Positions 1 through 64,000 of a stretch of 64,000 bases of DNA are shown here, in pieces (position 1 is the first letter of the stretch; every line of letters begins with the position of its first letter). The DNA is from Tichowtungia aerotolerans. GTDB taxonomy: Bacteria; Verrucomicrobiota; Kiritimatiellia; Kiritimatiellales; Tichowtungiaceae. Where the stretch lies: positions 3,538,900 to 3,602,899 of the forward strand of contig NZ_CP047593.1 of the NCBI RefSeq assembly GCF_009905215.1. Reading direction: 5' to 3'. The notes beneath the pieces were generated by a model that saw only the letters and a program-made list of their open reading frames with translations, had not been told where the DNA came from and did no database searches. The position numbers were made by a program, and so were the translations under genes.

Positions 1-19
1 CTTACCGAAAACTTCCCGG

Positions 20-466
20 CTACGATTGAACGACTGACAAATAACAGAGAACGCTTCCCAAATAACAGGTCAGTCCTGCAAGCAAGAGAACCATCGCAGT
101 TTTGTACAACCAGGTTTTGAAATTGCGACGATTCAAGTGAGCAACCAGAGTCGACCGAACGTCCTCACCCTTCCACGCCGTGATCCACCGGAGATTCAAC
201 GGACCGCAAACCATACACACTACGGAGAACAGCACAAAACATAACCCCGCCCCAATAAAAACCCGACTGTAAGGGCTGGCAGCAGCCATGCGCGGACCGG
301 AAAAACCAGTAATTGTCAGACATATAGTTGCCAACCCAAGCAGCATCTGTGATCGCGTCTGAAGCAAAGTAAACGATTCACGCAGGTAGCCAAACACCTT
401 TGACAAGTCGCCGCCGTGAATTTCCTCCAGAAACTCAAGCTCTTCTTTTGCGTCCAGATGCGTCAT
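20..466 (-). CDS. small integral membrane protein, unknown function
   Basis: 148 aa. It has a soluble, charged N-terminus of about 35 residues and then three hydrophobic segments (about 40-57, 70-90 and 120-145), the first preceded by the polar stretch LLQTRSQMLLGL. There is no signal peptide. The start overlaps the stop of the upstream esterase gene as ATGA, and GGAAAGGA lies about 6 nt before the ATG, so it is translationally coupled and the last visible gene of the catabolic operon. The size and topology loosely recall small transmembrane effector-type proteins (SLATT or Pycsar-TM-like), but no cyclase or nuclease partner is visible, so I do not assign that role. Confidence 0.7.
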   Translation of the reverse strand: MTHLDAKEELEFLEEIHGGDLSKVFGYLRESFTLLQTRSQMLLGLATICLTITGFSGPRMAAASPYSRVFIGAGLCFVLFSVVCMVCGPLNLRWITAWKGEDVRSTLVAHLNRRNFKTWLYKTAMVLLLAGLTCYLGSVLCYLSVVQS

Positions 467-1380
467 TTGTTCCTTTCCGGCAAATAGTCCAGCGACATCA
501 GAAACTCATCGGCAGCCCGAAGGGTTTCCTCATACTTCGCCGTATTAAAAAAACCATGCTCCTGACCTTCATACAGAAGCAAATCGCAACGAACACCCAG
601 TTCGCCCATCCTTGCTTTATAAGCCTCGGCAGTCGCCACCGGGATCAGCTGATCCCTGGTGCCGAGCTGGATCAGCGTTGGCGGCACGTCAGGCATCAGA
701 TTGTGCAGCGGCGAGAAATCCTTCCAATACCCGGAAACCCGGTCATAGCCATACCCATCCGGACCGTTATCAAAAACCGGATTAAACAGCACCAGCGCAT
801 CCGGGCGACAGCTGACGGAGAGGTCCTCGCCCTCTTCATTAAAGCCATCAAGCGTTGCCGTTGCCGCCGCCACATGTCCGCCCGCGGACCCGCCACCGGC
901 AGCCAGCATGTCGGGGTCAACTCCAAGCTCTTCTGCATGGCTGCGCACCCAGCGCATCGCTGATTTTCCGTCTTTTACACATTCCTGCGGTGATGTTCCA
1001 TCTTCGGCCGTCCGATAATCGGCGCAAATTGCCACCATGCCCCGAGAAGCCAAAAACCGGCTCTGAGGGTAAAAATGAGTTGGGGCTCCCCCCTTCCAGC
1101 CGCCCCCGAAGAAAAAAACAATCCCCGGGGTTTTGTCTCCGGCCGTGTGATTAGGCGGATTAAATACATGCAGAGTCATTGAACCCTGCGGGGTCTCTTT
1201 ATATTCAATCACTTCATCCGGCGCGACCTCCGCCATGACACACCCGGCAGAGACTAAAACAGCAGCAATCACTTTTTTCTTCACTCCAAACACCCCCTTG
1301 AAAAACCCGGTCAGCATAAATGACATTTCAAAACAGAACAACAGATTCCAACCCGCAACGATCCATTCTTTGCGTTTCAT
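463..1380 (-). CDS. secreted alpha/beta-hydrolase (carbohydrate esterase-like)
   Basis: About 305 aa, alpha/beta-hydrolase of the BD-FAE/acetylxylan-esterase-like group. It shows the oxyanion-hole segment FFFGGGWKGG, the nucleophile elbow GGGSAGGH (Ser in GxSxG), a likely acid Asp in GTRDQLIP and the catalytic His in GQEHGFF. The ATG at 1380 forms an ATGA overlap with the isomerase gene and has GGAAGGGA upstream. An alternative GTG at 1284 with AAGGGGG before it would give a clean signal peptide (KKK, hydrophobic core, AGCVMA), so the mature protein is probably exported either way. It likely removes acyl groups from a glycan or oligosaccharide; the substrate is unknown. Confidence 0.88.
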   Translation of the reverse strand: MKRKEWIVAGWNLLFCFEMSFMLTGFFKGVFGVKKKVIAAVLVSAGCVMAEVAPDEVIEYKETPQGSMTLHVFNPPNHTAGDKTPGIVFFFGGGWKGGAPTHFYPQSRFLASRGMVAICADYRTAEDGTSPQECVKDGKSAMRWVRSHAEELGVDPDMLAAGGGSAGGHVAAATATLDGFNEEGEDLSVSCRPDALVLFNPVFDNGPDGYGYDRVSGYWKDFSPLHNLMPDVPPTLIQLGTRDQLIPVATAEAYKARMGELGVRCDLLLYEGQEHGFFNTAKYEETLRAADEFLMSLDYLPERNK

Positions 1381-2171
1381 TTCACGGTCCCTTCCAACCA
1401 CGCCTTTAAGGTCTCGGCATCCTCAAGAAACCGCTTCGGATCATCATCGCGAACAAACTCGAGCAGAGCATAGCGCTCGCGAGGCGGGAGCTCCACGGAA
1501 AAATACTGTTTCCACTCCGCCTGTCCCTCGCTCAGCGGGCGACGATCCACCGCATCAATCCAGAGCTCTTTCGATCCATCATACTCCCAGTGGAACACAT
1601 GGAAGTTTAAAATCCGGTCTTTGAGATCATGGAGCCCTGCCATCCGGTAATCCATGTCCGGTCCCTGATACATCGGCTGCCAGTAAAGATACACATTCGG
1701 AGCATCGATCTCCTGCAGAAGCTTCGCGGCAGATTCGTTGGTATCCGTCAGTGAGTGGTCATGGAACTCAAAGCCGATATTCACTCCGGAAGCCGCCGCC
1801 ATCTCAGCCACCCGCTGAGCCTGTTCAGCAAACCGCGACCTGACATCTTCGCTCACCTCCGCCGACGCCGAATATCCGGCCCAGATACGCACCGTATTCG
1901 TTTCCAGCGCCAGCGTACTGTCGAGCACCGGCTGAAACGCTTCTGCTCTTCCTTCTTTATCCAGAACCCGGAAATAGGAACCGTAGGAAGAAACTTCCAG
2001 TCCTGCATCCACGGTTGTACGGCGGGCGACTCGCGCAGCCGTCAGATCGCCGGGCCGAACGTGTACGTCGCCGCCCCATTCAATGGCATCAAGACCGGCG
2101 GTTTTTACCAGATCCGCAACCTGACCGACATTCATCGGACGAAATGTAATTGAGCAAATTCCTGTTTTCAT
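1377..2171 (-). CDS. sugar phosphate isomerase/epimerase (xylose isomerase-like TIM barrel)
   Basis: 264 aa, AP-endonuclease-2/xylose-isomerase-like TIM barrel. The N-terminus MKTGICSITFR and the early acidic strand GLDAIEWGGDVH are typical. Metal-ligand-type acidic and His residues recur in FEFHDHS and LNFHVFHWEY. Members interconvert ketoses or aldoses, or act on 3-keto sugars made by Gfo/Idh/MocA enzymes; the nearby oxidoreductases make the second role plausible, but that is inference. The gene lies between the hydroxyacid dehydrogenase and the esterase genes, with an ATGA overlap to the latter. An inverted repeat of the dispersed palindrome family sits directly upstream of its start. Confidence 0.85.
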   Translation of the reverse strand: MKTGICSITFRPMNVGQVADLVKTAGLDAIEWGGDVHVRPGDLTAARVARRTTVDAGLEVSSYGSYFRVLDKEGRAEAFQPVLDSTLALETNTVRIWAGYSASAEVSEDVRSRFAEQAQRVAEMAAASGVNIGFEFHDHSLTDTNESAAKLLQEIDAPNVYLYWQPMYQGPDMDYRMAGLHDLKDRILNFHVFHWEYDGSKELWIDAVDRRPLSEGQAEWKQYFSVELPPRERYALLEFVRDDDPKRFLEDAETLKAWLEGTVK

Positions 2172-2172
2172 A

Positions 2173-2232
2173 TTTCCAACCTTCGGAAGAAGACCACGCC
2201 ATCATCCATTATTTTTTCCAATGGTTGGAAAA
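2173..2232. repeat. phased pair of TTCCAA-N3-TTGGAA palindromes
   Basis: Two members of the dispersed palindrome lie in the 62-bp gap between the isomerase and dehydrogenase genes. TTTCCAA-CCT-TCGGAA is at 2173-2188 (one arm mismatch). TTTTCCAA-TGG-TTGGAAAA is at 2214-2232 (perfect 8-bp arms). Their centres are 42 bp apart, about four helical turns. Confidence 0.8.
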
Positions 2233-2233
2233 G

Positions 2234-3217
2234 TCAGAGCTGATCGGGCCGCACCCGATACTTCAGCGGCTCTCCTTTTTCCCACCTTTGAAAATCCTCG
2301 ATCATAAAATCGGCCATCCGGATCAGTTCGGATGACTTTGAGCCGGCTAAATGTCCGGTCAACTGAATATTCGGAACCGTATACAGTTCTGAACCGTCGA
2401 TCGGAGGCTCCGGCCAGGTGATGTCCAGCAGCGCAGTGAGGTCCGGACGTTCTTTCATTACCGCAATAAGGTCAGTTTCGTTTACCTGCCGTCCGCGTCC
2501 AACATTGATAAAGACAGCGCTGTCCATCATGCTTTCAAACAAAGGGCGATTATAAACTCCGACATTATCATCGCGGTCCGGAAACAGATTAACGACAGCA
2601 AATGATGTAGCAAAGGCCTCTGCGATCGAAACGGTCCGGTTTTCGGCACGCGAGGGAACAACCACTACTTCCAGATCGTGATGTTTTAAAAAGTCCTGCA
2701 ACTTACTGGAGATTGCTCCGTTGCCCAGAATGCTGACACGGTTGCCGTAGTTTCCGCAGCCGCGATGGCTGTTGGCGATCGTCGTGGACTGAACATCCAC
2801 GCATTCACGACTGTTGCGATAGGCTCCGGCTCCGGCAAGCAGCACCTGAGCAAGGGCAAACTCCGCAACCGGAATTGCATTGGCAGCCGTCGCACTGCAG
2901 ACAACAACTCCGTTTTCCTCAAACGACTCCCGGAAGGAGCTGCTGGCGCCGGCGGCATAGAAAACTGCTTTCAGGTTCGGCAGCATTTGTACTTCCTCCG
3001 AAGAGAGCACCACCATGTCCCAAGTGGAAAAAATCACATCCAGATCCTGAAGATCTTCAACATGGTCATAAAAATTGTCGCGCGAAATCCGCACAGGATA
3101 GAGGTCAGTGATCTCCGCAAGGCGTTCACACCGCCCCTGAGCGTATACTTTGTCGAATGCATCCGACATCCATGTAACACTCTCGTGAAAAACCGCAGCT
3201 TTCATTTTCTCTGGCAT
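2234..3217 (-). CDS. D-isomer-specific 2-hydroxyacid dehydrogenase
   Basis: 327 aa, NAD-dependent 2-hydroxyacid dehydrogenase family. The C-terminal half carries a Rossmann segment (SILGNGAISSKL), the family signature around INVGRGRQVNETDL (catalytic-type Arg-Gly context), an acidic WPEPP segment and the likely catalytic His in LTGHLAGS. The family reduces or oxidises 2-keto/2-hydroxy acids. In this operon it may act on a product of sugar-acid breakdown. The start is supported by AGGAG 6 nt before the ATG. Substrate specificity cannot be read from the sequence. Confidence 0.87.
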   Translation of the reverse strand: MPEKMKAAVFHESVTWMSDAFDKVYAQGRCERLAEITDLYPVRISRDNFYDHVEDLQDLDVIFSTWDMVVLSSEEVQMLPNLKAVFYAAGASSSFRESFEENGVVVCSATAANAIPVAEFALAQVLLAGAGAYRNSRECVDVQSTTIANSHRGCGNYGNRVSILGNGAISSKLQDFLKHHDLEVVVVPSRAENRTVSIAEAFATSFAVVNLFPDRDDNVGVYNRPLFESMMDSAVFINVGRGRQVNETDLIAVMKERPDLTALLDITWPEPPIDGSELYTVPNIQLTGHLAGSKSSELIRMADFMIEDFQRWEKGEPLKYRVRPDQL

Positions 3218-3396
3218 CTGTACTCCTCAGCGTTTCATTCGAGGCTGTTTTCATCCGGTCCGCAGCATAAAAAACTCGACCGTTACACAGGAAAAAACGT
3301 GTTTGCGTCACAACCTTCTAAATAACAAATTGAAGCAAAACTCACGGAAGCAGACCGTAAATCGATAACCTTCAAATTCCCATCTTAATATACGGG
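3218..3396. other. intergenic, 179 bp
   Basis: Separates the FAD oxidoreductase gene from the hydroxyacid dehydrogenase gene on the minus strand. I see no convincing gene, terminator or strong promoter in it. It is long enough to hold a secondary promoter. Confidence 0.4.
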
Positions 3397-5358
3397 TTAG
3401 CGATAAATTTTTCCGGCGCGAAAGTCGGCCCATGCGGTTTCGAACCAAAGGTTGCTTTCCGGAATCGGACGGCATTTTACCCAGCGGTTTTTGATTTTCC
3501 CGCCGGCGACCACGGTCTCCTGCACTTTTTCTTTGAAGGAGGGATCTTCCGGCAGGAAGCTCCACTCGTCTTTGGCGAGCTGTTTATGGGCGCGTTTTCC
3601 GGATGCGTCGCGCACCATGGCTGACCCGCGCGAGCCGACACCGCTTTTTACCTGATAGAGCGTCGCAGCCAGATAAACCCAGTGTGCGTAACAGAGCTGC
3701 CGGTTACGAAGCGCCTGAACTTTTTCAACGGCATTACCGGCTTTGCATCCCTGCACTTCGAGCGCATCAAGCTGCTCTTTCGCTTCTTTGACGGCATCCT
3801 TCAATTCATCAAGCGAACGAATATGGGCCCCGGCACGACTCATACGCTCCTGCAGTTCATTTCGAACTGCCCGCCATTTCTGCCCTGACGTTTCACAGCG
3901 ACCGAGGAACCCGAGCACATCTCTTACTTCAGCGCGGGCGGCTTTGTTAAACTCGCTCATTTTCAAATCGGAACGTTCGTAGACATTGGCGATAAATTCA
4001 GCAGCGCGGATCGAACCGACCTGTCCGGAGTTCAGCGCAGAACCACCGGGACGCGCCACGCCGTGCGAACCGTTCACTTCACCGACCGGGAACAGGTGTT
4101 TAATGTTGATAGACTCCCACCAATGGTTGCCGGCCAGTCCGCCGTTGTTGTGCTGGGCGCAGACCGCGACCTCAAGCGGCTCTTGGGTGATGTCGATGCC
4201 GTGATCTTTATAGAGCGAGATCGCGCCGGGATTCATGTGCTTCAGCCGCTCAATCGGCGTCTTCTGAAACGCGCCTGAATTCTCCAGATACTCGAAGGCC
4301 TCTTTTTCCAATGTTTGGAAATCGAAGCCGTCCGGATTTTCGCGATAGTCAAGAAACACGCGGCGACCTTTGAGCGCGGTTTCGATATAGACCAGAATGT
4401 CTATAATCGATGACCCGCCGACAATTTTCTTGGAGTCAAACGGCCACTGATAGCCCTTCAGAAAAACCTTTGAGTGCATTTCACCGAGGTCGTCAAAATA
4501 ATCGCACAGAAATTCGCGCGGGTTGCTTTTGCCGTCGGCATCGGTGGAAACAAACTTCGGCACGACCTGCATATAGGTGCCGGAAACGTTCCAGCGGAAC
4601 TTGATGGACGCCAGACCGTACTGCGCTTCCGGAAGCCCCTGCGCCTTCGCGCCGGCACGCAGCGCGATGCCGATTGCGCCGGTATGCACCACCGGATACA
4701 CGCTGGTTTTGTACAGGCCGCCCGGCCCGCCCACCGCAAACACGACGTTGTCGGCGGCAAAGGCGACCAACTCGCCCTTGGCGTCGAGCGCCAGCGCTCC
4801 GCACGCGCGCTTCTCTTTGCCTTCGCCGACCGTAAGCAGGCTGACGACATTGGTTTTTTCCTGAACCGGAATGTCACGGCGTTTGACTTCGGCGATGAGA
4901 GCCAGACACATGTCGCGCGAGGTATAAGGACCGACTGACGTTCCGCGTTGCGCGGGATCGTGGTCGGTTTTGTAACCGATAAACTGCCCATAGGCATCCT
5001 GCGGGAATTTGACTCCGAGATTCACGAGGTTAAGGAAACCGCGCGCGGAAACCGCCGCTTCGATCAGCGCCAGATCGCCGTGCATGGAACCGGGCGAGAA
5101 AAAGTTTTTGGCCATGGCCAGCGGTGCATCGAGGTCGTTGCCGCACATCGCAGATTTGTAATAGGTCTGCTTGTCCGAGCCGGTGTTGATGGACGTTCCC
5201 ATCTTCAGCCCTTCGGTCACAATCAGCACGTCAGCAATGCCCTGATTGCGCAGCTGAACCGCCGCATTCAAGCCCGCCGCTCCGGAACCAATTACCAAAG
5301 AATGTACCCGTACAACCGGAACCGTATGCTGTCCAATCTTCAAATCACTCGTTTTCAT
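3397..5358 (-). CDS. FAD-dependent oxidoreductase (succinate dehydrogenase/fumarate reductase flavoprotein family)
   Basis: 653 aa. The N-terminal ADP-binding fold is VIGSGAAGLNAAVQLRNQG with the acidic end of strand 2 at VTEG. Long FAD_binding_2-type segments follow (VFAVGGPGGLY; GEVNGSHGVARPGGSALNSG near residue 430), and then a helical C-terminal domain. Relatives oxidise or reduce carbon-carbon or hydroxyl groups of small acids, and some sit in polysaccharide loci with unknown substrates. No signal peptide is seen, so it is probably cytoplasmic. No clear ribosome binding site precedes the ATG. One palindrome copy lies inside the gene at 4305-4321. Confidence 0.85.
   Translation of the reverse strand: MKTSDLKIGQHTVPVVRVHSLVIGSGAAGLNAAVQLRNQGIADVLIVTEGLKMGTSINTGSDKQTYYKSAMCGNDLDAPLAMAKNFFSPGSMHGDLALIEAAVSARGFLNLVNLGVKFPQDAYGQFIGYKTDHDPAQRGTSVGPYTSRDMCLALIAEVKRRDIPVQEKTNVVSLLTVGEGKEKRACGALALDAKGELVAFAADNVVFAVGGPGGLYKTSVYPVVHTGAIGIALRAGAKAQGLPEAQYGLASIKFRWNVSGTYMQVVPKFVSTDADGKSNPREFLCDYFDDLGEMHSKVFLKGYQWPFDSKKIVGGSSIIDILVYIETALKGRRVFLDYRENPDGFDFQTLEKEAFEYLENSGAFQKTPIERLKHMNPGAISLYKDHGIDITQEPLEVAVCAQHNNGGLAGNHWWESINIKHLFPVGEVNGSHGVARPGGSALNSGQVGSIRAAEFIANVYERSDLKMSEFNKAARAEVRDVLGFLGRCETSGQKWRAVRNELQERMSRAGAHIRSLDELKDAVKEAKEQLDALEVQGCKAGNAVEKVQALRNRQLCYAHWVYLAATLYQVKSGVGSRGSAMVRDASGKRAHKQLAKDEWSFLPEDPSFKEKVQETVVAGGKIKNRWVKCRPIPESNLWFETAWADFRAGKIYR
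4305..4321. repeat. dispersed palindrome, intragenic copy
   Basis: TTTCCAA-TGT-TTGGAAA, perfect 7-bp arms, inside the FAD oxidoreductase gene. In the coding frame it reads Phe-Gln-Thr-Leu-Glu. Confidence 0.85.
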
Positions 5359-5427
5359 AAGGAGTGACTATCGCGAATAAAAGTTTCTCTGACAATAAAT
5401 TTAGGCGCCAATACCGCTGAATATGAA

Positions 5428-6282
5428 TCAAAATACTGATTCACCATAAACCGCCTGGACAGCATTCAAGGCTTTTTTCACTTCTGACGGAGTCCCTTTG
5501 ATCGCCAGCGTCACAGCGCCCTCTGCCCCGGAAATTCCGCCGGAAGCAATCTGGTATACATCGACATCAGCAAACTGCTGAATGGCCTCAATCTCTGTAA
5601 AAATTTCACCAGGCAAAACCTTGAGCCACGGCACCTTTTTGTTCAACTCATGATCCGACCGGCTTTTTTCTTCCAGTTCTACAAGATTCTGCGAGGTTTG
5701 TTTTTCCAGTCCGACCGGAATAATCAGCCGCAGGCCCTGTTCTTCTACGAACGGCAGGAACATTCCCATAGTTCCGCCTGTCGGATGACCAACGCAAACA
5801 GCCGCTGTTCGATCCGAATAGTTAACCAGATTGGCACCTTTAAAAATGATATCGTCGGACTGCATTGACCGCAGCCCGTCCAAATATTTCATCTCCGGTT
5901 GCCAGCCCCCATTTTTCAGAACAATCTCACCAAGCGGTTCGTCGACTTTAAACGGCGTCGCCACAGCCGGCTGAATGCGTCCAGTTAAAAATGCGCCAGG
6001 GGTCAGGTTGGTTCGAAGCAATTCTTCTGCCACATAGGTATTTGAGCTGCCGCGACAAATAATGATCGTTCCCTGCTGCAGCTTTTCAACAACCGGGGCG
6101 TAATGCGCAAGCCCTTTGGCAATCAGTCGTTTTCCTTCAGAAACCGTTAACGTAACCCGTTCTACAACAGTTTCAGAATTTTCAGCCATATCCTTCTCCT
6201 CATGTTCAGCACCAGCCGGAGACTGATCACACCCCGCCAACAAAACTGCCAGCATTCCGCATCCAACAACCTGCTTGATCAT
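5428..6282 (-). CDS. lipoprotein of unknown function
   Basis: About 284 aa with a lipoprotein signal (hydrophobic core followed by LLAGC), so it is probably anchored to a membrane in the periplasm. The body is a compact alpha/beta protein with conserved-looking stretches (GTIIICRGSSNTYVAEELL, VCVGHPTGGTMGMFLP, QIASGGISGAEGAV) that might form a ligand or active site; I do not recognise the family. Its ATG overlaps the stop of the SGNH hydrolase gene as TGATG (a GTG one codon upstream is also possible). It lies inside the sugar-catabolic operon. Confidence 0.78.
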   Translation of the reverse strand: MIKQVVGCGMLAVLLAGCDQSPAGAEHEEKDMAENSETVVERVTLTVSEGKRLIAKGLAHYAPVVEKLQQGTIIICRGSSNTYVAEELLRTNLTPGAFLTGRIQPAVATPFKVDEPLGEIVLKNGGWQPEMKYLDGLRSMQSDDIIFKGANLVNYSDRTAAVCVGHPTGGTMGMFLPFVEEQGLRLIIPVGLEKQTSQNLVELEEKSRSDHELNKKVPWLKVLPGEIFTEIEAIQQFADVDVYQIASGGISGAEGAVTLAIKGTPSEVKKALNAVQAVYGESVF

Positions 6283-6920
6283 CACAGAATATCCAGCACT
6301 TCTTTGGCAACAGCCACGCCCAGTTTCTGATGCTCTTCAGCCTCCCAGTGAACCCCGTCAACCGGACTGGTTTGTACGACGTCCCCGGCATTGAACAGAC
6401 GAATGCTGTTTTCTTCGCAGAAGGTTTTCAGCACAGACGGAAGCTGCCGTGATTTTTCTTCCGCTCCAACAAAGATACCTCCGAGCGGGCTTTGGCTCAG
6501 GTCCACCAGCGGCGGCGGACAGATGACCAGCACTTCCGGAGCTTCGCCGAAGAATGGATTGCCGCTGTCGCGCGCGGCTTTGACGAGTCGGCCGATGCTC
6601 CAGCTGATATCCATCGGCGAAACGCTGAAGCGGTTTTTAAAGTCATTGGTTCCCAGCATGATAATAAGCAGATCGAGCGGCATGTGGGAATGAATGAGCG
6701 GCACAAGCTGCTTCAGGCCGTTTTTGCCGCCCTCGACCGGATCGTCCCAAACCGTATTGCGACCCGGCAATCCTTCTTCGATGACATAGTAACCGTCCCC
6801 GAGTTCCTGCTGCAAAATACCCGGCCAACGGGTCTGCCGGTCGTAACGCACACCACCGATCGGCGATGCCCCCCACGTATTCGAATCACCAAAACACAGT
6901 ACCGTTTTTTCCTTACTCAT
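6282..6920 (-). CDS. SGNH/GDSL-family hydrolase (arylesterase-like)
   Basis: 212 aa. The SGNH blocks are in order: block I VLCFGDSNTWG (nucleophile Ser), the block II Gly context near GLPGRNTVWDD, block III MLGTNDFK (Asn), and the C-terminal DGVHWEAEEH (Asp and His of the triad). There is no signal peptide, so it probably deacylates imported sugars or related esters in the cytoplasm. GAAGGAG precedes the ATG. It is coupled to the downstream lipoprotein gene through a TGATG overlap. Confidence 0.9.
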   Translation of the reverse strand: MSKEKTVLCFGDSNTWGASPIGGVRYDRQTRWPGILQQELGDGYYVIEEGLPGRNTVWDDPVEGGKNGLKQLVPLIHSHMPLDLLIIMLGTNDFKNRFSVSPMDISWSIGRLVKAARDSGNPFFGEAPEVLVICPPPLVDLSQSPLGGIFVGAEEKSRQLPSVLKTFCEENSIRLFNAGDVVQTSPVDGVHWEAEEHQKLGVAVAKEVLDIL

Positions 6921-6930
6921 CTCTTCTCCT

Positions 6931-7980
6931 TCAAGACAGTTCCCAACGACGAGGATTCACGTCAAGATCGCGAAAACCTTTGATCGATGCAAGCTCGGCG
7001 ATCAGGACAGAGTCGGTCAGTTGAAAGCCAAGAGCGGTTAGCTGCGAGAAATCAGCATTGTTTTCAACCGTATCGAGGAAGGCGGTGTAGAACGACGGGG
7101 CCACCGCGGTCACGTTTCGCACCTCTTCGTCATGTCCTTTGCGAATAAGCCGGATAGTGCCCAGTTCAGGGTTCGCTTCTAGACTGCCTTCCGAGCCAAC
7201 GATGCGCACCCAGTCATCCCCCCACGCTTTCTGCCCGTCGGGCCGCAGCAGATCAATGCTTACGGTCATCTGCACGCCGCCCTCCAGCAGGAAGAGACCA
7301 CTCAAACAGTCAGAGCAGCCAGGGCCGTACTCGGGATGGAAGCAATTCTGCTCCTGCGCTGCCAGTACCTTAACGGCATTGCGGCCGATGATGTGCGCGG
7401 CATGATTGAAGGAATGAATGCCGACCCAGCCCCAGATGCCGCCATAGGTTTCACGCTGTTTAAACCAGTCGGCGCGCGTGCCCCACTGATAGGATTTGCG
7501 GGCGTTGAGCAGTACCGGCTCACCGATTACCCCCTGCTCGACCAATTCACGAGCTTCCGCAAACGCAGGCACCTCATGCATTCCAAGCATTGGAAGAATG
7601 TATCTTCCGGTTTCCTGAACCGCCGCATGCAGACGACGCAGTCCGGCCTCATCCACCGCCAGCGGTTTTTCGGAAATCACATGACAACCCGCGCGCAGGC
7701 TTTTTTCAATTAAATCGGGGTTCAGATCCGGACGGGTGCTGACCACCACCAGATCCGGCTTTTCGACGGCCAGCGCCTCTTCCAGCTCCTGATAAATGGA
7801 TGGCGTAAATTTCTGCGCCCACGGGTGAGCAAGAAACCCGTCCAGTTTTTCATCCGGCAATGTCTGCACAGCACCGACCAGACGAACCGGCGCATCGTCG
7901 CGCATCCATTCATCAAAAACCCAAACCGCATGGCCAAACCCGCCCGCAAGCAGAACAGAAACCTCTTTTTTTTCTGACAT
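6931..7980 (-). CDS. Gfo/Idh/MocA family oxidoreductase
   Basis: 349 aa. It has an N-terminal Rossmann region (SVLLAGGFGHAVWVFDEWM), the family's conserved EKP motif in CHVISEKPLAVDEAG, and a C-terminal alpha/beta domain with GIHSFNHAAHI carrying the usual catalytic-type His. Members use NAD(P) to oxidise or reduce sugars and cyclitols. The start was placed at the ATG (MSEKKE) with AAGAAGGA 7 nt upstream, two codons inside the longest reading frame. It appears to be the first gene of the minus-strand operon that runs to the left edge. One palindrome copy lies at 7581-7595. Confidence 0.9.
   Translation of the reverse strand: MSEKKEVSVLLAGGFGHAVWVFDEWMRDDAPVRLVGAVQTLPDEKLDGFLAHPWAQKFTPSIYQELEEALAVEKPDLVVVSTRPDLNPDLIEKSLRAGCHVISEKPLAVDEAGLRRLHAAVQETGRYILPMLGMHEVPAFAEARELVEQGVIGEPVLLNARKSYQWGTRADWFKQRETYGGIWGWVGIHSFNHAAHIIGRNAVKVLAAQEQNCFHPEYGPGCSDCLSGLFLLEGGVQMTVSIDLLRPDGQKAWGDDWVRIVGSEGSLEANPELGTIRLIRKGHDEEVRNVTAVAPSFYTAFLDTVENNADFSQLTALGFQLTDSVLIAELASIKGFRDLDVNPRRWELS
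7581..7595. repeat. dispersed palindrome, intragenic copy
   Basis: TTCCAA-GCA-TTGGAA with perfect 6-bp arms, inside the Gfo/Idh/MocA gene. In frame it reads Leu-Pro-Met-Leu-Gly-Met, a different codon phase from the copy at 4305. Confidence 0.75.
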
Positions 7981-8092
7981 AAACAATCCTTCTTTTTAAT
8001 AAACTGTATTTGCTGGCACCCTGCGACGGAACTGGCCAACCGGCAGCTTTAAAAATGGCCGCAGCAAAAAAACAAAAATCCCAGCTATTTTT

Positions 8093-11000
8093 TCATTCCA
8101 CTTCCACTTTGAAATAAACTACATCATTCGACTTCGAAACCGGATGCGAACTTTCCGAAAACCCTCCTGGAATACCGGAGGCCTCCACCATCCACGCACC
8201 TTCTGACAGATTGGTGGTGGTTAGAACACGGTAACGTTTTCCCTGAACCGATTTCCAGCGAAGTTCATCGGTCACTCCGGTAATTCTCAGATAAGAGTCC
8301 GCATCAAACGGATCGGTTCCGGCGACAAATTCCTGTGCGACGGAAAAACCGTCACCGTCGAAATCAGCCGTTCCGTCGGCTGCGCCCATGCTTCCGAACA
8401 GCTGAATTTCCCATGCGTCGGCCATCCCGTCCGCATCGCTATCAGACTCATCGTCCGCCACAATCGGAGGGATATAGGATGCTGGTGAAAAACTCGCGGC
8501 AACCGCTGCACAACTATAGGCCGGGGCATCCCAAGTGTAGGTTTTTGCTCCGGAAACAGTCTCAATCTGGAACCCGGCATTGCCCACCGAAGAGCCGCTG
8601 TCGCCGGAATAAAGCGTATTGGCAAAATCTGAACTTAAAGCAGCGCTTCCATTTTCCGTATAGACCCCCACAGCGAGGGAATTCTTCACGGCAGTTGTTA
8701 AGCCGATCGTGGTTAAAAACTCTGTTGAAGCCGTCTTTTCCGGGGCACCTGCAGCTGCATTCTGAAGACTCAGCACACCGATCCTTGAATCGGTTGGTGC
8801 GCTGAACTGCACAATGACGTTTGCATTGGACAAAGCCGGCTCATCCAGATACCAGATTGATGCATTTCGACCTTCAAACCGAGTCACGGCCTCGGTAAAG
8901 GCCAGTCCTCCGTAGGTTATATTGGTAATTACAGCGACTCCGCTTTCCCAGCTTGCGGCCACCACCAGCTTTGTATCCGGCCCGGTCGCCGGCGAAAAGC
9001 CTGACAGGGCATTGCTGGCCAGATCGGGATCAGACTTCTGCAGGTGCTGAGCAGTTGCCGACACGACAACCGGTTCGGGAATAAAGGAAGTTTCGGTAAT
9101 GGACGAAGAAATCTTCACCTCATCCATATCGCCAACAAAGTTGTTTCTGTTTTTGCGCGAACCGATATAAACCGTCCGCACATTCGGAACAAATACTCCA
9201 ATGCCGGGAGCAGAAACAGTTTCCTCTTCCGTTACCAGTTTAATGCGCCCGCCATCGTAGACCGCCTCAATGTACTGCCATTCGTTTCCCGTACTGATCG
9301 ATGCCGCCAGCTCAATCACATTGGTGGCGCTCATATCAGCCGCGTCGCCTGAACGATTGATTTTAAAGCTCACCTCTGCAGCATCCACACTGAGATAAAC
9401 CTGATCATAGACATGGAAAAGATATCCGCCGGTATCGCCTGATTTGAGACGGATCCATCCCTGATACCGAAAGGTTCCCTGACTGATCGGCCAGGCATCT
9501 GCCGTCATCATATATTGATCGCCGGCCTCAAAATTGCAGCGGACCGCCTTGCCGAATTTTCCGTCCGCGATCTGTTGAATGCTGTCGACGCTGTCTGAAT
9601 GAATGGCCGGAAACGCCGTCTCAAAATCCCAATGCGCAATTGTATTGGCATCATCAAAAAACGGCGCCACTCCGTGAACGGTGCGTTCCCCGCCATAGTT
9701 GATGACAAGCGGTCCTCCCTCAAAGTCGCCCTGCAGGTACGGCGCATCATAACACTTTATCGGCTCGAAATTGAGTGGCACTCCGTCGACACGCGGCGTT
9801 GCACTTTCGTCGGCGAACAGGGTCAGCGTCGTATCGTAACCCGAGCTGGTGTAGTCCAGCTGGGTGCCGTTCCAACGAATCGAATTGGCAAGGATCTCGG
9901 ATTGGAACGCAGCCATGCTTCCATAGACCTGCTTGCGCCCAACCTCCAGAATGATCGGGGAATATTCATCGTTGAGCACAGCCCACTCCCCAATATTGGT
10001 CGAAGTGACCGTACGCTGCAGGTTGGTCGAATCCGGCTGCCAGGTCCAGCCGCCATCCACAATGCGAACTGCGGCATAAGCCCGCGGCGCTTCCGAAAAA
10101 ATCCAGCCGCCGACTTCTTCACGGCTCAGCGAAAGATCAAACCAAACCATCTGGCCGGTCGCATTTTTGTGCTGCGTGAAGCGCTGCAGAATCATCGCGC
10201 CTTTATGCTGCACGCCCCACTCCGCATTGTACACACTGGTTAGATTCCCCGGATACGGCCGCTGCGTAAAAATACGCGCCGTTGAATGCCCGCCGAAAAC
10301 CACACCGTTCCAATGGTTCTGACTGCTGGCGGCCCACCAGTCATCTGCAGGCCGTGCCGCAACCTGACTGACCCCCATCACAAAATCGGGTGTGCTCCAC
10401 GTTGTCCGCAGCAGGCTGCCGCCAGCGGGATCCACCGCATTATAAGTTCCTCCCGCCAGCGCAGGCGGTTCCGGAAGCGGAGAAGAATCGCGCAGACCCA
10501 GACGGCGCGATGTGTATTCATAACAGCCGCGGCCCTCTCTATCCAGTACCAGCCCGACCACCGCGCGCGACGGCCGCCAGAAGGTCGTCATCGCAGACAT
10601 CGACCCCGGGTGCCTGCTCAACGGCTGCCCCTCCCCAAAATAATACCAGCAGTGCGACTCCGCTCCGCTTTGCAGAATGGAAGAACTGCCTGAGTAGGCG
10701 CGATGACGGCTCCCGCCGCGCACGCCGTCCAGATGCTCCAGCGCCCAGTCGGCCCAATACACATCCAGCAACGCAGCGGCCGCTTCCTGCAGTTCGGAGT
10801 CATCCGCAAAGTCCGCCAGATTCAGCCACGTGTTCAGCGTATATTTCGCATAGGTCGGCGACGCCACCTCAATCGCCAGTCCCTTCAGCGTTTTCTCCCG
10901 GACATACGCCTTGAAATAGTTATCAAACGCCGCCGCCATCTGCGCAGGAGTCGAACCGTCGGCATACGTGCGGTTCATGTAATCCGCATGCTGCTCAAAA

Positions 11001-11560
11001 ATCTGCGCCGCGCCCCAAAAACTCACCCAAGCCTGAGCATGATGATTTTCGCTCTCCCATGAAAAATGAACCTTTTCCGGATCGGCAAAGCCGATCCGAC
11101 AGATCGGAGCCGCCCAGTCCCACAGCATTTCGAGCACCGCGTCTTCAGCAGCCGCGCTCATGCGGATCGGGAAAAAATCGCTCTGCGCAGAATACAAAAA
11201 CCAGATCCGCTCCAGCAGATAGGCATGCCAGTGAAAACTATTCAGGTCAACATGCTCCTGATACAGCCCGTTGGTCTGGCAGGCAATCAGCCCAGCATCC
11301 GCAATCGCATTATTGGTGTTCAGCCAGTATGCCGCCAGTGCATAATCCTCATGCCGCCACATTCCCGTCGACGGATACGGACTGGCCTCCTGAAGGATCA
11401 GCGCCTGCTCCTGCCGAGCAAGAGTCTGTTCCAGCACATCATCAATCGTCGATGACTCCATGGCCCATGGCAAAAAGATCGGCCACAAAAATGCACAAAA
11501 AAACACAAGAAAACAGAGCTCCCGTTTCTGTGGCTTTTTATGTTTTCTGTGGCTACTCAT
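8093..11560 (-). CDS. secreted multidomain helical-toroid polysaccharide lyase-like enzyme
   Basis: 1155 aa with a signal peptide (basic N-terminus, hydrophobic stretch to about residue 34). Residues about 40-650 are homologous to the 658-aa and 872-aa proteins in this window: an all-helical region rich in Trp, then a beta-rich part, with SENHH, VASPTYAKYTLN, YWADWA and GVRGGSRHR conserved. Residues about 655-830 form a LamG/concanavalin-like domain (IAHWDFE ... YIGSRKNRNNFVGDMDEVKIS). Residues 833-1028 are a domain shared with the giant protein at 17890-21093. Residues 1037-1085 hold acidic DxDxDG calcium-binding repeats. The fold suggests a polysaccharide lyase; activity and family are inference. 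It follows the CBM96-like gene after 2 nt. Confidence 0.82.
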   Translation of the reverse strand: MSSHRKHKKPQKRELCFLVFFCAFLWPIFLPWAMESSTIDDVLEQTLARQEQALILQEASPYPSTGMWRHEDYALAAYWLNTNNAIADAGLIACQTNGLYQEHVDLNSFHWHAYLLERIWFLYSAQSDFFPIRMSAAAEDAVLEMLWDWAAPICRIGFADPEKVHFSWESENHHAQAWVSFWGAAQIFEQHADYMNRTYADGSTPAQMAAAFDNYFKAYVREKTLKGLAIEVASPTYAKYTLNTWLNLADFADDSELQEAAAALLDVYWADWALEHLDGVRGGSRHRAYSGSSSILQSGAESHCWYYFGEGQPLSRHPGSMSAMTTFWRPSRAVVGLVLDREGRGCYEYTSRRLGLRDSSPLPEPPALAGGTYNAVDPAGGSLLRTTWSTPDFVMGVSQVAARPADDWWAASSQNHWNGVVFGGHSTARIFTQRPYPGNLTSVYNAEWGVQHKGAMILQRFTQHKNATGQMVWFDLSLSREEVGGWIFSEAPRAYAAVRIVDGGWTWQPDSTNLQRTVTSTNIGEWAVLNDEYSPIILEVGRKQVYGSMAAFQSEILANSIRWNGTQLDYTSSGYDTTLTLFADESATPRVDGVPLNFEPIKCYDAPYLQGDFEGGPLVINYGGERTVHGVAPFFDDANTIAHWDFETAFPAIHSDSVDSIQQIADGKFGKAVRCNFEAGDQYMMTADAWPISQGTFRYQGWIRLKSGDTGGYLFHVYDQVYLSVDAAEVSFKINRSGDAADMSATNVIELAASISTGNEWQYIEAVYDGGRIKLVTEEETVSAPGIGVFVPNVRTVYIGSRKNRNNFVGDMDEVKISSSITETSFIPEPVVVSATAQHLQKSDPDLASNALSGFSPATGPDTKLVVAASWESGVAVITNITYGGLAFTEAVTRFEGRNASIWYLDEPALSNANVIVQFSAPTDSRIGVLSLQNAAAGAPEKTASTEFLTTIGLTTAVKNSLAVGVYTENGSAALSSDFANTLYSGDSGSSVGNAGFQIETVSGAKTYTWDAPAYSCAAVAASFSPASYIPPIVADDESDSDADGMADAWEIQLFGSMGAADGTADFDGDGFSVAQEFVAGTDPFDADSYLRITGVTDELRWKSVQGKRYRVLTTTNLSEGAWMVEASGIPGGFSESSHPVSKSNDVVYFKVEVE

Positions 11561-11562
11561 AA

Positions 11563-12279
11563 TTACTTCGCAAGGATTAGTTCAAGAGTCGCCGGCGGAT
11601 TGCCGTCCGGATCCTCTTTCGATGCATAGCGACAACTGTGCTGTGCGCCCTGCATCATAAAAGTAACCACGCCATTGCTGTCGTTGTTGACAAAAAGCGC
11701 TACATCAGCGCTTGTAAGTTCAACTAAACCCGGTTCGCCGCCATTGCAAATTTCACCCAGAAACACAATGGCATCCTCATTCCAGTCAACAGTCGTCAAA
11801 TCGCCATCAGGCTCCAGCATGCCGGGAGCACTCTCCCGGTCGAGCAGTTTTTCTATCCAGAACTCGTCGTGCTTATCCGCGTCCGCATCGTTTACGTCTT
11901 CACCGCCGGCCCTGTTCGTTCCCTTCACTCCATCCTTGAGACCAAACACACTCATCCGATCGCGGTCGTCGCCCATGAAATAAAGCTTGAACGTTGCAGA
12001 CTGTACTTTCCGTCCTTTCAAATCGGAGAGATCAAAACGAAAGTACCCGGTGTCCTGCCGGGTTGCGTTGGCACGCACCATTACAAATTTCGACATCTTC
12101 CCTGTGCCCGGCTTGGTCTTCAGAGATTTTTCAGAATTCTCGCTAACCCACCCGTCAGCCCCTTTGCCGGGAGTTCCATCACCACAATCGCCAGTGGTAA
12201 CCACCAGTGTTGCTGCACCTGCACCACACACCATTCCCACTCCTGCAATCAACAGTGCTTTCATATATTTCGGGCTCAC
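11563..12279 (-). CDS. secreted CBM96/DNRLRE-like carbohydrate-binding protein
   Basis: 238 aa. A short signal peptide (MKALLIAGVGMVCGAGA) is followed by one beta-sandwich domain. The stretch TGYFRFDLSDLKGRKVQSATFKLY is typical of the DNRLRE/CBM96 fold, whose members bind alginate or other glycans and often accompany lyases. The GTG start was chosen because AAGGAGG lies 8 nt upstream. It sits between two paralogous lyase-like genes with gaps of 21 and 2 nt, so a role in presenting the same polysaccharide is likely. Confidence 0.8.
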   Translation of the reverse strand: MSPKYMKALLIAGVGMVCGAGAATLVVTTGDCGDGTPGKGADGWVSENSEKSLKTKPGTGKMSKFVMVRANATRQDTGYFRFDLSDLKGRKVQSATFKLYFMGDDRDRMSVFGLKDGVKGTNRAGGEDVNDADADKHDEFWIEKLLDRESAPGMLEPDGDLTTVDWNEDAIVFLGEICNGGEPGLVELTSADVALFVNNDSNGVVTFMMQGAQHSCRYASKEDPDGNPPATLELILAK

Positions 12280-12300
12280 TTCTGCATCCTCCTTTATGGC

Positions 12301-14277
12301 TTATTCCTCGTTAAAATCGAGCGTCAGCAAAGACTCTCCTTTTTGAATCGTTACGATTCCGCTTCCGAACTTCCCGTTCAGGTACGGGCTCTTGTAAACA
12401 AAGCCGGGCGCAAAACAGACAAGGGCCCCATCCACCGTTGGTGAAGCACCAGCATCGACAGGCAGTGTCAGTACAGTGTTATAAAATGCACTGCGATAGC
12501 TAACGATCTGTCCCTCCCATGAAAATTCATTGGCCATAATTGCAGACTGAAAGCTTGAAAAATCGGCAAAGTATTTTTTGCGAACCGTTTCGATAATAAC
12601 CGGCGAAAATTCGTTATTCAGCACCAGCCATTTCCCCATGCCGTCTTTACCTTTTCCGTCGCGACGCTGTTTGACGGAATCAGCCTTCCACTCGCCACCG
12701 CCCTTGACGATGCGAACCGCGCAATAAGCCTGTGGTGCTTCCACAAACACCCAGCCATCTTTTTCGACGAGTTTAAGGGAATGATCGAACCAGATCATCT
12801 GTCCGGTGGCATCGCTGGTCTTGAGACGCTGAAGAATCATAACCCCCTTGTTCTGCACGCCCCACTCGGAGTTATAAACGCTCTTGCGCGCTTTGTCCGG
12901 CTTCACGCGCTGAGTGAAAACCCGCGCGGTGGGATGGCCAGCGAAGATGACACCATTCCAACGATTCTGAGCACTGGCCGCCCACCAGTCGCTCTGAGGC
13001 CGCGCTTCGATCACACTCATCCCGGCCACGAAGTCAGGCGTACACCATGACGTTCGCGTCAAACCTCCGCCCTGCGGCTCAAGGCGGTTGATACCTCTGG
13101 CTTCGTAAAGCGGATGGGATGGATCTTCGATATAGTTCTGCGGCTCACCCTGCTCTGCAAGTCCCGGGCGGCGGGAAACAACGGCATACTCGCCGCGATC
13201 CTCGGCGCCAAGCGCCAGCTCGGTCACCAGCGGATGCGGTCGCCAGAATGTGGTAGCGGCGCAAATGGTTCCGGGATGCTTGCTCGCTTCGACACCGACC
13301 CCAAAATGAAACCATGCGGCTTCGGCTCCGCCACTTTGCTCTACGGATGCCCGGCCGGTATAACACCGGTGACGACTGCCGCCGCGCACGCCGTCGATCT
13401 GTTCAATGGCCCAGTCGGCCCAATAAACATTGAGCAGCATATCGGCCCGTTTTTTCAGCACCGGATCGTCGGCAAAGTCGCACAGGTTATACAACGTATT
13501 GAGCGTATATTTGGAATAAGTCGGCGACGCGACCTCAACCAGCAGCCCCTTTGACGCCCGCTCACGAATCCACTCTTTGAAATATGTATCGAACGCCGCA
13601 GCCATTTGAGCGGGTTTTGTACCGTCAGCATACGGACGGTCTTTATAGTCCGGATGCGCCTCAAAAATCTGTGCGGCACCCCAGAAACTGACCCACGCCA
13701 TCAGGTGATGATTTTCGCTTCCCCACATCCACCAGACCTTCTCCGTATCAGCCAGTTCCCTGCGACAGACCGGCGCGGCCCACTCCCACAGCATGTCGAG
13801 AATTGCATTTTCCGCAGCAACACTCATGCGGCCGGGATGATGCTTGCTGCGACTCGAATAGAGCCAGTAAATCCGCTCCTGAAGATAAGCATGCCAATGC
13901 ATTGCCCCCGCTTCAAAATGAGCATTTGCCGCGGGGAAAAGATCGCGTTGAAGTGTCAGCAGCCCGGCATCTGCCTCTTCCGTTTTTTCATTCAATCCGT
14001 ACGCCGCCAACGCAAAGTTTTCGTAATACCACAACCCGGGGCCACCGGAACTGTTCTTTGGTGGATACGGATTGCTCAGCAAAGAACGCAGCACGCGCTC
14101 CTGCCGTGCAGCAGTTTGCTCCAGCACCTGCTGAATCGCTTCTGCCGGAGACGAAACAATTAACAGGCCGAACAGAGCCAACCCTGCGATTGCTGTTTTT
14201 TGGACAGGATTACAGGATTGCCGGGATTTTTTCGCCAAATCAGTCAGCCTGTTGTCGTACATATTACTTTTCATCAT
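12301..14277 (-). CDS. secreted helical-toroid polysaccharide lyase-like enzyme
   Basis: 658 aa with a signal peptide (hydrophobic core AIAGLALFGLLIVSSPAEA). It is one catalytic-type module collinear with residues 40-650 of the 1155-aa neighbour: WWMWGSENHHLMAWVSFWGA, EVASPTYSKYTLNTLYN, YWADWAIEQIDGVRGGSRHR and a C-terminal beta region. Conserved Asn-His and Tyr residues are good candidates for lyase-type catalysis, by analogy with (alpha/alpha)-toroid alginate and heparin lyases; I cannot assign a CAZy family. No strong Shine-Dalgarno is seen at the tandem ATGs. The gene lies between the Gfo/Idh/MocA and CBM96-like genes. Confidence 0.82.
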   Translation of the reverse strand: MMKSNMYDNRLTDLAKKSRQSCNPVQKTAIAGLALFGLLIVSSPAEAIQQVLEQTAARQERVLRSLLSNPYPPKNSSGGPGLWYYENFALAAYGLNEKTEEADAGLLTLQRDLFPAANAHFEAGAMHWHAYLQERIYWLYSSRSKHHPGRMSVAAENAILDMLWEWAAPVCRRELADTEKVWWMWGSENHHLMAWVSFWGAAQIFEAHPDYKDRPYADGTKPAQMAAAFDTYFKEWIRERASKGLLVEVASPTYSKYTLNTLYNLCDFADDPVLKKRADMLLNVYWADWAIEQIDGVRGGSRHRCYTGRASVEQSGGAEAAWFHFGVGVEASKHPGTICAATTFWRPHPLVTELALGAEDRGEYAVVSRRPGLAEQGEPQNYIEDPSHPLYEARGINRLEPQGGGLTRTSWCTPDFVAGMSVIEARPQSDWWAASAQNRWNGVIFAGHPTARVFTQRVKPDKARKSVYNSEWGVQNKGVMILQRLKTSDATGQMIWFDHSLKLVEKDGWVFVEAPQAYCAVRIVKGGGEWKADSVKQRRDGKGKDGMGKWLVLNNEFSPVIIETVRKKYFADFSSFQSAIMANEFSWEGQIVSYRSAFYNTVLTLPVDAGASPTVDGALVCFAPGFVYKSPYLNGKFGSGIVTIQKGESLLTLDFNEE

Positions 14278-14312
14278 GTGAATTGGGTGTGTTTTGTGGT
14301 GAACAATTCGGC

Positions 14313-15551
14313 TTAAACAGAAACCAATTCTTCTGACGGCACTTCCGCCTGAAAGCGAACGGGAAACTGCGTGTAGCCATCTGTATAAAACGGTTCACTG
14401 GCGCGCACCCACGGGACACCGATTTCGGAAAAAAGCGAGTTCGACTCAAATGCCTCCTTCAGGATTTCCCCCATGCCGGCAATCGCAACCTGCGTTTCGT
14501 CGCCACGGACAGTTACGCAATCCAGTGCTTCAGGCGGAATCGTGCTGATGGTTTCAGCCGAATCAAAGGCGGCGTTGACGGTCAGCGTAAACGGGCGAGT
14601 ATCCGCCAGCGAACAGATAAGATCCTCATTACTGCGCAATGTACGGCAAAGGTGTTCGATCATCTCGAGACGGTTTTCCTTGAAGCTTTCGCGGTATTCC
14701 ACCGTTCCATCATTAAACGTAATCTCGACTTCCTGCAGGTTGATGAAGCGAATCACTGCCTGTTCGGTTTCAATAACGGTATCTGGATTGGACTCGTCCC
14801 TGCACGCCAGCGTCAGCCACGAAAGAATCTCCAGCCCCTCATCAGTAATGATGCGAATGGCGCTGGTGTCTTCGCTCTCAATCCGGTTGGCACGGTAGAG
14901 CTCGGCCTGCACCGACGCCGGATTTGCGAGCTCATTCTGAGAGCTTCCGGCAAAGAAAAGTCCATTGCAGACCACATGGGCAAACGGGTTATTGATGTCT
15001 CCGTCCAGAATCCAGCGTCCGTTTTTCTTCAAGGAACCGGCCCACCCGTTGCGGCTGAAATAGGCGTTGGTCCGCACCCATGCACCCCGCGACTTGATGC
15101 GTTTGATCTTTCCGTATTTCCCTGCGACCAGTTCGGCCTTGAGCTGCTGGGCGCGAAAGGAAAAGAGCGAGTTAAAGCAGACCGCAACCGGAAGTCCGGT
15201 GACCAGTGCCGCCGTATTGAGGTCATCCAGTTCCTGAACGGTGGCAACCGGCGGCTTTTCCATCCAGACCGGGAATCCGGCGGCCAGACACTGCTTGGTA
15301 ATGCCGGCATGCAGATGAATGGGTGTCGGGTTTATCACCGCCTCGAAATCACCGTATTCGAGCAGTTCACCAACCGTCTGAAACACCTTGATTCCATGCG
15401 CTCGACAGTAGTTCGCACCATCACTGTCGAGATCGCGCGAAGTTACCGCCGTAATTTTTCCGTACAACGGAGTGGTTTGAATTCGAATGATCAGCTGGTA
15501 GGCATAGCCGCCGCAGCCGATCACTCCGATTTTGACAGGATCATTTATCAT
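14313..15551 (-). CDS. Gfo/Idh/MocA family oxidoreductase
   Basis: 412 aa. The N-terminal NAD(P)-binding segment is KIGVIGCGGYAYQLI. The family EKP motif appears in FPVWMEKPPVATVQELDD, and a GDINNPFAHVV segment in the C-terminal domain carries a His near the expected active site. It probably oxidises or reduces a sugar derivative in the cytoplasm. The start has GGAG 7 nt upstream and overlaps the last 11 nt of the transporter gene, so import and this oxidoreduction step are probably co-translated. It is distinct from the shorter Gfo/Idh/MocA protein at 6931-7980. Confidence 0.9.
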   Translation of the reverse strand: MINDPVKIGVIGCGGYAYQLIIRIQTTPLYGKITAVTSRDLDSDGANYCRAHGIKVFQTVGELLEYGDFEAVINPTPIHLHAGITKQCLAAGFPVWMEKPPVATVQELDDLNTAALVTGLPVAVCFNSLFSFRAQQLKAELVAGKYGKIKRIKSRGAWVRTNAYFSRNGWAGSLKKNGRWILDGDINNPFAHVVCNGLFFAGSSQNELANPASVQAELYRANRIESEDTSAIRIITDEGLEILSWLTLACRDESNPDTVIETEQAVIRFINLQEVEITFNDGTVEYRESFKENRLEMIEHLCRTLRSNEDLICSLADTRPFTLTVNAAFDSAETISTIPPEALDCVTVRGDETQVAIAGMGEILKEAFESNSLFSEIGVPWVRASEPFYTDGYTQFPVRFQAEVPSEELVSV

Positions 15552-17772
15552 TCTGTTTCTCCAAAAGGGTATAGACGGTCAGACCGTCGAGGTTTTTATT
15601 GGATTTTCGGTAAAGCAGACTGGCCAGATACCCGACGACGATGCAGGTGAACACGCCGACCGTGAGGTAGGCCAACGCATGCAGGTTCATATAAAACTTG
15701 GCGTAATAATTTGCTGCAATCGAAGCGATGGTTCCGACCCAGGCGCCGACGCTGTTGGCGCGACGGGTGAAAATCCCCAGCACAAAAATTCCGGTAATCG
15801 GCGCAAGGATCATGCCGGTAATCATCAGGGCAAGATCCCAGACCGACAGCAGGCTGGTGCGCGCCAGCAGCAGCGCCGCGCCCGTCCCGAAACCCCCGAG
15901 GCTGATCGTCAGCGTACGCCCGAGAATCAGGCATTTATGATCTGTCGCCTTGGGAAAGAAGCGGCGATAAACATCCTCCACCCCGAGGTTGGCCACACTG
16001 TTGATGGCGCCGGAAACGGTGGACATGGTGGCGGCCAGCAACGCTGCAACCACAAAGCCCGCCATGCCGGGCGGAAGGTTCTGCGCGGCAAAGAACGGGA
16101 AAATCCCGTCGGACTTGAGTGCCGGACTGAGCACTTCCGGACGCGTTTTGTAGAAGAGGAACAGCAGGGTTCCCAGCGCGAACAGGACAACATTCATTGG
16201 CACAGCCACGGCCAGCTGCGTAATGATGGTTTTGCGCGATTCCTTTTCGTCCGGTGTGCACTGAATGCGCTGAATAAAGGTTTGGTCGCCGATCAGCCCG
16301 AAGGTCAGGGAAATCACATTGGTGAACAGAATCAGGAAAACCGGCGCGGTCCAATCGAAACTGAAATCGAACATCTGCAGCTTGTTCATGCCGGCCAGCG
16401 CCTCGCGGGCGGCAGGCATTGAAAGGTCCAGAGTGAAGAAAGCCCAGGCACAACAGGTTAGCACCGCCAGCAGCATCACCGTTGCCTGCAAGACGTCAGT
16501 CCAAATGACGGCCTCAAGCCCGCCGAGTGTCACATAAATGGTTGCGACCACACCCATAATCAGAATGCTCTGCTCCATCGGCAGGCCGAAGATGGCGCTG
16601 AGTGCAATCGAGGGAAGCAGCAGGATCGCGGCCATGCGCCCCAGCATCTGGTTGAGCGAATAAATAACAAAACCGAGCATACGGATCGGCACGCCATAGC
16701 GTCGCTCGAGATAGTCATTGGCCGTTGCGATATTCAACCGGCGAATGAGCGGAACATAAACCAGCAGCATCAGCGGCAGTTGAACGATAACAATAAAAAT
16801 GGAAATCGAAAAATAGATCCAGTTGCCGGCGAAAGCCTTGCCCGGCATGGCCATCAGGCTGATGGCGCTTGCCCCGCTGGCAAACAGGCTGAGGCCCGCC
16901 GCCCACCACGGAACCCGCTGGCCGGCGCGAAAATAGTCACCGCTCGATTTTTCTTTTTTCGAAAAAACAACCCCGACCATCACCAGCGAGACAACCAGAA
17001 TCGCCACGACAAAATGGTCGACCCACCCATACTTGGTCGGATGCAGCTTCGCTTTCCCGGATACAACAGAGTCTTCACAAAAGAGAAAAAACTCCGTCCC
17101 GACTGACGCCACACCGATCGGCAGAACAGCCTGCGGAAGACGGTCCAGCTCAACCCATGAACCGGTCACACGATAATAAGCCAGAATGCGGTCATCGACT
17201 TTATTGGCATTAAAATAAAGCAGGTGTTCATTGCCGCAGGCGGCAGCAACAAAGCCGCTCAGGTCTTCGGGAGCCGGGCTGAGTATTATCCATTCATCGC
17301 GAACCGGGTTATAGGAAAACGCCCCTGCCCCGAACTCACCCGTTCCGCTCACATACAGCGCACCGTTCAGGCCGACAAGCACCGGTTTACCAACAGCAGG
17401 CTCCGGCAGCGAAGAACACTCAGACCACCCGGACTGCAGATCGGAAAGGTTCAGCTTAAACAGTTGCGATCCACCTGCAACAAACAGGTTCCCATCGGCA
17501 ACGGTCGCACCGGGATTGGTCAATACGGCCGGAAGATCCGGCAACGTGGTGGACTCCTCTCCCTCCACACGAAGAACGTTCTGACCGTCAATCCGATAGA
17601 CCCCGTCCTGAATTTTCACTCCCTGGAAAACCAGAGCACCGGAACCGCTCTGCACAACAGCCTCAGCAGGTGCCGAAGAAAAATCAAAAAAACCGTCGGA
17701 GGTTTCCGCAAAGGAAAAACCGGCACAGGCCAGTATCAATGAAAGCGTAATTTTTGCAAACTGGGTCATCAT
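15541..17772 (-). CDS. Kelch-domain/sodium:solute symporter fusion
   Basis: 743 aa. A signal peptide is followed by a beta-propeller-like Kelch region (about 25-240; repeats such as LPDLPAVLTNPGATVADGNL and NLSDLQSGWSECSSLPEP). A membrane domain follows from about 255 with many transmembrane helices of the SSS type (AGLSLFASGASAISLMAMPG, a typical SSS core segment; GGLEAVIWTDVLQ; LLAATMSTVSGAINSV). The Kelch part resembles periplasmic sugar mutarotases of the NanM type, so the fusion may supply the preferred anomer to a Na+-driven importer. The transported sugar is unknown. It heads the operon with the Gfo/Idh/MocA and lyase-like genes. Confidence 0.9.
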   Translation of the reverse strand: MMTQFAKITLSLILACAGFSFAETSDGFFDFSSAPAEAVVQSGSGALVFQGVKIQDGVYRIDGQNVLRVEGEESTTLPDLPAVLTNPGATVADGNLFVAGGSQLFKLNLSDLQSGWSECSSLPEPAVGKPVLVGLNGALYVSGTGEFGAGAFSYNPVRDEWIILSPAPEDLSGFVAAACGNEHLLYFNANKVDDRILAYYRVTGSWVELDRLPQAVLPIGVASVGTEFFLFCEDSVVSGKAKLHPTKYGWVDHFVVAILVVSLVMVGVVFSKKEKSSGDYFRAGQRVPWWAAGLSLFASGASAISLMAMPGKAFAGNWIYFSISIFIVIVQLPLMLLVYVPLIRRLNIATANDYLERRYGVPIRMLGFVIYSLNQMLGRMAAILLLPSIALSAIFGLPMEQSILIMGVVATIYVTLGGLEAVIWTDVLQATVMLLAVLTCCAWAFFTLDLSMPAAREALAGMNKLQMFDFSFDWTAPVFLILFTNVISLTFGLIGDQTFIQRIQCTPDEKESRKTIITQLAVAVPMNVVLFALGTLLFLFYKTRPEVLSPALKSDGIFPFFAAQNLPPGMAGFVVAALLAATMSTVSGAINSVANLGVEDVYRRFFPKATDHKCLILGRTLTISLGGFGTGAALLLARTSLLSVWDLALMITGMILAPITGIFVLGIFTRRANSVGAWVGTIASIAANYYAKFYMNLHALAYLTVGVFTCIVVGYLASLLYRKSNKNLDGLTVYTLLEKQNDK

Positions 17773-17833
17773 GTATTCTTTTCTGAGGCTTCAATGGTTA
17801 TGAGGCTTCCTGCCTCGTCTACAGTTATTTACA

Positions 17834-17882
17834 TTTTCCAACCTTTGGAAAAAACCGCATGGGCTTTTCCAAAAGTTGGAAT
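17834..17882. repeat. phased pair of TTCCAA-N3-TTGGAA palindromes
   Basis: TTTTCCAA-CCT-TTGGAAAA (17834-17852, perfect 8-bp arms) and TTCCAA-AAG-TTGGAA (17867-17881, with extra T/A flanks). They lie in the gap between the giant secreted protein gene and the symporter gene. Their centres are 31 bp apart, three helical turns. They are downstream of one gene and upstream of the other. Confidence 0.85.
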
Positions 17883-17889
17883 ACTCTCC

Positions 17890-20800
17890 TTACTCTGCCT
17901 TCTCAACCTGCAGGCGCAGGAACTTCGCATCCGAATCTGCCGAAACCGTATTGGTAACCGACTCGAATCCGGCAGCGGAAACACCGACACCTGTTTCTGA
18001 TACACCGTTGGTCGTCCAAGTGTTGGCGGACAGATCCGTATCGGTTTTAACCGTATAAGTCAGCCCGCGGTCAGTCGCATCCGTACGGCGCTCGTAAACA
18101 TAAACAAACAGTCCGCTGTCGGAATCCACCGCTGCCAGCGGCAGGACGGATCCGACATCTGCCGCTTCTGGATTCCCACCGAGAGCGTATTCGGTCAGGT
18201 TGTCCATGCCGTCGCCGTCGAAGTCGTCCAGCAGATTGGTCTGGCTGCCAACGCTGTACTCGCCAATCCAGCCTTCAAAGGTCGATGGAGCCTTCGGCAA
18301 TCGAACCGTCAGAGCAAAGTTGTCGAAGATCACATTCGGAACCACCTCGAGGTCCAGATTGCTGTCCGGGGCCAACAGGCCGGCATAACCGTCGCTTAAC
18401 GTAACAGACGGAGACCATGCCGTCTCAGGATTCAGCACCGTAGAGCTGCCAGCTTCTGTGATTTCGATCGAATATCCCGTTCCGGCACCGGACACCCTGA
18501 AGGTATAGGCCGTTCTGGCGTCAAAGTTTGCCGAAGCATTGTTGAGCGACGTGTCCGCATTGGCACCGTCAACCACCGCAATGTAATGATAGCTGGGATT
18601 TCCGGTCTTGATACGGGCCAGGCAGTAGTTGGATGGGTTCTGGTAATTGAATACCACTCCGCACCACTGTTCGTTGGTCGCGGCAGTGACGTCCGCACTC
18701 ATCGTAAAGCTTGCGCCATCAGCAGAAGAGATCTGCAAAGAGGTGTTGTATATGATCGGGGTATCATACGTATTGTTTGCGACACCCGCTTCCAGCTTAC
18801 TGCCGTTGATTCGCCACAGGTTAGTTCCCGGAACCACCCAGTCAGAACGAATGTCCGCGCCATTGGAGCTCCATGCGGTACCCGTGCGGTTAAAGTCGTC
18901 AGTGATCTGGCTGTCGACGGTGGCAAGTTCCGTTTCAGCCACTTTCAGCACCATCGAAGCGAACCTAAAGGTAGGGTTTGCGGTGGCATCGAAATGCATC
19001 CGCTGCATCAAAACGCCGGCAGCCTGAATATCAGTCAGGGTTGATCCGGCAACCCCGGCACCGAGATTACTCTCATCGCAAAACAGGTTTTCAGACGGAT
19101 CGTATGGATACCACGTTTCAGTATAGCCGTTCACATTAAAGCTTCCGGAGGCAACCGTCGCAGCCGAAACATACCAGTCTGAACCGTCCTGCACCAAAGC
19201 GCGTGCCATGCCTGCATCACCGTCAACAACAAACGCAACCGAGCTTGCCGAATCCTCGAATCCGAGAGTCTGGGTGGCGGAATTAAATCCGTTCAGAAAG
19301 TTGGCCTTTTTCACGTACGGAGCAAATGCCATCCCCGAATCGGCTGTCGCATTCGCATCAAACACCATCTGAAGAGCATCGGAGGCTCCCCGCCATTTGT
19401 AGTTGATTTGCTCAACAACCGGGGCGGTTACTGCATTGTCAAAATTAACATACTGCGCTCCACCGAAAAACGTTATCGTCTTATTGGTCAGACCGTTCAC
19501 ATTGTCGATCGTGACAAATGCATCGGTAATTTCACGCTGGGCCGCATAATCGTCAATGGCATTGACACCGAACTCATAGTCTCCCAAAGCCACAGTGAGC
19601 GACTCGCCATTACTTGTCTGATTGAGATCGTTATAGTCACCGCCGAAATCAATCGCCTTTGTTGAAGGAGCCTCGGATTGAACCATATTGGCCGACATCT
19701 CTGTAATCTGGAAGTTGGCCGCGTGCTGGCTGGTTCCGTTGAAGTGCAACCCCTGCATCAGAACTCCGAAAGCCTGAATATCCGTCAACTCAGAACCGGC
19801 CACGCCGGAACCGAGGCTGGACGTATTGAGGAACAGATTGATTGCAGGGTTATAAGGGTACCATGTTTCAGCATAGCCGTTGAAGCTGACAGCTCCCGCA
19901 TTCTCATTCACCAGTCCGGAACCAGACACATACCAATCCGAGCCACTCTGCACCAGTACACGCGCGGTATCACCTTCCGCAAACTGTTGAAGTGTGAATG
20001 AAACCGAATCCGCCGTATTTTCGAACGAAAGGACGTATGAATTGTCATTCAGGCCACTGAGAAAATCTACCTTCTTCACATATGGAGTGAACACCAGCCC
20101 CATATTGGATGTTCCCACATCGCTGGTAACCTGAAGGGAGTCTGCACTGGCACTATAGCGGTACAAGCCCAATGCCGAATCCGTCAGCGATCCAAAGTTT
20201 GCAATCTGAGCACCAGCATAAAAGGTTTTGGTATCGCCGGGTGCTCCTGTGCCTCCGGACGGAACAATGGTGTAAAATGCACTGCTGATATCGCGGTATC
20301 CCCGGCGATCCTCACCTGCCGTTCCAAAATCAAAGTCGCCTGTTTCATAATCCAGCGTCTCATCAAGGGAAACGTTACTATCCCGATAATCACCGCCAAA
20401 ATCGACCGCGAGGGTGCTGGATGGCGGAGCTTCCTGGAATCCGACAACTCCAATAATGCACTGATAGGTATCCGCAGTGAAACTGTAGCTCTTCAGGCCG
20501 GGAGACGCTTCGTTATGATAACCCGCAAGAACTTCGCAGGAGCCGCTGGCTCCCGTATAAAGAATATTTGAAAAAGATGTGGAGCTGACTGCGATCCCGC
20601 CATTGTTTTCGTTGTATACACCCAGAACGAACGTATTTGACACGGTCGTAGTCACATCAATCGACAAAGAATCAGCCTCTGAATCAGTGAGTAACGGACC
20701 GCCCGGTGCCGCGTTTTGCAGACTAAGAACGCCTATTCGAGTTGTATCAGCACCGTTCCATTGAGCGACGATGTCCTGTGTGCCGATATCCGGGGCATCT

Positions 20801-21093
20801 AAATACCAAATCGAAACCATGCGATGACTGTTTGCTACAGAATAGGCTTCCGAAAAAGTCTGGCTCCCATATGAAATGTTTGTAATGCCAATCGCGTTCC
20901 CTTCCCAGGTTGCAACCAAAACCAGCTTCCGGTTGTTTCCTGCAGCCGTTTCAAAGGCCGAAATCGTGTTCGAATCCAGATTCGACGATTGATAGTGATC
21001 CGCACTGCCGCTCACGACGATCTGTGCCGATGCACTGAATGTACACAACACAGCAATCAAGGCCGCGAACCATTTACTGAACATGCTCTTCAT
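17890..21093 (-). CDS. giant secreted multidomain protein with tandem duplicated domain
   Basis: 1067 aa from the ATG preceded by AAGGAG (the longer frame lacks support). A signal peptide ends at SASAQ. Residues about 25-224 are a domain homologous to residues 833-1028 of the 1155-aa enzyme (NITYGG/NISYGS, WYLDEP/WYLDAP, RIGVLSLQNAA). Residues 225-475 and 476-721 are two tandem copies of one domain (DFGGDY at the start, GSDWYVS, ETWYPY, GVAGSxLTDIQAxGVLMQ). Residues about 722-935 look concanavalin-like. The C-terminus carries DDFDGDGMDNLTEYALGGNP, a calcium-binding segment. No catalytic signature is recognisable; surface binding or display is most likely. Confidence 0.8.
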   Translation of the reverse strand: MKSMFSKWFAALIAVLCTFSASAQIVVSGSADHYQSSNLDSNTISAFETAAGNNRKLVLVATWEGNAIGITNISYGSQTFSEAYSVANSHRMVSIWYLDAPDIGTQDIVAQWNGADTTRIGVLSLQNAAPGGPLLTDSEADSLSIDVTTTVSNTFVLGVYNENNGGIAVSSTSFSNILYTGASGSCEVLAGYHNEASPGLKSYSFTADTYQCIIGVVGFQEAPPSSTLAVDFGGDYRDSNVSLDETLDYETGDFDFGTAGEDRRGYRDISSAFYTIVPSGGTGAPGDTKTFYAGAQIANFGSLTDSALGLYRYSASADSLQVTSDVGTSNMGLVFTPYVKKVDFLSGLNDNSYVLSFENTADSVSFTLQQFAEGDTARVLVQSGSDWYVSGSGLVNENAGAVSFNGYAETWYPYNPAINLFLNTSSLGSGVAGSELTDIQAFGVLMQGLHFNGTSQHAANFQITEMSANMVQSEAPSTKAIDFGGDYNDLNQTSNGESLTVALGDYEFGVNAIDDYAAQREITDAFVTIDNVNGLTNKTITFFGGAQYVNFDNAVTAPVVEQINYKWRGASDALQMVFDANATADSGMAFAPYVKKANFLNGFNSATQTLGFEDSASSVAFVVDGDAGMARALVQDGSDWYVSAATVASGSFNVNGYTETWYPYDPSENLFCDESNLGAGVAGSTLTDIQAAGVLMQRMHFDATANPTFRFASMVLKVAETELATVDSQITDDFNRTGTAWSSNGADIRSDWVVPGTNLWRINGSKLEAGVANNTYDTPIIYNTSLQISSADGASFTMSADVTAATNEQWCGVVFNYQNPSNYCLARIKTGNPSYHYIAVVDGANADTSLNNASANFDARTAYTFRVSGAGTGYSIEITEAGSSTVLNPETAWSPSVTLSDGYAGLLAPDSNLDLEVVPNVIFDNFALTVRLPKAPSTFEGWIGEYSVGSQTNLLDDFDGDGMDNLTEYALGGNPEAADVGSVLPLAAVDSDSGLFVYVYERRTDATDRGLTYTVKTDTDLSANTWTTNGVSETGVGVSAAGFESVTNTVSADSDAKFLRLQVEKAE

Positions 21094-21369
21094 AACCATC
21101 TCCTTTCTATCTCTCATTCCAATACATCGGAGCTCCTGACCATTAATGGCGCAACAGACCGACGCAAGAGCCACATGGTACTACATGAAACAAACATGTC
21201 AACATACATTCCTGCTGATCATCATCTGAGGCATCACAAAGGCCAAAAAATCGATAAGAAACATGATCAAACAGAACCCGCCCCAACAAAACAAACAATC
21301 CAACTTGACAAGTTTCACGCAACAAAACAACATATGTAACATACATATTTAACGAAAACCGGGAGCCCC
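21094..21369. promoter_or_regulatory. divergent intergenic region
   Basis: About 276 bp between the divergently transcribed giant secreted protein and the third lyase-like gene; visibly AT-rich. It must hold promoters for both. TTGACA occurs at 21305-21310 in the plus orientation, but I see no well-spaced -10 hexamer for it. A putative LacI operator lies near its right end. Confidence 0.5.
21332..21348. promoter_or_regulatory. putative LacI-family operator
   Basis: ATATGTAACATACATAT is nearly palindromic about its central C (arms ATATGTA and TACATAT). Its 11-bp core TGTAACATACA recurs exactly at 24901-24911 before the lacI-type gene. It lies 21 bp before the ATG of the 872-aa gene, a position suited to repression. 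Confidence 0.6.
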
Positions 21370-23988
21370 ATGAAACACATTTTGCTGATTGCAACACTCT
21401 GCGCCGCGGCGCACTGCCTCGGCGATAAACCGCTCGATTTCTGGGACGAGGAAATTCGCCTGTTCAACACCGCCAGACCTGCGCGCCCACTCGACGTCAT
21501 GCTGAGCGCACACCGGGCAGCGGAGTTTAAACCGCGCGGTTTTTCACTCGATCATGCCGATCATAAAGTCGGCGACCTGAGCATCGCCTACTCCCCCGCC
21601 AAAGCCGGTATGCCGAAACGCTTCGGCTTTTTCGCCGGCCTATGGAACGAAAAATGGACGCTTTCTCCTGAAGCCAGCTTAACAATGTGGATCAAAGCGG
21701 AGAACACTGATTTTTCCGCCCCCTGGAGAATTACACTGGTTGACTTCCAAAACCTGGAAGCCGTCGGAGAACTGAACGGCATTACCGGCGACTGGCAGGA
21801 ACTGACACTGCCGCTGAGTGAACTGAAGGCCGCAAACGGCTTTGACTGGACCCAGGTGAAGCTGTGTGAGTTCGATGCCAAACTCGACAAGGAAGCCCTC
21901 GTTCACTTTGACGGCATCCGTTTCAAAAACGACAAAGACGTGACCGGCGTAACCGATAAAACTGTCGTCCAGCGCATGGCCGAGGCCGAGATAAGCCGCA
22001 CATTGCGCATGGAAACCGCACTCAAGACGGCCGCCGACAATGAAAACGGCGGTCTCTACGCGCCGGTCGCCGCGTTTGCAAAAATGATGCTCAACGAAGA
22101 TCTCGAAACCGCCAACCAAATATTGACCGATGAGCTGAAACAAAGCTCGGAAGCCAACGTATGGAGCCTGCTGCACACCCCGCTCTATTGCCGCTTCTAC
22201 TACATGTTTTCCAACCGCTGCGGAAAATTCCCGGGCCGCATGACGCCCGAAACAGAAAAGCTGCTGCTCAAAACGCTGTGGAGCCGCACCTCTTCCAAGA
22301 ACGATATTCACTGGGCACGCCAAAGCACCTGGTATCTGGACGGCAGCGAAAACCACGACCTCAACGCCAAGGCCTGCAACCTGGTTACTTCGCACATTTT
22401 TATGAATGAGCCGGACTACAAAGACCGCATCTATCCCGACTACGGATTCGGAGGCAGCTATCACTACGGACACGCAGGTTACTACGGACCCGGCGTTGAT
22501 GAAAAAACTCGCCACCACGGCGGGCGTGCCAATTTGTCCGACGAAAAAAAACACAACGCCGCAGACCATTACGAAGCGTGGCTGGCCTATTTTAAAACAT
22601 ACTTCCGCGAACGCGCCGAACGCGGTTTCTTTCTGGAATACGGATCCTACGGATACAGCAAGCACACGCTCAATATGTTCGACCTCGCCCAGCACTATTG
22701 CGGCGACGATGGGTTACGTTCCATGCTCGACAACTTCCTTACACTCTATTGGGCGGAGTGGGCTCAGGTTTCGATTTCCGGCGTGCGCGGCGGCCCCAAA
22801 ACCCGTCATCACAGCAAGGTTGGCGGCCCCGACGACAAAGCCACTGCGGATCTAATCGGCTTTCACCTCGGCGGTCCGGGCAACGCCGGCCCGTGGTGGT
22901 ACTGGAACATCGTCAACGACTACCGGCTGCCATCCATCGTCTGGAAAATGGCACTCGACCGCGAAGGCATGGGATGCTTCACCTATAAAGCGCGCGGCAT
23001 CGGCGAAGAAGTGAATGAAATGCCCCGCCCGCTCGGCACGGAACGCAGCCTGGTGGTCGACACCGAAGCGCGCATGCTGAAAAACACCTATGTCACTCCC
23101 GACTACACCCTCGGCACACAAATGGACCACCCGCTCACCGCGCATTCTCATCTGAGCATCTGCGGCCGCTGGCACGGCATGACCTTTGCGCAGAATCCGC
23201 ACTGCCGCATCGTTCCAGTCGGCATCACTGACGGCCCCAACGAAAAGGGCAAGAAAAGCCCCTACGACCTCGAAGTGATGTATCACACCGCACAGCACGA
23301 GCGCACACTGATCGTTCAGCAGTCGCGCCGCTGGTATGCCATCCATCCGGACTGGTATCCAAACAGCATTGAGTACAATCAGCCGGTCGGCATCTGGTTC
23401 GGCAACGAATGGGACAAACGCATCGAAAAAGACGGATGGATTTTTGTGCAGAGTGGCGACGCCTACGCCGCCGTGCGTCCAGTCTTATGGGACGAAGCCT
23501 ACGAAAAGGAAAACAAGAAAAAGACGACCGGCAATCAGGTCTTCTTTAACGCGCCCGACGACGCCCCGACCGTCAAGCTGCGCACCGACTGCCATAAGTG
23601 GAATGAAAACAAAACAATGCTGATCTACGAGGACAACTACACCGCCACCATCATCGAAGCGGGACGCCGGATTGATTATCCGACCCTGGAAGAATTCATG
23701 GCCGATGTACTCGACAATCCGATCGCGCTCTATAAAACGGTTGTGCCGGGTGACAACATTCTCGTCTACACCCCTTGCGGAAAAGACGCGAAAGAGATGG
23801 TCTTCAACTGCGGCACCGTACAGATTCCAACCATTGGAAACGAGCCGGTCAACTACAGCTACCCAATGACCTTCGACAGCCCGACCCTGAAGTCGAAGTA
23901 CAAAAGCGGAAAAATCCGCATCGAATTCGGCGGAGAAACCCTCGACCTCGATTTTTCAAGGAAACCTTGGTGGAACTTTTGGAAGTAA
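21370..23988 (+). CDS. secreted helical-toroid polysaccharide lyase-like enzyme with N-terminal beta-sandwich
   Basis: 872 aa with a signal peptide (HILLIATLCAAAHCLG). Residues about 25-185 look like a CBM-like jelly-roll (WKLSPEAS-type pattern, WRITLVDFQN, HFDGIRFKND). The rest aligns with the two paralogues on the other strand: DGSENHDLNAKA, YGYSKHTLNMFD, YWAEWAQVSISGVRGGPKTRHH. It differs by a Tyr/Gly/His-rich insertion after the SENH motif (YHYGHAGYYGPG), suggesting a different subsite or substrate. GGGAG precedes the ATG. It is followed at 74 nt by a DUF1961-like gene and then by a LacI regulator; a matching operator lies upstream. Confidence 0.82.
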   Translation: MKHILLIATLCAAAHCLGDKPLDFWDEEIRLFNTARPARPLDVMLSAHRAAEFKPRGFSLDHADHKVGDLSIAYSPAKAGMPKRFGFFAGLWNEKWTLSPEASLTMWIKAENTDFSAPWRITLVDFQNLEAVGELNGITGDWQELTLPLSELKAANGFDWTQVKLCEFDAKLDKEALVHFDGIRFKNDKDVTGVTDKTVVQRMAEAEISRTLRMETALKTAADNENGGLYAPVAAFAKMMLNEDLETANQILTDELKQSSEANVWSLLHTPLYCRFYYMFSNRCGKFPGRMTPETEKLLLKTLWSRTSSKNDIHWARQSTWYLDGSENHDLNAKACNLVTSHIFMNEPDYKDRIYPDYGFGGSYHYGHAGYYGPGVDEKTRHHGGRANLSDEKKHNAADHYEAWLAYFKTYFRERAERGFFLEYGSYGYSKHTLNMFDLAQHYCGDDGLRSMLDNFLTLYWAEWAQVSISGVRGGPKTRHHSKVGGPDDKATADLIGFHLGGPGNAGPWWYWNIVNDYRLPSIVWKMALDREGMGCFTYKARGIGEEVNEMPRPLGTERSLVVDTEARMLKNTYVTPDYTLGTQMDHPLTAHSHLSICGRWHGMTFAQNPHCRIVPVGITDGPNEKGKKSPYDLEVMYHTAQHERTLIVQQSRRWYAIHPDWYPNSIEYNQPVGIWFGNEWDKRIEKDGWIFVQSGDAYAAVRPVLWDEAYEKENKKKTTGNQVFFNAPDDAPTVKLRTDCHKWNENKTMLIYEDNYTATIIEAGRRIDYPTLEEFMADVLDNPIALYKTVVPGDNILVYTPCGKDAKEMVFNCGTVQIPTIGNEPVNYSYPMTFDSPTLKSKYKSGKIRIEFGGETLDLDFSRKPWWNFWK
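23825..23839. repeat. dispersed palindrome, intragenic copy
   Basis: TTCCAA-CCA-TTGGAA with perfect 6-bp arms inside the 872-aa gene; in frame Ile-Pro-Thr-Ile-Gly-Asn. Confidence 0.75.
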
Positions 23989-24062
23989 AAATATAACTCA
24001 CACAAGAACATAAATTCCGCATAGCGAACTTTGCGAAAAAACCAAATTTAAAGGAGCAACCC

Positions 24063-24884
24063 ATGACAACACCTGAAGTTATCACTCTGCTGGCAACCAG
24101 TCTCTTTCTGGTCGGATGCGCCACCCAAACTCAAAGCCCGGTCTCTCCGGATCAAACGGCATTCGAACAAGCCAACCGAGAATGCTGGAAAGAAATCTTT
24201 TCAGACTCATGCACCGGCGACTGGACCGAACAGTGGTTTCTCGACGGCGAAATCGGCAAAGTCACAACCAGCCCGGACGGCATGGAACTGACCGCCGGTC
24301 CGGAGTTTAAAAATGATGCCCACCACATGGTGCTGTGGACCAAAGAGGTTTTTGAGGGCGACCTGAAGATTGAATACGACTACACGCGACTCGACGATGA
24401 AACCCGCTGCGTCAATATTCTCTACATCCAGGCCACCGGCAGCGGCGAAGAACCGTATGTGGAAGACATCATAAAATGGAACGATCTGCGCCGCGTACCC
24501 GCGATGCGGATGTATTTCGACCACATGAATACCTACCACATCAGCTATGCCGCCTTCCCCAACGACGAAGACTCCACCAGCTACATCCGCGCACGGCGCT
24601 ACATACCCAACGCCACCGGACTCGAAGGATCCGATCTCGAACCGGACTATTACCCCGAAGGGCTTTTCAAAAAAGGCGTTCCGCACAAAATCACCGTCAT
24701 CAAAAAAGAGCGCGCACTGTTCATGAAAATTGAAAATGCGGAGCAGACAACCTATTGCCACATGACCAACCCAAAGCTGCCTGCCATCACGGAAGGACGC
24801 ATTGGACTGCGTCATATGTTCACTCGCTCCTCACGCTATAAAAACATCCGCATCAGCATCCCAAAACAAAAGCCTGCTCATTGA
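24063..24884 (+). CDS. DUF1961-like lipoprotein (concanavalin-like fold)
   Basis: 273 aa with a lipoprotein signal (SLFLVGC). The body shows the pattern of DUF1961-type proteins: WFLDGEIGKV, GMELTAGPEF, HHMVLWTKEVFEGDLKIEYDYTR, NILYIQATG, HMNTYHISYAAF, and a C-terminal GRIGLRHMFTRSSRYKNIRI typical of concanavalin-like glycan-active domains. Such proteins occur in polysaccharide loci; a binding or hydrolase/lyase role is possible but not shown by sequence. It is co-directional with and 74 nt after the 872-aa enzyme gene, so the two are probably co-transcribed. Confidence 0.7.
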   Translation: MTTPEVITLLATSLFLVGCATQTQSPVSPDQTAFEQANRECWKEIFSDSCTGDWTEQWFLDGEIGKVTTSPDGMELTAGPEFKNDAHHMVLWTKEVFEGDLKIEYDYTRLDDETRCVNILYIQATGSGEEPYVEDIIKWNDLRRVPAMRMYFDHMNTYHISYAAFPNDEDSTSYIRARRYIPNATGLEGSDLEPDYYPEGLFKKGVPHKITVIKKERALFMKIENAEQTTYCHMTNPKLPAITEGRIGLRHMFTRSSRYKNIRISIPKQKPAH

Positions 24885-24915
24885 CATCGCCGGGGCGTCA
24901 TGTAACATACACATG
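24881..24915 (+). promoter_or_regulatory. lacI-type gene promoter with overlapping operator
   Basis: TTGACA (24881-24886) and TAACAT (24903-24908) with a 16-bp spacer form a plausible promoter. The operator CATGTAACATACACATG (24899-24915) overlaps the -10 and shares the 11-bp core with the site at 21332. This arrangement predicts autorepression of the downstream regulator gene. Confidence 0.55.
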
Positions 24916-24944
24916 ATTCATCTCTTTATTACAGAGCAGCAAAT

Positions 24945-25964
24945 ATGACAATTAGAGAAGTAGCTAAAAAAGCCGGCGTCTCCACCGCCACCGTCTCCCG
25001 CCTGATCAATGAAAACGGATTCGTCAGCAAAGAGGCCAGAAAGAAAATCCTGCAAGCTTTTAAAGAAACCGGCTATGACCCGGCAAACCGCAGACGGCGG
25101 ACCGCAGGAAGCACAAGTTCGGGGTTAAGTCACAACAATGTGGTCATGGTGTGGAATACCGGAAAATACTACGAACAGACGCTGACCGGCCAAAACATGA
25201 TGCAGGGGATCACCGAAGCGCTGCAGCAACTGGGGGCGACACTGACCGTTGCCCACCTCAACGGAAACGACGAAATCCCCACCGCCCTGCTTAACGGAAA
25301 ATTTGACGGCGTTTTTATTCACGGCTCAAAACCGTCTCCGGCTATTTGCAAACACCTCAAAAAACACCCAGTTATATGGCTGCTCAAACAAGGATCGTTC
25401 GACTTTGGAGACCGTATCCAGCCCGACCACAGCCTGGCTGGAGAACTCTCCTGCGACTGGATGATCCAGCAGGGATGCCGAAACCTTTGCTGTATGACCT
25501 ACACGGTAAAGACATCCAAAAACCTCTACGCAACCATGCGCGCCGACAGCTTCCAGAGCTCTGCCGAGCGCAGCGGAACTTCCTGCTGTCGACTTACCCA
25601 GCCCGAACCGGACGAAACAGCCAACCCTCTTCCGGCACGAGCGGCTGCTGCCGCCAGGCTCGTTGAAAACTTCGCCCAGCTGAACCCGCGGCCGGATGGC
25701 ATCTTTGTCACCAACGAACTGGGGCCTTACATCCATGCAGAACTGCTGAAACAAAACATAATCCCCATGAAAGATCTGCTTCTGATTGCCGGCGAAGCGG
25801 ACATCTGCTACGGACATCATCTTGACCCGATGCCTGCCACGATCCAGATTTTCAGCCGGGATATCGGGAAACAAGCCGTCGAAATGCTCCTGCAACGAGT
25901 TAAAAACCCCGACATGCCGCAGATTACCTGCGCACTGAAACCTCAGCTTCTGATTCCTGCCTAA
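24945..25964 (+). CDS. LacI-family transcriptional regulator
   Basis: 339 aa. The N-terminal LacI HTH is textbook: TIREVAKKAGVSTATVSRLI followed by NENGFVSKEARKKIL and the hinge region. The remainder is a periplasmic-binding-protein-like effector domain (VMVWNTGKYYEQ, FDGVFIHGS, PDGIFVTNELGP, LLIAGEADICYG, ATIQIFSRDIGKQAVEMLL). It probably senses a sugar released from the polysaccharide. The candidate targets are itself and the 872-aa lyase-like gene through the shared operator core. Confidence 0.93.
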   Translation: MTIREVAKKAGVSTATVSRLINENGFVSKEARKKILQAFKETGYDPANRRRRTAGSTSSGLSHNNVVMVWNTGKYYEQTLTGQNMMQGITEALQQLGATLTVAHLNGNDEIPTALLNGKFDGVFIHGSKPSPAICKHLKKHPVIWLLKQGSFDFGDRIQPDHSLAGELSCDWMIQQGCRNLCCMTYTVKTSKNLYATMRADSFQSSAERSGTSCCRLTQPEPDETANPLPARAAAAARLVENFAQLNPRPDGIFVTNELGPYIHAELLKQNIIPMKDLLLIAGEADICYGHHLDPMPATIQIFSRDIGKQAVEMLLQRVKNPDMPQITCALKPQLLIPA

Positions 25965-25994
25965 CCTTCAATATAGCGCTTAACAGCTAAAACA

Positions 25995-26011
25995 GTTTCC
26001 GGAACGGAAAC
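25995..26011. repeat. GTTTCCG-GAA-CGGAAAC inverted repeat
   Basis: Perfect 7-bp arms around a 3-nt spacer in the 143-bp gap between convergent genes. The geometry matches the dispersed TTTCCAA-N3-TTGGAAA palindrome, but the inner bases differ; it may be a variant or a weak transcript-end hairpin. Confidence 0.45.
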
Positions 26012-26107
26012 ATAACATACCCAGATCACGAAACTCTTCCGACGAGAAACCGGCATGACTCCATCTGCATGCAAAAAAAGCAACTGCCGGAATTGGACTC
26101 CAAATGA

Positions 26108-26926
26108 TCAAAACCCCTGTCGCAATAACCACTGGGCGCACAACTCGCACCAGTACGCAAGATAAGCATTCCGTCGATCACCGACACTGCAAAGCCCCAT
26201 ACCGTGCCGTCCTTCAGGGAAAATATGAAGCTCATATTCAACACTGTTTTTTCCCAGCGCCTGTGCCATCCGGAAACTGTTATCTACCGGGACGGCTTCA
26301 TCATCTGCGGTATGCCATAGAAAAACCGGCGGCGTTCCCGACGTAACACGGTCTTCCAGGCTGAACATCGCCCTGGTTTCCTCCGACGGATCCGCGCCCA
26401 TCAGGTTCACAACCGAGCCCTCGTGGCAGCTTCCAGGGTTTGCCGTGACAACCGGATAGCACATCACCGCCAGATCCGGACGGGCAGAAACGGAATCCAG
26501 CTCGTCACCGATTGCCAACGAATCATCTTCCCACATGGTGGCTGCCGATCCGGCCAAGTGACCACCGGCGGAAAAGCCGAGCACTCCGATGCGCTTCGGG
26601 TCGATGTTAAATTCAGCAGCATGAGCACGCACCCATTGGATCGCGCGCCGCACATCATGGTATGGCTTCGGATGATGGACCGGAGCTACGGAATAATGCA
26701 GCACGAAGGCGCTGATCCCCAGCCCATTCAGCCAGCCCGCGACCGGATTGGCCTCCTGCCTGGAAAGGCCCTCATACCCACCTCCGGGAAGCACAATCAC
26801 ACAGGAATAAGGATCTCCAGTCTCTTTCTGAACAAACGGAATCAGATGCGGAATATTGTCCGCCATTAATTCCTCTGCCGATCTATCCGAACGCTCATTT
26901 TTCCAAAACAGTATATTTTTCATCAC
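26108..26926 (-). CDS. alpha/beta-hydrolase (esterase/lipase-like)
   Basis: 272 aa, no signal peptide. The oxyanion segment VIVLPGGGYEGLS, nucleophile elbow GFSAGGHLAGS, acid region FLWHTADDEAVPV and catalytic His in FPEGRHGMG form a complete triad of the BD-FAE/xylan-esterase-like group. It is probably cytoplasmic and deacylates imported oligosaccharides or related esters. It is the last gene of the SDR-flavoenzyme cluster, 15 nt after the SDR gene. Confidence 0.88.
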   Translation of the reverse strand: MMKNILFWKNERSDRSAEELMADNIPHLIPFVQKETGDPYSCVIVLPGGGYEGLSRQEANPVAGWLNGLGISAFVLHYSVAPVHHPKPYHDVRRAIQWVRAHAAEFNIDPKRIGVLGFSAGGHLAGSAATMWEDDSLAIGDELDSVSARPDLAVMCYPVVTANPGSCHEGSVVNLMGADPSEETRAMFSLEDRVTSGTPPVFLWHTADDEAVPVDNSFRMAQALGKNSVEYELHIFPEGRHGMGLCSVGDRRNAYLAYWCELCAQWLLRQGF

Positions 26927-26941
26927 GCACCATTTAAATTA

Positions 26942-27715
26942 TTACAACCGACACATCGTGAGACCGCCGTCGATGTCTACAACCTGTCCGGTTGAGTACG
27001 GGATATCTCCGCGAGCCATAGCTGCGGCGGCTTTTCCAACATCTTCCGGGAGCCCCCAGCGTTTCAAAACGAGAAGGTCGGTTTCATAAATGAGGTGATC
27101 ATATTTTCCGGTTACACCGGCCGTCATATCGGTCTGAATAATGCCCGGTCGAATTTCATAGACCGGGATGCTGAACTCTCCGAGCCGGGCGGCAAAAAGC
27201 TGTGTAGCCATTGCCACTCCTGCCTTCGAAAGACAGTAGTCTCCGCGATTCACCGAGACGACCGTTGCCGAACAGGAACTGACATTAATAATGCAACCCC
27301 CAAATGAATCATCGGCCTGCTTCTGTTCGATCATCCAGTTGGCGACCGCCTGTGTTAAAAAATACGGTCCTTTCAGGTTAATACTGATCAGACGATCAAA
27401 ACTTTCCTCGCCCGCTTCAAGGATATCGGCCCGGACATTCGGAGCAACACCGGCGTTATTGACCAGCACATCGAGACGACCGAATTTTTCTTTAATGGCA
27501 GCAAGCATTGCCGTGCGATCTTCCGCTGAAGAAACATCTCCGGAACAATAGAGAACTTCCGCTCCCGCTTTTTCCAGAGTCTGGACAGCATCTGCCACTT
27601 TGGACACATCAGAGCGTCCACTTAGAACAAGATTATATCCATCTGCAGCGAGTTTTTCAGAAATCCCAAGTCCGATTCCCCGGCCGCCGCCGGTTACCAA
27701 AGCCACTTTTTTCAT
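26942..27715 (-). CDS. short-chain dehydrogenase/reductase (SDR)
   Basis: 257 aa. The classical SDR features are TGGGRGIG (cofactor binding), NNAGVAP, a conserved Ser in NVSSCSATV, the YCLSK catalytic Tyr/Lys pair and a C-terminal VDIDGGLTM. It would oxidise or reduce a sugar or sugar-acid hydroxyl with NAD(P). The start was set at ATG 27715 with AAAGGA upstream, overlapping the flavoenzyme stop as TGATG. The longer reading frame would run into the upstream gene and is rejected. Confidence 0.9.
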   Translation of the reverse strand: MKKVALVTGGGRGIGLGISEKLAADGYNLVLSGRSDVSKVADAVQTLEKAGAEVLYCSGDVSSAEDRTAMLAAIKEKFGRLDVLVNNAGVAPNVRADILEAGEESFDRLISINLKGPYFLTQAVANWMIEQKQADDSFGGCIINVSSCSATVVSVNRGDYCLSKAGVAMATQLFAARLGEFSIPVYEIRPGIIQTDMTAGVTGKYDHLIYETDLLVLKRWGLPEDVGKAAAAMARGDIPYSTGQVVDIDGGLTMCRL

Positions 27716-29082
27716 CACGCTAATCCTTTCTCTTTGGCCGCAAGACGACCCTTCTTCAACTCCGGACCATAAATTTCTTTGTCTCGAATGACACAACCGC
27801 CGCAACCGACGCCGTCCTTCATAATCTGGGTGCACATTGAGCAGGTCGTGCAGCATTTCTCAGGAGCCATCACCCCCTTTTCTAAAATATCCCGAACCAG
27901 GTCAGGATACGCGAAAGCCCCACGCCCCATTCCAATCAGCGAGCACCATCCTTCCTCAATCAGTCCTGCCGCAACCTGCGGAAGCAGATGGCGCAGCCAC
28001 GCCAGCCCAGCAGTCGGAACCGGACATTCCGGCAGGCTCTTCTGCATGTCACGCACGGTCTGCTGAAAGCGGGCAACTCCGACCAGCGGATATTCGGGAG
28101 GATTGCCCTCCCCGACCAGCGAGTTGTCGTGCGGACGATTCATATACGGCTGGAAACGTGGGAATCCGACGGACACATTAAACATCGGCATGCCCATTTC
28201 GAAACATTCTTTCATCAACCGCTTCGGTTCCGTCAGATCCACTTCCCAGTTTTTTCCGATCTCTGGAAGCACCCCCCAACCGTACGGATACGGACAGGGT
28301 TCCAGCACCGTGGTGCGGGATGTGACAAACGTCGATTCCGGAAGCTCATCCATCATGCGCTGCGCGGTTTCGCGCAGGAAACGGGTGCGGTTTTCATAGG
28401 AACCGCCATATTTTCCTTCCCGGGTATGCGCCCCCAGCAGCTCTGCGATCAGATAGCCATGAACGGCCTTCATGTCCACGCCATCAAATCCGGCCCGCGC
28501 AGCCAGCTGAGCCGCTTTTACAAAGTCATCCTGCAGGTGATCCAGATAATCATCGGAAACCGGTTCGATATCCGTCATTCCGAGTTTTTCATCCAAAAAC
28601 GGATTATGCTGCACTTTCAGCGGCTTCACCACACCTCCCGGACGACTGAAACGACCGGAGTGCGTCAACTGCACCACAAACCGGAGCTCATGGCCGAATG
28701 CGTTCCGAGCTGCCGTCTTGGTGTCATCGACCAGCTTTTTATATGAATCGAGATTCTCTTCCGTAATGCGCATCTGCTTGGCATTGGAGCATCCGTCAGG
28801 AACTACAGAAACGGCCTCCGCCCAGATCAGCCCGCTGCCGCCTTCTGCGAAACGGCGATAACGCCGATCCGTCAGTTCGGTCGGTGCACCGGTAACCGGA
28901 TTGCCATCGACGCCTTCCATCGGCTGGATCACAAAACGGTTCGGCAGAACATGGCCGCCAACATTCACCTTTTCTGCCAGAACATCCAGGTTCTCTGAGA
29001 TCGGCAGTTCCAGGTTCAAGGCATCCAGGTCCCCGCGGAGATCATCATAGGTCTTTAAGTCAAATCGTCTGAAATCGGTCAT
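27715..29082 (-). CDS. OYE-family NADH:flavin oxidoreductase with Fe-S cysteines
   Basis: 455 aa, old-yellow-enzyme-like TIM barrel that binds FMN: NRFVIQPMEGVDGNP, QLTHSGRFSRPGG (substrate/FMN His region), AGFDGVDMKAVHGYL and a C-terminal GMGRGAFAYPDL phosphate-binding segment. The tail has a Cys cluster (CCTTCSMCTQ then CGGC), as in 2,4-dienoyl-CoA-reductase-like members with a 4Fe-4S centre; the second flavin domain of those enzymes is absent here. It probably reduces an enone or keto intermediate. It is coupled to the SDR gene by a TGATG overlap. Confidence 0.86.
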   Translation of the reverse strand: MTDFRRFDLKTYDDLRGDLDALNLELPISENLDVLAEKVNVGGHVLPNRFVIQPMEGVDGNPVTGAPTELTDRRYRRFAEGGSGLIWAEAVSVVPDGCSNAKQMRITEENLDSYKKLVDDTKTAARNAFGHELRFVVQLTHSGRFSRPGGVVKPLKVQHNPFLDEKLGMTDIEPVSDDYLDHLQDDFVKAAQLAARAGFDGVDMKAVHGYLIAELLGAHTREGKYGGSYENRTRFLRETAQRMMDELPESTFVTSRTTVLEPCPYPYGWGVLPEIGKNWEVDLTEPKRLMKECFEMGMPMFNVSVGFPRFQPYMNRPHDNSLVGEGNPPEYPLVGVARFQQTVRDMQKSLPECPVPTAGLAWLRHLLPQVAAGLIEEGWCSLIGMGRGAFAYPDLVRDILEKGVMAPEKCCTTCSMCTQIMKDGVGCGGCVIRDKEIYGPELKKGRLAAKEKGLA

Positions 29083-29087
29083 CGGTG

Positions 29088-29112
29088 AGTTATCAGTTCA
29101 AAGTTATCGGTT
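29088..29112. promoter_or_regulatory. tandem direct repeat in the flavoenzyme leader
   Basis: AGTTATCAGTT (29088-29098) and AGTTATCGGTT (29102-29112) are direct repeats with a 14-bp period, a few bases upstream of the flavoenzyme ATG. They could be a regulator half-site pair or a slippage duplication; no regulator is assigned. Confidence 0.35.
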
Positions 29113-29167
29113 AATGGCTGTTTGATTCGCTGCTCAGGCAATCAGTAACGGGCGCGCAGTCGCGCAG

Positions 29168-29716
29168 CTAAAACCGTTTCTGTTTATGAATGTGCTGCAG
29201 AATGATCCTGCAGTCCTCCAGAACCTCGTAAGTGTGTTCAAAAAGAGCATCAAACTGCAGGCATTCACCCGCATTCAGCACGTGAGTTTCATACGGAAGA
29301 ACAATCTTCACAGCCCCCTCAAGAACCCAACATGTCTCATAGTCATCCCGATGTGCGTCCGGATTGGAACGTTTGGCTCCGGCCGGTGCTTCGGCGTAAT
29401 AGCACTTGGAATTACTGAATTCGATCATGCGGAAATGAAAATCGCCGGCAATGCGCTCGGTCTCTGTTTTGCACTGAGCCGTACGCGATTCGATCAGGGC
29501 CAGCAGCTCGGCCGCCGTAATCCCGAAAGCACGCGCCAGCCGAAACAGCGTTCCCAGTCCGGCAACGGCCTGATTGCGCTCCAGCTTGGAAATCACCGCC
29601 GGAGAAATACCGGTCCGTTCCGACAGGTTGGCAATGGTTAAACCCTCCCGCTTGCGCAAATCGCGCACCACAGAAAAGTTGTACATCTCATCTCCACTAT
29701 TCATCATTTCATCCAT
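29168..29716 (-). CDS. XRE-family regulator with cupin domain
   Basis: 182 aa. The N-terminal HTH_3 is LRKREGLTIANLSERTGISPAVISKLERN. The C-terminal half is a cupin (about 100-175; FRMIEFSNSKCYYAEAP, CWVLEGAVKIVLPYETH, LNAGECLQFDALFEHTYEV) that may bind a small ligand or metal. A second start at 29686 (MYNFSV) with GGAGATGAG upstream is also credible. The gene lies 85 nt upstream of the flavoenzyme-SDR-esterase genes in the same direction, so it probably regulates them. Confidence 0.88.
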   Translation of the reverse strand: MDEMMNSGDEMYNFSVVRDLRKREGLTIANLSERTGISPAVISKLERNQAVAGLGTLFRLARAFGITAAELLALIESRTAQCKTETERIAGDFHFRMIEFSNSKCYYAEAPAGAKRSNPDAHRDDYETCWVLEGAVKIVLPYETHVLNAGECLQFDALFEHTYEVLEDCRIILQHIHKQKRF

Positions 29717-29848
29717 GACGGTTCTCCGCTATAAAACAGAAACCATAGGCACACACGATTTCTCAATCAATATATTTAACGGTAAAAAACACTGGCTCAG
29801 AAAACACCTTCTTATCTCCAAACGGCCGGTTTCCTGAAACAGTCTAAA

Positions 29849-29880
29849 CAAAAACCCCGCCGGGCAACCCGACGGGATTT
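29849..29880 (-). terminator. rho-independent terminator
   Basis: A GC-rich stem (CCCGCCGGG / CCCGACGGG, one mismatch, 3-nt loop) at 29856-29876 is followed on the minus strand by TTTTTGTTT. It lies just after the stop of the sigma-factor operon's last gene. A shorter T-run on the plus strand makes it weakly bidirectional. Confidence 0.85.
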
Positions 29881-29902
29881 TGATCAGGAATGATTTCTGA
29901 AT

Positions 29903-30451
29903 TTATTCAGAGGGTTTCGGTTCCGGATGTCTTTCGTGCCGGCCACCGGATCCGGGGCCGTGACGCTGACGTTCCGGCCGTTCCCCGGAAAGTATTTGCT
30001 GCAAATGCTCTTCGACGCGTGCTGCCATATTCTTCTCTCCGTCTTCGAGACGTTCTCTCATCCTGGCAACGTCCTTTTCGGCTTTTTCCAGACGTTTACT
30101 GAACTCAGCCTGCATTTGCTGCGCACCTTCCATCAGTGTGACACGGAGCTGACCCACCAGTTCTTCTTTCTTAACCGGATCCGTCTCCGCCCGGGCAGCT
30201 TCAGCCAGCCTATGGACTTTTTCATAATGGGCTTTTATTTTTGTGCGCTGCTCCTCGCTCATCATCGGGCGTTTGCGTCCACGCATCTCGCGCATATCCG
30301 GATGACGGCCCTCACCTTGCGGGCATTCGGGCTGACTCATCTCTTGCGCCGGTCTCTTACCCAATCCGAATTTCCACCAGGGACCGCCTTCTGCGACCGC
30401 AACTCCGGCCACAAAGACAGCTGTTAACAGACATGTAATCGACTTTTTCAT
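29903..30451 (-). CDS. periplasmic coiled-coil protein of the sigma-factor operon
   Basis: 182 aa from the ATG with AAAGGAG upstream. A signal peptide (KKSITCLLTAVFVAGVAVAEG) precedes a highly charged helical body of about 100 residues (KIKAHYEKVHRLAEAARAE, EFSKRLEKAEKDVARMRERL) with a His/Arg/Glu/Pro-rich tail. The composition resembles Spy/CpxP-type or metal-related periplasmic proteins, but the LTXXQ signature is not clear, so I leave it unnamed. It is the third gene after the ECF sigma and putative anti-sigma genes and is probably part of the envelope response they control. Confidence 0.75.
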   Translation of the reverse strand: MKKSITCLLTAVFVAGVAVAEGGPWWKFGLGKRPAQEMSQPECPQGEGRHPDMREMRGRKRPMMSEEQRTKIKAHYEKVHRLAEAARAETDPVKKEELVGQLRVTLMEGAQQMQAEFSKRLEKAEKDVARMRERLEDGEKNMAARVEEHLQQILSGERPERQRHGPGSGGRHERHPEPKPSE

Positions 30452-30467
30452 CTTTCTCTCCTTTGGT

Positions 30468-30908
30468 TTACATCTCCATGATGTCAAGAGAGGTGTCTGA
30501 TATGGCCAGTATCAGACCCTCCAGTTCAGTCAGATCCTCTTCAAACTGAACGTTCCACTCGTCCACTTCCCCCACCGCAACAGCGGCGACAGAAGACGGA
30601 GAGGAATCCGACCTAAAATCAATGGTGGTTACAATCAGTGTCAGACAGGCAGCAAGCGCCAGAATCGGACGCCAAGCCCGGGCGGACAGTAAAACCGGAC
30701 GGTGCCCCCGCTGAACCCGGGCATGAATGCGGGTGGCAGCCCAAGGAGAAGGTTCCCCGGCAGAAAGAGATACCGCATCAAACAATGTTTTCAGCTCATC
30801 CCTCCGTTCCTGCACCCCGGGGCATTGATTTAAAATTTTTTGTCTGCGCGGTGACAGCTCACCGGTCTGTTCCAACAGAATCCATTTCTCGAGCTTTTTC
30901 GCATTCAT
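30468..30908 (-). CDS. putative anti-sigma factor, single-pass membrane protein
   Basis: 146 aa. It has a soluble N-terminal part (about 1-78), one transmembrane segment (about 79-97, PILALAACLTLIVTTI) and a short acidic extracytoplasmic tail. Its TAATG overlap with the ECF sigma gene is the usual arrangement for a sigma/anti-sigma pair. I do not see the HxxxCxxC zinc motif of ZAS anti-sigma factors: a single Cys occurs in NQCPG. The assignment rests mainly on topology and position. Confidence 0.7.
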   Translation of the reverse strand: MNAKKLEKWILLEQTGELSPRRQKILNQCPGVQERRDELKTLFDAVSLSAGEPSPWAATRIHARVQRGHRPVLLSARAWRPILALAACLTLIVTTIDFRSDSSPSSVAAVAVGEVDEWNVQFEEDLTELEGLILAISDTSLDIMEM

Positions 30909-31519
30909 TACCCTGCCTCCTGTAACTCCCGATATTCATCACCCAGATCGTTCCGAAGCTTGGACAGCGCATACTGCATTCTCGCCAAAGCGGTATTGAT
31001 TGAGCATTTTTGTACCTTTGCAATCTCCTTAAAACTGAGTCCGCCCTGCATTCGCAGCCAGAAAACCTCGCGCTGCTCCAGCGGCAGATTCTGCGTGGCG
31101 GCCTCAATCCGCAGACCCAGATCACGACCGCCGCTTTCGCTGTCAGGACCCAACCGCGAAGACGCCAGCTGATCGCTCACCGCCACCCCGTCGTCCGTCG
31201 CCGGCGTATCATACGAAACCGTCGGCTTCCGACGACGGATGCGGTCAATCATCAGATTGTGCGCAATCCGGAACAGCCAGCTCAGCAGATTCTTTTGGCG
31301 GTAACGGTTCATATTCTTAATTGCCCTCACCCAAACTTCCTGAAAAACCTCATCCGCATCCTCATGCCCTTCGGAAAATTTATAGATGAAGCCAAACAAA
31401 GGGCTCTTGTACTTTTCAACCAGCAAACCGAGTGCCTCGGCGTTGCCGTTTCGATAATCTGCAAGGAGTTGTACATCATCCACGTCCATAGGGTTTGTCT
31501 CAGGTTTTTCCGCATTCAT
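30908..31519 (-). CDS. ECF-type RNA polymerase sigma factor (RpoE-like)
   Basis: 203 aa. Region 2 is clear (ALGLLVEKYKSPLFGFIYKF, DADEVFQEVWVRAIKNM, LLSWLFRIAHNLMIDRIRRRK) and so is region 4 (LPLEQREVFWLRMQGGLSFKEIAKVQKCSINTALARMQYAL). The linker between them is rather long and acidic. It would direct transcription of an envelope or stress regulon, probably including its own operon with the anti-sigma and periplasmic protein. GGGAGG is present upstream but at longer spacing than usual. Confidence 0.93.
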   Translation of the reverse strand: MNAEKPETNPMDVDDVQLLADYRNGNAEALGLLVEKYKSPLFGFIYKFSEGHEDADEVFQEVWVRAIKNMNRYRQKNLLSWLFRIAHNLMIDRIRRRKPTVSYDTPATDDGVAVSDQLASSRLGPDSESGGRDLGLRIEAATQNLPLEQREVFWLRMQGGLSFKEIAKVQKCSINTALARMQYALSKLRNDLGDEYRELQEAG

Positions 31520-31544
31520 GGCCTATAACGCCTCCCGAAGCAGT

Positions 31545-32255
31545 TTATTGCATCGATCCCTGTTTTTTTTCAAAAAACAGTTCAGTAAGAGATGCCCATC
31601 CGGTCAATACGGCCGAGGCAACAGCACTGTAGACCAGGACAGTTTCATTGCAGAGAATGTTCCAGCTTCCGGAAAAGGTCATCTCCCCCAGAAGGATTAT
31701 CCAAAGCGCAACCACAAACAGATTAACCAGATAAATCACCACATAAGAGAAAATCCGGCCGTTCTCCTGCACATCCGGCTGATGCTGCGAAAGCATATAA
31801 AGCGTGAAGGTAACATGAAACCCCCACGTCAGCCCCACCAATCCGAGCCAAAGCGGCTCAAAGGCACTGACGTCCCGAAAAAACCCGATCCCGAACCAGA
31901 GCGCAATCACCAGCCCGGTGTAAAACGGAAAAAAGTACGGAGCCAGCGCAATAATGAAATTACTTTTCGAAAGCTCCACATGACCGCCTTCCCGGCCGAT
32001 TTTCATTTTACCGATCTTCGCGCCCATCAGCAATCCGGCCAGAGCATGGCTCAATTCATGCCCAAGCACATACGTTCTGAAGGCCTTCGGCAGCAGAAAA
32101 AAACCGAGCACGGAAACAAAAAAACCCGTCGGCAGCGCCCATCCGACGGCCGCCTGCGGCGACGCCGAGACCAGCAGAAAGAAAAACGTGCGCGATCCCG
32201 CCCAGCACAGCGGAAGCAGAGCCAACCCAATCAGCAGTTTAAAAAACTTCTTCAC
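31545..32255 (-). CDS. M50-like membrane metalloprotease/HELSH membrane protein
   Basis: About 236 aa with six or so hydrophobic segments. HELSH (in YVLGHELSHALAGLLMG) matches the zinc HExxH motif inside a membrane segment, as in M50/site-2-protease-like proteins; a following GREGGHVELS stretch resembles the intramembrane region of M50B members. A third metal ligand is not obvious. The start was placed at GTG 32255 because the longer frame begins inside the terminator of the upstream gene. It lies 26 nt from the ECF sigma gene, so an envelope-stress role is conceivable but unproven. Confidence 0.75.
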   Translation of the reverse strand: MKKFFKLLIGLALLPLCWAGSRTFFFLLVSASPQAAVGWALPTGFFVSVLGFFLLPKAFRTYVLGHELSHALAGLLMGAKIGKMKIGREGGHVELSKSNFIIALAPYFFPFYTGLVIALWFGIGFFRDVSAFEPLWLGLVGLTWGFHVTFTLYMLSQHQPDVQENGRIFSYVVIYLVNLFVVALWIILLGEMTFSGSWNILCNETVLVYSAVASAVLTGWASLTELFFEKKQGSMQ

Positions 32256-32271
32256 AAACCGATGATAAAAA

Positions 32272-32310
32272 CAAAAAAACCGCAAAAGCGAATGCTTTGC
32301 GGTCTTTTTT
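32272..32310 (-). terminator. rho-independent terminator of the tyrA-aroA-cmk operon
   Basis: The minus strand reads CCGCAAAGC-ATTC-GCTTTTGCGG followed by TTTTTTTGTTTTT, an almost perfect stem with a long T-run just after the cmk-plsC stop. The plus strand also has a T-run (TCTTTTTT), so it may work in both directions. Confidence 0.9.
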
Positions 32311-32327
32311 CCAATTACATGAAAAAT

Positions 32328-33668
32328 CTATTCCGTAATCTCGCCGGCTTCGAATTTCTGCTTCAGCTCCGCAATGCGCTGCATAATCAGATCCCCAATC
32401 AGTGGATAGGCGGCCTTGCCCCTGCCGAGGGCCTGGATCTCCTCCTGCGTAATCAGTTTGCCGTAAATAACATTGATCGGCTTGCGCTGAAATCCGTCGC
32501 TATGCTTCGACCATGCTTCGTAAGACCCGTGAACGTACACCGGGACCACCGGAGCCGCCCCTTTGGCAACCAGAAAACCGATGCCCGGCTTGGCCGGCTG
32601 CAGATTCCCGTCCGGCGAGCGCGTGCCCTCCGGAAACAGCGCCACACAGGCGCCATCCTTCAGCAGCTGAATCGCGGTTTTCATCGCTTTGAGATCCCCG
32701 CCACGCTCACGGTCGAGCGGAATGACCCCAACCCGGTGCAGAAACGCACCCATCAGCGGATTTTTAAACAGCGTATCGCGCGCCATAAAATGAGTCATAC
32801 GCATACGGCGGCTGCAGGCGCCAACGGCCGGTGGATCCAGATAGCTGGCATGGTTCGAAGCAATAATAACGCCACCGCTTTTCGGCACATTCTGCACGCC
32901 GTATGCCTGAATATTGTTACAGACCTTAAGCCCCATCCCCAGAAACTTGCAGGCAATGCGGTACCAGATCGGATTGATCATTTTATCCGAGCGCGGCTTT
33001 TCCAGGTCGGAAATACGACCGAGCAGCACTCGGGCAACCCCCTCCACATCATACTCCGACGTATCGATCACATACGCACCGTCAGCAATCTTCAACGGCG
33101 CGGCCTTGCGGGTTGAATCCTTTTTATCGCGACGCTCCAAAGACTCCATTACCTCCTGAGCCTTCTCGGTTTCGCCCCGGGCAATCAATTCGGCATGGCG
33201 ACGCTTCGCACGCTCTTCCGGATTGGCATCCAGATAAAACTTATAAGGTGTTTTTGGAAAAACCACCGAACCGATATCGCGCCCTTCCATTGCAAGCGAC
33301 CCGAGCTTTTTCAGTTTCCGAAGGTTGGAAACCACAAACTTGCGGACGGCCGGCATGGCTGCAATATCAGAAACGGCCTCGCGAACATCCTTGTCGCGCA
33401 GCGCCTCGCCCGGCTCCACACCGTCAATGGAAAAAAACACAGCCCGATCGCGCACCTCAAATTTCCACTTGGACTTCAGCAGCACCGGAAGAACCGCCAG
33501 CGGATTTTTTGTGTTCACGCCTTCGCGCAGCATTTTCCAGGTCACGCCCCGGTAAAACGCCCCGGAATCCACATAAACGCAGTTCAGACGTTTGGCAGCC
33601 TCGCGCGCCACTGTCGATTTCCCGGAAGCCGCCGGGCCGTCAATCGCAATAATTCGCTGTTTACTCAT
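32328..33668 (-). CDS. cmk: bifunctional cytidylate kinase / 1-acylglycerol-3-phosphate acyltransferase
   Basis: 446 aa, two complete enzymes fused. The N-terminal half (about 1-220) is CMP kinase: IIAIDGPAASGKSTVAREAAK (P-loop), VDSGAFYRGVTW, AMEGRDIGSVVFP, and an Arg-rich lid (NPEERAKRRH). The C-terminal half (about 225-446) is a PlsC-type acyltransferase: ASNHASYLDPPAV (HxxxxD), and FPEGTRSPDG. The first makes CDP from CMP, the second makes phosphatidic acid. The ATGA overlap with aroA supports the ATG at 33668; the longer frame is rejected. A near-perfect palindrome copy lies at 33315-33331. Confidence 0.92.
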   Translation of the reverse strand: MSKQRIIAIDGPAASGKSTVAREAAKRLNCVYVDSGAFYRGVTWKMLREGVNTKNPLAVLPVLLKSKWKFEVRDRAVFFSIDGVEPGEALRDKDVREAVSDIAAMPAVRKFVVSNLRKLKKLGSLAMEGRDIGSVVFPKTPYKFYLDANPEERAKRRHAELIARGETEKAQEVMESLERRDKKDSTRKAAPLKIADGAYVIDTSEYDVEGVARVLLGRISDLEKPRSDKMINPIWYRIACKFLGMGLKVCNNIQAYGVQNVPKSGGVIIASNHASYLDPPAVGACSRRMRMTHFMARDTLFKNPLMGAFLHRVGVIPLDRERGGDLKAMKTAIQLLKDGACVALFPEGTRSPDGNLQPAKPGIGFLVAKGAAPVVPVYVHGSYEAWSKHSDGFQRKPINVIYGKLITQEEIQALGRGKAAYPLIGDLIMQRIAELKQKFEAGEITE

Positions 33669-34969
33669 TCGCAGTTTCCACCCAGTTGTTTCAAATGATT
33701 CCAAAAATCAGGATAAGATGTATCCACACAGGCCGTATCGTCAATTGTCACCGGCTGATCCGTAAAACTTCCCAGCACCGCAACCGACATCGCAATCCGA
33801 TGATCCCCATCACTGGCCAAAGGTTTGACCGGAGTCTTTAACACGGCGGGACCATGCACCGTCATCCCATCCGGGCTTTCAGACACCTCCACTCCAAAAG
33901 CGCGCAAGTGAGCCGCCATCATTGCAATGCGATCCGATTCTTTCACCCGCAGCTCTTCCGCGTCGCGGATCACGGTTTCTCCATCAGCCAGCGCGGCAAT
34001 CGCGCTGATCACCGGAAGTTCATCAATCAGGTTCGGAATCTCATCGCCGCCGATTTCGGTTCCGTACAGCTGCGCACCGCGCACAAAAACAGTGCCCATC
34101 GGATCGCCCTGATCGTCTGTCAGCTCCGTTTCGATCTGTGCCCCCATGCGCTTCAGCACATCCAGCAGTGCGGTACGCCGATGGTTCAGCCCAACCTTGC
34201 GAACCGTCAGCTCCGCGCCGGGCCGTGCAGCAATGGCTGCAATCCAGAAAGCCGCCGATGAAAAATCGCCCGGCACCGTAATATCTCTTGCTGCAAACTG
34301 AGGACCGGCGCTTCCAAAGCCCGGCACGCTGATTTCCAGTCCGTTCACATCCACCGGAATCCCCAATGCCTGAAAAAGTTTTTCGGTGTGGTCGCGTGTC
34401 GGATGCGGCTCAATCACCGTCGTTTTTCCGTCCGCAAACAACCCGGCCAGCAGCACACAGGATTTCACCTGAGCAGAAGCCATCGGCAGCTCGTAGTGAA
34501 TCCCTTTAAGCTGCGTGCCGTGAATGGTCATCGGCAGCGTGCCCTTCTCACCCGTCAGCTCAATCTTTGCGCCCATCTGCTGAAGCGGCGCGGCGATTCG
34601 GCCCATCGGCCGGCGCGAAAGCGATGCGTCGCCGGTCATCGTAACCGTAATCGGACGCCCGGCCAGAAGCCCGGCCAGCAGACGCGTCCCCGTGCCGGAG
34701 TTTCCCATATCCAGCGTATTAGCCGGCTCTTTAAACGTTCCTCCCGTTCCGGTGATTTCCAGAACATCGTCGACAAACCGATAAGATGCTCCCAGCGCAC
34801 AAACCGCTTTCAGCGTGCTCATGGCGTCTTCACCAGTCAGAAAACCTTTGATCGTTGAGGTCCCCTTCGCCAGCGCGGCCAGCATGGCTATACGCTGCGA
34901 CACGCTTTTATCGCCGGGGACTCGGATTTCACCGCCCAGCACAGATGGATAGACAATTTTCGATTTCAT
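33665..34969 (-). CDS. aroA: 3-phosphoshikimate 1-carboxyvinyltransferase (EPSP synthase)
   Basis: 434 aa, the usual length. Signature regions include GDKSVSQRIAMLAAL (substrate-binding Lys/Ser), LDMGNSGTGTRLLAGLLAG, PMASAQVKSCVLLAGLFADG and RVKESDRIAMMAAHL (as LRVKESDRIA). It joins shikimate-3-phosphate and phosphoenolpyruvate in aromatic amino-acid synthesis. Start and stop both overlap neighbours as ATGA (tyrA upstream, cmk-plsC downstream), so the three genes form a tight operon of the classical tyrA-aroA-cmk order. Confidence 0.97.
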   Translation of the reverse strand: MKSKIVYPSVLGGEIRVPGDKSVSQRIAMLAALAKGTSTIKGFLTGEDAMSTLKAVCALGASYRFVDDVLEITGTGGTFKEPANTLDMGNSGTGTRLLAGLLAGRPITVTMTGDASLSRRPMGRIAAPLQQMGAKIELTGEKGTLPMTIHGTQLKGIHYELPMASAQVKSCVLLAGLFADGKTTVIEPHPTRDHTEKLFQALGIPVDVNGLEISVPGFGSAGPQFAARDITVPGDFSSAAFWIAAIAARPGAELTVRKVGLNHRRTALLDVLKRMGAQIETELTDDQGDPMGTVFVRGAQLYGTEIGGDEIPNLIDELPVISAIAALADGETVIRDAEELRVKESDRIAMMAAHLRAFGVEVSESPDGMTVHGPAVLKTPVKPLASDGDHRIAMSVAVLGSFTDQPVTIDDTACVDTSYPDFWNHLKQLGGNCE

Positions 34970-35823
34970 TTCAAAAACCTGTTCTGATGTAGAATCCGGT
35001 CACGCTGACCAGCGGCATCTTCAAGCCATTGGCGAATATCATTGCTGTCGCCCTTGCGCAGAATGGCAATAAGCCCCTGCAGTTCCTCGTGAAAGTGATC
35101 CAGCTCCGCTTCGAGCGCGGCGCGGTTGGTGTCAATAATGTCCACCCACATATCGGCCGATCCGGAAGCCACCCGAGAGGTGTCCTTAAAACCGGTTCCG
35201 CAAAAATCAGCTTTTTCGACACCGACCGAACGAGCCAGCGCAGCCGCCACCATATGCGGAAGATGACTGGTCGACGCCAGCGTTGCATCGTGTTGTTCGG
35301 CGGACATTTCAACCACTTCCGACCCAACGCATTTCCAAAGATTGGAAACTTTATCTTTTGCAGCAGCAGGTGTTTTGTCGGTCGGACAAACCACCGCCAG
35401 ACGGCCTTCATATAAATCCGGACTCCCGGCCATTACGCCGGTTTTTTCAGATCCGGCGATCGGGTGCGATCCGATAAAACAGGCGCCGCTATTCGCAAAA
35501 CAAGCCTCCATAACAGAAATCAGGTCCGTCTTGGTGCTGCCGACGTCCGTCACAACCGCGCCGGGCTCCAGCGCCGGAACAATGGCTTTTGCGAGTTCAG
35601 CAATCGTCCAGATCGGAACACAGATGACCACCAGATCCGCACCGGAAACCGCTTCCGCCGGATCCGTATACGCCGCATCCACAGCCCCCAACTCCAGCGC
35701 CTCTTCGCAGGTTTCTCTGCGTCGAGCATAGCCTTGAATGCATACCGAAACCCCGCGCTTCTTCAGCGCGAGGCCTAGCGAAGAGCCCATCAGCCCCAGT
35801 CCAATAATTGAAAGTGTTTTCAT
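34966..35823 (-). CDS. tyrA: prephenate dehydrogenase
   Basis: 285 aa from the ATG of MKTLSIIGLGLMGSSLGLAL, a canonical NAD-binding start. Conserved features include ADLVVICVPIWTIAEL, VTDVGSTKTDLISVME, FIGSHPIAGSEKTGVMAG (prephenate-binding His/Ser region) and STSHLPHMVAAALA. It converts prephenate to 4-hydroxyphenylpyruvate for tyrosine. The reading frame extends upstream to 36237, but that part has no homology features and would overlap the divergent binding-protein gene. Palindrome copies lie inside it (35332) and 40 bp upstream (35863). Confidence 0.93.
   Translation of the reverse strand: MKTLSIIGLGLMGSSLGLALKKRGVSVCIQGYARRRETCEEALELGAVDAAYTDPAEAVSGADLVVICVPIWTIAELAKAIVPALEPGAVVTDVGSTKTDLISVMEACFANSGACFIGSHPIAGSEKTGVMAGSPDLYEGRLAVVCPTDKTPAAAKDKVSNLWKCVGSEVVEMSAEQHDATLASTSHLPHMVAAALARSVGVEKADFCGTGFKDTSRVASGSADMWVDIIDTNRAALEAELDHFHEELQGLIAILRKGDSNDIRQWLEDAAGQRDRILHQNRFLK
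35332..35348. repeat. dispersed palindrome, intragenic copy
   Basis: TTTCCAA-AGA-TTGGAAA, perfect 7-bp arms, inside tyrA; in frame Ser-Asn-Leu-Trp-Lys. Confidence 0.85.
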
Positions 35824-35862
35824 TCGTTTATCTGAAATCCTGAACCTAATCTTTCGGTTGTT

Positions 35863-35879
35863 TTTCCAAAGATTGGAAA
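35863..35879. repeat. dispersed palindrome upstream of tyrA
   Basis: TTTCCAA-AGA-TTGGAAA, perfect 7-bp arms, in the 173-bp gap between divergent tyrA and the solute-binding-protein gene. It is in the region where tyrA leader or promoter signals should lie, and it is identical to the copy inside tyrA. Confidence 0.85.
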
Positions 35880-35996
35880 GTTCTACCCGTTTTCTCCGAA
35901 CAAGAAAAGCGCAAGGCCCCGAATTCTGAATCGCTGATCTTTGAAAAATGGAATTAAACTTGAATCGAACCAGTGATGGGAGCAGGATTTCGGGAT

Positions 35997-37313
35997 ATGT
36001 GTCGTTTCCAGAAAGTTCGCTTACGGTCTCTGCTGTACAGCCTGACATTGCTTCTTCAGGCAGGAGAAATAAGCACTGCTCCGACCGGAAAGCCGGCATT
36101 GCGCTGGGAGGGACACTGGAAAGGTGAAGGCCTCCGTGAACAACTGGTCGTGGAAGTTCTGGAAGATTTTCGTTATCTGCACCAGGACATTGATGTGCAG
36201 TTTTCTTTCGCCAAGGATGTACTTCCGGAAAAAACACAGGACCATCAGTCCAGATTTATTGCCGACATGATCCGCTCCGGAACTAATTCATGGGATGTTA
36301 TCTGGCTGGATTCGGTCATCTATCAAAAGGTGTCCGTTCTGCTGGATGACCCGCTCTGGGGAAAAAAACACCTGATGGATTTCTCCCCTGTTCGGAAAAT
36401 CAGGGATGCCCACCGCCCCGAACTTCTGCAAAGCCCGGACTTCTGCGAATCAACGGGAGGTCTTCTTACCGGCCCGTACATCGAAGGATTTCTGTACTGC
36501 ACATGGTACAATGCAGAGCTGGCTGGCCAACTCGGTCTGAACATTAAAAAAGAAGAAATGAGCCTCGAAGACCTGCTCGAATATCTTCGATGTGTTAACG
36601 CGTTCAATACGTCTGCCGACCAACCGATTTCCGCGTTTGCTGATTTCAGCCGATCCGGATCGTTCGCCCGACTGACACATAATCTGTTTCTCTCCACAAA
36701 TCCGGATCTCTCTTCCCCGGCCAGCGTTTCCAATTCTCTGAAGGAAATACTGTATGCCCTGGAAGCAATTGGTCGGCAGAACCCGGTCCAACATCAAAAA
36801 AACCTGCAGTGGGAAGATGCGGCACGGCTGCTGGCAGAAAACCGGGCACTGTTTCTGTTCGATTCCACATGGCGCTACAGTGCTTTTCAGGCATTCTCTC
36901 CGGACTTAACAAAAAAACTCCGTCTGGCCCAGATGCCAGGAATCCAGAAGCAGAAGTTCTACTGCGGAGGGTTCATGCCGGCATGGGCGGTCATGAAAAA
37001 CAGTCCGGCGAAAGAGGCGGCAACCCAACTCATGGAATTCTGGAGCAAACCGGAAATTGTGGAAAAATGGACCCGGTACTCAAAAATGCCGAGCGGAATG
37101 GTCGGAAGCCTCTACGATCCAGAGTACGGGAACGACTCGTTTGCCGCCTTTCAGCGAACACTGATGCAGGGGCGTGTCCTCCGCCGCGACTTTTTTGCAC
37201 AGCAGCAAACCAACCGATCCATCTATCCGATTCTGCGCTATATTGATGACCTGATCTATGGGCAAATCACTGCTGATGACGCAATCGAACACATGAAAGG
37301 TGTGTCTAAGTGA
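35997..37313 (+). CDS. extracellular solute-binding protein (family 1-like)
   Basis: About 438 aa. A short hydrophobic N-terminus ([14 protein letters not shown]) acts as a probable signal. The mature part has features of ABC-type sugar-binding proteins: [71 protein letters not shown] and [18 protein letters not shown]. No permease or ATPase follows; instead the stop overlaps a hybrid histidine kinase gene (GTGA). A role as the periplasmic sensing subunit of that kinase is therefore more likely than transport. ATG 35997 was preferred over upstream GTG/ATG codons because AGGA precedes it. Confidence 0.82.
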
Positions 37314-39202
37314 AATATTCGTTCCCAACCCTTGCCTTTAAACTGGGGATCGCGGTTTTTCTGACCGCAGCGATCACATTTTCAGGCCTGGCCATCTATT
37401 TTTCACAATTGTTCTCTAAACAAATTGAGCACTGGCTTATCCAGCAGGCCGCCATTCCCGGTACGCTGATGAGCCAAAGCACCCTTCCATACAACACCGC
37501 CAGAGACGCCGGGTCGCTTTCCGCGTTAATCGGAGAACAGGTTCTTTTTGCATCTGTGACCCGAGCCGACAATCAGGTTTATTACTGCTCCGAGCGCGAA
37601 AACGAAGGAAAAGTTTCAGACAAGCTGACACAACACGCCCAGCATTCCAAAACAACATCCTGGTGGCATCGAACTTCAAAAGGACACATCCACATTTTTA
37701 CCCCTTTATTTTCCGAAGGACGTTATCTGGGCGGGCTTTACATGGAAATTGATTCCAAACACACATTGGCCAGAAAAAGACAGATTACCCTCTCTTTTAT
37801 AACAGGTGGGCTGTGCTGTATTCTGGCCACCACCATGGTCGGGGCGTTTTTCATCCGACGGCTGACGATGCCCCGTATCCAGTCAGCCATCCAGTGCCTG
37901 GAAACCGTCGCTCAGGGACATTACAGTGCCCGACTCGCTGAACAGCACCCCGACGAACTGGGGGCTCTGGAACGCGGCATCAACCGCGCAGCCCGCCAAT
38001 TGGAAGAGCGACAGCTTTTTGATGATAAACTCAACAAGGAACTAACCTCTGCGAAAGAAGCTGCGGAACAGGCGAACCGAAGTAAAAGTGAATTTCTTGC
38101 CAACATGTCCCATGAGATCCGTACTCCAATGAACGGCATCATCGGGATGACTCAAATTATGGAGGACATGAATCCGACTCCCGAACAGGAGGAGTGCCTG
38201 CAGACGATTGCCACCTCTGCAAACAGCCTGATGGCAATTATTAACGATATCCTTGACCTCTCCAGAATTGAGATGGGCAAACTGGAATTGAAAAACGAAA
38301 GGGTCTGCATTCGCGAACTGCTGAACGAACTCCGCCTGTTTTTCACTCCGATAACGACGAAGAAAGGACTGAAACTGTACATTACCTGCGACGACTCGGT
38401 CCCAATAAATATACGCAATGATGAAAACTGTCTTCGGCAGGTTCTGATCAATCTGATCGCCAACGCCATCAAATTCACCCATCAAGGCTATGTGGCGGTT
38501 GATCTGAAGACTTCGCATAAAGATAAGGACCTGTGCACTCTGGATTTTTACATTCAGGACACGGGTATTGGCATCAGCAAAGAAGCTCAGAAGGTCATTT
38601 TCAAAGAATTCACTCAGGCTGACGGTTCTCACACCCGCAAATATGGTGGAACAGGGCTGGGACTATCCATCTCCCGCAGAATTGTTGAAAAAATGGGAGG
38701 AACTCTTTCCATCAGCAGTGAGCCGGGCAACGGAGCTGTTTTTTCTTTTTCAATTCAGGTTCCAATCGATCACTCCCCGGAAAAAGAAGTGCCGAGAAAA
38801 CAGAACGTGGCAACATGCAGCCCCAGCCATGCATTCCGCATCCTGGTTGTTGAAGATAATCTGCTGAATCGCAAAGTCATCGAAAAAATGCTTCAGCAGG
38901 CAGACATTCAATTTGAAACGGCAGCCAACGGCGTCGACGCCGTTGAAAAAATCGGCAGCCAGCAGCCCGCCGGATACGACATGATCCTGATGGATATTCA
39001 GATGCCGGTCATGGACGGATTGGAAGCCACACAGATCATCCGGAAAAGCCATCCGAACCTCCCAATTGTCGCCCTGACCGCTCATGCCATGAAAGGCGAC
39101 CGGAAAAAATTCATCCAGACCGGCATGAATGATTACCTTCCTAAACCAATCCGCAAAGAAGACCTGCTGGAAATTCTGAGCCGCTATACCGCGCATGCCT
39201 AA
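37310..39202 (+). CDS. hybrid sensor histidine kinase
   Basis: 630 aa, GTG start overlapping the binding-protein stop (GTGA). TM1 is at about 12-32, an extracytoplasmic sensor at 33-158, TM2 at 160-182, then a HAMP-like linker. HisKA has [16 protein letters not shown] with His268. The HATPase boxes are [18 protein letters not shown] and [11 protein letters not shown]. The C-terminal receiver (about 508-630) has ILVVEDN, the phospho-acceptor Asp562 in [11 protein letters not shown], a Thr in ALTAHA and the conserved Lys in YLPKP. No HPt domain or DNA-binding response regulator is next to it. With the binding protein this resembles LuxPQ-like signalling. Confidence 0.93.
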
Positions 39203-39211
39203 CATGCGCGG
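39189..39211. terminator. stem-loop between convergent genes
   Basis: CCGCGCATG / CATGCGCGG, perfect 9-bp arms around a 5-nt loop, spanning the kinase stop codon and lying 10 bp from the ClpC stop. There is no long T-run on either strand, so it may be an RNA 3'-end hairpin rather than an intrinsic terminator. Confidence 0.5.
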
Positions 39212-39220
39212 CAAACAACA

Positions 39221-41677
39221 TTACTGCACAAAGGTCAGTTTGTCTTTCCCGGCGCGAACACTGACCGGTTTACCCGACTCCAGCTCACCGCGCAGAATCG
39301 CCTCAGCCATCGGATCTTCCAGATGCCGCTCAACAGCCCGACGCAGCTGGCGTGCACCATAGGCCTTATCAAACCCTTTCTGGATCAGAAATTCCTTGGC
39401 CTTCGGAGCAATGGTCAGTTTGATTTTTCGAGCTTCCACCCGTTCCTGAACACGGCTGACTTCGAGATCGAGAATCACTTCGATATCCTTCACGGTCAGC
39501 TGACGGAAGACGATGATATCATCAAGGCGATTGACCAGTTCCGGTTTAAAGGTGTCTTTACAGGCAGTCATCATCACCTTTTTGAGCTTGTCGTAGTCAT
39601 CTTCTTCACTTTCCGGAGCGAAACCAAGCCCGCCCTTGGCAACATGGGTGGCACCGACGTTTGAGGTCATGATGACGATCGTATTACGGAAATCGACGCT
39701 GCGACCGAGGCTGTCGGTCAAACGGCCTTCCTCAAGAATCTGAAGCATCATGTGCATCACATCCGGGTGCGCTTTTTCGATTTCGTCGAACAGAACGACG
39801 GAATACGGACGACGCCGGACACGCTCAGTAAGCTGACCGCCCTCTTCGTGCCCGACATATCCGGGCGGCGAACCGACCAGACGCGACGCCGAGAATTTTT
39901 CCATGTATTCAGACATATCGATCTGAATCAGCGCATCGGGATCGTCAAACATAAAGCGGGCCAGCTCTTTAGCCAGCATGGTTTTACCAACCCCGGTCGG
40001 GCCCAGGAATGCAAACGAACCGATCGGACGTTTGGGATCTTTGAGCTCGGCACGTGAGCGACGCAGCGCCCGGCTGATTGCAGAAACCGCTTCGTTCTGA
40101 CCAATCACAATCTTCTCGATCTGCTCTTCCATCTTGAGCAGCTTGGCCAGCGCCTGTTCGCCCATTTTATCAACCGGAACTCCGGTCCATTTGGAGACGA
40201 CCACGCGAATATCCTCTTCCTCCACAACGGAAATGTTTTCCTGCTGTTCGGTTTCCCAGGCCTTCTTCGCCGCTTCAAGCTCTTCTTTGGCTTTGCGTTC
40301 GGCATCCCGGTGCGCAGCAGCGTCTTCAAATTTCTGCTCGCGAATCGCAATATCCTTCTGCTCCTGAGCTTCTTTAAGACGAGTGCGGATTTCCTGAAAT
40401 TCCGGCGGCTTCACCATATTGGCGATATGGCCGCGCGCACCGGCTTCATCGATCAGGTCAATCGCTTTGTCGGGCAGGAAGCGGTCCGGCAGATAGCGCG
40501 CGGCCAGCTTGGTGGCAGCCTCAAGCGCTTCGTCCGTAATTTTAGCGTGATGATGCTCCTCATATTTCACGCGCAGCCCTTTCAGGATCTGGATTGTTTC
40601 CTCAATGGTCGGCTCATTGACCATTACCGTTTGGAAACGACGTTCCAGCGCGGCATCCTTTTCAATCGATTTGCGATATTCATTCAGCGTCGTGGCACCG
40701 ATACACTGCAGTTCCCCGCGAGAAAGTGCCGGTTTGATAATATTGGCCGCATCCATGGTTCCTTCCGCCGAACCGGCCCCAACGATCGTGTGCAGCTCAT
40801 CAAGGAACAGCAGGACATTGCCGGTCTTCTTAATCTCGTCCATTACCGCCTTAATACGCTCCTCGAACTGCCCGCGGTATTTGGTTCCGGCAACCATCAG
40901 AGCCAGGTCCAGAGTAATCACTTTCTTCTCCGCCAGAATCTGCGGAACCGTTCCGTCGGCAATCGACTGGGCAAGCCCCTCTGCGATAGCGGTCTTACCG
41001 ACACCGGCCTCTCCGAGCAGAACGGGATTGTTTTTCGTACGACGGCAGAGAATCTGGATGACACGCTCAATCTCGCTGTGACGGCCAATGACCGGGTCGA
41101 GCTCATTTTTTCTGGCCAGCTCAGTCAGGTCGCGCCCAAACGCATTCAGGGCCGGAGTTTTAAGCTCCTTACCGTCCGCACCCGTCGCCGGAGATCCGTA
41201 CGGAGGCGCTTCTTCTTCGCCTCCCTGCATGGACCCGTCGTAGTCCGGATCCAGCATCGCCATAATTTCTTCGCGGGCCTCGTCGAGATCAACCCCCATA
41301 TTTTCAAGTACCCGGGCGGCAATTCCTTCACCTTCGCGCAAAAGCCCCAGCAGGATATGCTCGGTGCCGACATAACTGTGACTCAGCGAACGCGCCTCGC
41401 TGGTAGCGAGCGCCAGAACTTTTTTTGCCCGCGGAGTAAACGGAATATTGCCGGTCATTTTTGTGTCGCCGCCGACACCAACCGCCTTCTCGACCTCCAT
41501 GCGCAGCCCCTGCAGATCGATTCCAAGAGACTGAAGTGCACTCACAGCTACGCCGCTGCCCAGCGCCACCAGTCCCAGCAGGATATGCTCGGTACCGACA
41601 TAATTATGATTGAACTGCTCCGCTTCCTTGCGCGCCAAATGCAGGACTCGCTGTGCTCTCGGGGTGAAATTTTCCAT
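39221..41677 (-). CDS. clpC: ATP-dependent Clp protease ATPase subunit ClpC
   Basis: 818 aa. Two N-terminal Clp repeats ([17 protein letters not shown] and [16 protein letters not shown], each followed by [10 protein letters not shown]) precede AAA-1 (Walker [10 protein letters not shown], Walker [10 protein letters not shown]), a UVR-like middle region ([21 protein letters not shown]) and AAA-2 ([24 protein letters not shown]), then the Clp C-terminal D2-small domain. This is the ClpC arrangement, not ClpB, which has a longer coiled coil. It unfolds substrates for ClpP. It is a single gene convergent with the histidine kinase. Confidence 0.96.
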
Positions 41678-41853
41678 ATCAATTCCTTATTAAAATTCTC
41701 AACGATTATTCCAGAAGCGGAATTGATTTCAAGCCGTACCGCTTGCTTTTCGTCCTAATAACGATTCTCTTGACGAACCATTAAAAAACTGTAGAACATA
41801 ATTATTTACAACTTTTACTTTAAAGACAAAATCAGCACTAATGGAGCAGTAAA
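41678..41853. promoter_or_regulatory. divergent intergenic region upstream of clpC
   Basis: 176 bp, AT-rich, between clpC and a plus-strand hypothetical gene. For the plus strand TTGACG followed at usual spacing by TAGAAC/ATAAT-like sequence before 41800 is a plausible promoter. I see no CIRCE-type inverted repeat for clpC. Confidence 0.4.
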
Positions 41854-42687
41854 ATGAAAAAAGAATGGCTCGGACTTGGATGTTTACTTTTACTTGTTGA
41901 AACAGGATTTACAGAACTCCCAACATCAAACGCTGCCCCCATCAATGAAAGTTATTCATCCTTGGAAATAAAAACCCACCAGCCCCGTCTTGCTGGAAAA
42001 GTTGTCGAAGTGCAATTCAATCGTATACTTTGCCTAAGACGAAACAAATCAGGAACTTATGAAGGATATATTCGCTGTTATGACCAAGATAATGATGGCG
42101 CGAGAGTTCGCTTTTCCGAAGAAGGACTCGGATATTTCTCAGAACTTTCATTTAAGGAGGCTGACCAGGGCGATACTTATGCTAAAGCGGGAAGGGCAGA
42201 TATCGGTGTTTATGTGTTGGTTCCCAAGCAGAACCCAAAACAGTTAATTGCGCTGGGGGACAAATGTTCAGAAAATGAAGACGGAATAGCCACGTACAGT
42301 TGGTCAGAGAAAACAAGACTCCCGGATGTAGAAGATTTAAAGGATATGGATGACTGGACGGTCTCGGAACTGGCTCTCTATGGACATCATGTGATTGGAC
42401 ATGAAGTTGAAATAACCTGTTGTTGCACAAGAGAAATAAAAAGTATTTCTTCTGAAAAGTATCAAACGTTTATCAACTCTGGATTCGGCCAACCAGATTT
42501 ACGCATTGAATTTTCCGGAAACGATGCTCTTGAACTGTTCGAAGAAATTCACGAAGAGGGAATCTACAGTGATAAAGAATTTACTTTCTACGCCCGAATT
42601 CAAGAAGGAGACTCCGGCGACATAAAACTTTTGGGATTAGGAACCCGCGCTCGGGGAAAAGGGATGGAGAGAACTTACCGATGGTAA
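41854..42687 (+). CDS. secreted protein of unknown function
   Basis: 277 aa with a signal peptide (KKEWLGLGCLLLLVETGFTE). The mature part looks like a mix of beta strands and acidic loops, without a family I recognise. It has a CCCTREIKSIS segment near residue 190 and two similar-looking halves with FSEEGLGYFSEL and FSGNDALELFEEI patterns, which may be a repeated OB-like domain. Its base composition is more AT-rich than its neighbours. It is a single gene between clpC and the corrinoid activator gene. Confidence 0.7.
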   Translation: MKKEWLGLGCLLLLVETGFTELPTSNAAPINESYSSLEIKTHQPRLAGKVVEVQFNRILCLRRNKSGTYEGYIRCYDQDNDGARVRFSEEGLGYFSELSFKEADQGDTYAKAGRADIGVYVLVPKQNPKQLIALGDKCSENEDGIATYSWSEKTRLPDVEDLKDMDDWTVSELALYGHHVIGHEVEITCCCTREIKSISSEKYQTFINSGFGQPDLRIEFSGNDALELFEEIHEEGIYSDKEFTFYARIQEGDSGDIKLLGLGTRARGKGMERTYRW

Positions 42688-42714
42688 ATAACAGCAGAAA
42701 AGCGTCTGACTCAC

Positions 42715-44391
42715 TCACACGGCAGTTCGCTGAAAAGTCTGAGGAAACTCATCCGGATCCATGTTCGGCAGCGCCATGGCGTCAATATAACGGTCATTGA
42801 ACTCAGCACACTTATTCAGATGCAATGCCGACGGTCTTCTCGACAGGTTCAGCAGCTCATCAAAAGCCACCGGAGAACCCAGCGCCGCATAGGCTCCGGC
42901 CAAAGAACCGTTGCCGATCACATCATAGGTTGAGAGCGGCAGTTCCGGCAGCAGACCGATGGTAATCGCATGTTCAATGCGCAGATGCGCAGCAAAGCCT
43001 CCAGCCAGCACCAGCCGCTGAACATCCTGCAATTCGCGCCCGGCTTCTGAGAGAATCGTACGAATACCGGCATAAACAGCGCCTTTGGCCTTTAAAATCT
43101 GGGACACATCGTACTCGGTAATCATTACCGGCTCATCCAGCGCCGATTCTTCCTGCGGCACCAGAATACAGGCATTCACCGTCATGCCGTGGCAGTCGAG
43201 CTGAACCAGGCGACCGGCCGCCCGCAGCCGATCGAGATCGAACCGCCCCATCATGTTCAGCAACCCGCTCTCAAAAGCCGTCGCCATAAAATCAATCGCC
43301 GCACTTCCGCACAGTCCGGATGCCGGGCCGCCGCCAATCACCTCAACATCCATTGAATCATCCGGATTGCAGATGACCTGCTCAATCACGCCATCGCCGG
43401 CGCGCGCACCGTGCAGCAGCCCCGCGCCCTCAAACGCCGGTCCGGCAGCCGTGGCCGTGGCAATCATCCGCCCGTCTTCCATCAGCACGATTTCACCGTT
43501 GGTGCCGATATCCACCAGCATTTCCACACCGCTGCCGGATGGAGCGCTGACATACAGGTCGGACACAACATCGCCTCCGACATATCCCGCAACCGCCGGA
43601 AGCAGACGTACCCGGGCATTCGGACAGCAATCCAGTCCGATTTCAGATGCAGGATGTTCCCGGAATACTTTCATCAACGGTTCAAACGGAATCGTGCCGA
43701 TACTCAGCGCGGACAGCCCGAGAACCAGATGGCTCATGACAGTATTGCCGGAAAAAACAATCTCAGTCACGCTGTCCAATCCCTGGAACTTTTCTTTCCA
43801 ATGCTCGGAAACTGCGGCTTCAAGTTTTTCAAACATTGGGAAAAGGGTCTCTGTGATGATGAGCTGACGAAGTTTTTCGACGTTTTCCGCTTCGCAGCAC
43901 AGCGCGATCCGCGCCGCCACATCAGTACCCAGCTCGATCTGGCGGTTATAGGCCGACTCGCGTGCCAGAATTTTTCCGGAGGAAAGCTCAACCAGCAGCG
44001 CGGCGACAGTCGTCGTGCCGATATCCACAGCAATCCCGAACTGCCCCTCGCAGCTTTCCAATGGCTGAAAAATGCTGCTGCGCTCAGAGTAGAAGTCCGC
44101 AGATGCACACTCGCCGATATTCAGAAGCGATCGTGCCGGAATCTCCACTTCGGTTGCCTCGGAAAGCACAGCGGCCTGACAGGCCCGAACCTCGGCCGGC
44201 GCATGCACGGTCTTCCCTCCGACGCCGACACGGCCGGAAACCAGCCTGACCGTACAGCCCCGGCATGCGCCCTGCCCGCCGCACTGCATATTGAGCGGAA
44301 ATCCCGCGTCAGCGGCAAGCTCGGCCAGCGTACGCTCAGAGCAACCCGCAATTTCTTTGCGGGTTCCGTTGGATCTGAAAACAAGTCTCAT
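42715..44391 (-). CDS. ASKHA-domain corrinoid activator (RACo/RamA-like) with 2Fe-2S domain
   Basis: 558 aa. An N-terminal plant-type ferredoxin domain has the Cys pattern CGGQGACRGC plus a later Cys (ACQAAV). A long ASKHA-type ATPase region follows (GIAVDIGTTTVAALLVELSSG; IVFSGNTVMSHLVLGLS; VDIGTNGEIVLM; AGGFAAHLRI). Proteins of this DUF4445-type family use ATP to reduce Co(II) corrinoid back to Co(I) for methyl transfer. The corrinoid protein is encoded 69 nt upstream on the same strand, with a terminator between them. No methyltransferase gene lies next to it. Confidence 0.9.
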   Translation of the reverse strand: MRLVFRSNGTRKEIAGCSERTLAELAADAGFPLNMQCGGQGACRGCTVRLVSGRVGVGGKTVHAPAEVRACQAAVLSEATEVEIPARSLLNIGECASADFYSERSSIFQPLESCEGQFGIAVDIGTTTVAALLVELSSGKILARESAYNRQIELGTDVAARIALCCEAENVEKLRQLIITETLFPMFEKLEAAVSEHWKEKFQGLDSVTEIVFSGNTVMSHLVLGLSALSIGTIPFEPLMKVFREHPASEIGLDCCPNARVRLLPAVAGYVGGDVVSDLYVSAPSGSGVEMLVDIGTNGEIVLMEDGRMIATATAAGPAFEGAGLLHGARAGDGVIEQVICNPDDSMDVEVIGGGPASGLCGSAAIDFMATAFESGLLNMMGRFDLDRLRAAGRLVQLDCHGMTVNACILVPQEESALDEPVMITEYDVSQILKAKGAVYAGIRTILSEAGRELQDVQRLVLAGGFAAHLRIEHAITIGLLPELPLSTYDVIGNGSLAGAYAALGSPVAFDELLNLSRRPSALHLNKCAEFNDRYIDAMALPNMDPDEFPQTFQRTAV

Positions 44392-44407
44392 TAGGAAAGG
44401 TCCGGAC

Positions 44408-44434
44408 CGAAAAAAAGCGCCCCGCTTTTTTCGG
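44408..44434 (-). terminator. terminator between corrinoid protein and activator genes
   Basis: Perfect hairpin AAAAAAGCG-GGG-CGCTTTTTT on the minus strand, ending in a T-run, 17 nt before the activator ATG. It could set a lower level of the activator relative to the corrinoid protein, or act as an attenuator. Confidence 0.75.
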
Positions 44435-44460
44435 GATGCTTTATAAAGAAAACCGTGGCG

Positions 44461-45084
44461 TTACGCCAGCGCCTGTTCCACGGACGTCACCGCTTCGTTG
44501 GCATCGCTGGAGTATCCATCGGCACCGATTTCATCGGCATATTCCTGAGTAACCGGTGCCCCGCCAATCAGGATTTTCACAGACGAACCTTTGCCTTTAA
44601 AGTGATCCACGATCTCTTTCATGTACGGCATAGTGGTCGTCAGCAACGCACTGAGCATGATCACCTGTGCACCGTTATCAACGGCCTCTTCAAATTTGGA
44701 AACATCACAGTCCACACCCAGGTCCATCACTTCGTATCCGGCACCTTTGACCATCATGGCAACCAGGTTTTTACCGATATCGTGCAGATCTCCTTTCACG
44801 GTTCCGATAGCCACTTTCCCGAGCGGTTCATGGCCGGTGTCGGCAAGCAGCGGATCAATCAGATCGAGCCCGGACTGCATCGCACGGGCGGCAATCAGCA
44901 TTTCCGGCACATATACTTCGTTGCGGGTAAAACGATCGCCGATTTCGCGCATCGCGGGGATCATGGATTCCATCAGGATCTCTTCCACATTAGCCTTGGC
45001 ATCAATTTCTGCCTGCACGATTGCAATGACGTCTTTGCGCTTTCCTTTGATAATTGCATTAAACAACTCTTCGTTTCCGGCCAT
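44461..45084 (-). CDS. corrinoid (B12-binding) methyl-transfer protein
   Basis: 207 aa. An N-terminal helical cap (about 1-85, NAIIKGKRKDVIAIVQAEID) precedes a Rossmann-like B12 domain with the cobalt-ligand motif GTVKGDLHDIGKNLVAMM (DxHxxG). This is the MtbC/MtmC/MtaC-type two-domain corrinoid carrier that takes a methyl group from a substrate-specific methyltransferase. AGGAGATCTCC-like sequence precedes the ATG. It is followed by the activator gene, and a divergent PocR-AraC regulator gene lies upstream. Confidence 0.93.
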   Translation of the reverse strand: MAGNEELFNAIIKGKRKDVIAIVQAEIDAKANVEEILMESMIPAMREIGDRFTRNEVYVPEMLIAARAMQSGLDLIDPLLADTGHEPLGKVAIGTVKGDLHDIGKNLVAMMVKGAGYEVMDLGVDCDVSKFEEAVDNGAQVIMLSALLTTTMPYMKEIVDHFKGKGSSVKILIGGAPVTQEYADEIGADGYSSDANEAVTSVEQALA

Positions 45085-45241
45085 GGGAGATCTCCTTTTT
45101 TTTCAGAAAAACAACAGAAGCAATGTATGAAAAAAGGCGGACTTTAAATAGGTGTTTTCAAATTTATATATGACAATATTGCTGACACTGAGATAAAAAA
45201 TGCATAAAACAACAAATAGAGTGCACTTTTAAGGGATAAAT
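45085..45241. promoter_or_regulatory. divergent regulatory gap, corrinoid gene / pocR-type regulator
   Basis: 157 bp, strongly AT-rich, between the corrinoid protein and its probable regulator. It must contain both promoters and the AraC-type binding site. I see no cobalamin-riboswitch B12-box. Confidence 0.4.
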
Positions 45242-46465
45242 ATGTCGATCTTGCCCAAAGCCGATTTTGAAAAAATCCGAAAAAGTTACCAGAATTCGTA
45301 TGACGCGGTTCTTTACGAAGTAGATCCTTTCGGAACCCGCAAAGGCACAACCGACACCATTACAAACCTCCCGCCACTGAAAAACGCACGGGCCCACGCT
45401 CTGGCAGAAAGCGTGCGCTGGGGCGAACCCTACACCTTTTTTATGATGCCGAACGTGATCAGCTGGATGATTCCGCTGGTCTGCGACGGCGAAGTGCGCG
45501 GCGGACTGGTCGGCGGCGAAGTGCTGAGCGATAACGACTCCTACGAACAGCTCGAAGCAATCAATCACCTGGCCGCAGCCGGGACGTTTCGCCCGGCTGC
45601 AGAAAAATACATTCAGGCTCTACCCGTATGGGAGCAGGAACAATCACAAAAGGCGGCAGAGTTTCTGTTTTCCCTGACCTGCTGTACGCTGAGCTGGAAT
45701 ATTTCCCTGCTGAGCGAAAACCGTAAAAAAGCACTGCGGCAACAGCAGATTGCTGAGGAAATCCATCGCCGCAAACAGGGATTCGGAAACCGCACCCTGA
45801 TGGATGATGAACGCACCCTGCTTTCGCTGATGAAAGCCGGCGACCAGAAAGGCGCACGGCGCGAACTGAACAAGACTCTCGGCGCCCTCTTTTCCCATAC
45901 GGCTGATATTCGACTGCTGAAAGCCCATGTCATCGAAATGATGGGATATCTCGTTCGAAACGCCATTGAAGACAGTCCGCAAATGAGCAGCCTGATTGAA
46001 AAGAACCATGACTGGATGGCTGCCATCATTGATGCCGACAACTTTGAAACTCTCTCCAATGTCGTGGCCGATTCGCTGGACGATTTCATGCGCAACATCT
46101 ACCTGCACGGGCAGAACCGCACCAACGAAACCGTCGCGCGGATTCTGGACTATCTCAGCGAAAACTTTCACGAAACGATCACGCTGGAAATGCTTGCAGT
46201 CGAAGTGGGCCTCAGTACATTCCGTATTTCACATCTGGTGAAAGAACAGACCGGAAAAACCGTCCTGCAGCACGTTCATCAACTGCGCGTACAGGAAGCC
46301 CAGCGTCTGCTGGAACAAAGCAATATGAGCTGCACGGACATCGCGTATGAATCCGGGTTCGGCGACCAGAGCTATTTCATCAAGCAGTTCCGGAAATGGA
46401 TGGGAATCACTCCGTCCCGTTACCGCAAACTCTACCACTCAAAAACCGGCAGTACAGATTCATAA
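45242..46465 (+). CDS. PocR-sensor AraC-family transcriptional regulator
   Basis: 407 aa. The N-terminal PocR-type ligand domain (about 5-130; NVISWMIPLVCDGEVRGGLVGGEV) precedes a helical linker. The C-terminal AraC double HTH spans about 300-402 (ITLEMLAVEVGLSTFRISHLVK and DIAYESGFGDQSYFIKQFRK, then PSRYRKLY). PocR domains bind small hydrocarbon-derived ligands. It is divergent from the corrinoid protein gene, so it probably activates the corrinoid/activator pair in response to a methylated or C3 compound. GGGATAAAT precedes the ATG. Confidence 0.92.
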   Translation: MSILPKADFEKIRKSYQNSYDAVLYEVDPFGTRKGTTDTITNLPPLKNARAHALAESVRWGEPYTFFMMPNVISWMIPLVCDGEVRGGLVGGEVLSDNDSYEQLEAINHLAAAGTFRPAAEKYIQALPVWEQEQSQKAAEFLFSLTCCTLSWNISLLSENRKKALRQQQIAEEIHRRKQGFGNRTLMDDERTLLSLMKAGDQKGARRELNKTLGALFSHTADIRLLKAHVIEMMGYLVRNAIEDSPQMSSLIEKNHDWMAAIIDADNFETLSNVVADSLDDFMRNIYLHGQNRTNETVARILDYLSENFHETITLEMLAVEVGLSTFRISHLVKEQTGKTVLQHVHQLRVQEAQRLLEQSNMSCTDIAYESGFGDQSYFIKQFRKWMGITPSRYRKLYHSKTGSTDS

Positions 46466-46503
46466 CTTTGCCGGGACAAAGAAACAGCGGTTTATTCCGC
46501 CGG

Positions 46504-47307
46504 CTATTTAATAAAACCCTCATCCAGAAGAAGCTGTTCAATCTCTTTTGCCTCTTCGGCGTTGGGATCAATGTTATTGATTCGAGTCAGAGTTTTTTTT
46601 GCTTCGTTCGTACGACCGGTTTCAACCTGCATGCGGGCCTGATCCGCCAGCTCCTGCAGCTCCTTTCCCTTCTGCTCTTTATTCAAGCGATACGGATCCG
46701 ACTTTTTGCCGTTCGTGGGAGAAGCCTGGGGCTTGGACTCGACCGTTTTCGCCGCAGGCGGTTTGCCTGCCGGTTTAGGGGCGGGTTTGGGAGTCGGCTT
46801 GGCCGCAGGCTTCTGCGCAGATTTAACATCGGGTTTCGCGTCCGGTTTTTCAGCGGGTTTTGGGGCAGGTTTCGCCGGAGAAGTCGTCTCGACTTTTTTC
46901 GGCTCTTCCCACAAAGTAAACACCGGCATTTCCAGCGGCATGCTGGCCTCTATGCTGCGGTCGATCGTATCAAGTCCCAGAAAAAGAACGGTGCTCTCCT
47001 TGTAACGTGCTTCGCCGCCGTTTCTACGGTACTGAAAAAGAAGTTTTCCGGTTTTCACATCAACCGCATAATAAGTGAATTCGCATGATGCGTTCAGCAT
47101 CTCGGTGATCTGAACAATACGGTCCTTCCGGCTCCGGTTGGTTCCCAGAACATCCAGCAGAACATACAGGGTGACCTCTTCACCTTTCGGCACAACAACC
47201 GCACCGTCGTGCCACAGCTTCATTTCCAGACAGGAACGAAAAAAAGCGGCATCCCGGTCGGTATTCGCATTCGAGGTATAAAACGTCATGTTCGGGCGAT
47301 AGCGCAC
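46504..47307 (-). CDS. C-terminal part of a frameshifted lipoprotein-like protein (Lys/Pro/Ala-rich)
   Basis: 267-aa open frame. It begins directly inside a beta-rich domain without signal peptide (NMTFYTSNANTDRDAAFF, VVVPKGEEVTLYVLLDVLG). A low-complexity Ala-Lys-Pro linker (about 130-195, repeats of KPxAKP type) and a TPR-like helical tail (LADQARMQVETGRTNEAKKTL) follow. The frame is open upstream of the apparent GTG start for about 20 codons. Restoring one base in a GGG run at about 47361-47363 joins it to the 99-aa lipoprotein frame. I read both as one gene split by a frameshift. Confidence 0.65.
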   Translation of the reverse strand: MRYRPNMTFYTSNANTDRDAAFFRSCLEMKLWHDGAVVVPKGEEVTLYVLLDVLGTNRSRKDRIVQITEMLNASCEFTYYAVDVKTGKLLFQYRRNGGEARYKESTVLFLGLDTIDRSIEASMPLEMPVFTLWEEPKKVETTSPAKPAPKPAEKPDAKPDVKSAQKPAAKPTPKPAPKPAGKPPAAKTVESKPQASPTNGKKSDPYRLNKEQKGKELQELADQARMQVETGRTNEAKKTLTRINNIDPNAEEAKEIEQLLLDEGFIK

Positions 47308-47357
47308 ATTGCCCCACGAATAAGTATCACGCAGTTCTCTTTTCCGAGTATTATATG

Positions 47358-47657
47358 CTACCCATCATAATCCGCGTCAGAATAACTGTAGGATGGAAGC
47401 AGCGTAATGTCCTGCAATCCGCCAAAGCTGGCATTTCCGCTTCCGTAGGTTGTGGTGAACTCATGCACAACGCGCACTTTTTTGCCGCGCAGTTCATCGC
47501 ACTGCATTTGCTCCAAGGCCTTATAAATCGATGCCGCAATCAGCCGCTGCTCTTCGTCAAACCGTTTGCCCCCGCCGTGACTCGGGATTCCCCGGAAACT
47601 GGTGCACCCGCTGACAAGCATCAGCCCAATCAAACCCACTGAAATATGCTTCTTCAT
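47358..47657 (-). CDS. N-terminal lipoprotein part of the frameshifted gene
   Basis: 99 aa. It has a signal with lipobox (LMLVSGC), then a helix (DEEQRLIAASIYKALEQM) and the start of a beta region (KVRVVHEFTTTYGSGNASFGGLQDITLL). It stops at TAG 47358, exactly where the downstream frame of the 267-aa product becomes open in another register. The pattern of a short exported N-terminus followed by an orphan domain supports one envelope lipoprotein of roughly 390 aa in the ancestor. The function is unknown. Confidence 0.65.
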   Translation of the reverse strand: MKKHISVGLIGLMLVSGCTSFRGIPSHGGGKRFDEEQRLIAASIYKALEQMQCDELRGKKVRVVHEFTTTYGSGNASFGGLQDITLLPSYSYSDADYDG

Positions 47658-47791
47658 GATCCCCCAGACAGCTTATCCAAAAAGAAAACATTCTACGGGA
47701 ATATAAACAAACAACACAACTTTAAAGCGCCCTCAGAAGATTGCGGGAGAAACCGTTACAAAACAGCAGGAAGCCTGAGGAACAAGCTCAC

Positions 47792-48553
47792 TCATGCGTA
47801 GCTGTGCAGAAGACTCCCAAGCTTCGGAAGCAGGTTGACCAGAAAAAATGTGGTCAACAGCGCCAGGAATGCCAGCAAATGCGCCCAGTCGGCATAGCGG
47901 GACCATTTGCTTTTGCGACCGTGAAAATAAACCAGATAGAGACTCCAGGTAATCAGGGACCATACCTCTTTGGCGTCCCAGCTCCAGTACTGACCCCAGG
48001 CATCTTCAGCCCAAAGCGCCCCGGAAAGCATCCCAAAGGTCATAAACGGAAACGCAACAAGCAGAATCTGGTAAACTGCGCGACGCAGCTCGCTGCGATC
48101 CCGGGAGCACCAAAGGCGAATCAGCATAATAAAAGCAACGGCGCACAGCGCGTAGCTGATCATGTAGGCAAGCACATGCGGCACAAACCAGTGAGACTGC
48201 AGTGCGGGCATCCGCTTCCAGCCGCCCTGTTTATCCATGAAAACTGCACCGATCGTCGGAAGCGCCGAGGCAAATGCAAAATACATGCCGGTCCAACCGA
48301 GCCGGTCGCGCAGCGTGAACAGAAAGTAAAGCGGCAGGAGACAGAGCGAAAGCACCACCTGCACCTGATACATATTTCCGAGAGGAATATCGTGAACAAT
48401 CAACCCGTTCAGCACCAGCACCGCCAGATTCACCAGCCATGCTCCCGACATCAGCAGTTTTCCTGTCCCTCCGCGCTTCAGGGCAAACAAAGCTCCGGAA
48501 ACAAGATATCCAAGCGCTGAAACAATCAGCAACGGCACCAGCAATGCACTCAT
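47792..48553 (-). CDS. ccsA: cytochrome c biogenesis protein CcsA/ResC-like
   Basis: About 253 aa with about eight transmembrane segments and the haem-handling WWD-type motif WGQYWSWDAKEVWSLITW, plus conserved His residues (SHWFVPHVLAY and YFHGRKSKW area). It moves haem across the membrane for covalent attachment to CxxCH apocytochromes in system II. The start at 48553 has GGGAGG upstream and an ATGA overlap with the ResB gene. It is next to the octaheme cytochrome and hemL genes. Confidence 0.9.
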   Translation of the reverse strand: MSALLVPLLIVSALGYLVSGALFALKRGGTGKLLMSGAWLVNLAVLVLNGLIVHDIPLGNMYQVQVVLSLCLLPLYFLFTLRDRLGWTGMYFAFASALPTIGAVFMDKQGGWKRMPALQSHWFVPHVLAYMISYALCAVAFIMLIRLWCSRDRSELRRAVYQILLVAFPFMTFGMLSGALWAEDAWGQYWSWDAKEVWSLITWSLYLVYFHGRKSKWSRYADWAHLLAFLALLTTFFLVNLLPKLGSLLHSYA

Positions 48554-49374
48554 GCGGCACCTCCCGTCTTCCGGAAACACAAAACAAAGGTTCCAATCAT
48601 GACAATCCAGATTCCGGCAATCACCGAGCCCCGTCCGGGATCGCGCCGCGCGGACAGCTGCACATAGCGCCGGGCGCGCTGATCGTAGCTCACAAGGTAA
48701 AACCGCCAGCCGTGATGATCGGCGGGGTGATTAATGCTCACCGGTATTTTTTCGCCGTCGATCAGCAACGTAACGCCATAATAGGACGGCGTCGGCGATC
48801 CGCGAAACAAAAAGGAGCCATCCGCGAATCGGTATCGCTCCACCCACTCTCCATTTTTCCGAAGGGTGGAAACCGGAAGCTGAACATCTCCTACCTGCAG
48901 TCTTTCCCGGCCTTTCGGATTCAACTCGCCGATCTTTTCAAAAGGCATCTGTCCCGGCAGAATCTCTTCCGGCGGCAACGGACGGTACAACGTATAAACC
49001 GGTGGATAAAACCAGACTTCAAAATCTTCGGCAGCAACATCGAAGCCGAAGTCAACCGTCGCGCCGTCCTGCGTCACCAGCCGGCCCTGAGGCCGCGGCG
49101 ACTGCAAAGACAACTGAAGCGATCCCTTCGTTCCGGCCACATAACCGACAAATGCGCCCGCCAGAATGATCACCACACCGAAATGAACCAGAATGAAACC
49201 CAGCGGACGGCGTTTAAAACAGCAGCGCACGCAAAGGCCGCTCAGCAATGCGAGCAGAAGAATCATCAGCGGCGAATAATAAACCGCCCGCGCACTCATC
49301 CCGTTTCCAACCGGGAGAACCCCGGCCAGCAGCAGCAGAATCACCGCACAGAAAATGACAATCCCAAACCTCAT
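48550..49374 (-). CDS. resB: cytochrome c biogenesis protein ResB/Ccs1-like
   Basis: 274 aa. Hydrophobic segments near the N-terminus (IVIFCAVILLLLAGVLP, LMILLLALLSGLCVRCC, VHFGVVIILAGAFVGYVAG) are followed by a large periplasmic beta-rich part (YYGVTLLIDGEKIPVSINHP) and a C-terminal transmembrane helix (VIAGIWIVMIGTFVLCF). This is the ResB architecture, though shorter than typical. ResB and CcsA form the system II haem lyase for c-type cytochromes. It is overlapped by ccsA (ATGA). Confidence 0.85.
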   Translation of the reverse strand: MRFGIVIFCAVILLLLAGVLPVGNGMSARAVYYSPLMILLLALLSGLCVRCCFKRRPLGFILVHFGVVIILAGAFVGYVAGTKGSLQLSLQSPRPQGRLVTQDGATVDFGFDVAAEDFEVWFYPPVYTLYRPLPPEEILPGQMPFEKIGELNPKGRERLQVGDVQLPVSTLRKNGEWVERYRFADGSFLFRGSPTPSYYGVTLLIDGEKIPVSINHPADHHGWRFYLVSYDQRARRYVQLSARRDPGRGSVIAGIWIVMIGTFVLCFRKTGGAA

Positions 49375-49438
49375 ACATCAGGCAAACTAACAGCAAACAG
49401 ACTCAAAAGGCATAAAAATATGATTGAACTTATCTAGT

Positions 49439-50710
49439 TTAAATATCCTGGACAGCAGAAATGAAGGCCTCGATATCGGCGTCCGTGTGGGCGGCGGAAA
49501 TGAAGGCGCACTCAAACTGTGACGGCGGAAGATAGAAACCGCGGTCGAGCATGGCATGAAAAAATGCGGCGTGAGCTTTCGTGTCGCAGGCTTTAGCCTC
49601 GGCCAGATTCCGGATCGGTCCTCTGCCGAAGAACGGCGTAAAGACGCCGCCGAGCTGAGATAGATAAAAATTATGCGCCCCAACGCAGTTGGTTTCCAAC
49701 CCTTGGAAACTTTCCGCCAGTTTTTTCCCAACATTGGAAATCTGGTCGTACGGGTTTTCTTCAACGAGCAACTCGACGGTTTTCATCCCGGCGGCAACGG
49801 CGACGGGATTGCCGCTGAGCGTTCCGGCCTGATAGACATCGCCAACCGGGGCGAGGCGCTGCATCACCTCTTTGCGCCCGCCGAGAGCGGCGAGCGGCAT
49901 GCCGCCGCCGATGATTTTGCCGAGCGTTGTCAGGTCGGACGTAATTCCGACCTGTTCGCCGTACGTGGTCGGCCCGAAACGGAAACCGGTGATAACTTCG
50001 TCAAAAATGAGCAGTGCGCCGCAGCGATCGGCTTCGGCGCGCAGGTGCTCGAGAAATCCGTCGACCGGAGGCACCAATCCCATATTTCCGGCGACCGGCT
50101 CGACAATGATAGCGGCAACTTCATCGCCGTACGCATCAATCAGGTCGCTGACAGCCTGTTTGTCGTTGTAGGCAGGCAGAAACACATCTCCCTCGTCCAC
50201 ATAAACGCCGGCTGACGAGGAAATGCCGCCGGTCAGCAGTCCGCTTCCGGCTCCGACGAGCAGTCCGTCGGAGTGCCCGTGGTAACCGCCGTCAAATTTG
50301 ATGATGCGACGACGACCGGTAAAGCCGCGTGCGAGGCGCAACGCGGTCATGACCGCTTCAGTTCCGGAATTGACGAGCCGCACCTGATCCATAACCGGAA
50401 CCAGCGAGCAGAGCAGTTCGGCGAATTCGACTTCGCGCGGCGTATTGATGCCAAAGGTCATGCCGTCACGGGCGGCCTTTGCGACGGCTTCGACCACTTC
50501 TTCGCGGGCGTGCCCCAGAATAAGCGGCCCCCATGAGCCGCAGAAATCGATCAGCTCACGACCATCGGCGGTTGTAATGCGCGGCCCGTGCCCTTTCACA
50601 ACATAAAGCGGGTCACCGCCCACGGCATTAAATGCCCGCACAGGGCTGTTCACTCCGCCGGGAATGACCTTCTGTGCACGGCTGAAATATCGGGCTGACT
50701 GACTGTTCAT
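49439..50710 (-). CDS. hemL: glutamate-1-semialdehyde 2,1-aminomutase
   Basis: 423 aa, normal length. PLP enzyme features are NSGTEAVMTALRLARGFTGR, GGYHGHSDGLL, LIFDEVITGFRFG and the PLP Lys in LTTLGKIIGGGMP. It makes 5-aminolevulinate for haem and corrinoid synthesis. The stop is followed by the resB-ccsA genes on the same strand, and the divergent neighbour is an octaheme cytochrome, so haem supply, attachment and user are clustered. AGGA lies 8 nt before the ATG. Two palindrome copies lie inside the gene. Confidence 0.97.
   Translation of the reverse strand: MNSQSARYFSRAQKVIPGGVNSPVRAFNAVGGDPLYVVKGHGPRITTADGRELIDFCGSWGPLILGHAREEVVEAVAKAARDGMTFGINTPREVEFAELLCSLVPVMDQVRLVNSGTEAVMTALRLARGFTGRRRIIKFDGGYHGHSDGLLVGAGSGLLTGGISSSAGVYVDEGDVFLPAYNDKQAVSDLIDAYGDEVAAIIVEPVAGNMGLVPPVDGFLEHLRAEADRCGALLIFDEVITGFRFGPTTYGEQVGITSDLTTLGKIIGGGMPLAALGGRKEVMQRLAPVGDVYQAGTLSGNPVAVAAGMKTVELLVEENPYDQISNVGKKLAESFQGLETNCVGAHNFYLSQLGGVFTPFFGRGPIRNLAEAKACDTKAHAAFFHAMLDRGFYLPPSQFECAFISAAHTDADIEAFISAVQDI
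49692..49740. repeat. phased pair of TTTCCAA-N3-TTGGAAA palindromes inside hemL
   Basis: GTTTCCAA-CCC-TTGGAAAC (49692-49710, perfect 8-bp arms) and TTTCCCA-ACA-TTGGAAA (49724-49740, one mismatch). Their centres are 31 bp apart, the same spacing as the pair at 17834-17882, although this pair is inside a conserved coding sequence. Confidence 0.85.
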
Positions 50711-50770
50711 TCTAAAATCCTGTTAACTAGACTAAATTCTTCTTCAATAACCACGGATCAGTAGCCTACC

Positions 50771-52996
50771 ATGCCATCATTCATGCAAAAACAAAGTTCC
50801 ATTTTTTTGATCGCTGCGGCAGGGCTGACATTGCTTTTCGGATGCAGCGAGACTGTACACAAGCGCGAATACAGCGGATCGTCGAGCTGTATGGAATGCC
50901 ACGAAAAGTTCTATAAACTGTGGGCGCCATCACACCACGCCAAGGCGCTTCAGCCGTGGTCGGCGGATCTGGCAGCCGCCCTGCCTCCTCAACCGGAGCC
51001 GATTGAGGCAGAAGGTCTCTTCTACATGACGCACATCACCCCCGAACGCGGGTGGATGAGTGACGATCAGGGCAAGGAATACAATATCAAATACGCGATG
51101 GGCGGCAAAAACTACTACAATTTCCTGACGCTCATGGACGACGGCCGCCTGCAGGTGCTGCCGGTTATTTATGATGTGCAGCATGACGAATGGAAAAACA
51201 CAACGCTCAGCATGCTGCGCCATTTTGAAGATGGGCAGCAGGACACGCCGGTCAGCTGGCGCGATTCCATGCTGACGTTTAACGCGGAGTGTTTCCGGTG
51301 TCACGTCAGTCAGAGCGAATCAAATTATGATCCGGAGACAGATACGTATGCCACCACATGGGAAGAGCCGGGCATCAGCTGCGAATCGTGTCACGGTCCG
51401 GCCTCCGAACATGTACGGGTCTGCAAAGAAGCTCCCACCAACAATCCACCGAAGAATCTGGAAATCATCAAATGGAACGAGATGTCCGTCGAACAGCAAA
51501 ACGCGTCCTGTGCCGGATGCCACACAAAAGGCGGGGCCATCACCGATGGATTTGAAACCCAAGACAACTATTGGGATCATTATGACCTCACCACCTTTGA
51601 ACACGCCGACTACTACCCGAACGGCCGCGACCTCGGGGAAAATTATACAATGGGCAGCTGGTGGCTCAGCCCCTGCGCGACCAAAGGCAATCTGAGCTGC
51701 ACATATTGCCACACATCCAGCGGCCGCTATAAATTCAAGGACAATCCCAACGAAGCCTGCCTGCCCTGCCATGAGAAACGCCGTCTGGACGCGGCCGAAC
51801 ACATGCACCATCCCAACGGCGGAGCCACCAAATGTACAGACTGCCATATGGCCATGCATTCGTTCGGCGGCATGAACCAGTCCGACCACTCGATGCGTCC
51901 ACCAATGCCCAACCTCAGCATCGCGGTCGGGTCACGCAATGCCTGCACCCTCTGCCACACCGACAAATCCAATGAATGGGCTCTGGAACATGTGCGCGAA
52001 TGGCATCCGACGTTTGACAAAGACACCGAGTTTGAAATGAAACGCGCCCTGCTCGTACAGGCATTGCGCGACGGCGACTGGGACCAGCTTCCCGCCGTAC
52101 TTGATTACATTAAAGATCCGGAATCCGATCCGCTCTTCACCACCTCGATGATCCGACTGCTTCCTCCAACCAACGATCCACAGCAGCACAGCATTCTTCG
52201 AGATCTGGCCACCGAAGCAAAACATCCGCTGGTGCGCTCTGCAGCCGCAGCCGCACTCGACGGAGACAATAATCCCGGCGACCGCCCGACGCTGCTGGCG
52301 GCCCTGTCCGATCCGATCCGCCTCGTTCGCGTCCGCGCCGCCGAGCGTCTTGCGGCAGTCCCCGAAAAAGAAATTCCGGAACCGGACCGTGATTCATTCA
52401 AAGCCGCCATGGAGGAAATGTGGACCGCCAACAATCTGCGACTCGACCACTGGGGCTCGCACTACAACGCCGCCAATATCCTGATGCGCCAGCAGCGTTA
52501 CCGCAAAGCCGCCGAAAAATATGATCGCGCTCACGAGCTGCGCGACGACATTGCACCTCCGCTCATCAATGGAGCGATGGCGTTCGCCAACCTCAATGAG
52601 CTTGAAGCAGCGGAAACCCGTCTGATCCAGGCAACCCGGCTGCCGGAACCGTCCCCGGAAGCCCACTTCAATCTGGGACTGCTCTATGCCGAACAGGGCA
52701 AAACCGATCAGGCAGAAACGCATCTGCGCAAAGCTTTTGAGCTTCAGCCGCAAAATGCTCAGGCCGCTTACAACCTGGCAATCCTGGTTTCGAACAAAAA
52801 TATGCCCGAAACCTTCCGGCTTCTGAGAGCCGCCATTGAAGCGGATCCGTACAATCCGCGCCATGTGGAAACCCTGGCGTATTACTACATGCAGACCCGC
52901 CAGCCCGATCTGGCAAAAAAGATCATCGAACAGGCCTTCGAGCGCGGGGTGACTTCTCCGGGCCTTCAAAGCATGTATGGACAAATCGGCCAATAA
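50771..52996 (+). CDS. octaheme c-type cytochrome with HEAT and TPR repeats (lipoprotein)
   Basis: 741 aa. A lipoprotein signal (LLFGC) is followed by eight CxxCH haem motifs: CMECH, CFRCH, CESCH, CAGCH, CTYCH, CLPCH, CTDCH and CTLCH, all before about residue 400. Then comes a HEAT-like helical part (LRDLATEAKHPLVRSAAAAAL) and a C-terminal TPR array (AHFNLGLLYAEQGKTDQAETHLRKA, AAYNLAIL). It is periplasmic and membrane-anchored and probably moves electrons in a respiratory or redox complex, with the TPR part recruiting a partner. It is divergent from hemL, next to resB-ccsA which would mature it. Confidence 0.92.
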   Translation: MPSFMQKQSSIFLIAAAGLTLLFGCSETVHKREYSGSSSCMECHEKFYKLWAPSHHAKALQPWSADLAAALPPQPEPIEAEGLFYMTHITPERGWMSDDQGKEYNIKYAMGGKNYYNFLTLMDDGRLQVLPVIYDVQHDEWKNTTLSMLRHFEDGQQDTPVSWRDSMLTFNAECFRCHVSQSESNYDPETDTYATTWEEPGISCESCHGPASEHVRVCKEAPTNNPPKNLEIIKWNEMSVEQQNASCAGCHTKGGAITDGFETQDNYWDHYDLTTFEHADYYPNGRDLGENYTMGSWWLSPCATKGNLSCTYCHTSSGRYKFKDNPNEACLPCHEKRRLDAAEHMHHPNGGATKCTDCHMAMHSFGGMNQSDHSMRPPMPNLSIAVGSRNACTLCHTDKSNEWALEHVREWHPTFDKDTEFEMKRALLVQALRDGDWDQLPAVLDYIKDPESDPLFTTSMIRLLPPTNDPQQHSILRDLATEAKHPLVRSAAAAALDGDNNPGDRPTLLAALSDPIRLVRVRAAERLAAVPEKEIPEPDRDSFKAAMEEMWTANNLRLDHWGSHYNAANILMRQQRYRKAAEKYDRAHELRDDIAPPLINGAMAFANLNELEAAETRLIQATRLPEPSPEAHFNLGLLYAEQGKTDQAETHLRKAFELQPQNAQAAYNLAILVSNKNMPETFRLLRAAIEADPYNPRHVETLAYYYMQTRQPDLAKKIIEQAFERGVTSPGLQSMYGQIGQ

Positions 52997-53002
52997 CGGC
53001 GG

Positions 53003-54097
53003 TCATTCAGCGTTCAGGATCCAGCCGCCGCCGAGACATTCGGTATCAGAAAAGACGACGGCCGCCTGCCCCGGTGTCAATGCAAACTGCGGCTCATCGA
53101 AGAGCACACGAAACTCGCTGTCGCTGATTTTCTCAATGGCTGCTGCTGCACCGCGGTGGCCATAACGGGATTGCACCGTAAACTTTCCAATGTCGGGAAG
53201 ATTATCAGCGCCCTCATGCAATGAGTTTCCAAGGTTTGGAAACACTCCTGAGATCCAGTGCGCATCGGTCACAACGCAGCTCGATTTCATCACTTTCTCG
53301 CGAGGAGCGAGTGTGATGCTGTTGTCGTCGGCGTTAATATCGCTGACATAAACGCGCTCTCCGGTCGCCACGCCGGTTCCGCCGCGCTGCCCGACAGTAA
53401 AACGGTGAATTCCTTCGTGCTCCGCCAGTACATTTCCCTGATCGTCGAGAACCTCTCCCTTTTTCTTAATCTCCGGAATACGGGTTTCCACAAATTCGGC
53501 ATATCTACCGGCCTCAACGAAGCAGAGATCCTGACTTTCGCCGCGGGGAACGACAGGAAGATTGTGGTCTGTCGACCACTGTTTGACTTTATCTTTGGTC
53601 CAGCCGCCAAGCGGGAAAAGAATATGTGCCAGCTGTTTCTGGGACAGGCGGTGCAGGAAATAGGCCTGATCTTTTTTGGGATCGATCGCACGCCTCAGAT
53701 GATACTGCCCATCGAGCTCTTCAACCTGTGCATAATGGCCGGTGGCCAGCATCTGACAGTCCAGCTGCACCGCGCGATCGAGCAGAAACCCAAACTTGAT
53801 GAACTGGTTGCAGGATATACACGGCGACGGCGTTCGTCCCGCAGCATACTCCCCGGCAAACGAAGAAACCACGCGCTCCTCAAAACGGTCCTGCGCGTTG
53901 ACCACATAATGGCGAATACCAAGCGCAGCGCAGACTTTCTTGGCCCGGGTAACATCCTCAAGAGAACAGCATCGAGACCCTTCTTTCCACATGTGTGCGG
54001 TCAGGCCGATCACTTCCCATCCCTGCTCGGCGAGCAGAGCCGCGACTACCGAGCTGTCGGTTCCCCCACTCATTCCTACTGCCACGCGCTTTTTCAT
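53003..54097 (-). CDS. mnmA: tRNA-specific 2-thiouridylase MnmA
   Basis: 364 aa. An N-terminal PP-loop-type ATPase motif (VAVGMSGGTDSSVVAALLAEQGW; the usual Val is Thr here), the catalytic Cys pair in CISCNQFIKFG and SQDLCFVE, and the C-terminal beta-barrel (QRGGTGVATGERVYVSDI) are present. It thiolates U34 of Lys/Glu/Gln tRNAs. It is coupled to the CDF transporter gene by an ATGA overlap. A palindrome copy sits inside it at 53225-53243. Confidence 0.95.
   Translation of the reverse strand: MKKRVAVGMSGGTDSSVVAALLAEQGWEVIGLTAHMWKEGSRCCSLEDVTRAKKVCAALGIRHYVVNAQDRFEERVVSSFAGEYAAGRTPSPCISCNQFIKFGFLLDRAVQLDCQMLATGHYAQVEELDGQYHLRRAIDPKKDQAYFLHRLSQKQLAHILFPLGGWTKDKVKQWSTDHNLPVVPRGESQDLCFVEAGRYAEFVETRIPEIKKKGEVLDDQGNVLAEHEGIHRFTVGQRGGTGVATGERVYVSDINADDNSITLAPREKVMKSSCVVTDAHWISGVFPNLGNSLHEGADNLPDIGKFTVQSRYGHRGAAAAIEKISDSEFRVLFDEPQFALTPGQAAVVFSDTECLGGGWILNAE
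53225..53243. repeat. dispersed palindrome, intragenic copy
   Basis: GTTTCCAA-GGT-TTGGAAAC, perfect 8-bp arms, inside mnmA; in frame Val-Phe-Pro-Asn-Leu-Gly-Asn. Confidence 0.85.
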
Positions 54098-54978
54098 ATT
54101 GTTTCATCCGGTTCAATGTGAACTGTTACATCGGCCACAGACGGGCCGTCTTCAAGCAGCCGAAACTGCACCTGCGTGGCGATGTCATGGCCCTTGCGAA
54201 CCGTCATATCCGGATCGACCTCGGCATGCAGATCCACAAACCAGCCGGAGCCGACCCGCCGCGTACGCAAACGATGAATGGAACGAACCCCGGGCACCGA
54301 CTGGGCCAGCGCTCTAATGCGGTTTAAATCGTCCCGTCCTGCACCATGGTCCATCAGCTCGGAAAGGGCCGGTGAAGCAATATCCCACGCAACCTTGAGA
54401 ATCAGAATAGCGACCACCAGCGCCCCGATCGGATCCAGAAAAGCCCATTTGGGATTGGTCGCGGCAGCAGCCACAGCCACCAGCGCCGGAATTGAACTGA
54501 GCGCATCACTGCGGTGATGCCATGCATTGGCAATCAGAGCCGATGAATGAATTCGTTTTCCCACGGTACGCGTTCGGCGAAAAAGAATTTCCTTGGAAAC
54601 AATGGAAAAAAGCGGTCCGAGCAGAGCAATCGAAAGCGGAGGACATTTAGGGCCGTCGCTCATACTGCGAACGGCGTCTGCGCCGAACCCAAACGCAACT
54701 GTCGCCAGCAGAAAACTGATACAGAGTGCTACCACCGTCTCCACACGCTGATGCCCATATGGATGCCGCTCGTCGGCCGGCGCGGACCAGAACTTCACGC
54801 CCAAAAGAATCAGCAGATCCGTTCCCATGTCAGACAGGCTGTGCACAGCATCTGCGACGACCGCCTGCGACCGGCCGTAAATCCCCAAACTAAATTTCAA
54901 GGCAGACAGCAACAGATTCACCACCAGCCCGATAGCGGTAATATCACGAATCTGTTTTTCTGGTGATGGGGTACTCAT
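54094..54978 (-). CDS. cation diffusion facilitator (CDF) metal transporter
   Basis: 294 aa. It has CDF signatures: an N-terminal transmembrane region with VADAVHSLSDMGTDLLIL (metal-site His/Asp pairs), a cytoplasmic HPYGHQRVET loop, NAWHHRSDALSS in a later helix (second HxxxD site) and a C-terminal cytoplasmic domain (VHIEP). It probably exports Zn2+, Fe2+ or Mn2+; specificity is not readable. It is upstream of, and overlapping, mnmA. No strong Shine-Dalgarno was seen. Confidence 0.92.
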   Translation of the reverse strand: MSTPSPEKQIRDITAIGLVVNLLLSALKFSLGIYGRSQAVVADAVHSLSDMGTDLLILLGVKFWSAPADERHPYGHQRVETVVALCISFLLATVAFGFGADAVRSMSDGPKCPPLSIALLGPLFSIVSKEILFRRTRTVGKRIHSSALIANAWHHRSDALSSIPALVAVAAAATNPKWAFLDPIGALVVAILILKVAWDIASPALSELMDHGAGRDDLNRIRALAQSVPGVRSIHRLRTRRVGSGWFVDLHAEVDPDMTVRKGHDIATQVQFRLLEDGPSVADVTVHIEPDETI

Positions 54979-55105
54979 GAGCAGGAAACCCTAATGAATC
55001 CCGCATTCGGTTGCGAGAGCTTTATTAAAACTCAGCAGAAACGAAAATGCCTGAACTTATGGCCTTGAATAGCAGCAGGATGAAGACTATCTTTTCCGGT
55101 CTTTC

Positions 55106-55182
55106 GGGCCCGTAGCTCAGTCGGTCAGAGCAGGAGACTCATAATCTCTTGGTCGGGGGTTCAAGTCCCTCCGGGCCCACCA
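55106..55182 (+). tRNA. tRNA-Met (anticodon CAT), 77 nt with encoded CCA
   Basis: A cloverleaf can be drawn: acceptor GGGCCCG/CGGGCCC, D-stem GCTC/GAGC, anticodon stem GGAGA/TCTCT around loop CTCATAA (anticodon CAT at 55140-55142), T-stem GGGGG/CCCTC with TTCAAGT loop, discriminator A and encoded CCA. Elongator Met is most likely, but a lysidine-modified Ile tRNA also has CAT and cannot be excluded by eye. It is the boundary between core-like genes and the accessory, IS-rich segment. Confidence 0.93.
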
Positions 55183-55192
55183 CCCTAAAACC

Positions 55193-56481
55193 GGCTCTTC
55201 CCCAAAGACGGGGGCAAGGGCGAATTTTTATTAACCACACATCACAATTACTCTCAATCTGTAATTGCTGAAATTCCTAAAGCCGTAGGCTCTCCTTTGA
55301 ATCAGCTCCATCTTGGTATGGAAGCCTTCTGTAATGCCGTTGTTTCGGGTGAAACGCCACATCCGGGCGATCTCATCGCGCCAGGAACTCAATGTGGCCC
55401 CCAGCGTGCGCAACGGCTCGAATGGACTGTTGCGCAGCTGATCGATCCAGTACAGCAGGCGTGAGATTAGCGGCCGGCAGTCCTTTTGTGTTCGATGCTT
55501 CTGGTTGAGCAGTTCGCATAGCTCCTCTTTGGCCTTGTACACCATACCAATCGCTGGGTTCTGCTCAAAATATCGCTCCAGACGGGCTTGCTGCTCCGGG
55601 CGCAGGTTTTCGCCTTTTCGGCGCATCAGCGATAGCAGCCCACGGTTTTTACGCCCTACAGGGTCAAGTAGCTTCCATGTGTCGAGGAAATGGCGGATGA
55701 CGGTTCGCACCACATGGAACCGATCGCTGACGATCAATGCATTCGGGAAATACTTCCGAGCCAAGCTGCGATAGCTTGATGAAAGGTCGATACAGACCAC
55801 CTGAACGCGCTCTCGGCCTTTCATTCGCATCAGAGCGCTATGCAGGGAGTGCTCCGATCGTCCCTTGGCTACCTCGAATATCCGATGCTTCTGCAGGTCA
55901 CAGAAGGTCGTTGCGTATCCCTGCTTCTTGGTGAAGAAGTGTTCATCAATACCCAGAACCGTCGGGCACAACCGGCTGGAAAACATCTTCTCTTTAAGCT
56001 CCAGATGGTCATGAAACCACCGCTCGACAGTAGCGGATCCGATCCGCCGGGTGCGGTGCAGCTGTTGCTGGCTGATGCCGTCACGGTGATCCATAAAGAT
56101 CTCCTGACGGAACATCTCGGTACTGCGCCGGTACGGCAGCAGGCCGGGCACTCGGGCCCTAAAATAGCGTCTGCAGTCTTCGCAGCGATATTTACGCAGC
56201 GTCAAGTACAGCCAGGTGTTTTTCGTTCCAATGCTTTCATGACGCAGCTTCCGTACAAATCGATCCTTAGTGCGCAGCTGCTCTGAACTGCATTGCGGAC
56301 AGGCCACCGGGCCAACGTACTCGGCATGAATCATCACGCCACCGTGGCGGACTACGGAATGAACCTTGATGCCGGGGCCGACCAGGTCTATCTTCTCTTG
56401 GGGCATAGCGATCTCCTTTTTATTCCAACTGCTACCTTAGCAGTCAGGGATCGCCCTTGCCCCCGTCTTTGAGGAAGAGCC
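55193..56481. mobile_element. ISL3-family insertion sequence
   Basis: About 1.29 kb with 31-bp terminal inverted repeats (55193-55223 and 56451-56481, one mismatch), starting GGCTCTTCC and containing a GACGGGGGCAAGGG core. It encodes one transposase. No target-site duplication is seen: the left flank is AAAACC and the right flank TACGCA, which suggests a later deletion or rearrangement at one end. Confidence 0.9.
55231..56406 (-). CDS. ISL3-family transposase
   Basis: 391 aa. An N-terminal Cys zinc-finger-like part (CPQC and CEDCRRYF) is followed by an HTH-like stretch (SQQQLHRTRRIGSATVERWF). The DDE-type core is GIDEHFFTKKQGY, VVCIDLSSSYRSLARKYFPNALIVSDRFHVVR and a late Glu region (GITEGFHTKMELIQRRAYGFRNF), as in ISL3 transposases. 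It looks intact. It lies 10 bp from the tRNA-Met end plus the inverted repeat. Confidence 0.93.
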   Translation of the reverse strand: MPQEKIDLVGPGIKVHSVVRHGGVMIHAEYVGPVACPQCSSEQLRTKDRFVRKLRHESIGTKNTWLYLTLRKYRCEDCRRYFRARVPGLLPYRRSTEMFRQEIFMDHRDGISQQQLHRTRRIGSATVERWFHDHLELKEKMFSSRLCPTVLGIDEHFFTKKQGYATTFCDLQKHRIFEVAKGRSEHSLHSALMRMKGRERVQVVCIDLSSSYRSLARKYFPNALIVSDRFHVVRTVIRHFLDTWKLLDPVGRKNRGLLSLMRRKGENLRPEQQARLERYFEQNPAIGMVYKAKEELCELLNQKHRTQKDCRPLISRLLYWIDQLRNSPFEPLRTLGATLSSWRDEIARMWRFTRNNGITEGFHTKMELIQRRAYGFRNFSNYRLRVIVMCG

Positions 56482-56807
56482 TACGCACTTCATCCACCGG
56501 AACAGAGGCATAACGGCAGTGCGGAGCCATCGTTCCGACCCGTACCAATCCAGGACGAATCAACCCCTTCGCCGACTTCAATCACTTCACCGACAGTGGC
56601 ATACCCGGCGTCGAACGGATATGGAAAGTCTTTTTCCCAGGTCGAGCCTGCCGGATAGTCGCCGATGAACGCCGTCGTTTCCGTACCAATGCTGATCAGC
56701 GATTTGTGGTTTTTCACCAGCAGCTCGCCGGACCCCGGCTTCGGAATATCCCGGCACTGAAGCTCTGCGGTCTGTTTCTTTGCAAAAACGATAATCGGAT
56801 TTTTCAT
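56482..56807 (-). pseudogene. truncated, frameshifted zinc-type alcohol dehydrogenase
   Basis: The N-terminal 85 or so residues match medium-chain alcohol dehydrogenases (QCRDIPKPGSGELLVKN, FDAGYATVGEVIEVGEG). Near 56550 the frame shifts: the continuation VGTMAPHCRYASVPVDEVRR is readable only in another frame. The ISL3 inverted repeat begins immediately after that Arg-Arg, so the rest of the gene (cofactor domain) is gone and is not found on the other side of the element. It is non-functional. The start at 56807 is the natural start. Confidence 0.8.
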
Positions 56808-57404
56808 TCAACGTCTGCTACTCCTCTGTAGTCTTTAAAGTTATTCAGGTGACGGTTGTTCAAGTCACCGAAACCGATAGCGACATCGGGAAGTAGGACG
56901 GACGTATCTCATTTCAATCTTCATCATATAGATCTTTTCTTTTGCAACGAAGAGCTGAAAATCAGTCCCCTTTTGACGATTGAAACGGGGATCATCTCTA
57001 GCTGTTTCTGCAGCATGGAAACGTTCACTGCGCAGGTCGTCCGTCAAAAAACGAATTATATTCGGTTTCACCGTCATTACGCAGTCAGTTTTCGGAAGTA
57101 TTTTATTGCTCCCCAGTCTTGTAGACCTAGCGGCAGGAATCTCTCCACTGCCCGTTTTTTTCGACGATATCAGCAGGGTTCCTATCTTTCCAAGACCTGG
57201 GTCAGTTGAATACGTATTCTCGCAAGAAGTGAAACACACACAATCGAACGACACCTTTGACATTAAACAACATTGAGACAATAAACGGTTCATTTTTTTC
57301 TTTTTGGCAGCGGCACCCCTTACAACAAAAAGAAGGCTAGCGTGGGTCACAATACGGACAAACAATAATAGCTTTTATCGGTCTATGATCCACACCGTAT
57401 CCTG
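56808..57404. other. 597-bp stretch without a credible intact gene
   Basis: No convincing complete gene. A 166-aa open frame (56865-57365, minus) has no signal peptide or recognisable domain, except that its interior contains MTVKPNIIRFLTDD, which resembles the N-terminus of a sulfatase (KPNIIxxLTDD). This may be a decayed sulfatase start in a degenerate segment between an IS-truncated gene and the GH94 gene. Confidence in that reading is low. Confidence 0.35.
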
Positions 57405-59879
57405 CTAATCTTTAGTGATTATTACTTGTACATCATGAACAGTTCCATCGCCTATGACAGGCATAACATTGCCTTCCAGCACCACGCCATTAACTGTTAT
57501 ATGAGTTATACCAGTACCAAGTCCATCAGGATTATGAATTTCAATATTGTAAATATCACCACGAAAATAACGTGATATTTTACATGCTTTCCAACCAGTT
57601 GGCAAACAAGGATCTATCTTTAAACCATCATAGTCCGCCTGAACCCCCAAAATGCCCTGAGTCATACCTGCTAAATTGGATGCAGCAGATCCTGTAAGCC
57701 AAGAATTGCGAGCCTCTCCGCAGTATGCCGACTCCGGACCGGCAATCATTTGGCTGTAGATATAAGGTTCTGCTCGATGCACTTCACTGAGATTTTCCCG
57801 CTTAATTGGGCAGATAGCATTGTAATATTCCAGAGCACGATCTCCACGCCCGAGCTTACACTCGGCGGAGATTGCCCAACCATTCGGCTGACAGAAAACA
57901 CTTCCGTTTTCCTTCAGACCCGGAGGAACTGTTGTCATTTGACCATGCTCAACATTAAACACGGTATAAGACGGCTGGTTCAAGAGAATACCATGCTCAC
58001 AGTATAACTTGTCCTTCACCGAATCCATAGCCTGCTTGGCACATCCATTTTCAAAACCAACTTCGGCCCAAACATTCCAGACCTGGGACTCAATGCAAAT
58101 TTTGCTAGCACCCTCGGGGCTATCTTTCGAACCAATAGCCTTTCCGTGCCGATCATAAGCACGGACAAACCATTCGCCATCCCAGCCGTTGTTGATGATA
58201 TTCTGTTTCATTTGCGCAACAGCAGCTCGAGCTTTTTCAACCGTTTCCATATCACCACGTTTTGCCGCCATGGCGGCGAGTTCGTTGACAGCAATCACAA
58301 ATTGCCCAGAAATCATTAGGGACTCCGGCACACTGCCGACCTCAGTATCCAATGCAGCGTAATCGGCTTCACCCTGCCAATTTTCGCCTTCCTCAATTCG
58401 CGTGATAAGTAAGTTCAGACAATCATTCCAGTCGGCTCGACCGATTAGCGGAAGACCGTTAGGCCCACGGTATTTCTGGGAATAATTAAACGATGTTAAC
58501 ATGTGGTCATACAGCGAAGCAGGTGCGCCATGGTCATCTGCATACGGAATCATTTCATCAAGAATGCTCCAGTCTCCCGTCTCTTTAACGTAGGCGGCAG
58601 TTGCAATAAGAAGCCAGAGCGGATCATCATTAAACCCTGTACCAATCTCAGCATTCCCCTTTTTGGTGAGCGGTTGAAACTGGTGGTAGGTCGCCCCTGT
58701 GCGCCACTGAATACCTGCCAGATCAATGACCCGTTGACGAATACGAGGAGGGTCCATCAGGTGAACTGCAGCCATGATATCCTGTGCGGCATCACGGTAC
58801 CCTATTCCCCGACCAATTCCCGTATCCCAGAAAGAGGTGCTTCGAGCATGGATGTAGGTCTGCACACACTGGTACGGTGTCCAAGTGTTCACCATCGTGT
58901 TAATTTCTTCATCTGGCGTCTCAACCTGAAGAACATTAAGAGCATTCTCCCAGTCATTCACTCTTTCGGCAAACAAAGCTTCGGTTTTTTTCCGGTTTAA
59001 TAGTTTTTCAATCACCGGTTCAACCAATGATTTATTAACCACTTGAGGTGCCGAAAACTTTTGATCCTGTGGGTTTTCCCAATACCCAAGAGCAAAATTT
59101 ATTTCTTTACTTTCGCTCGGTTGCAACATCAAGTTGAGTTGATGGCTTCCAATCGGATTCCAACCTTCGGCAATCGTATTTTTAAGTTGCCCCAATCTTA
59201 CAGATTCCGGTGAGTCAAACCCACTATGCATTCCCCAAAAAACATGCCCATCGGTTTCATACGCCGCAACATCTTCACTACATCCAAAATATGCGAAATG
59301 ATTCCGTCTTTCACGATATTCGGTCTTGTGGTAAATAATATTTCCTTCCACCTCAACCTCACCATAATTATAAGTACTCTGATAGTTCGTCATATCATTC
59401 AGAGCCTCCCACAAACACCACTCTACAAACGAAAAAACCGAAATATCTTTCGCTTCGTTTGAAATATTTTTAACACTCACTTCCCAAACCTCGGCATTTA
59501 TATCGAGTGGAACAAAGTAACGGACAGTAACATCGATCCCATTTTTCTGTGACTGGATTACCGTGTACCCTAAACCATGGCGACATTCATATAAATCCAA
59601 CGTTGCTTTAACAGGAGCCCAGCTGGATGACCAAATCTCTTCTGTTTTATTATCCCGCAGATAAAGGTATCGACCACCGACATCATTAGGGATATTATTG
59701 TAACGATATCTCGTCAACCGTCTTTTCCGTGCATCAACATAAAAACTATACCCACCTGCAGTATTAGAGATTAAAGAATAAAACCCTTCCTTCCCAAGAT
59801 AATTAATCCAAGGCAAAGGAGTATCGGGGCGTTCAATAACATATTCACGATTCTTCACATCAAAATATCCGTACTTCAT
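57405..59879 (-). CDS. GH94 cellobiose/chitobiose phosphorylase-like enzyme
   Basis: 824 aa, normal for cellobiose phosphorylase. It shows a beta-rich N-terminus (MKYGYFDVKNREYVIERPDTP), the helical (alpha/alpha)6 catalytic region with WDTGIGRGIGYRDAAQDIM and ADWNDCLNL (likely general-acid Asp), and the SGSAASNLAGMTQGILGVQ segment near the phosphate site. It cleaves a beta-linked disaccharide with phosphate to give a sugar-1-phosphate in the cytoplasm. AAAGGGAAAT precedes the ATG. It is visibly more AT-rich than the left 55 kb, suggesting transfer. Cellobiose is the best guess for the substrate. Confidence 0.9.
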   Translation of the reverse strand: MKYGYFDVKNREYVIERPDTPLPWINYLGKEGFYSLISNTAGGYSFYVDARKRRLTRYRYNNIPNDVGGRYLYLRDNKTEEIWSSSWAPVKATLDLYECRHGLGYTVIQSQKNGIDVTVRYFVPLDINAEVWEVSVKNISNEAKDISVFSFVEWCLWEALNDMTNYQSTYNYGEVEVEGNIIYHKTEYRERRNHFAYFGCSEDVAAYETDGHVFWGMHSGFDSPESVRLGQLKNTIAEGWNPIGSHQLNLMLQPSESKEINFALGYWENPQDQKFSAPQVVNKSLVEPVIEKLLNRKKTEALFAERVNDWENALNVLQVETPDEEINTMVNTWTPYQCVQTYIHARSTSFWDTGIGRGIGYRDAAQDIMAAVHLMDPPRIRQRVIDLAGIQWRTGATYHQFQPLTKKGNAEIGTGFNDDPLWLLIATAAYVKETGDWSILDEMIPYADDHGAPASLYDHMLTSFNYSQKYRGPNGLPLIGRADWNDCLNLLITRIEEGENWQGEADYAALDTEVGSVPESLMISGQFVIAVNELAAMAAKRGDMETVEKARAAVAQMKQNIINNGWDGEWFVRAYDRHGKAIGSKDSPEGASKICIESQVWNVWAEVGFENGCAKQAMDSVKDKLYCEHGILLNQPSYTVFNVEHGQMTTVPPGLKENGSVFCQPNGWAISAECKLGRGDRALEYYNAICPIKRENLSEVHRAEPYIYSQMIAGPESAYCGEARNSWLTGSAASNLAGMTQGILGVQADYDGLKIDPCLPTGWKACKISRYFRGDIYNIEIHNPDGLGTGITHITVNGVVLEGNVMPVIGDGTVHDVQVIITKD

Positions 59880-60102
59880 ATTTCCCTTTCAACAAGATAT
59901 AATTTCGTTAGTATTCCACCAATGAAATGATCACTCACGGCATCTTGTAATAAAAATATAATTAAACTTGAGGACAAGAAATGCCTCAGATTATTTCATT
60001 TATACTCGAAACTCAGATATCCACTTGTGTGAGTCAAGTTCTGAAAAAATGGTTTTGGTATTCCCATCGATCCTGTTTATTGGAGAGGCGGACTTGAGAA
60101 TT
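59880..60102. other. AT-rich gap between GH94 gene and IS3 end
   Basis: 223 bp; it must hold the GH94 promoter (minus strand). No other gene, repeat or terminator is clear. Confidence 0.4.
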
Positions 60103-60161
60103 TGGACCACCGGTTAAGTTAGTTTTGGCGCATGGCTCCCGAACATGAAAGGATAGGTGCT

Positions 60162-60476
60162 ATGAATAAACAGAGACGGAAACATACGGCGGAGTTTAAG
60201 GCTCGTGTTGCGCTGGAGGCAATCAAAGGGCTGGAGACGATCAATCAGATTGCGGCTAAATACGAACTGCACCCGGTGCAGGTCGGCGCCTGGAAGAAAG
60301 AGCTTCTGGAGGGAGCGGGTTCCCTGTTTGTGCGCAAGAACGCAAAGGATGATTTGGGACAGAACCATCGGATTGAGGAACTGGAGCGCAAGGTGGGGCA
60401 ATTGACCATGGGGAACGAATTCCTCGAAAAAAAGTCCGTGCAGCTGGGGATTGCCGTCAAAGGACGGCGCTGGTGA
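60162..60476 (+). CDS. IS3-family transposase OrfA
   Basis: 104 aa from ATG 60162 (the longer frame's first ten codons lie in the element end). The N-terminal HTH is RKHTAEFKARVALEAIKGLETINQIAAKYELHPVQ in outline, followed by a leucine-zipper helix (RIEELERKVGQLTMGNEFLEKK). It binds the element ends and normally makes an OrfAB fusion with OrfB by frameshifting. Here orfA and orfB overlap as GTGA. orfB is broken, so the element should not move by itself. Confidence 0.9.
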   Translation: MNKQRRKHTAEFKARVALEAIKGLETINQIAAKYELHPVQVGAWKKELLEGAGSLFVRKNAKDDLGQNHRIEELERKVGQLTMGNEFLEKKSVQLGIAVKGRRW

Positions 60477-60983
60477 GCCGGGAAGAAAAAATCAGTGTGA
60501 GGCGGCAGTGCGAACTGCTGGATATCTCCCACTCGCTGTTCTATTACCTGCCCAAAGGTGAGCCGGAAGAGAACCTGCGAATCATGCGGGAAATCGACAG
60601 GTTGCATATGGAGGATGCTACCGCCGGATCGCGGCGGATGCGCAATTATCTTTGGCGCAGAGGCTGGCCGAAGATCGGGCGGGGCCGGGTTAAACGGCTT
60701 ATGCGTCTGATAGGCATCGAGACGGTTTATCCGCGCAAGCACACGACGATTCCCGGCGGGCCATCGGGCATTTATCCCTATCGGCTGAGGGGGCTAAAAA
60801 TCGACCGTCCGAATCAGGTCTGGTGTGCAGATATCACCTACATCCCGATGGCCAAAGGCTTTATGTATCTGTTTGCAGTGATGGACTGGCATTCGCGCAA
60901 GGTCCTGGCATGGGAGCTGTCCAACACGCTGGATACCGGCTTCTGCCTGTGAGCGTTGAATAAAGCCGTTGAATCGGTCGGCA

Positions 60984-62424
60984 GGTAGTGTCCAGAATCT
61001 TTCGCACTTTCGTTTTGGAGTTCTCCATAAATTCTGTTGTTCGGGGCGGCCTCTGGGCTTCGGGCCAACGAGAATGGGTCATATAACTCGTCGGAGTTGG
61101 GTCGAAGCCCGAGGCCGCCTATGCGGCATTCTTCTTGAGTTGTTCCAGTTCGTAGAGTCGGGTCATGTTCAGGTAGCGGCGCGTCCCCCATTTGGTGCCT
61201 GCGATGTGGCGTAGACGAGCTGCGACCAGCATCAGCGCGGACTGTCCGTCAGGAAAGCTGCCGACTACGCGGGTACGTCGCCGGATCTCGCGCATAATCC
61301 GCTCCAACGGATTGTTGGTGCGGATGCGCCGCCAATGCTCCTCGGGATAGCTCATATAGCTCAGTGTTTCGTCTACGGTTCGTTGCACGTGATCGGCCGC
61401 TTTGTTCAGCTTCATGCCTTTTAGCTTTTCTACGACTGCCTGAGCCTTTTCCAAGGCCGCTTCGCGGTCTTCCTGGGCATGAATTGCTTTGAGCATGGCA
61501 GCGACTGCTTTGACTTTCTGGCGCGGTACATTCTGGAAGATGTTGCGGTACCAGTGAACCACGCAACGTTGCCAGTCGGCGGATGGATAAACCTCGGCGA
61601 CCGATTCCACCAACCCAAGGCATTTATCGCTGACGATCAAGCGAACCCCTTTGAGCCCCCGCTCCTTCAGATCGCGCAAGAATGCTTGCCATCCGGCCTT
61701 GTCTTCCTTCTCGCCTTCGGCGGCACCAAGAATCTCTCGATAGCCTTCCGCATTGACTCCAATAGCGACCAGAACCGATACGTTCTTCACTTCGCCGCCC
61801 CAGCTGCGCTTCAGGCAGATCCCGTCGAGATAGACGTACGGATACTCGCCATCAATCGGGCGTGTCCGCCACTTCTCGATGCGTTCATAAACTTTTTGGT
61901 TCAGGTTACTGACCGTTCCCGGGCTGACTCGCGTGCCCCACAGTGCCTGCGTAATATCTTCAACACGGCGAACCGACACCCCGGCCAGATACATCTCCAT
62001 CAACGCTTCTTCGACGGAGCTTTCACGACGACGATAGCGTTCAATGATCTGTGTCTCAAAGGGAATGCTGCGAAGCTTGGGTACTTTGAGCTTCACACTG
62101 CCGGCTTGTGTCTCCAGTCCACGCTCGTAATGGCCCGCACGAGAATCCACCCGATCCGGGCTTCGCTCATAGCGTTTTGCTCCGCACAGGGTATCCGCTT
62201 CGGCATCCAGCAGGCCGTTGAGCGTCTCCTCAACGGAGCCTCTCACCAGCTCCTGCAGATGTCCCCGCACAGCCGAGTCGTCAATTTCGATGATCTTTTT
62301 CGTGGTATCTTCCGTCGTCTTTTGGTCTCTATCCATTTGGTTCTCCTTGTGTTTGCTGACACACGGCTGGTTTTACCAGCCGGGAGAACCCCAATTCAAA
62401 TGTGCGAAAGATTTAATACGCTAT
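60984..62424. mobile_element. IS256-family insertion sequence, nested in IS3
   Basis: 1441 bp, flanked by perfect 9-bp duplications CGGTCGGCA (60975-60983 and 62425-62433), typical of IS256. The terminal inverted repeats are about 22 bp, with the identical inner part AATCTTTCGCAC at both ends. The single transposase gene is intact, so the insertion is probably recent. Confidence 0.93.
61119..62336 (-). CDS. IS256/Mutator-family transposase
   Basis: 405 aa, full length. The N-terminal region (DAEADTLCGAKRYERSPDR) and RYRRRESSVEEALMEMYLAGVS lead to the DDE core: YVYLDGICLKRSWGG (first Asp), GVRLIVSDKCLGLVESV (second Asp), the RCVVHWYRNI segment with the family C/H pattern, and a late Glu near DETLSYMSYPEEHWRRIRTNN. 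The C-terminus NPLERIMREIRRRTRVVGSFPD is typical. GGAGAACC lies upstream of the ATG. It appears functional. Confidence 0.95.
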   Translation of the reverse strand: MDRDQKTTEDTTKKIIEIDDSAVRGHLQELVRGSVEETLNGLLDAEADTLCGAKRYERSPDRVDSRAGHYERGLETQAGSVKLKVPKLRSIPFETQIIERYRRRESSVEEALMEMYLAGVSVRRVEDITQALWGTRVSPGTVSNLNQKVYERIEKWRTRPIDGEYPYVYLDGICLKRSWGGEVKNVSVLVAIGVNAEGYREILGAAEGEKEDKAGWQAFLRDLKERGLKGVRLIVSDKCLGLVESVAEVYPSADWQRCVVHWYRNIFQNVPRQKVKAVAAMLKAIHAQEDREAALEKAQAVVEKLKGMKLNKAADHVQRTVDETLSYMSYPEEHWRRIRTNNPLERIMREIRRRTRVVGSFPDGQSALMLVAARLRHIAGTKWGTRRYLNMTRLYELEQLKKNAA

Positions 62425-62938
62425 CGGTCGGCACGGTGCCGGACATTCTCAACACGGATCAAGGATGCCAGTTCACGTCAGATGAGTTGATCGGGCGGCT
62501 CAAAGAGCTGGGTATAACAATTAGCATGGACGGCAAAGGCCCTGGCTGGACAACGTGGTCATTGAACGGTTCTGGCGGAGCATCAAGTATGAGGACATCT
62601 ACCTGAAATCATACGAGAACGGCTGGGAACTTGAACGGAGCATTGAAGCGTATATGATGCGCTACAATTGCAAGCGTCCACACCAGCCGCTTGGGGATGC
62701 CACGCCGGAGGAAGTGTATAGAGGCACAGTCGAGCTGGCTGCAGGAAAAAAGACTTTTCATCCCTCCCCCGGGGGAGGGATCGGTTGACAGAAACCGGAG
62801 CCTATGCGACACAACTTAAACGGAGCACCGAGTGGTTTAAACCCTGAGTCCACTTCTATACGCTAGATTTTAATTCTAAAAATATATTTTATCACAACTC
62901 AGTAGAAATTTTACAAATAAGCATGCAATTTATAACTT

Positions 62939-64000
62939 CTATTCTAAGCCTTGAGCACCCGTTTCAATCCTGATCAAAGCATCCAACGGCCATCTAATTG
63001 GTTTTTTAGAAGGCAAATGCACAGGTCTTATGGCCTCTGTTTGTTTCATATATTTATCTAACTGTACGCATAGAGACTTGGCTTTCTCCATATTGCTTAA
63101 CAACAGATTATTCGCTTCTGAAACATCTGAACTTAAATTATACAATTCAAATGTTTCATTCAAATGGAAATAAATTAACTTCCAATCCCCCTTAATAATG
63201 GCTGTTGAAGGCGTCACACCACCATTTTTAAAATCGGGACCATTAATGGCCTCGCCATCAAATCGATAAGGAAGATGGAAAAACAAAGGCCGCTCCATCA
63301 ACTTTCTTGATTTTCGCCCCTTAATCAATACACTTAGATCCTTGCCGTCAATCTGACTCTTATTCTCCCCCAACGAATCAAAACAGCCTGTTATTGAAAG
63401 AATGGTTGTGTAAAGATCCTCGATAATTACAGGCGTATCTACTTCCATATTCTTCGCACCACTACCGGGCCATTTTATAATTGCAGGAACACGTATTCCA
63501 CCCTCATACAAACAAGCTTTTCCACTGCGTAAAGGATAATTAAAATCATATTTTTTACCATACAAACTCTTGCTTTGTCGCCACAAAACACGCCCCCCGT
63601 TGTCGGAATAAAAAATAACAAGTGTATTATCAGCCTGACCAGCATCTTCAATTGCCTGCAAAAACCGCCCTAAGCTAACATCAACTCCCTCAATCATCGT
63701 TGCATAATCGGGCTCTTCTGCGAGTTCGCCCGAACGCCTCTCATAATGTGCACCAAACCGTGGATCCTGTTGAATAGGAGTATGCACCGCATAGTGAGCC
63801 ATATTCATAAAAAATGGAGTCCCATCCTTCATTGCCCGCTCTATTTCAATGATCGCCTTATCAGTCAGCGCCTCAGTCAGATAGGTATCACTTCCATAAT
63901 AGTCTTCAAGCCCCGGAACCTGCATCGTTTTATTTTTCTGATTTTCATAGTTATCGGTTCCATAATAACTACCCGGTTGACCATATTGACTTCCGCCAAT
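62939..64000 (-). CDS. sulfatase (arylsulfatase family), C-terminal part, runs off the window
   Basis: 353 codons to the window edge; the true start lies beyond 64000. It shows YLTEALTDKAIIEIERA, FFMNMAHYAVHTPIQ (a conserved sulfatase His region), TLVIFYSDNGGR (metal-ligand Asp-Asn), and the RSGKACLYEGGIRVPAIIKWPG segment with conserved Lys/Glu/Gly/Arg of S1-family sulfatases. The formylglycine site (CxPSR) and signal peptide would be outside the window. It would remove sulfate esters from a polysaccharide or sugar. It is AT-rich like the GH94 gene, and the IS3 element lies 86 bp downstream of its stop. Confidence 0.92.
   Translation of the reverse strand: MGGSQYGQPGSYYGTDNYENQKNKTMQVPGLEDYYGSDTYLTEALTDKAIIEIERAMKDGTPFFMNMAHYAVHTPIQQDPRFGAHYERRSGELAEEPDYATMIEGVDVSLGRFLQAIEDAGQADNTLVIFYSDNGGRVLWRQSKSLYGKKYDFNYPLRSGKACLYEGGIRVPAIIKWPGSGAKNMEVDTPVIIEDLYTTILSITGCFDSLGENKSQIDGKDLSVLIKGRKSRKLMERPLFFHLPYRFDGEAINGPDFKNGGVTPSTAIIKGDWKLIYFHLNETFELYNLSSDVSEANNLLLSNMEKAKSLCVQLDKYMKQTEAIRPVHLPSKKPIRWPLDALIRIETGAQGLE

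Follow-up and report, generated by a model that had tools for sequence, protein, structure and literature searches.

Candidate polysaccharide lyases of the toroid clan encoded by three paralogous genes in one locus of Tichowtungia aerotolerans

Kiritimatiellota and their relatives encode very many sulfatases, and a large share of the machinery with which they cut polysaccharides is unassigned. A locus of Tichowtungia aerotolerans, contained in a window of 64,000 nucleotides (the whole stretch of DNA analysed here; contig NZ_CP047593.1, positions 3,538,900 to 3,602,899), raises the question of whether three of its proteins belong to that machinery, and by which chemistry they would act. A preliminary description had read these proteins as three paralogues of polysaccharide lyase type, an interpretation that is supported by the analysis reported here.

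Three paralogous genes and their neighbourhood

The products of the three genes, hereafter B1155, A658 and C872 after their lengths, are true paralogues, with core identities of 25-53% that are far beyond chance. Pairwise BLAST comparisons gave 53% identity over 604 aa for A658 and B1155, 25% over 703 aa (E 5e-45) for A658 and C872, and about 25% (E 2e-39) for B1155 and C872; thus, three paralogues in one locus, as originally proposed, are borne out by the positions of the open reading frames and by BLAST E-values of 1e-39 to 1e-45. All three proteins are predicted to be secreted, from signal peptides recognized by eye. The locus is composed as follows, in window coordinates.

6282..6920, minus strand: GDSL esterase
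6931..7986, minus strand: second GFO/IDH/MocA oxidoreductase
8093..11560, minus strand: B1155 (1155 aa), toroid lyase-like core (about residues 36-630) and a C-terminal segment comprising a LamG-like part, a domain common to the 1094-aa protein, and a TSP3 repeat with tail
11563..12279, minus strand: 238-aa protein between B1155 and A658, sub-threshold CBM96/DNRLRE
12301..14277, minus strand: A658 (658 aa), toroid and beta domain; the simplest member, modelled
14313..15551, minus strand: GFO/IDH/MocA oxidoreductase
15541..17772, minus strand: kelch (NanM-like, weak) and sodium:solute symporter
17890..21174, minus strand: 1094-aa predicted-secreted protein with domains common to B1155 and two second-locus proteins
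21370..23988, plus strand: C872 (872 aa), CBM-like N-terminal sandwich (about residues 25-190), toroid with insertion, beta domain
24063..24884, plus strand: DUF1961 lipoprotein-like partner, directly after C872
24945..25964, plus strand: LacI-type regulator

The minus strand thus reads 1094-aa protein, symporter, oxidoreductase, A658, CBM96-like protein, B1155, oxidoreductase and GDSL esterase, followed by an FAD protein, a 2-hydroxyacid dehydrogenase, a TIM-barrel protein and an esterase, whereas C872, the DUF1961 protein and the LacI regulator are on the plus strand. That the paralogues differ in their appended domains holds true: C872 has its N-terminal CBM-like sandwich, and B1155 a C-terminal segment with a weak LamG-like match, a TSP3 repeat and a part shared with the 1094-aa neighbour (42% identity over 205 aa). 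A full-length relative of B1155 is present in locus L022. As for the two partners named in the preliminary description, the DUF1961-like protein has a match above the cut-off (E 4e-11), whereas the similarity of the 238-aa protein to CBM96 falls below threshold (19.2 bits against 26; DNRLRE, 22 against 34). The 1094-aa protein itself has repeated VDFGGDY-type domains and a tail shared with B1155 and second-locus proteins, and has no Pfam match.

The genome (3.88 Mb, one contig) contains two further copies of the gene at 1.81 Mb, encoding 650 and 883 aa (genome 1812834-1817563; L008:12736-17588), the 650-aa copy being very divergent. A plasmid search by tblastn with A658 found nothing. This second pair adjoins a copy of the kelch/SSF symporter that is 76% identical to the first, compared with 52% for the 872/883-aa pair, and its locus also repeats domains of the 1094-aa protein (L008:4882-8310). 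Since the symporter is far better conserved than the enzymes, both loci may import a similar product.

Predicted fold and candidate active site

Searched against Pfam and NCBIfam, the catalytic regions of B1155, A658 and C872 gave no match. Relatives were collected by a scan of one genome per species, which yielded 39 loci, and the 43 relatives used for comparison gave nothing beyond stray single matches in Pfam; neither PF07940 (Hepar_II_III_C; PL12/PL15/PL21), at E 1, nor the PL5 family (PF05426, Alginate_lyase) was matched by any of them. A profile of the 43 against PDB sequences, a set spanning many toroid families (PL8, 12, 15, 17, 21, 33, 35 and 39 included), returned nothing below E 0.6, and solved PL35 members were not found even at E up to 10. 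Nor did we find a paper describing the family in the open-access literature. The earlier statement that the family could not be placed is therefore upheld as far as Pfam, NCBIfam and PDB sequences are concerned. Matches of C872 to nanobodies in phmmer (E 3e-4) were discarded as local chance matches.

Structural models were more informative. The AlphaFold (AF2) model of the A658 core (pLDDT 92.4, pTM 0.93) has helices up to about model residue 327, followed by an antiparallel beta domain, namely, the architecture of the lyase clan, in agreement with the toroid proposed at the outset. Foldseek retrieved toroid lyases or human dermatan sulfate epimerase in 24 of 24 matches at E <=0.001, and the best 50 rows of VIA-align were likewise all toroid lyases or this epimerase, led by one with Z 11.8, rmsd 6.6 and 415 aligned residues. 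Because Z values of 9-12 are moderate for helical folds, A658 is placed at the level of clan, not family; judged from the model, the family belongs to the clan of (alpha/alpha)-toroid plus antiparallel beta-sheet lyases. PL38 is not among the structural matches, which proves nothing.

The best VIA rows (Z 11.8 and 11.1) are PL35 GAGases (8KHV, 8KHW) and the chondroitinase 9o3q, which combine toroid and antiparallel beta domain as here, with an Asn neutralizer and a Tyr 54 residues later; however, they are only 10-12% identical to A658, with no sequence-level match. The C872 model (pLDDT 83) has an N-terminal sandwich resembling CBM30/CBM11. When its whole chain is compared by Foldseek, chondroitin ABC lyases of PL8 (2q1f, 1hn0) rank first; these share its sandwich, toroid and beta domain and have an Arg downstream of Tyr, but with 8-9% identity and an rmsd of 26 over the whole chain. 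Moreover, PL8 has a His nine residues before the Tyr, and the present family a Glu six before it. The insertion after SENH, already noticed in the preliminary description, is confirmed; in proteins of the 872-aa type it spans about 34 residues, and in the C872 model it lacks regular structure and falls partly below pLDDT 50. The sites referred to below are the following.

13708..13719, minus strand: SENH of A658 (S187-H190), ENH invariant among 43 relatives
13516..13518, minus strand: A658 Tyr254, putative acid/base, invariant
13366..13368, minus strand: A658 Arg304 (RGGxxxR), invariant
22345..22356, plus strand: SENH of C872 (326-329)
22450..22551, plus strand: class C insertion of C872 after SENH (about residues 361-394), coil, partly low confidence
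22654..22656, plus strand: C872 Tyr429, equivalent of A658 Tyr254
23143..23151, plus strand: HxH of C872 (His592, His594), beta domain

Six residues (E188, N189, H190, E248, Y254 and R304, in A658 numbering) are invariant in 43 of 43 relatives, and six more (S187, D218, R240, R439, W440 and Q483) nearly so. The motifs quoted earlier all exist, but invariance is confined to parts of them, namely, ENH within SENH, the Arg after RGG, and the first Tyr of TY(A/S)K(Y/H)TLN, along with a Glu that precedes this Tyr by six residues; YWA(D/E)WA is nearly invariant at both Trp. A distant group with TENH at this position keeps the N, E, Y and R.

In the clan, an Asn, often with a His, neutralizes the substrate carboxylate, and a Tyr 53-60 residues later serves as base or acid, usually with a beta-domain His as well (PMC12088678). 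The spacing from N189 to Y254, both invariant, is 65 residues in A658. The reading of Asn-His plus Tyr as a toroid lyase pattern agrees with a profile alignment to heparinase II/III-type lyases (PL12/PL15/PL21), in which SENH lies over ANH, and Glu/Ser-Pro-x-Tyr over an identical heparinase pattern. This hhalign match is weak (score 50.7, E 6e-5, probability 64 with the combined profile; probability 17 with the family alone), 13 reversed or column-shuffled controls scoring 16.0 or less; it is limited to the toroid, leaves the Arg outside the register, and has no parallel in PF07940 itself, which does not match the family. The alginate lyases of PL17 and PL39 pair an Asn-His neutralizer with Tyr, as here, and the PL40 ulvan lyase Uly1040 has Asn-Trp and Tyr (PMC12088678, PMC12915356), although the PL17, PL39 and PL40 members of the PDB set have no detectable sequence similarity to the family.

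The beta domain divides the family. A tree of 56 members, in which four rows with very long branches are of uncertain placement, separates class C (the 872/883-aa type), its sister class E (about 700 aa), class A/B (the 658/1155-aa type) and a Bacteroidota clade. An HxH motif in the beta domain characterizes all 19 class C/E members and occurs in no other class, about 95% of the remaining members having Trp at its first position. PL39 and PL40 have an HxH pair in their beta domain (PMC12915356), and alignment and spacing suggest that the class C/E motif is its counterpart: the distance from Tyr to His is 163 residues in C872 and 155-180 in PL17, PL35, PL39 and PL40. Class A/B, in contrast, lacks the pair of PL39 and PL40 (PMC12088678, PMC12915356) as well as a counterpart of the catalytic beta-domain His401 of PL35 (PMC12088678). 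Since C/E proteins have HxH where the 658/1155 type has Trp, A658 and B1155 probably differ from C872 in their catalytic base. A further difference from PL39 and PL40, in which HxH comprises a base His and a metal His, is that these have an Asp about 50 residues after the Tyr that activates the base His, whereas here, by spacing only, that place is taken by an invariant Arg (Arg304 in A658, Arg479 in C872; 50 residues after the Tyr in 43 of 43).

Proposed mechanism and alternative explanations

We propose that a uronic-acid chain would bind where toroid and beta domain form a cleft, its carboxylate in subsite +1 being neutralized by Asn189 of SENH with the help of His190. The proton at C5 would then be abstracted and the departing 4-O protonated by Tyr254, leaving a chain end that is 4,5-unsaturated. 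For the 872-aa type, one of the two His of HxH (His592 or His594) would likely serve as the base or its activator, with Tyr429 as the acid. In the 658/1155 type, Trp occupies the HxH position, and therefore the base would be either Tyr254 alone, by syn elimination on GlcA or ManA, or His190. Given this difference in base, the copies are probably specific for different linkages or epimers within a single polymer. The esterases may deal with substituents, and the co-encoded kelch/SSF symporter with uptake.

We consider lyase chemistry likely, and likely, too, that this is a new polysaccharide lyase family of the toroid clan, absent from Pfam and NCBIfam and using the full mechanism just described. 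A more ambitious picture has in our judgement roughly even chances, namely, an undescribed, phylum-spanning lyase family working as in-locus sets, one branch of which eliminates with Tyr or the SENH His alone, without the beta-domain base His of the clan, while the other keeps HxH beside an Arg that replaces the activating Asp, with a wider TENH group in Verrucomicrobiota. If true, annotators could use this family, which has no Pfam or NCBIfam model, to recognize new polysaccharide loci, and the split between HxH and Trp within a single locus would be a natural test of which residue is the base in the clan and of its relation to the uronate epimer that is cut.

The function would be the same, only not new, if the proteins fell into a polysaccharide lyase family already established in CAZy but with neither a Pfam or NCBIfam model nor a close solved relative. 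The comparison covered Pfam, NCBIfam and PDB sequences, where PL37, for example, has no identifiable representative; yet the failure of the 43 relatives to match Pfam, the empty profile search across the many toroid families in PDB sequences and the lack of a describing paper in the open-access literature make this rather unlikely. Fold similarity raises a different alternative, namely, that these are uronyl C5-epimerases of the dermatan sulfate epimerase type, with an unchanged fold and residue set. Human dermatan sulfate epimerase 1 (6hzn), a uronyl C5-epimerase that takes and returns the proton without cleavage, heads the Foldseek list for the A658 model (E 5.9e-9) and ranks third in VIA (Z 10.7), at about 10% identity. 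This enzyme is an epimerase, not a lyase, whereas the context of A658 is catabolic: multiple copies, in loci with esterases, sulfatases, transporters and GH88, point to breakdown rather than polymer modification. Besides, the dermatan sulfate epimerase keeps a beta-domain His, which class A/B lacks, and we regard an epimerase as quite improbable.

Glycoside hydrolases, or non-catalytic glycan binders, built on the toroid could be imagined from the presence of GH146 further down the Foldseek list and from the invariant acids E188 and E248. But GH146 appears at E 4e-3, beneath 27 rows that all belong to the lyase/epimerase clan, the Asn-His/Tyr register agrees with lyases, and full conservation of the polar residues argues against a dead protein; this explanation appears very improbable. 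The uronate lyase reading has against it the weak profile match to heparinases, the moderate VIA Z values and a genome in which GH88/105, for the processing of unsaturated ends, was not found, as in most of the relatives' loci. Even so, it is the best reading, favoured by the register with known lyases, the conserved residue set, the fold and the loci taken together.

Relatives, genomic context and substrate

The 39 loci come from records titled Verrucomicrobia, Planctomycetes, Lentisphaerae, Bacteroidetes, Armatimonadetes, Gemmatimonadetes, Sumerlaeota, Latescibacterota, Bacillota and Proteobacteria, and members occur in bacteria from lakes, groundwater, the rumen and the sea. Several copies together are common, with two to four in 13 of the 39 loci. 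Within Verrucomicrobiota, the phylum of the window, the profile matched 45 of 289 sampled genomes, distant relatives included; many of these matches are distant relatives with TENHW replacing SENH, and without Pfam families. The SENH and TENH groups can be aligned over their full length (hhalign probability 100, E 1.6e-56, 544 columns), and the latter is probably a sister family. Its genes (L090-L102; for instance, L094:3255-5195 and L100:2224-4437) are often in tandem, and some have TDN replacing ENH.

GH88 enzymes act on unsaturated uronates; they are encoded in three loci (L023, L027 and L028), while most of the relatives' loci are without GH88/105. Most promising with regard to the substrate is the locus of a Bacteroidota MAG (L023:5366-20407), with four family members, SusCD, two GH88, DUF1961, BNR_4 and a GDSL esterase. 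Other genes of the relatives' loci encode SASA-like esterases (ten loci), sulfatases (seven), DUF1961 (five), GH78 (three) and PL26 (two), while PL5 and GH106 each occur in a single locus. DUF1961 also occurs in Bacillus subtilis, used as a control, where we take YesU to be the DUF1961 protein. The gene of this lectin-like protein adjoins that of a rhamnogalacturonan acetylesterase (PMC6120924). Based on this context of glycoside hydrolases, lyases and DUF1961, the evidence leans tentatively towards a polymer with rhamnose and uronate as the favoured substrate, the least certain part of the proposal.

Other substrates were considered and set aside. Alginate is disfavoured by the lack of PF05426 in the genome and by the single PL5 among the 39 loci, and fucoidan or carrageenan, considered on account of the many sulfatases, by the lack of any sulfatase beside the three genes. 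The T. aerotolerans genome has 138 sulfatase-family matches in 3.9 Mb, the nearest to the locus at about position 63,400 of the window. It also has two KDPG-aldolase-family matches, and its only two PF07940 matches (1846320-1846784 and 1864496-1865104) are close to sulfatases, at a distance of 30-50 kb from the second gene pair. Finally, in an Opitutales MAG (L038:10797-13418), a class C gene is split into two open reading frames (397 and 461 aa), possibly by a frameshift or an assembly error.

Follow-up and report, generated by a model that had tools for sequence, protein, structure and literature searches.

The operators of Lrp/AsnC-type proteins are 15-bp palindromes of 6-3-6 geometry that lie about three helical turns apart, and NrdR boxes are likewise paired palindromes about three turns apart, with a box sequence of their own and one small regulon. 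The palindrome pair described here, of the form TTCCAA-N3-TTGGAA, has the 15-bp 6-3-6 geometry and the spacing of about three turns of Lrp/AsnC operators, and it resembles NrdR boxes in its pairing and spacing but differs from them in sequence and in the small regulon that those boxes serve. The available part of PMC3536758 describes the K-box of ComK in Bacillus as built on the AT-box AAAA-N5-TTTT and present in promoter regions, with whole helical turns between the boxes, which thereby lie on the same face. The same rule is followed here, where spacings of 22, 31 and 42 bp leave 7, 16 and 27 bp between sites, although the sequence is a different one, most of the sampled sites are genic and arrays of more than two sites occur. 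As far as that portion of the source goes, the spacing rule works like that of the ComK K-boxes, but by its sequence the palindrome is not a K-box. Another parallel is matS, the 13-bp target of MatP, for which the accessible portion of PMC3330122 gives 23 copies within an 800-kb terminus domain. Both are short targets repeated across a chromosome and linked (here by our interpretation) to its structure, but the palindrome occurs in hundreds of copies chromosome-wide rather than in one domain, and in helically phased clusters. Finally, the HIP1 element of cyanobacteria, a contiguous GCGATCGC tied to orphan methyltransferases (PMC4390886, in part), is also a highly iterated palindrome of uneven abundance within a clade; the present sequence, however, is not a contiguous GCGATCGC and follows a phasing rule, none being noted for HIP1 in the portion available. 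No published description of this palindrome was found in the open-licence literature searched, represented mostly by titles and the beginnings of abstracts, and a term search of the accessible text of PMC10880615 (on Pontiella agarivorans) returned neither 'palindrom' nor 'motif'.

The window analysed here is the whole 64,000-nucleotide stretch of the Tichowtungia aerotolerans chromosome (genome G000 among the genomes compared). Read directly from the window sequence, TTCCAANNNTTGGAA is present at 17836-17850 and 17867-17881, with perfect 6-bp arms in both cases. The first site, TTCCAACCTTTGGAA (TTCCAA-CCT-TTGGAA), is centred on 17843 and the second, TTCCAAAAGTTGGAA (TTCCAA-AAG-TTGGAA), on 17874, so that the centres are 31 bp apart. 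The central A of the second site is a rare variant, as 125 of 132 perfect sites from the same genome carry G or C at that position. The pair lies in a 117-bp intergenic gap (17773-17889) between two minus-strand ORFs. The downstream gene (15541-17772, minus strand) has a clear Pfam match to the SSF sodium symporter domain (156.5 bits) and a NANM/Kelch-like match of 34.9 bits, below the curated cut-off of 45; it encodes a single protein that combines a Kelch/NANM-like stretch with a sodium:solute symporter domain. The two sites are 71 and 102 bp upstream of the start of this ORF. The upstream gene (17890-21174, minus strand) encodes 1094 amino acids with no Pfam match at an E value of 0.001, and its stop codon is 8 bp away from the second site. 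The palindromes, their perfect arms, centres and spacing, and their placement between the Kelch-SSS gene and the giant gene had all been given in a preliminary description of this DNA, and they are confirmed by the sequence and the ORF coordinates.

The palindrome is not confined to this gap. The single-contig genome (3,882,676 bases) contains 567 perfect copies, compared with none of a reversed control pattern; with the central base of the pattern set to S and up to one mismatch allowed, 1183 copies were found against 11 for the control. All ten perfect copies in the window have an arm gap of 3, and arm gaps of 0-2 and 4-8 yield none. The same preference is seen in two larger samples of the chromosome: a first of 464 kb, scanned for arm gaps of 0-14, holds 73 copies with a gap of 3 and one each with gaps of 11 and 14, and a second of 400 kb holds 59 with a gap of 3 and none with any other gap within 0-11. 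The 132 perfect sites give the extended consensus tTTCCAA-NSN-TTGGAAa, with T at -1 (0.72) and at -2 (0.51), and conservation drops off about 3 bp beyond the palindrome. Among 129 single-mismatch sites, 62 depart at arm position 5 and 34 at position 4, the inner A's thus accounting for 96 of 129; 86 of these departures are A>G, a pattern unlike even decay, and TTCC is broken in only 33 sites, summed over its four positions.

Elsewhere in the window, motif scans place perfect sites at 2216-2230 (with a single-mismatch partner at 2174-2188, spacing 42), within the ORFs 3397-5358 (site 4306-4320), 6931-7986 (7581-7595) and 21370-23988 (23825-23839), at 35333-35347, which is intergenic according to crude gene calls, and at 35864-35878, where a two-mismatch neighbour at 35799 lies 65 bp away and out of phase. 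A perfect and a single-mismatch site are spaced 31 bp apart in an aminotransferase gene (49694-49739), and a two-mismatch and a perfect site 42 bp apart in mnmA (53185-53241), while a gene resembling RACo carries a cluster of degenerate sites (one or two mismatches) with spacings of 22 and 31 or 32 (43774-43842). Across the chromosome as a whole, sites with no more than one mismatch turn up in 37 of 40 spread 20-kb stretches. A stretch of 126 kb outside the window (G000:C1:94645-220624, enclosing loci L346 and L060) is without a perfect copy among the matches listed, and two 20-kb samples from it are without a site even at one mismatch. The proteins scanned there resemble accessory sugar-use functions (GH4, a LacI-type regulator, a substrate-binding protein, a beta-helix protein and FAD oxidoreductases), and this stretch may be acquired DNA or a domain of different organisation.

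The preliminary description had also read the 31-bp spacing as three helical turns, an idea that is strongly supported by the clustering of neighbouring copies at whole-turn spacings. The genome contains 26 pairs of perfect copies spaced 16-46 bp apart, with spacings of 22 (five pairs), 30 (one), 31 (twelve), 40 (one) and 42 (seven) and with varying spacer sequences. All but one (25/26) deviate by no more than 1.5 bp from a multiple of 10.5, as would 10 of the 31 possible spacings by chance (p ~9e-12). When adjacent sites with up to one mismatch and 16-120 bp apart are considered, 22 of 22 are in phase in the first 464 kb; the later 400 kb adds 18 pairs, of which 16 are in phase and two, both at 82 bp, are not. 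Four of these 18 pairs were already visible in earlier genome-wide searches; among the 14 new ones, 12 are in phase (p ~8e-5). When the 40 adjacent pairs from 864 kb are pooled and periods from 6 to 40 bp compared, the best fit is obtained at 10.46 bp (bootstrap 10.33-10.60), which matches the helical repeat of B-DNA, about 10.4-10.5 bp. It should be noted that these conclusions rest on adjacent pairs, since Rayleigh values calculated over all pairs lack independence. At spacings above 120 bp, the first sample gives p ~0.003-0.006 (n=10) and the later one p ~0.14-0.49 (n=9). A few out-of-phase neighbours (9 and 65 bp) appear once up to two mismatches are allowed, and among the perfect copies in the matches listed two neighbours, at 67 and 71 bp, lie off the 10.5-bp grid. 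Spacings of 47-77 bp are represented by 12 pairs, where random placement would give about 2-3, an expectation that, like those below, presumes an even density that is not quite met, given the 126-kb stretch without a perfect copy.

Other genomes vary in how closely they follow the rule. In G036, all 36 pairs spaced 47-77 bp apart among the matches listed are in phase, against about 5 pairs expected by random placement; they fall at 52-53, 62-63 or 72-74 bp, some with a third site in between. In the neighbouring-family genomes G018, G019 and G020, the in-phase fractions over the same range are 12/20, 6/14 and 3/5 (chance share 11/31), with about 8, 6 and 3 pairs expected by random placement. 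Genome G120 favours 32 bp (six of eight adjacent pairs); at its loci L087-L090 the spacings are mostly 32, with one of 16, so that the 10.5-bp phasing fits it less well than other genomes. Phasing is therefore strong in T. aerotolerans, G036 and the array-bearing class members G048 and G132, but weak or absent in the three neighbouring-family genomes, which counts against its universality.

We consider it fairly likely that the two palindromes are sites of a putative cooperative, sequence-specific, dimeric DNA-binding protein that acts chromosome-wide. As neighbouring copies mostly lie whole helical turns apart, adjacent sites are probably occupied next to each other along a single face of the helix. 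One such putative protein would serve the more than one thousand perfect and single-mismatch sites. A symmetric dimer would occupy each palindrome and would presumably contact mainly TTCC/GGAA, given that most departures in single-mismatch sites are at the two inner A's. Dimers on adjacent sites would touch one another or a bridging partner, and because such contact would require the same side of the helix, spacings of two, three and four or more turns would be kept and others would not. At 17836-17881, the intergenic gap preceding the Kelch-SSS gene would accommodate two dimers at a distance of three turns. Such binding might silence, insulate, bridge or simply mark the DNA; since sites are spread over genes as well as gaps, a role in chromosome structure or in broad regulation is favoured over that of a dedicated operator.

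The dedicated operator, a pair of repressor or activator dimers controlling the transporter from this gap, is the reading of the preliminary description, which had singled out the pair as the best regulatory candidate among the repeats. The location of the sites upstream of the transporter ORF and their helical spacing are as such a reading would have them. So too is the distribution of intergenic sites: of the 40 for which the gap could be typed, 28 are in tandem gaps, nine in divergent and just three in convergent ones, yet 18.6 kb of the 66.0 kb of intergenic sequence is convergent (gene calls were made with a crude codon-usage script, so that intergenic lengths and classes are approximate). 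The genome, however, has hundreds of copies and 25 other close perfect pairs besides this one, and of 138 sampled sites with up to one mismatch, 87 are in coding sequence and 51 are intergenic (coding sequence covers 83% of the sampled DNA by the same calls). The coding sites are evenly distributed along genes, without bias to gene starts, and 43 of the 87 are translated in frame as F-Q-x-L-E. Likewise, 17 of the 35 clusters in the first 464 kb (up to two mismatches) overlap called genes, with the same spacings. Ten proteins flanking clusters, some lacking a Pfam match, share no common function; their products include MnmG, HlyIII, GrpE, HSP20, a decarboxylase and an ABC protein. Nor does the gap hold a listed promoter in a scan for the sigma-70-like type only. 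A dedicated Kelch-SSS operator thus appears unlikely, and the feature is a chromosome-wide one, beyond what the preliminary description had claimed.

A second alternative, that the pair forms a 17-bp inverted repeat just past the end of the giant gene's coding sequence and serves as a terminator or mRNA stabiliser at the transcript end, seems to us improbable. The arms are 94% complementary, and the minus-strand RNA folds at -25.7 kcal/mol (z -5.0), with none of 200 shuffles equally good; on the other strand the fold has a z of -5.6. Despite this hairpin, neither strand has after the pair the run of T's that marks a Rho-independent terminator. The pair is also missing from the list of terminator-like structures, but the loop limit of 8 in that scan would overlook a hairpin of this kind. 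Between positions 17000 and 18600 no Rfam family reaches its threshold: the one match lies elsewhere than the pair and scores far under the gathering threshold. As a general design the long hairpin does not hold up, since central triplets are complementary in just four of the 26 close pairs (1.3 expected, P 0.04); furthermore, hairpins do not need whole-turn spacing, and few sites occupy the convergent gaps.

About equally improbable is a short mobile or self-copying repeat (REP- or MITE-like) that has spread over the chromosome. Such a repeat would account for the high copy number and for patchiness among the species of one genus-level group, and the spacers common to several arrays in G057 and a 42-bp insertion in the G000 mnmA gene point in the same direction. 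Against a copied unit are conservation that fades about 3 bp outside the palindrome and spacers that differ among pairs of the same genome. The ORFs around 21 triple arrays (21 loci in 21 genomes, among the matches listed) similarly share motif stretches alone, as all 56 cross-locus ORF matches cover only motif-bearing stretches.

Comparison of three genes among relatives also bears on how the sites arose. The window mnmA gene (53003-54097) has named relatives of 72-80% identity, in metagenome genomes labelled Pontiellaceae, Kiritimatiellales, Kiritimatiellaeota or Verrucomicrobia. From the 40 genomes with a match, 30 loci were examined (12 from the genus and 18 from the neighbouring family). 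A site with up to one mismatch is found at the same position in seven of the 12 genus sequences, with central triplets that vary between species, and nowhere in the gene in the 18 neighbouring-family sequences, two of which have a two-mismatch site about 70 bases further on. The neighbouring-family genes align at the site region with about equal length (at most about one codon of difference), so that the mnmA sites arose almost without a change in length, against what a mobile repeat would predict. In G000, an extra 42-bp insertion bears the second, two-mismatch site exactly 42 bp on. The motif-less mnmA loops of G003 and G009 (L095 and L105) carry other palindrome-like, in-frame insertions instead. 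In the RACo-like gene, G002 and G005 each carry two perfect sites at a spacing of 32 bp; sequences of the neighbouring family align with this region gap-free, so that these sites too arose without a length change relative to that family. G008 and G009 retain one site with one mismatch, and in G000 a seven-codon insertion is present and the sites are degenerate, at spacings of 32 and 22 bp. The G000 insertions in these two genes mean that substitution was not the only way in which copies were gained. The aminotransferase gene has a pair with zero to two mismatches whose spacing is 31 bp in three genomes (G000, G002 and G005) and 42 bp in G008; in G012 two degenerate sites are out of phase at a spacing of 17 bp, and G003 has one; the stretch around the sites is variable in length within the genus. 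Few as these genes are, the comparison would fit DNA sites that are selected at kept positions while their spacing shifts by whole turns.

The weakest alternative, a methylation or repair mark akin to cyanobacterial HIP1 whose copies accrue without a spacing rule, would explain a highly iterated palindrome found in genes and gaps and patchy within a clade, but it is very improbable in that it leaves both the whole-turn spacing and the interrupted 6-3-6 site unexplained.

A search of relatives found at least one copy of the palindrome in 51 of 58 genomes (range 1-1339; controls 0-3). The neighbouring-family genomes G018, G019 and G020 have 640-1177 copies, and the species of one genus-level group range from 62 to 793 perfect copies. 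Pairs spaced 16-46 bp apart occur in 40 of 387 genomes of the phylum, of which 39 are the genome studied here or belong to the same class, which we take to be Kiritimatiellia, the other being G099. Arrays spaced at 31 or 32 bp are present in G057, G048, G199, G104 and G402 among the matches listed, mostly with differing spacers, the longest noted having seven sites (G057). Certain spacers are shared across arrays in G057, and their recurrence suggests that array pieces have been copied in that genome. With up to one mismatch allowed, the reversed control pattern AAGGTTNSNAACCTT is itself raised in G210 (52) and G001 (41), compared with 0-22 in the other 54 genomes, and in these two it is possibly another iterated palindrome.

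Phased pairs were also seen in IMG/VR, in four pieces of three viral contigs (L279, L280, L281 and L282). Piece L280, which encodes a portal protein and a head protease, has four sites at spacings of 31, 31 and 41, and in L282 a gene resembling that of the terminase small subunit adjoins the pair. Phages of these hosts may carry the sites.

A broader version of the preferred reading holds that bacteria of this class have a sequence-specific chromatin system, in which one protein would read more than a thousand genic and intergenic palindromes and join neighbours on the same DNA face into higher-order complexes; selection would have been strong enough to impose the 10.46-bp helical period on site spacing even in coding genes, and the system would have been gained or lost repeatedly within the class. 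We put this forward tentatively, as a possibility towards which we do not yet lean.

Because Lrp/AsnC operators share the 6-3-6 geometry and the spacing of three turns, a search was made with PF01037. Members of this family are present in 70 of 72 genomes, motif-rich and motif-poor alike and usually in single copy, and when 70 sequences from 69 genomes were compared by eye, their HTH residues were not split by motif count (two proteins in the alignment, L209 from G045 and L224, the second gene of G120, look like other proteins); Lrp/AsnC was accordingly rejected as the binder. By eye, the Lrp-like proteins of the class (L209-L278) have an acidic stretch (e.g., VDEVKKQIAEYE) at the expected second HTH helix, which would seem unusual for a reader of DNA. 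The binding protein was found neither in the PF01037 search of the 72 genomes nor in the gene neighbourhoods of the 21 triple arrays, where no neighbouring gene recurs. We also considered whether the ratio of single-mismatch to perfect sites in motif-poor genomes might indicate erosion after loss of the binder, but this was set aside because the mismatches in T. aerotolerans concentrate at two positions and resemble tolerated variants.

Since perfect copies span 62-793 within one genus-level group, differences in gene content offer a way to look for the putative binding protein. Helical phasing itself provides a built-in in vivo test of same-face cooperation. If the broader reading is true, the members of a whole bacterial class would own a dispersed, sequence-marked chromosome system that is undescribed in the literature searched.
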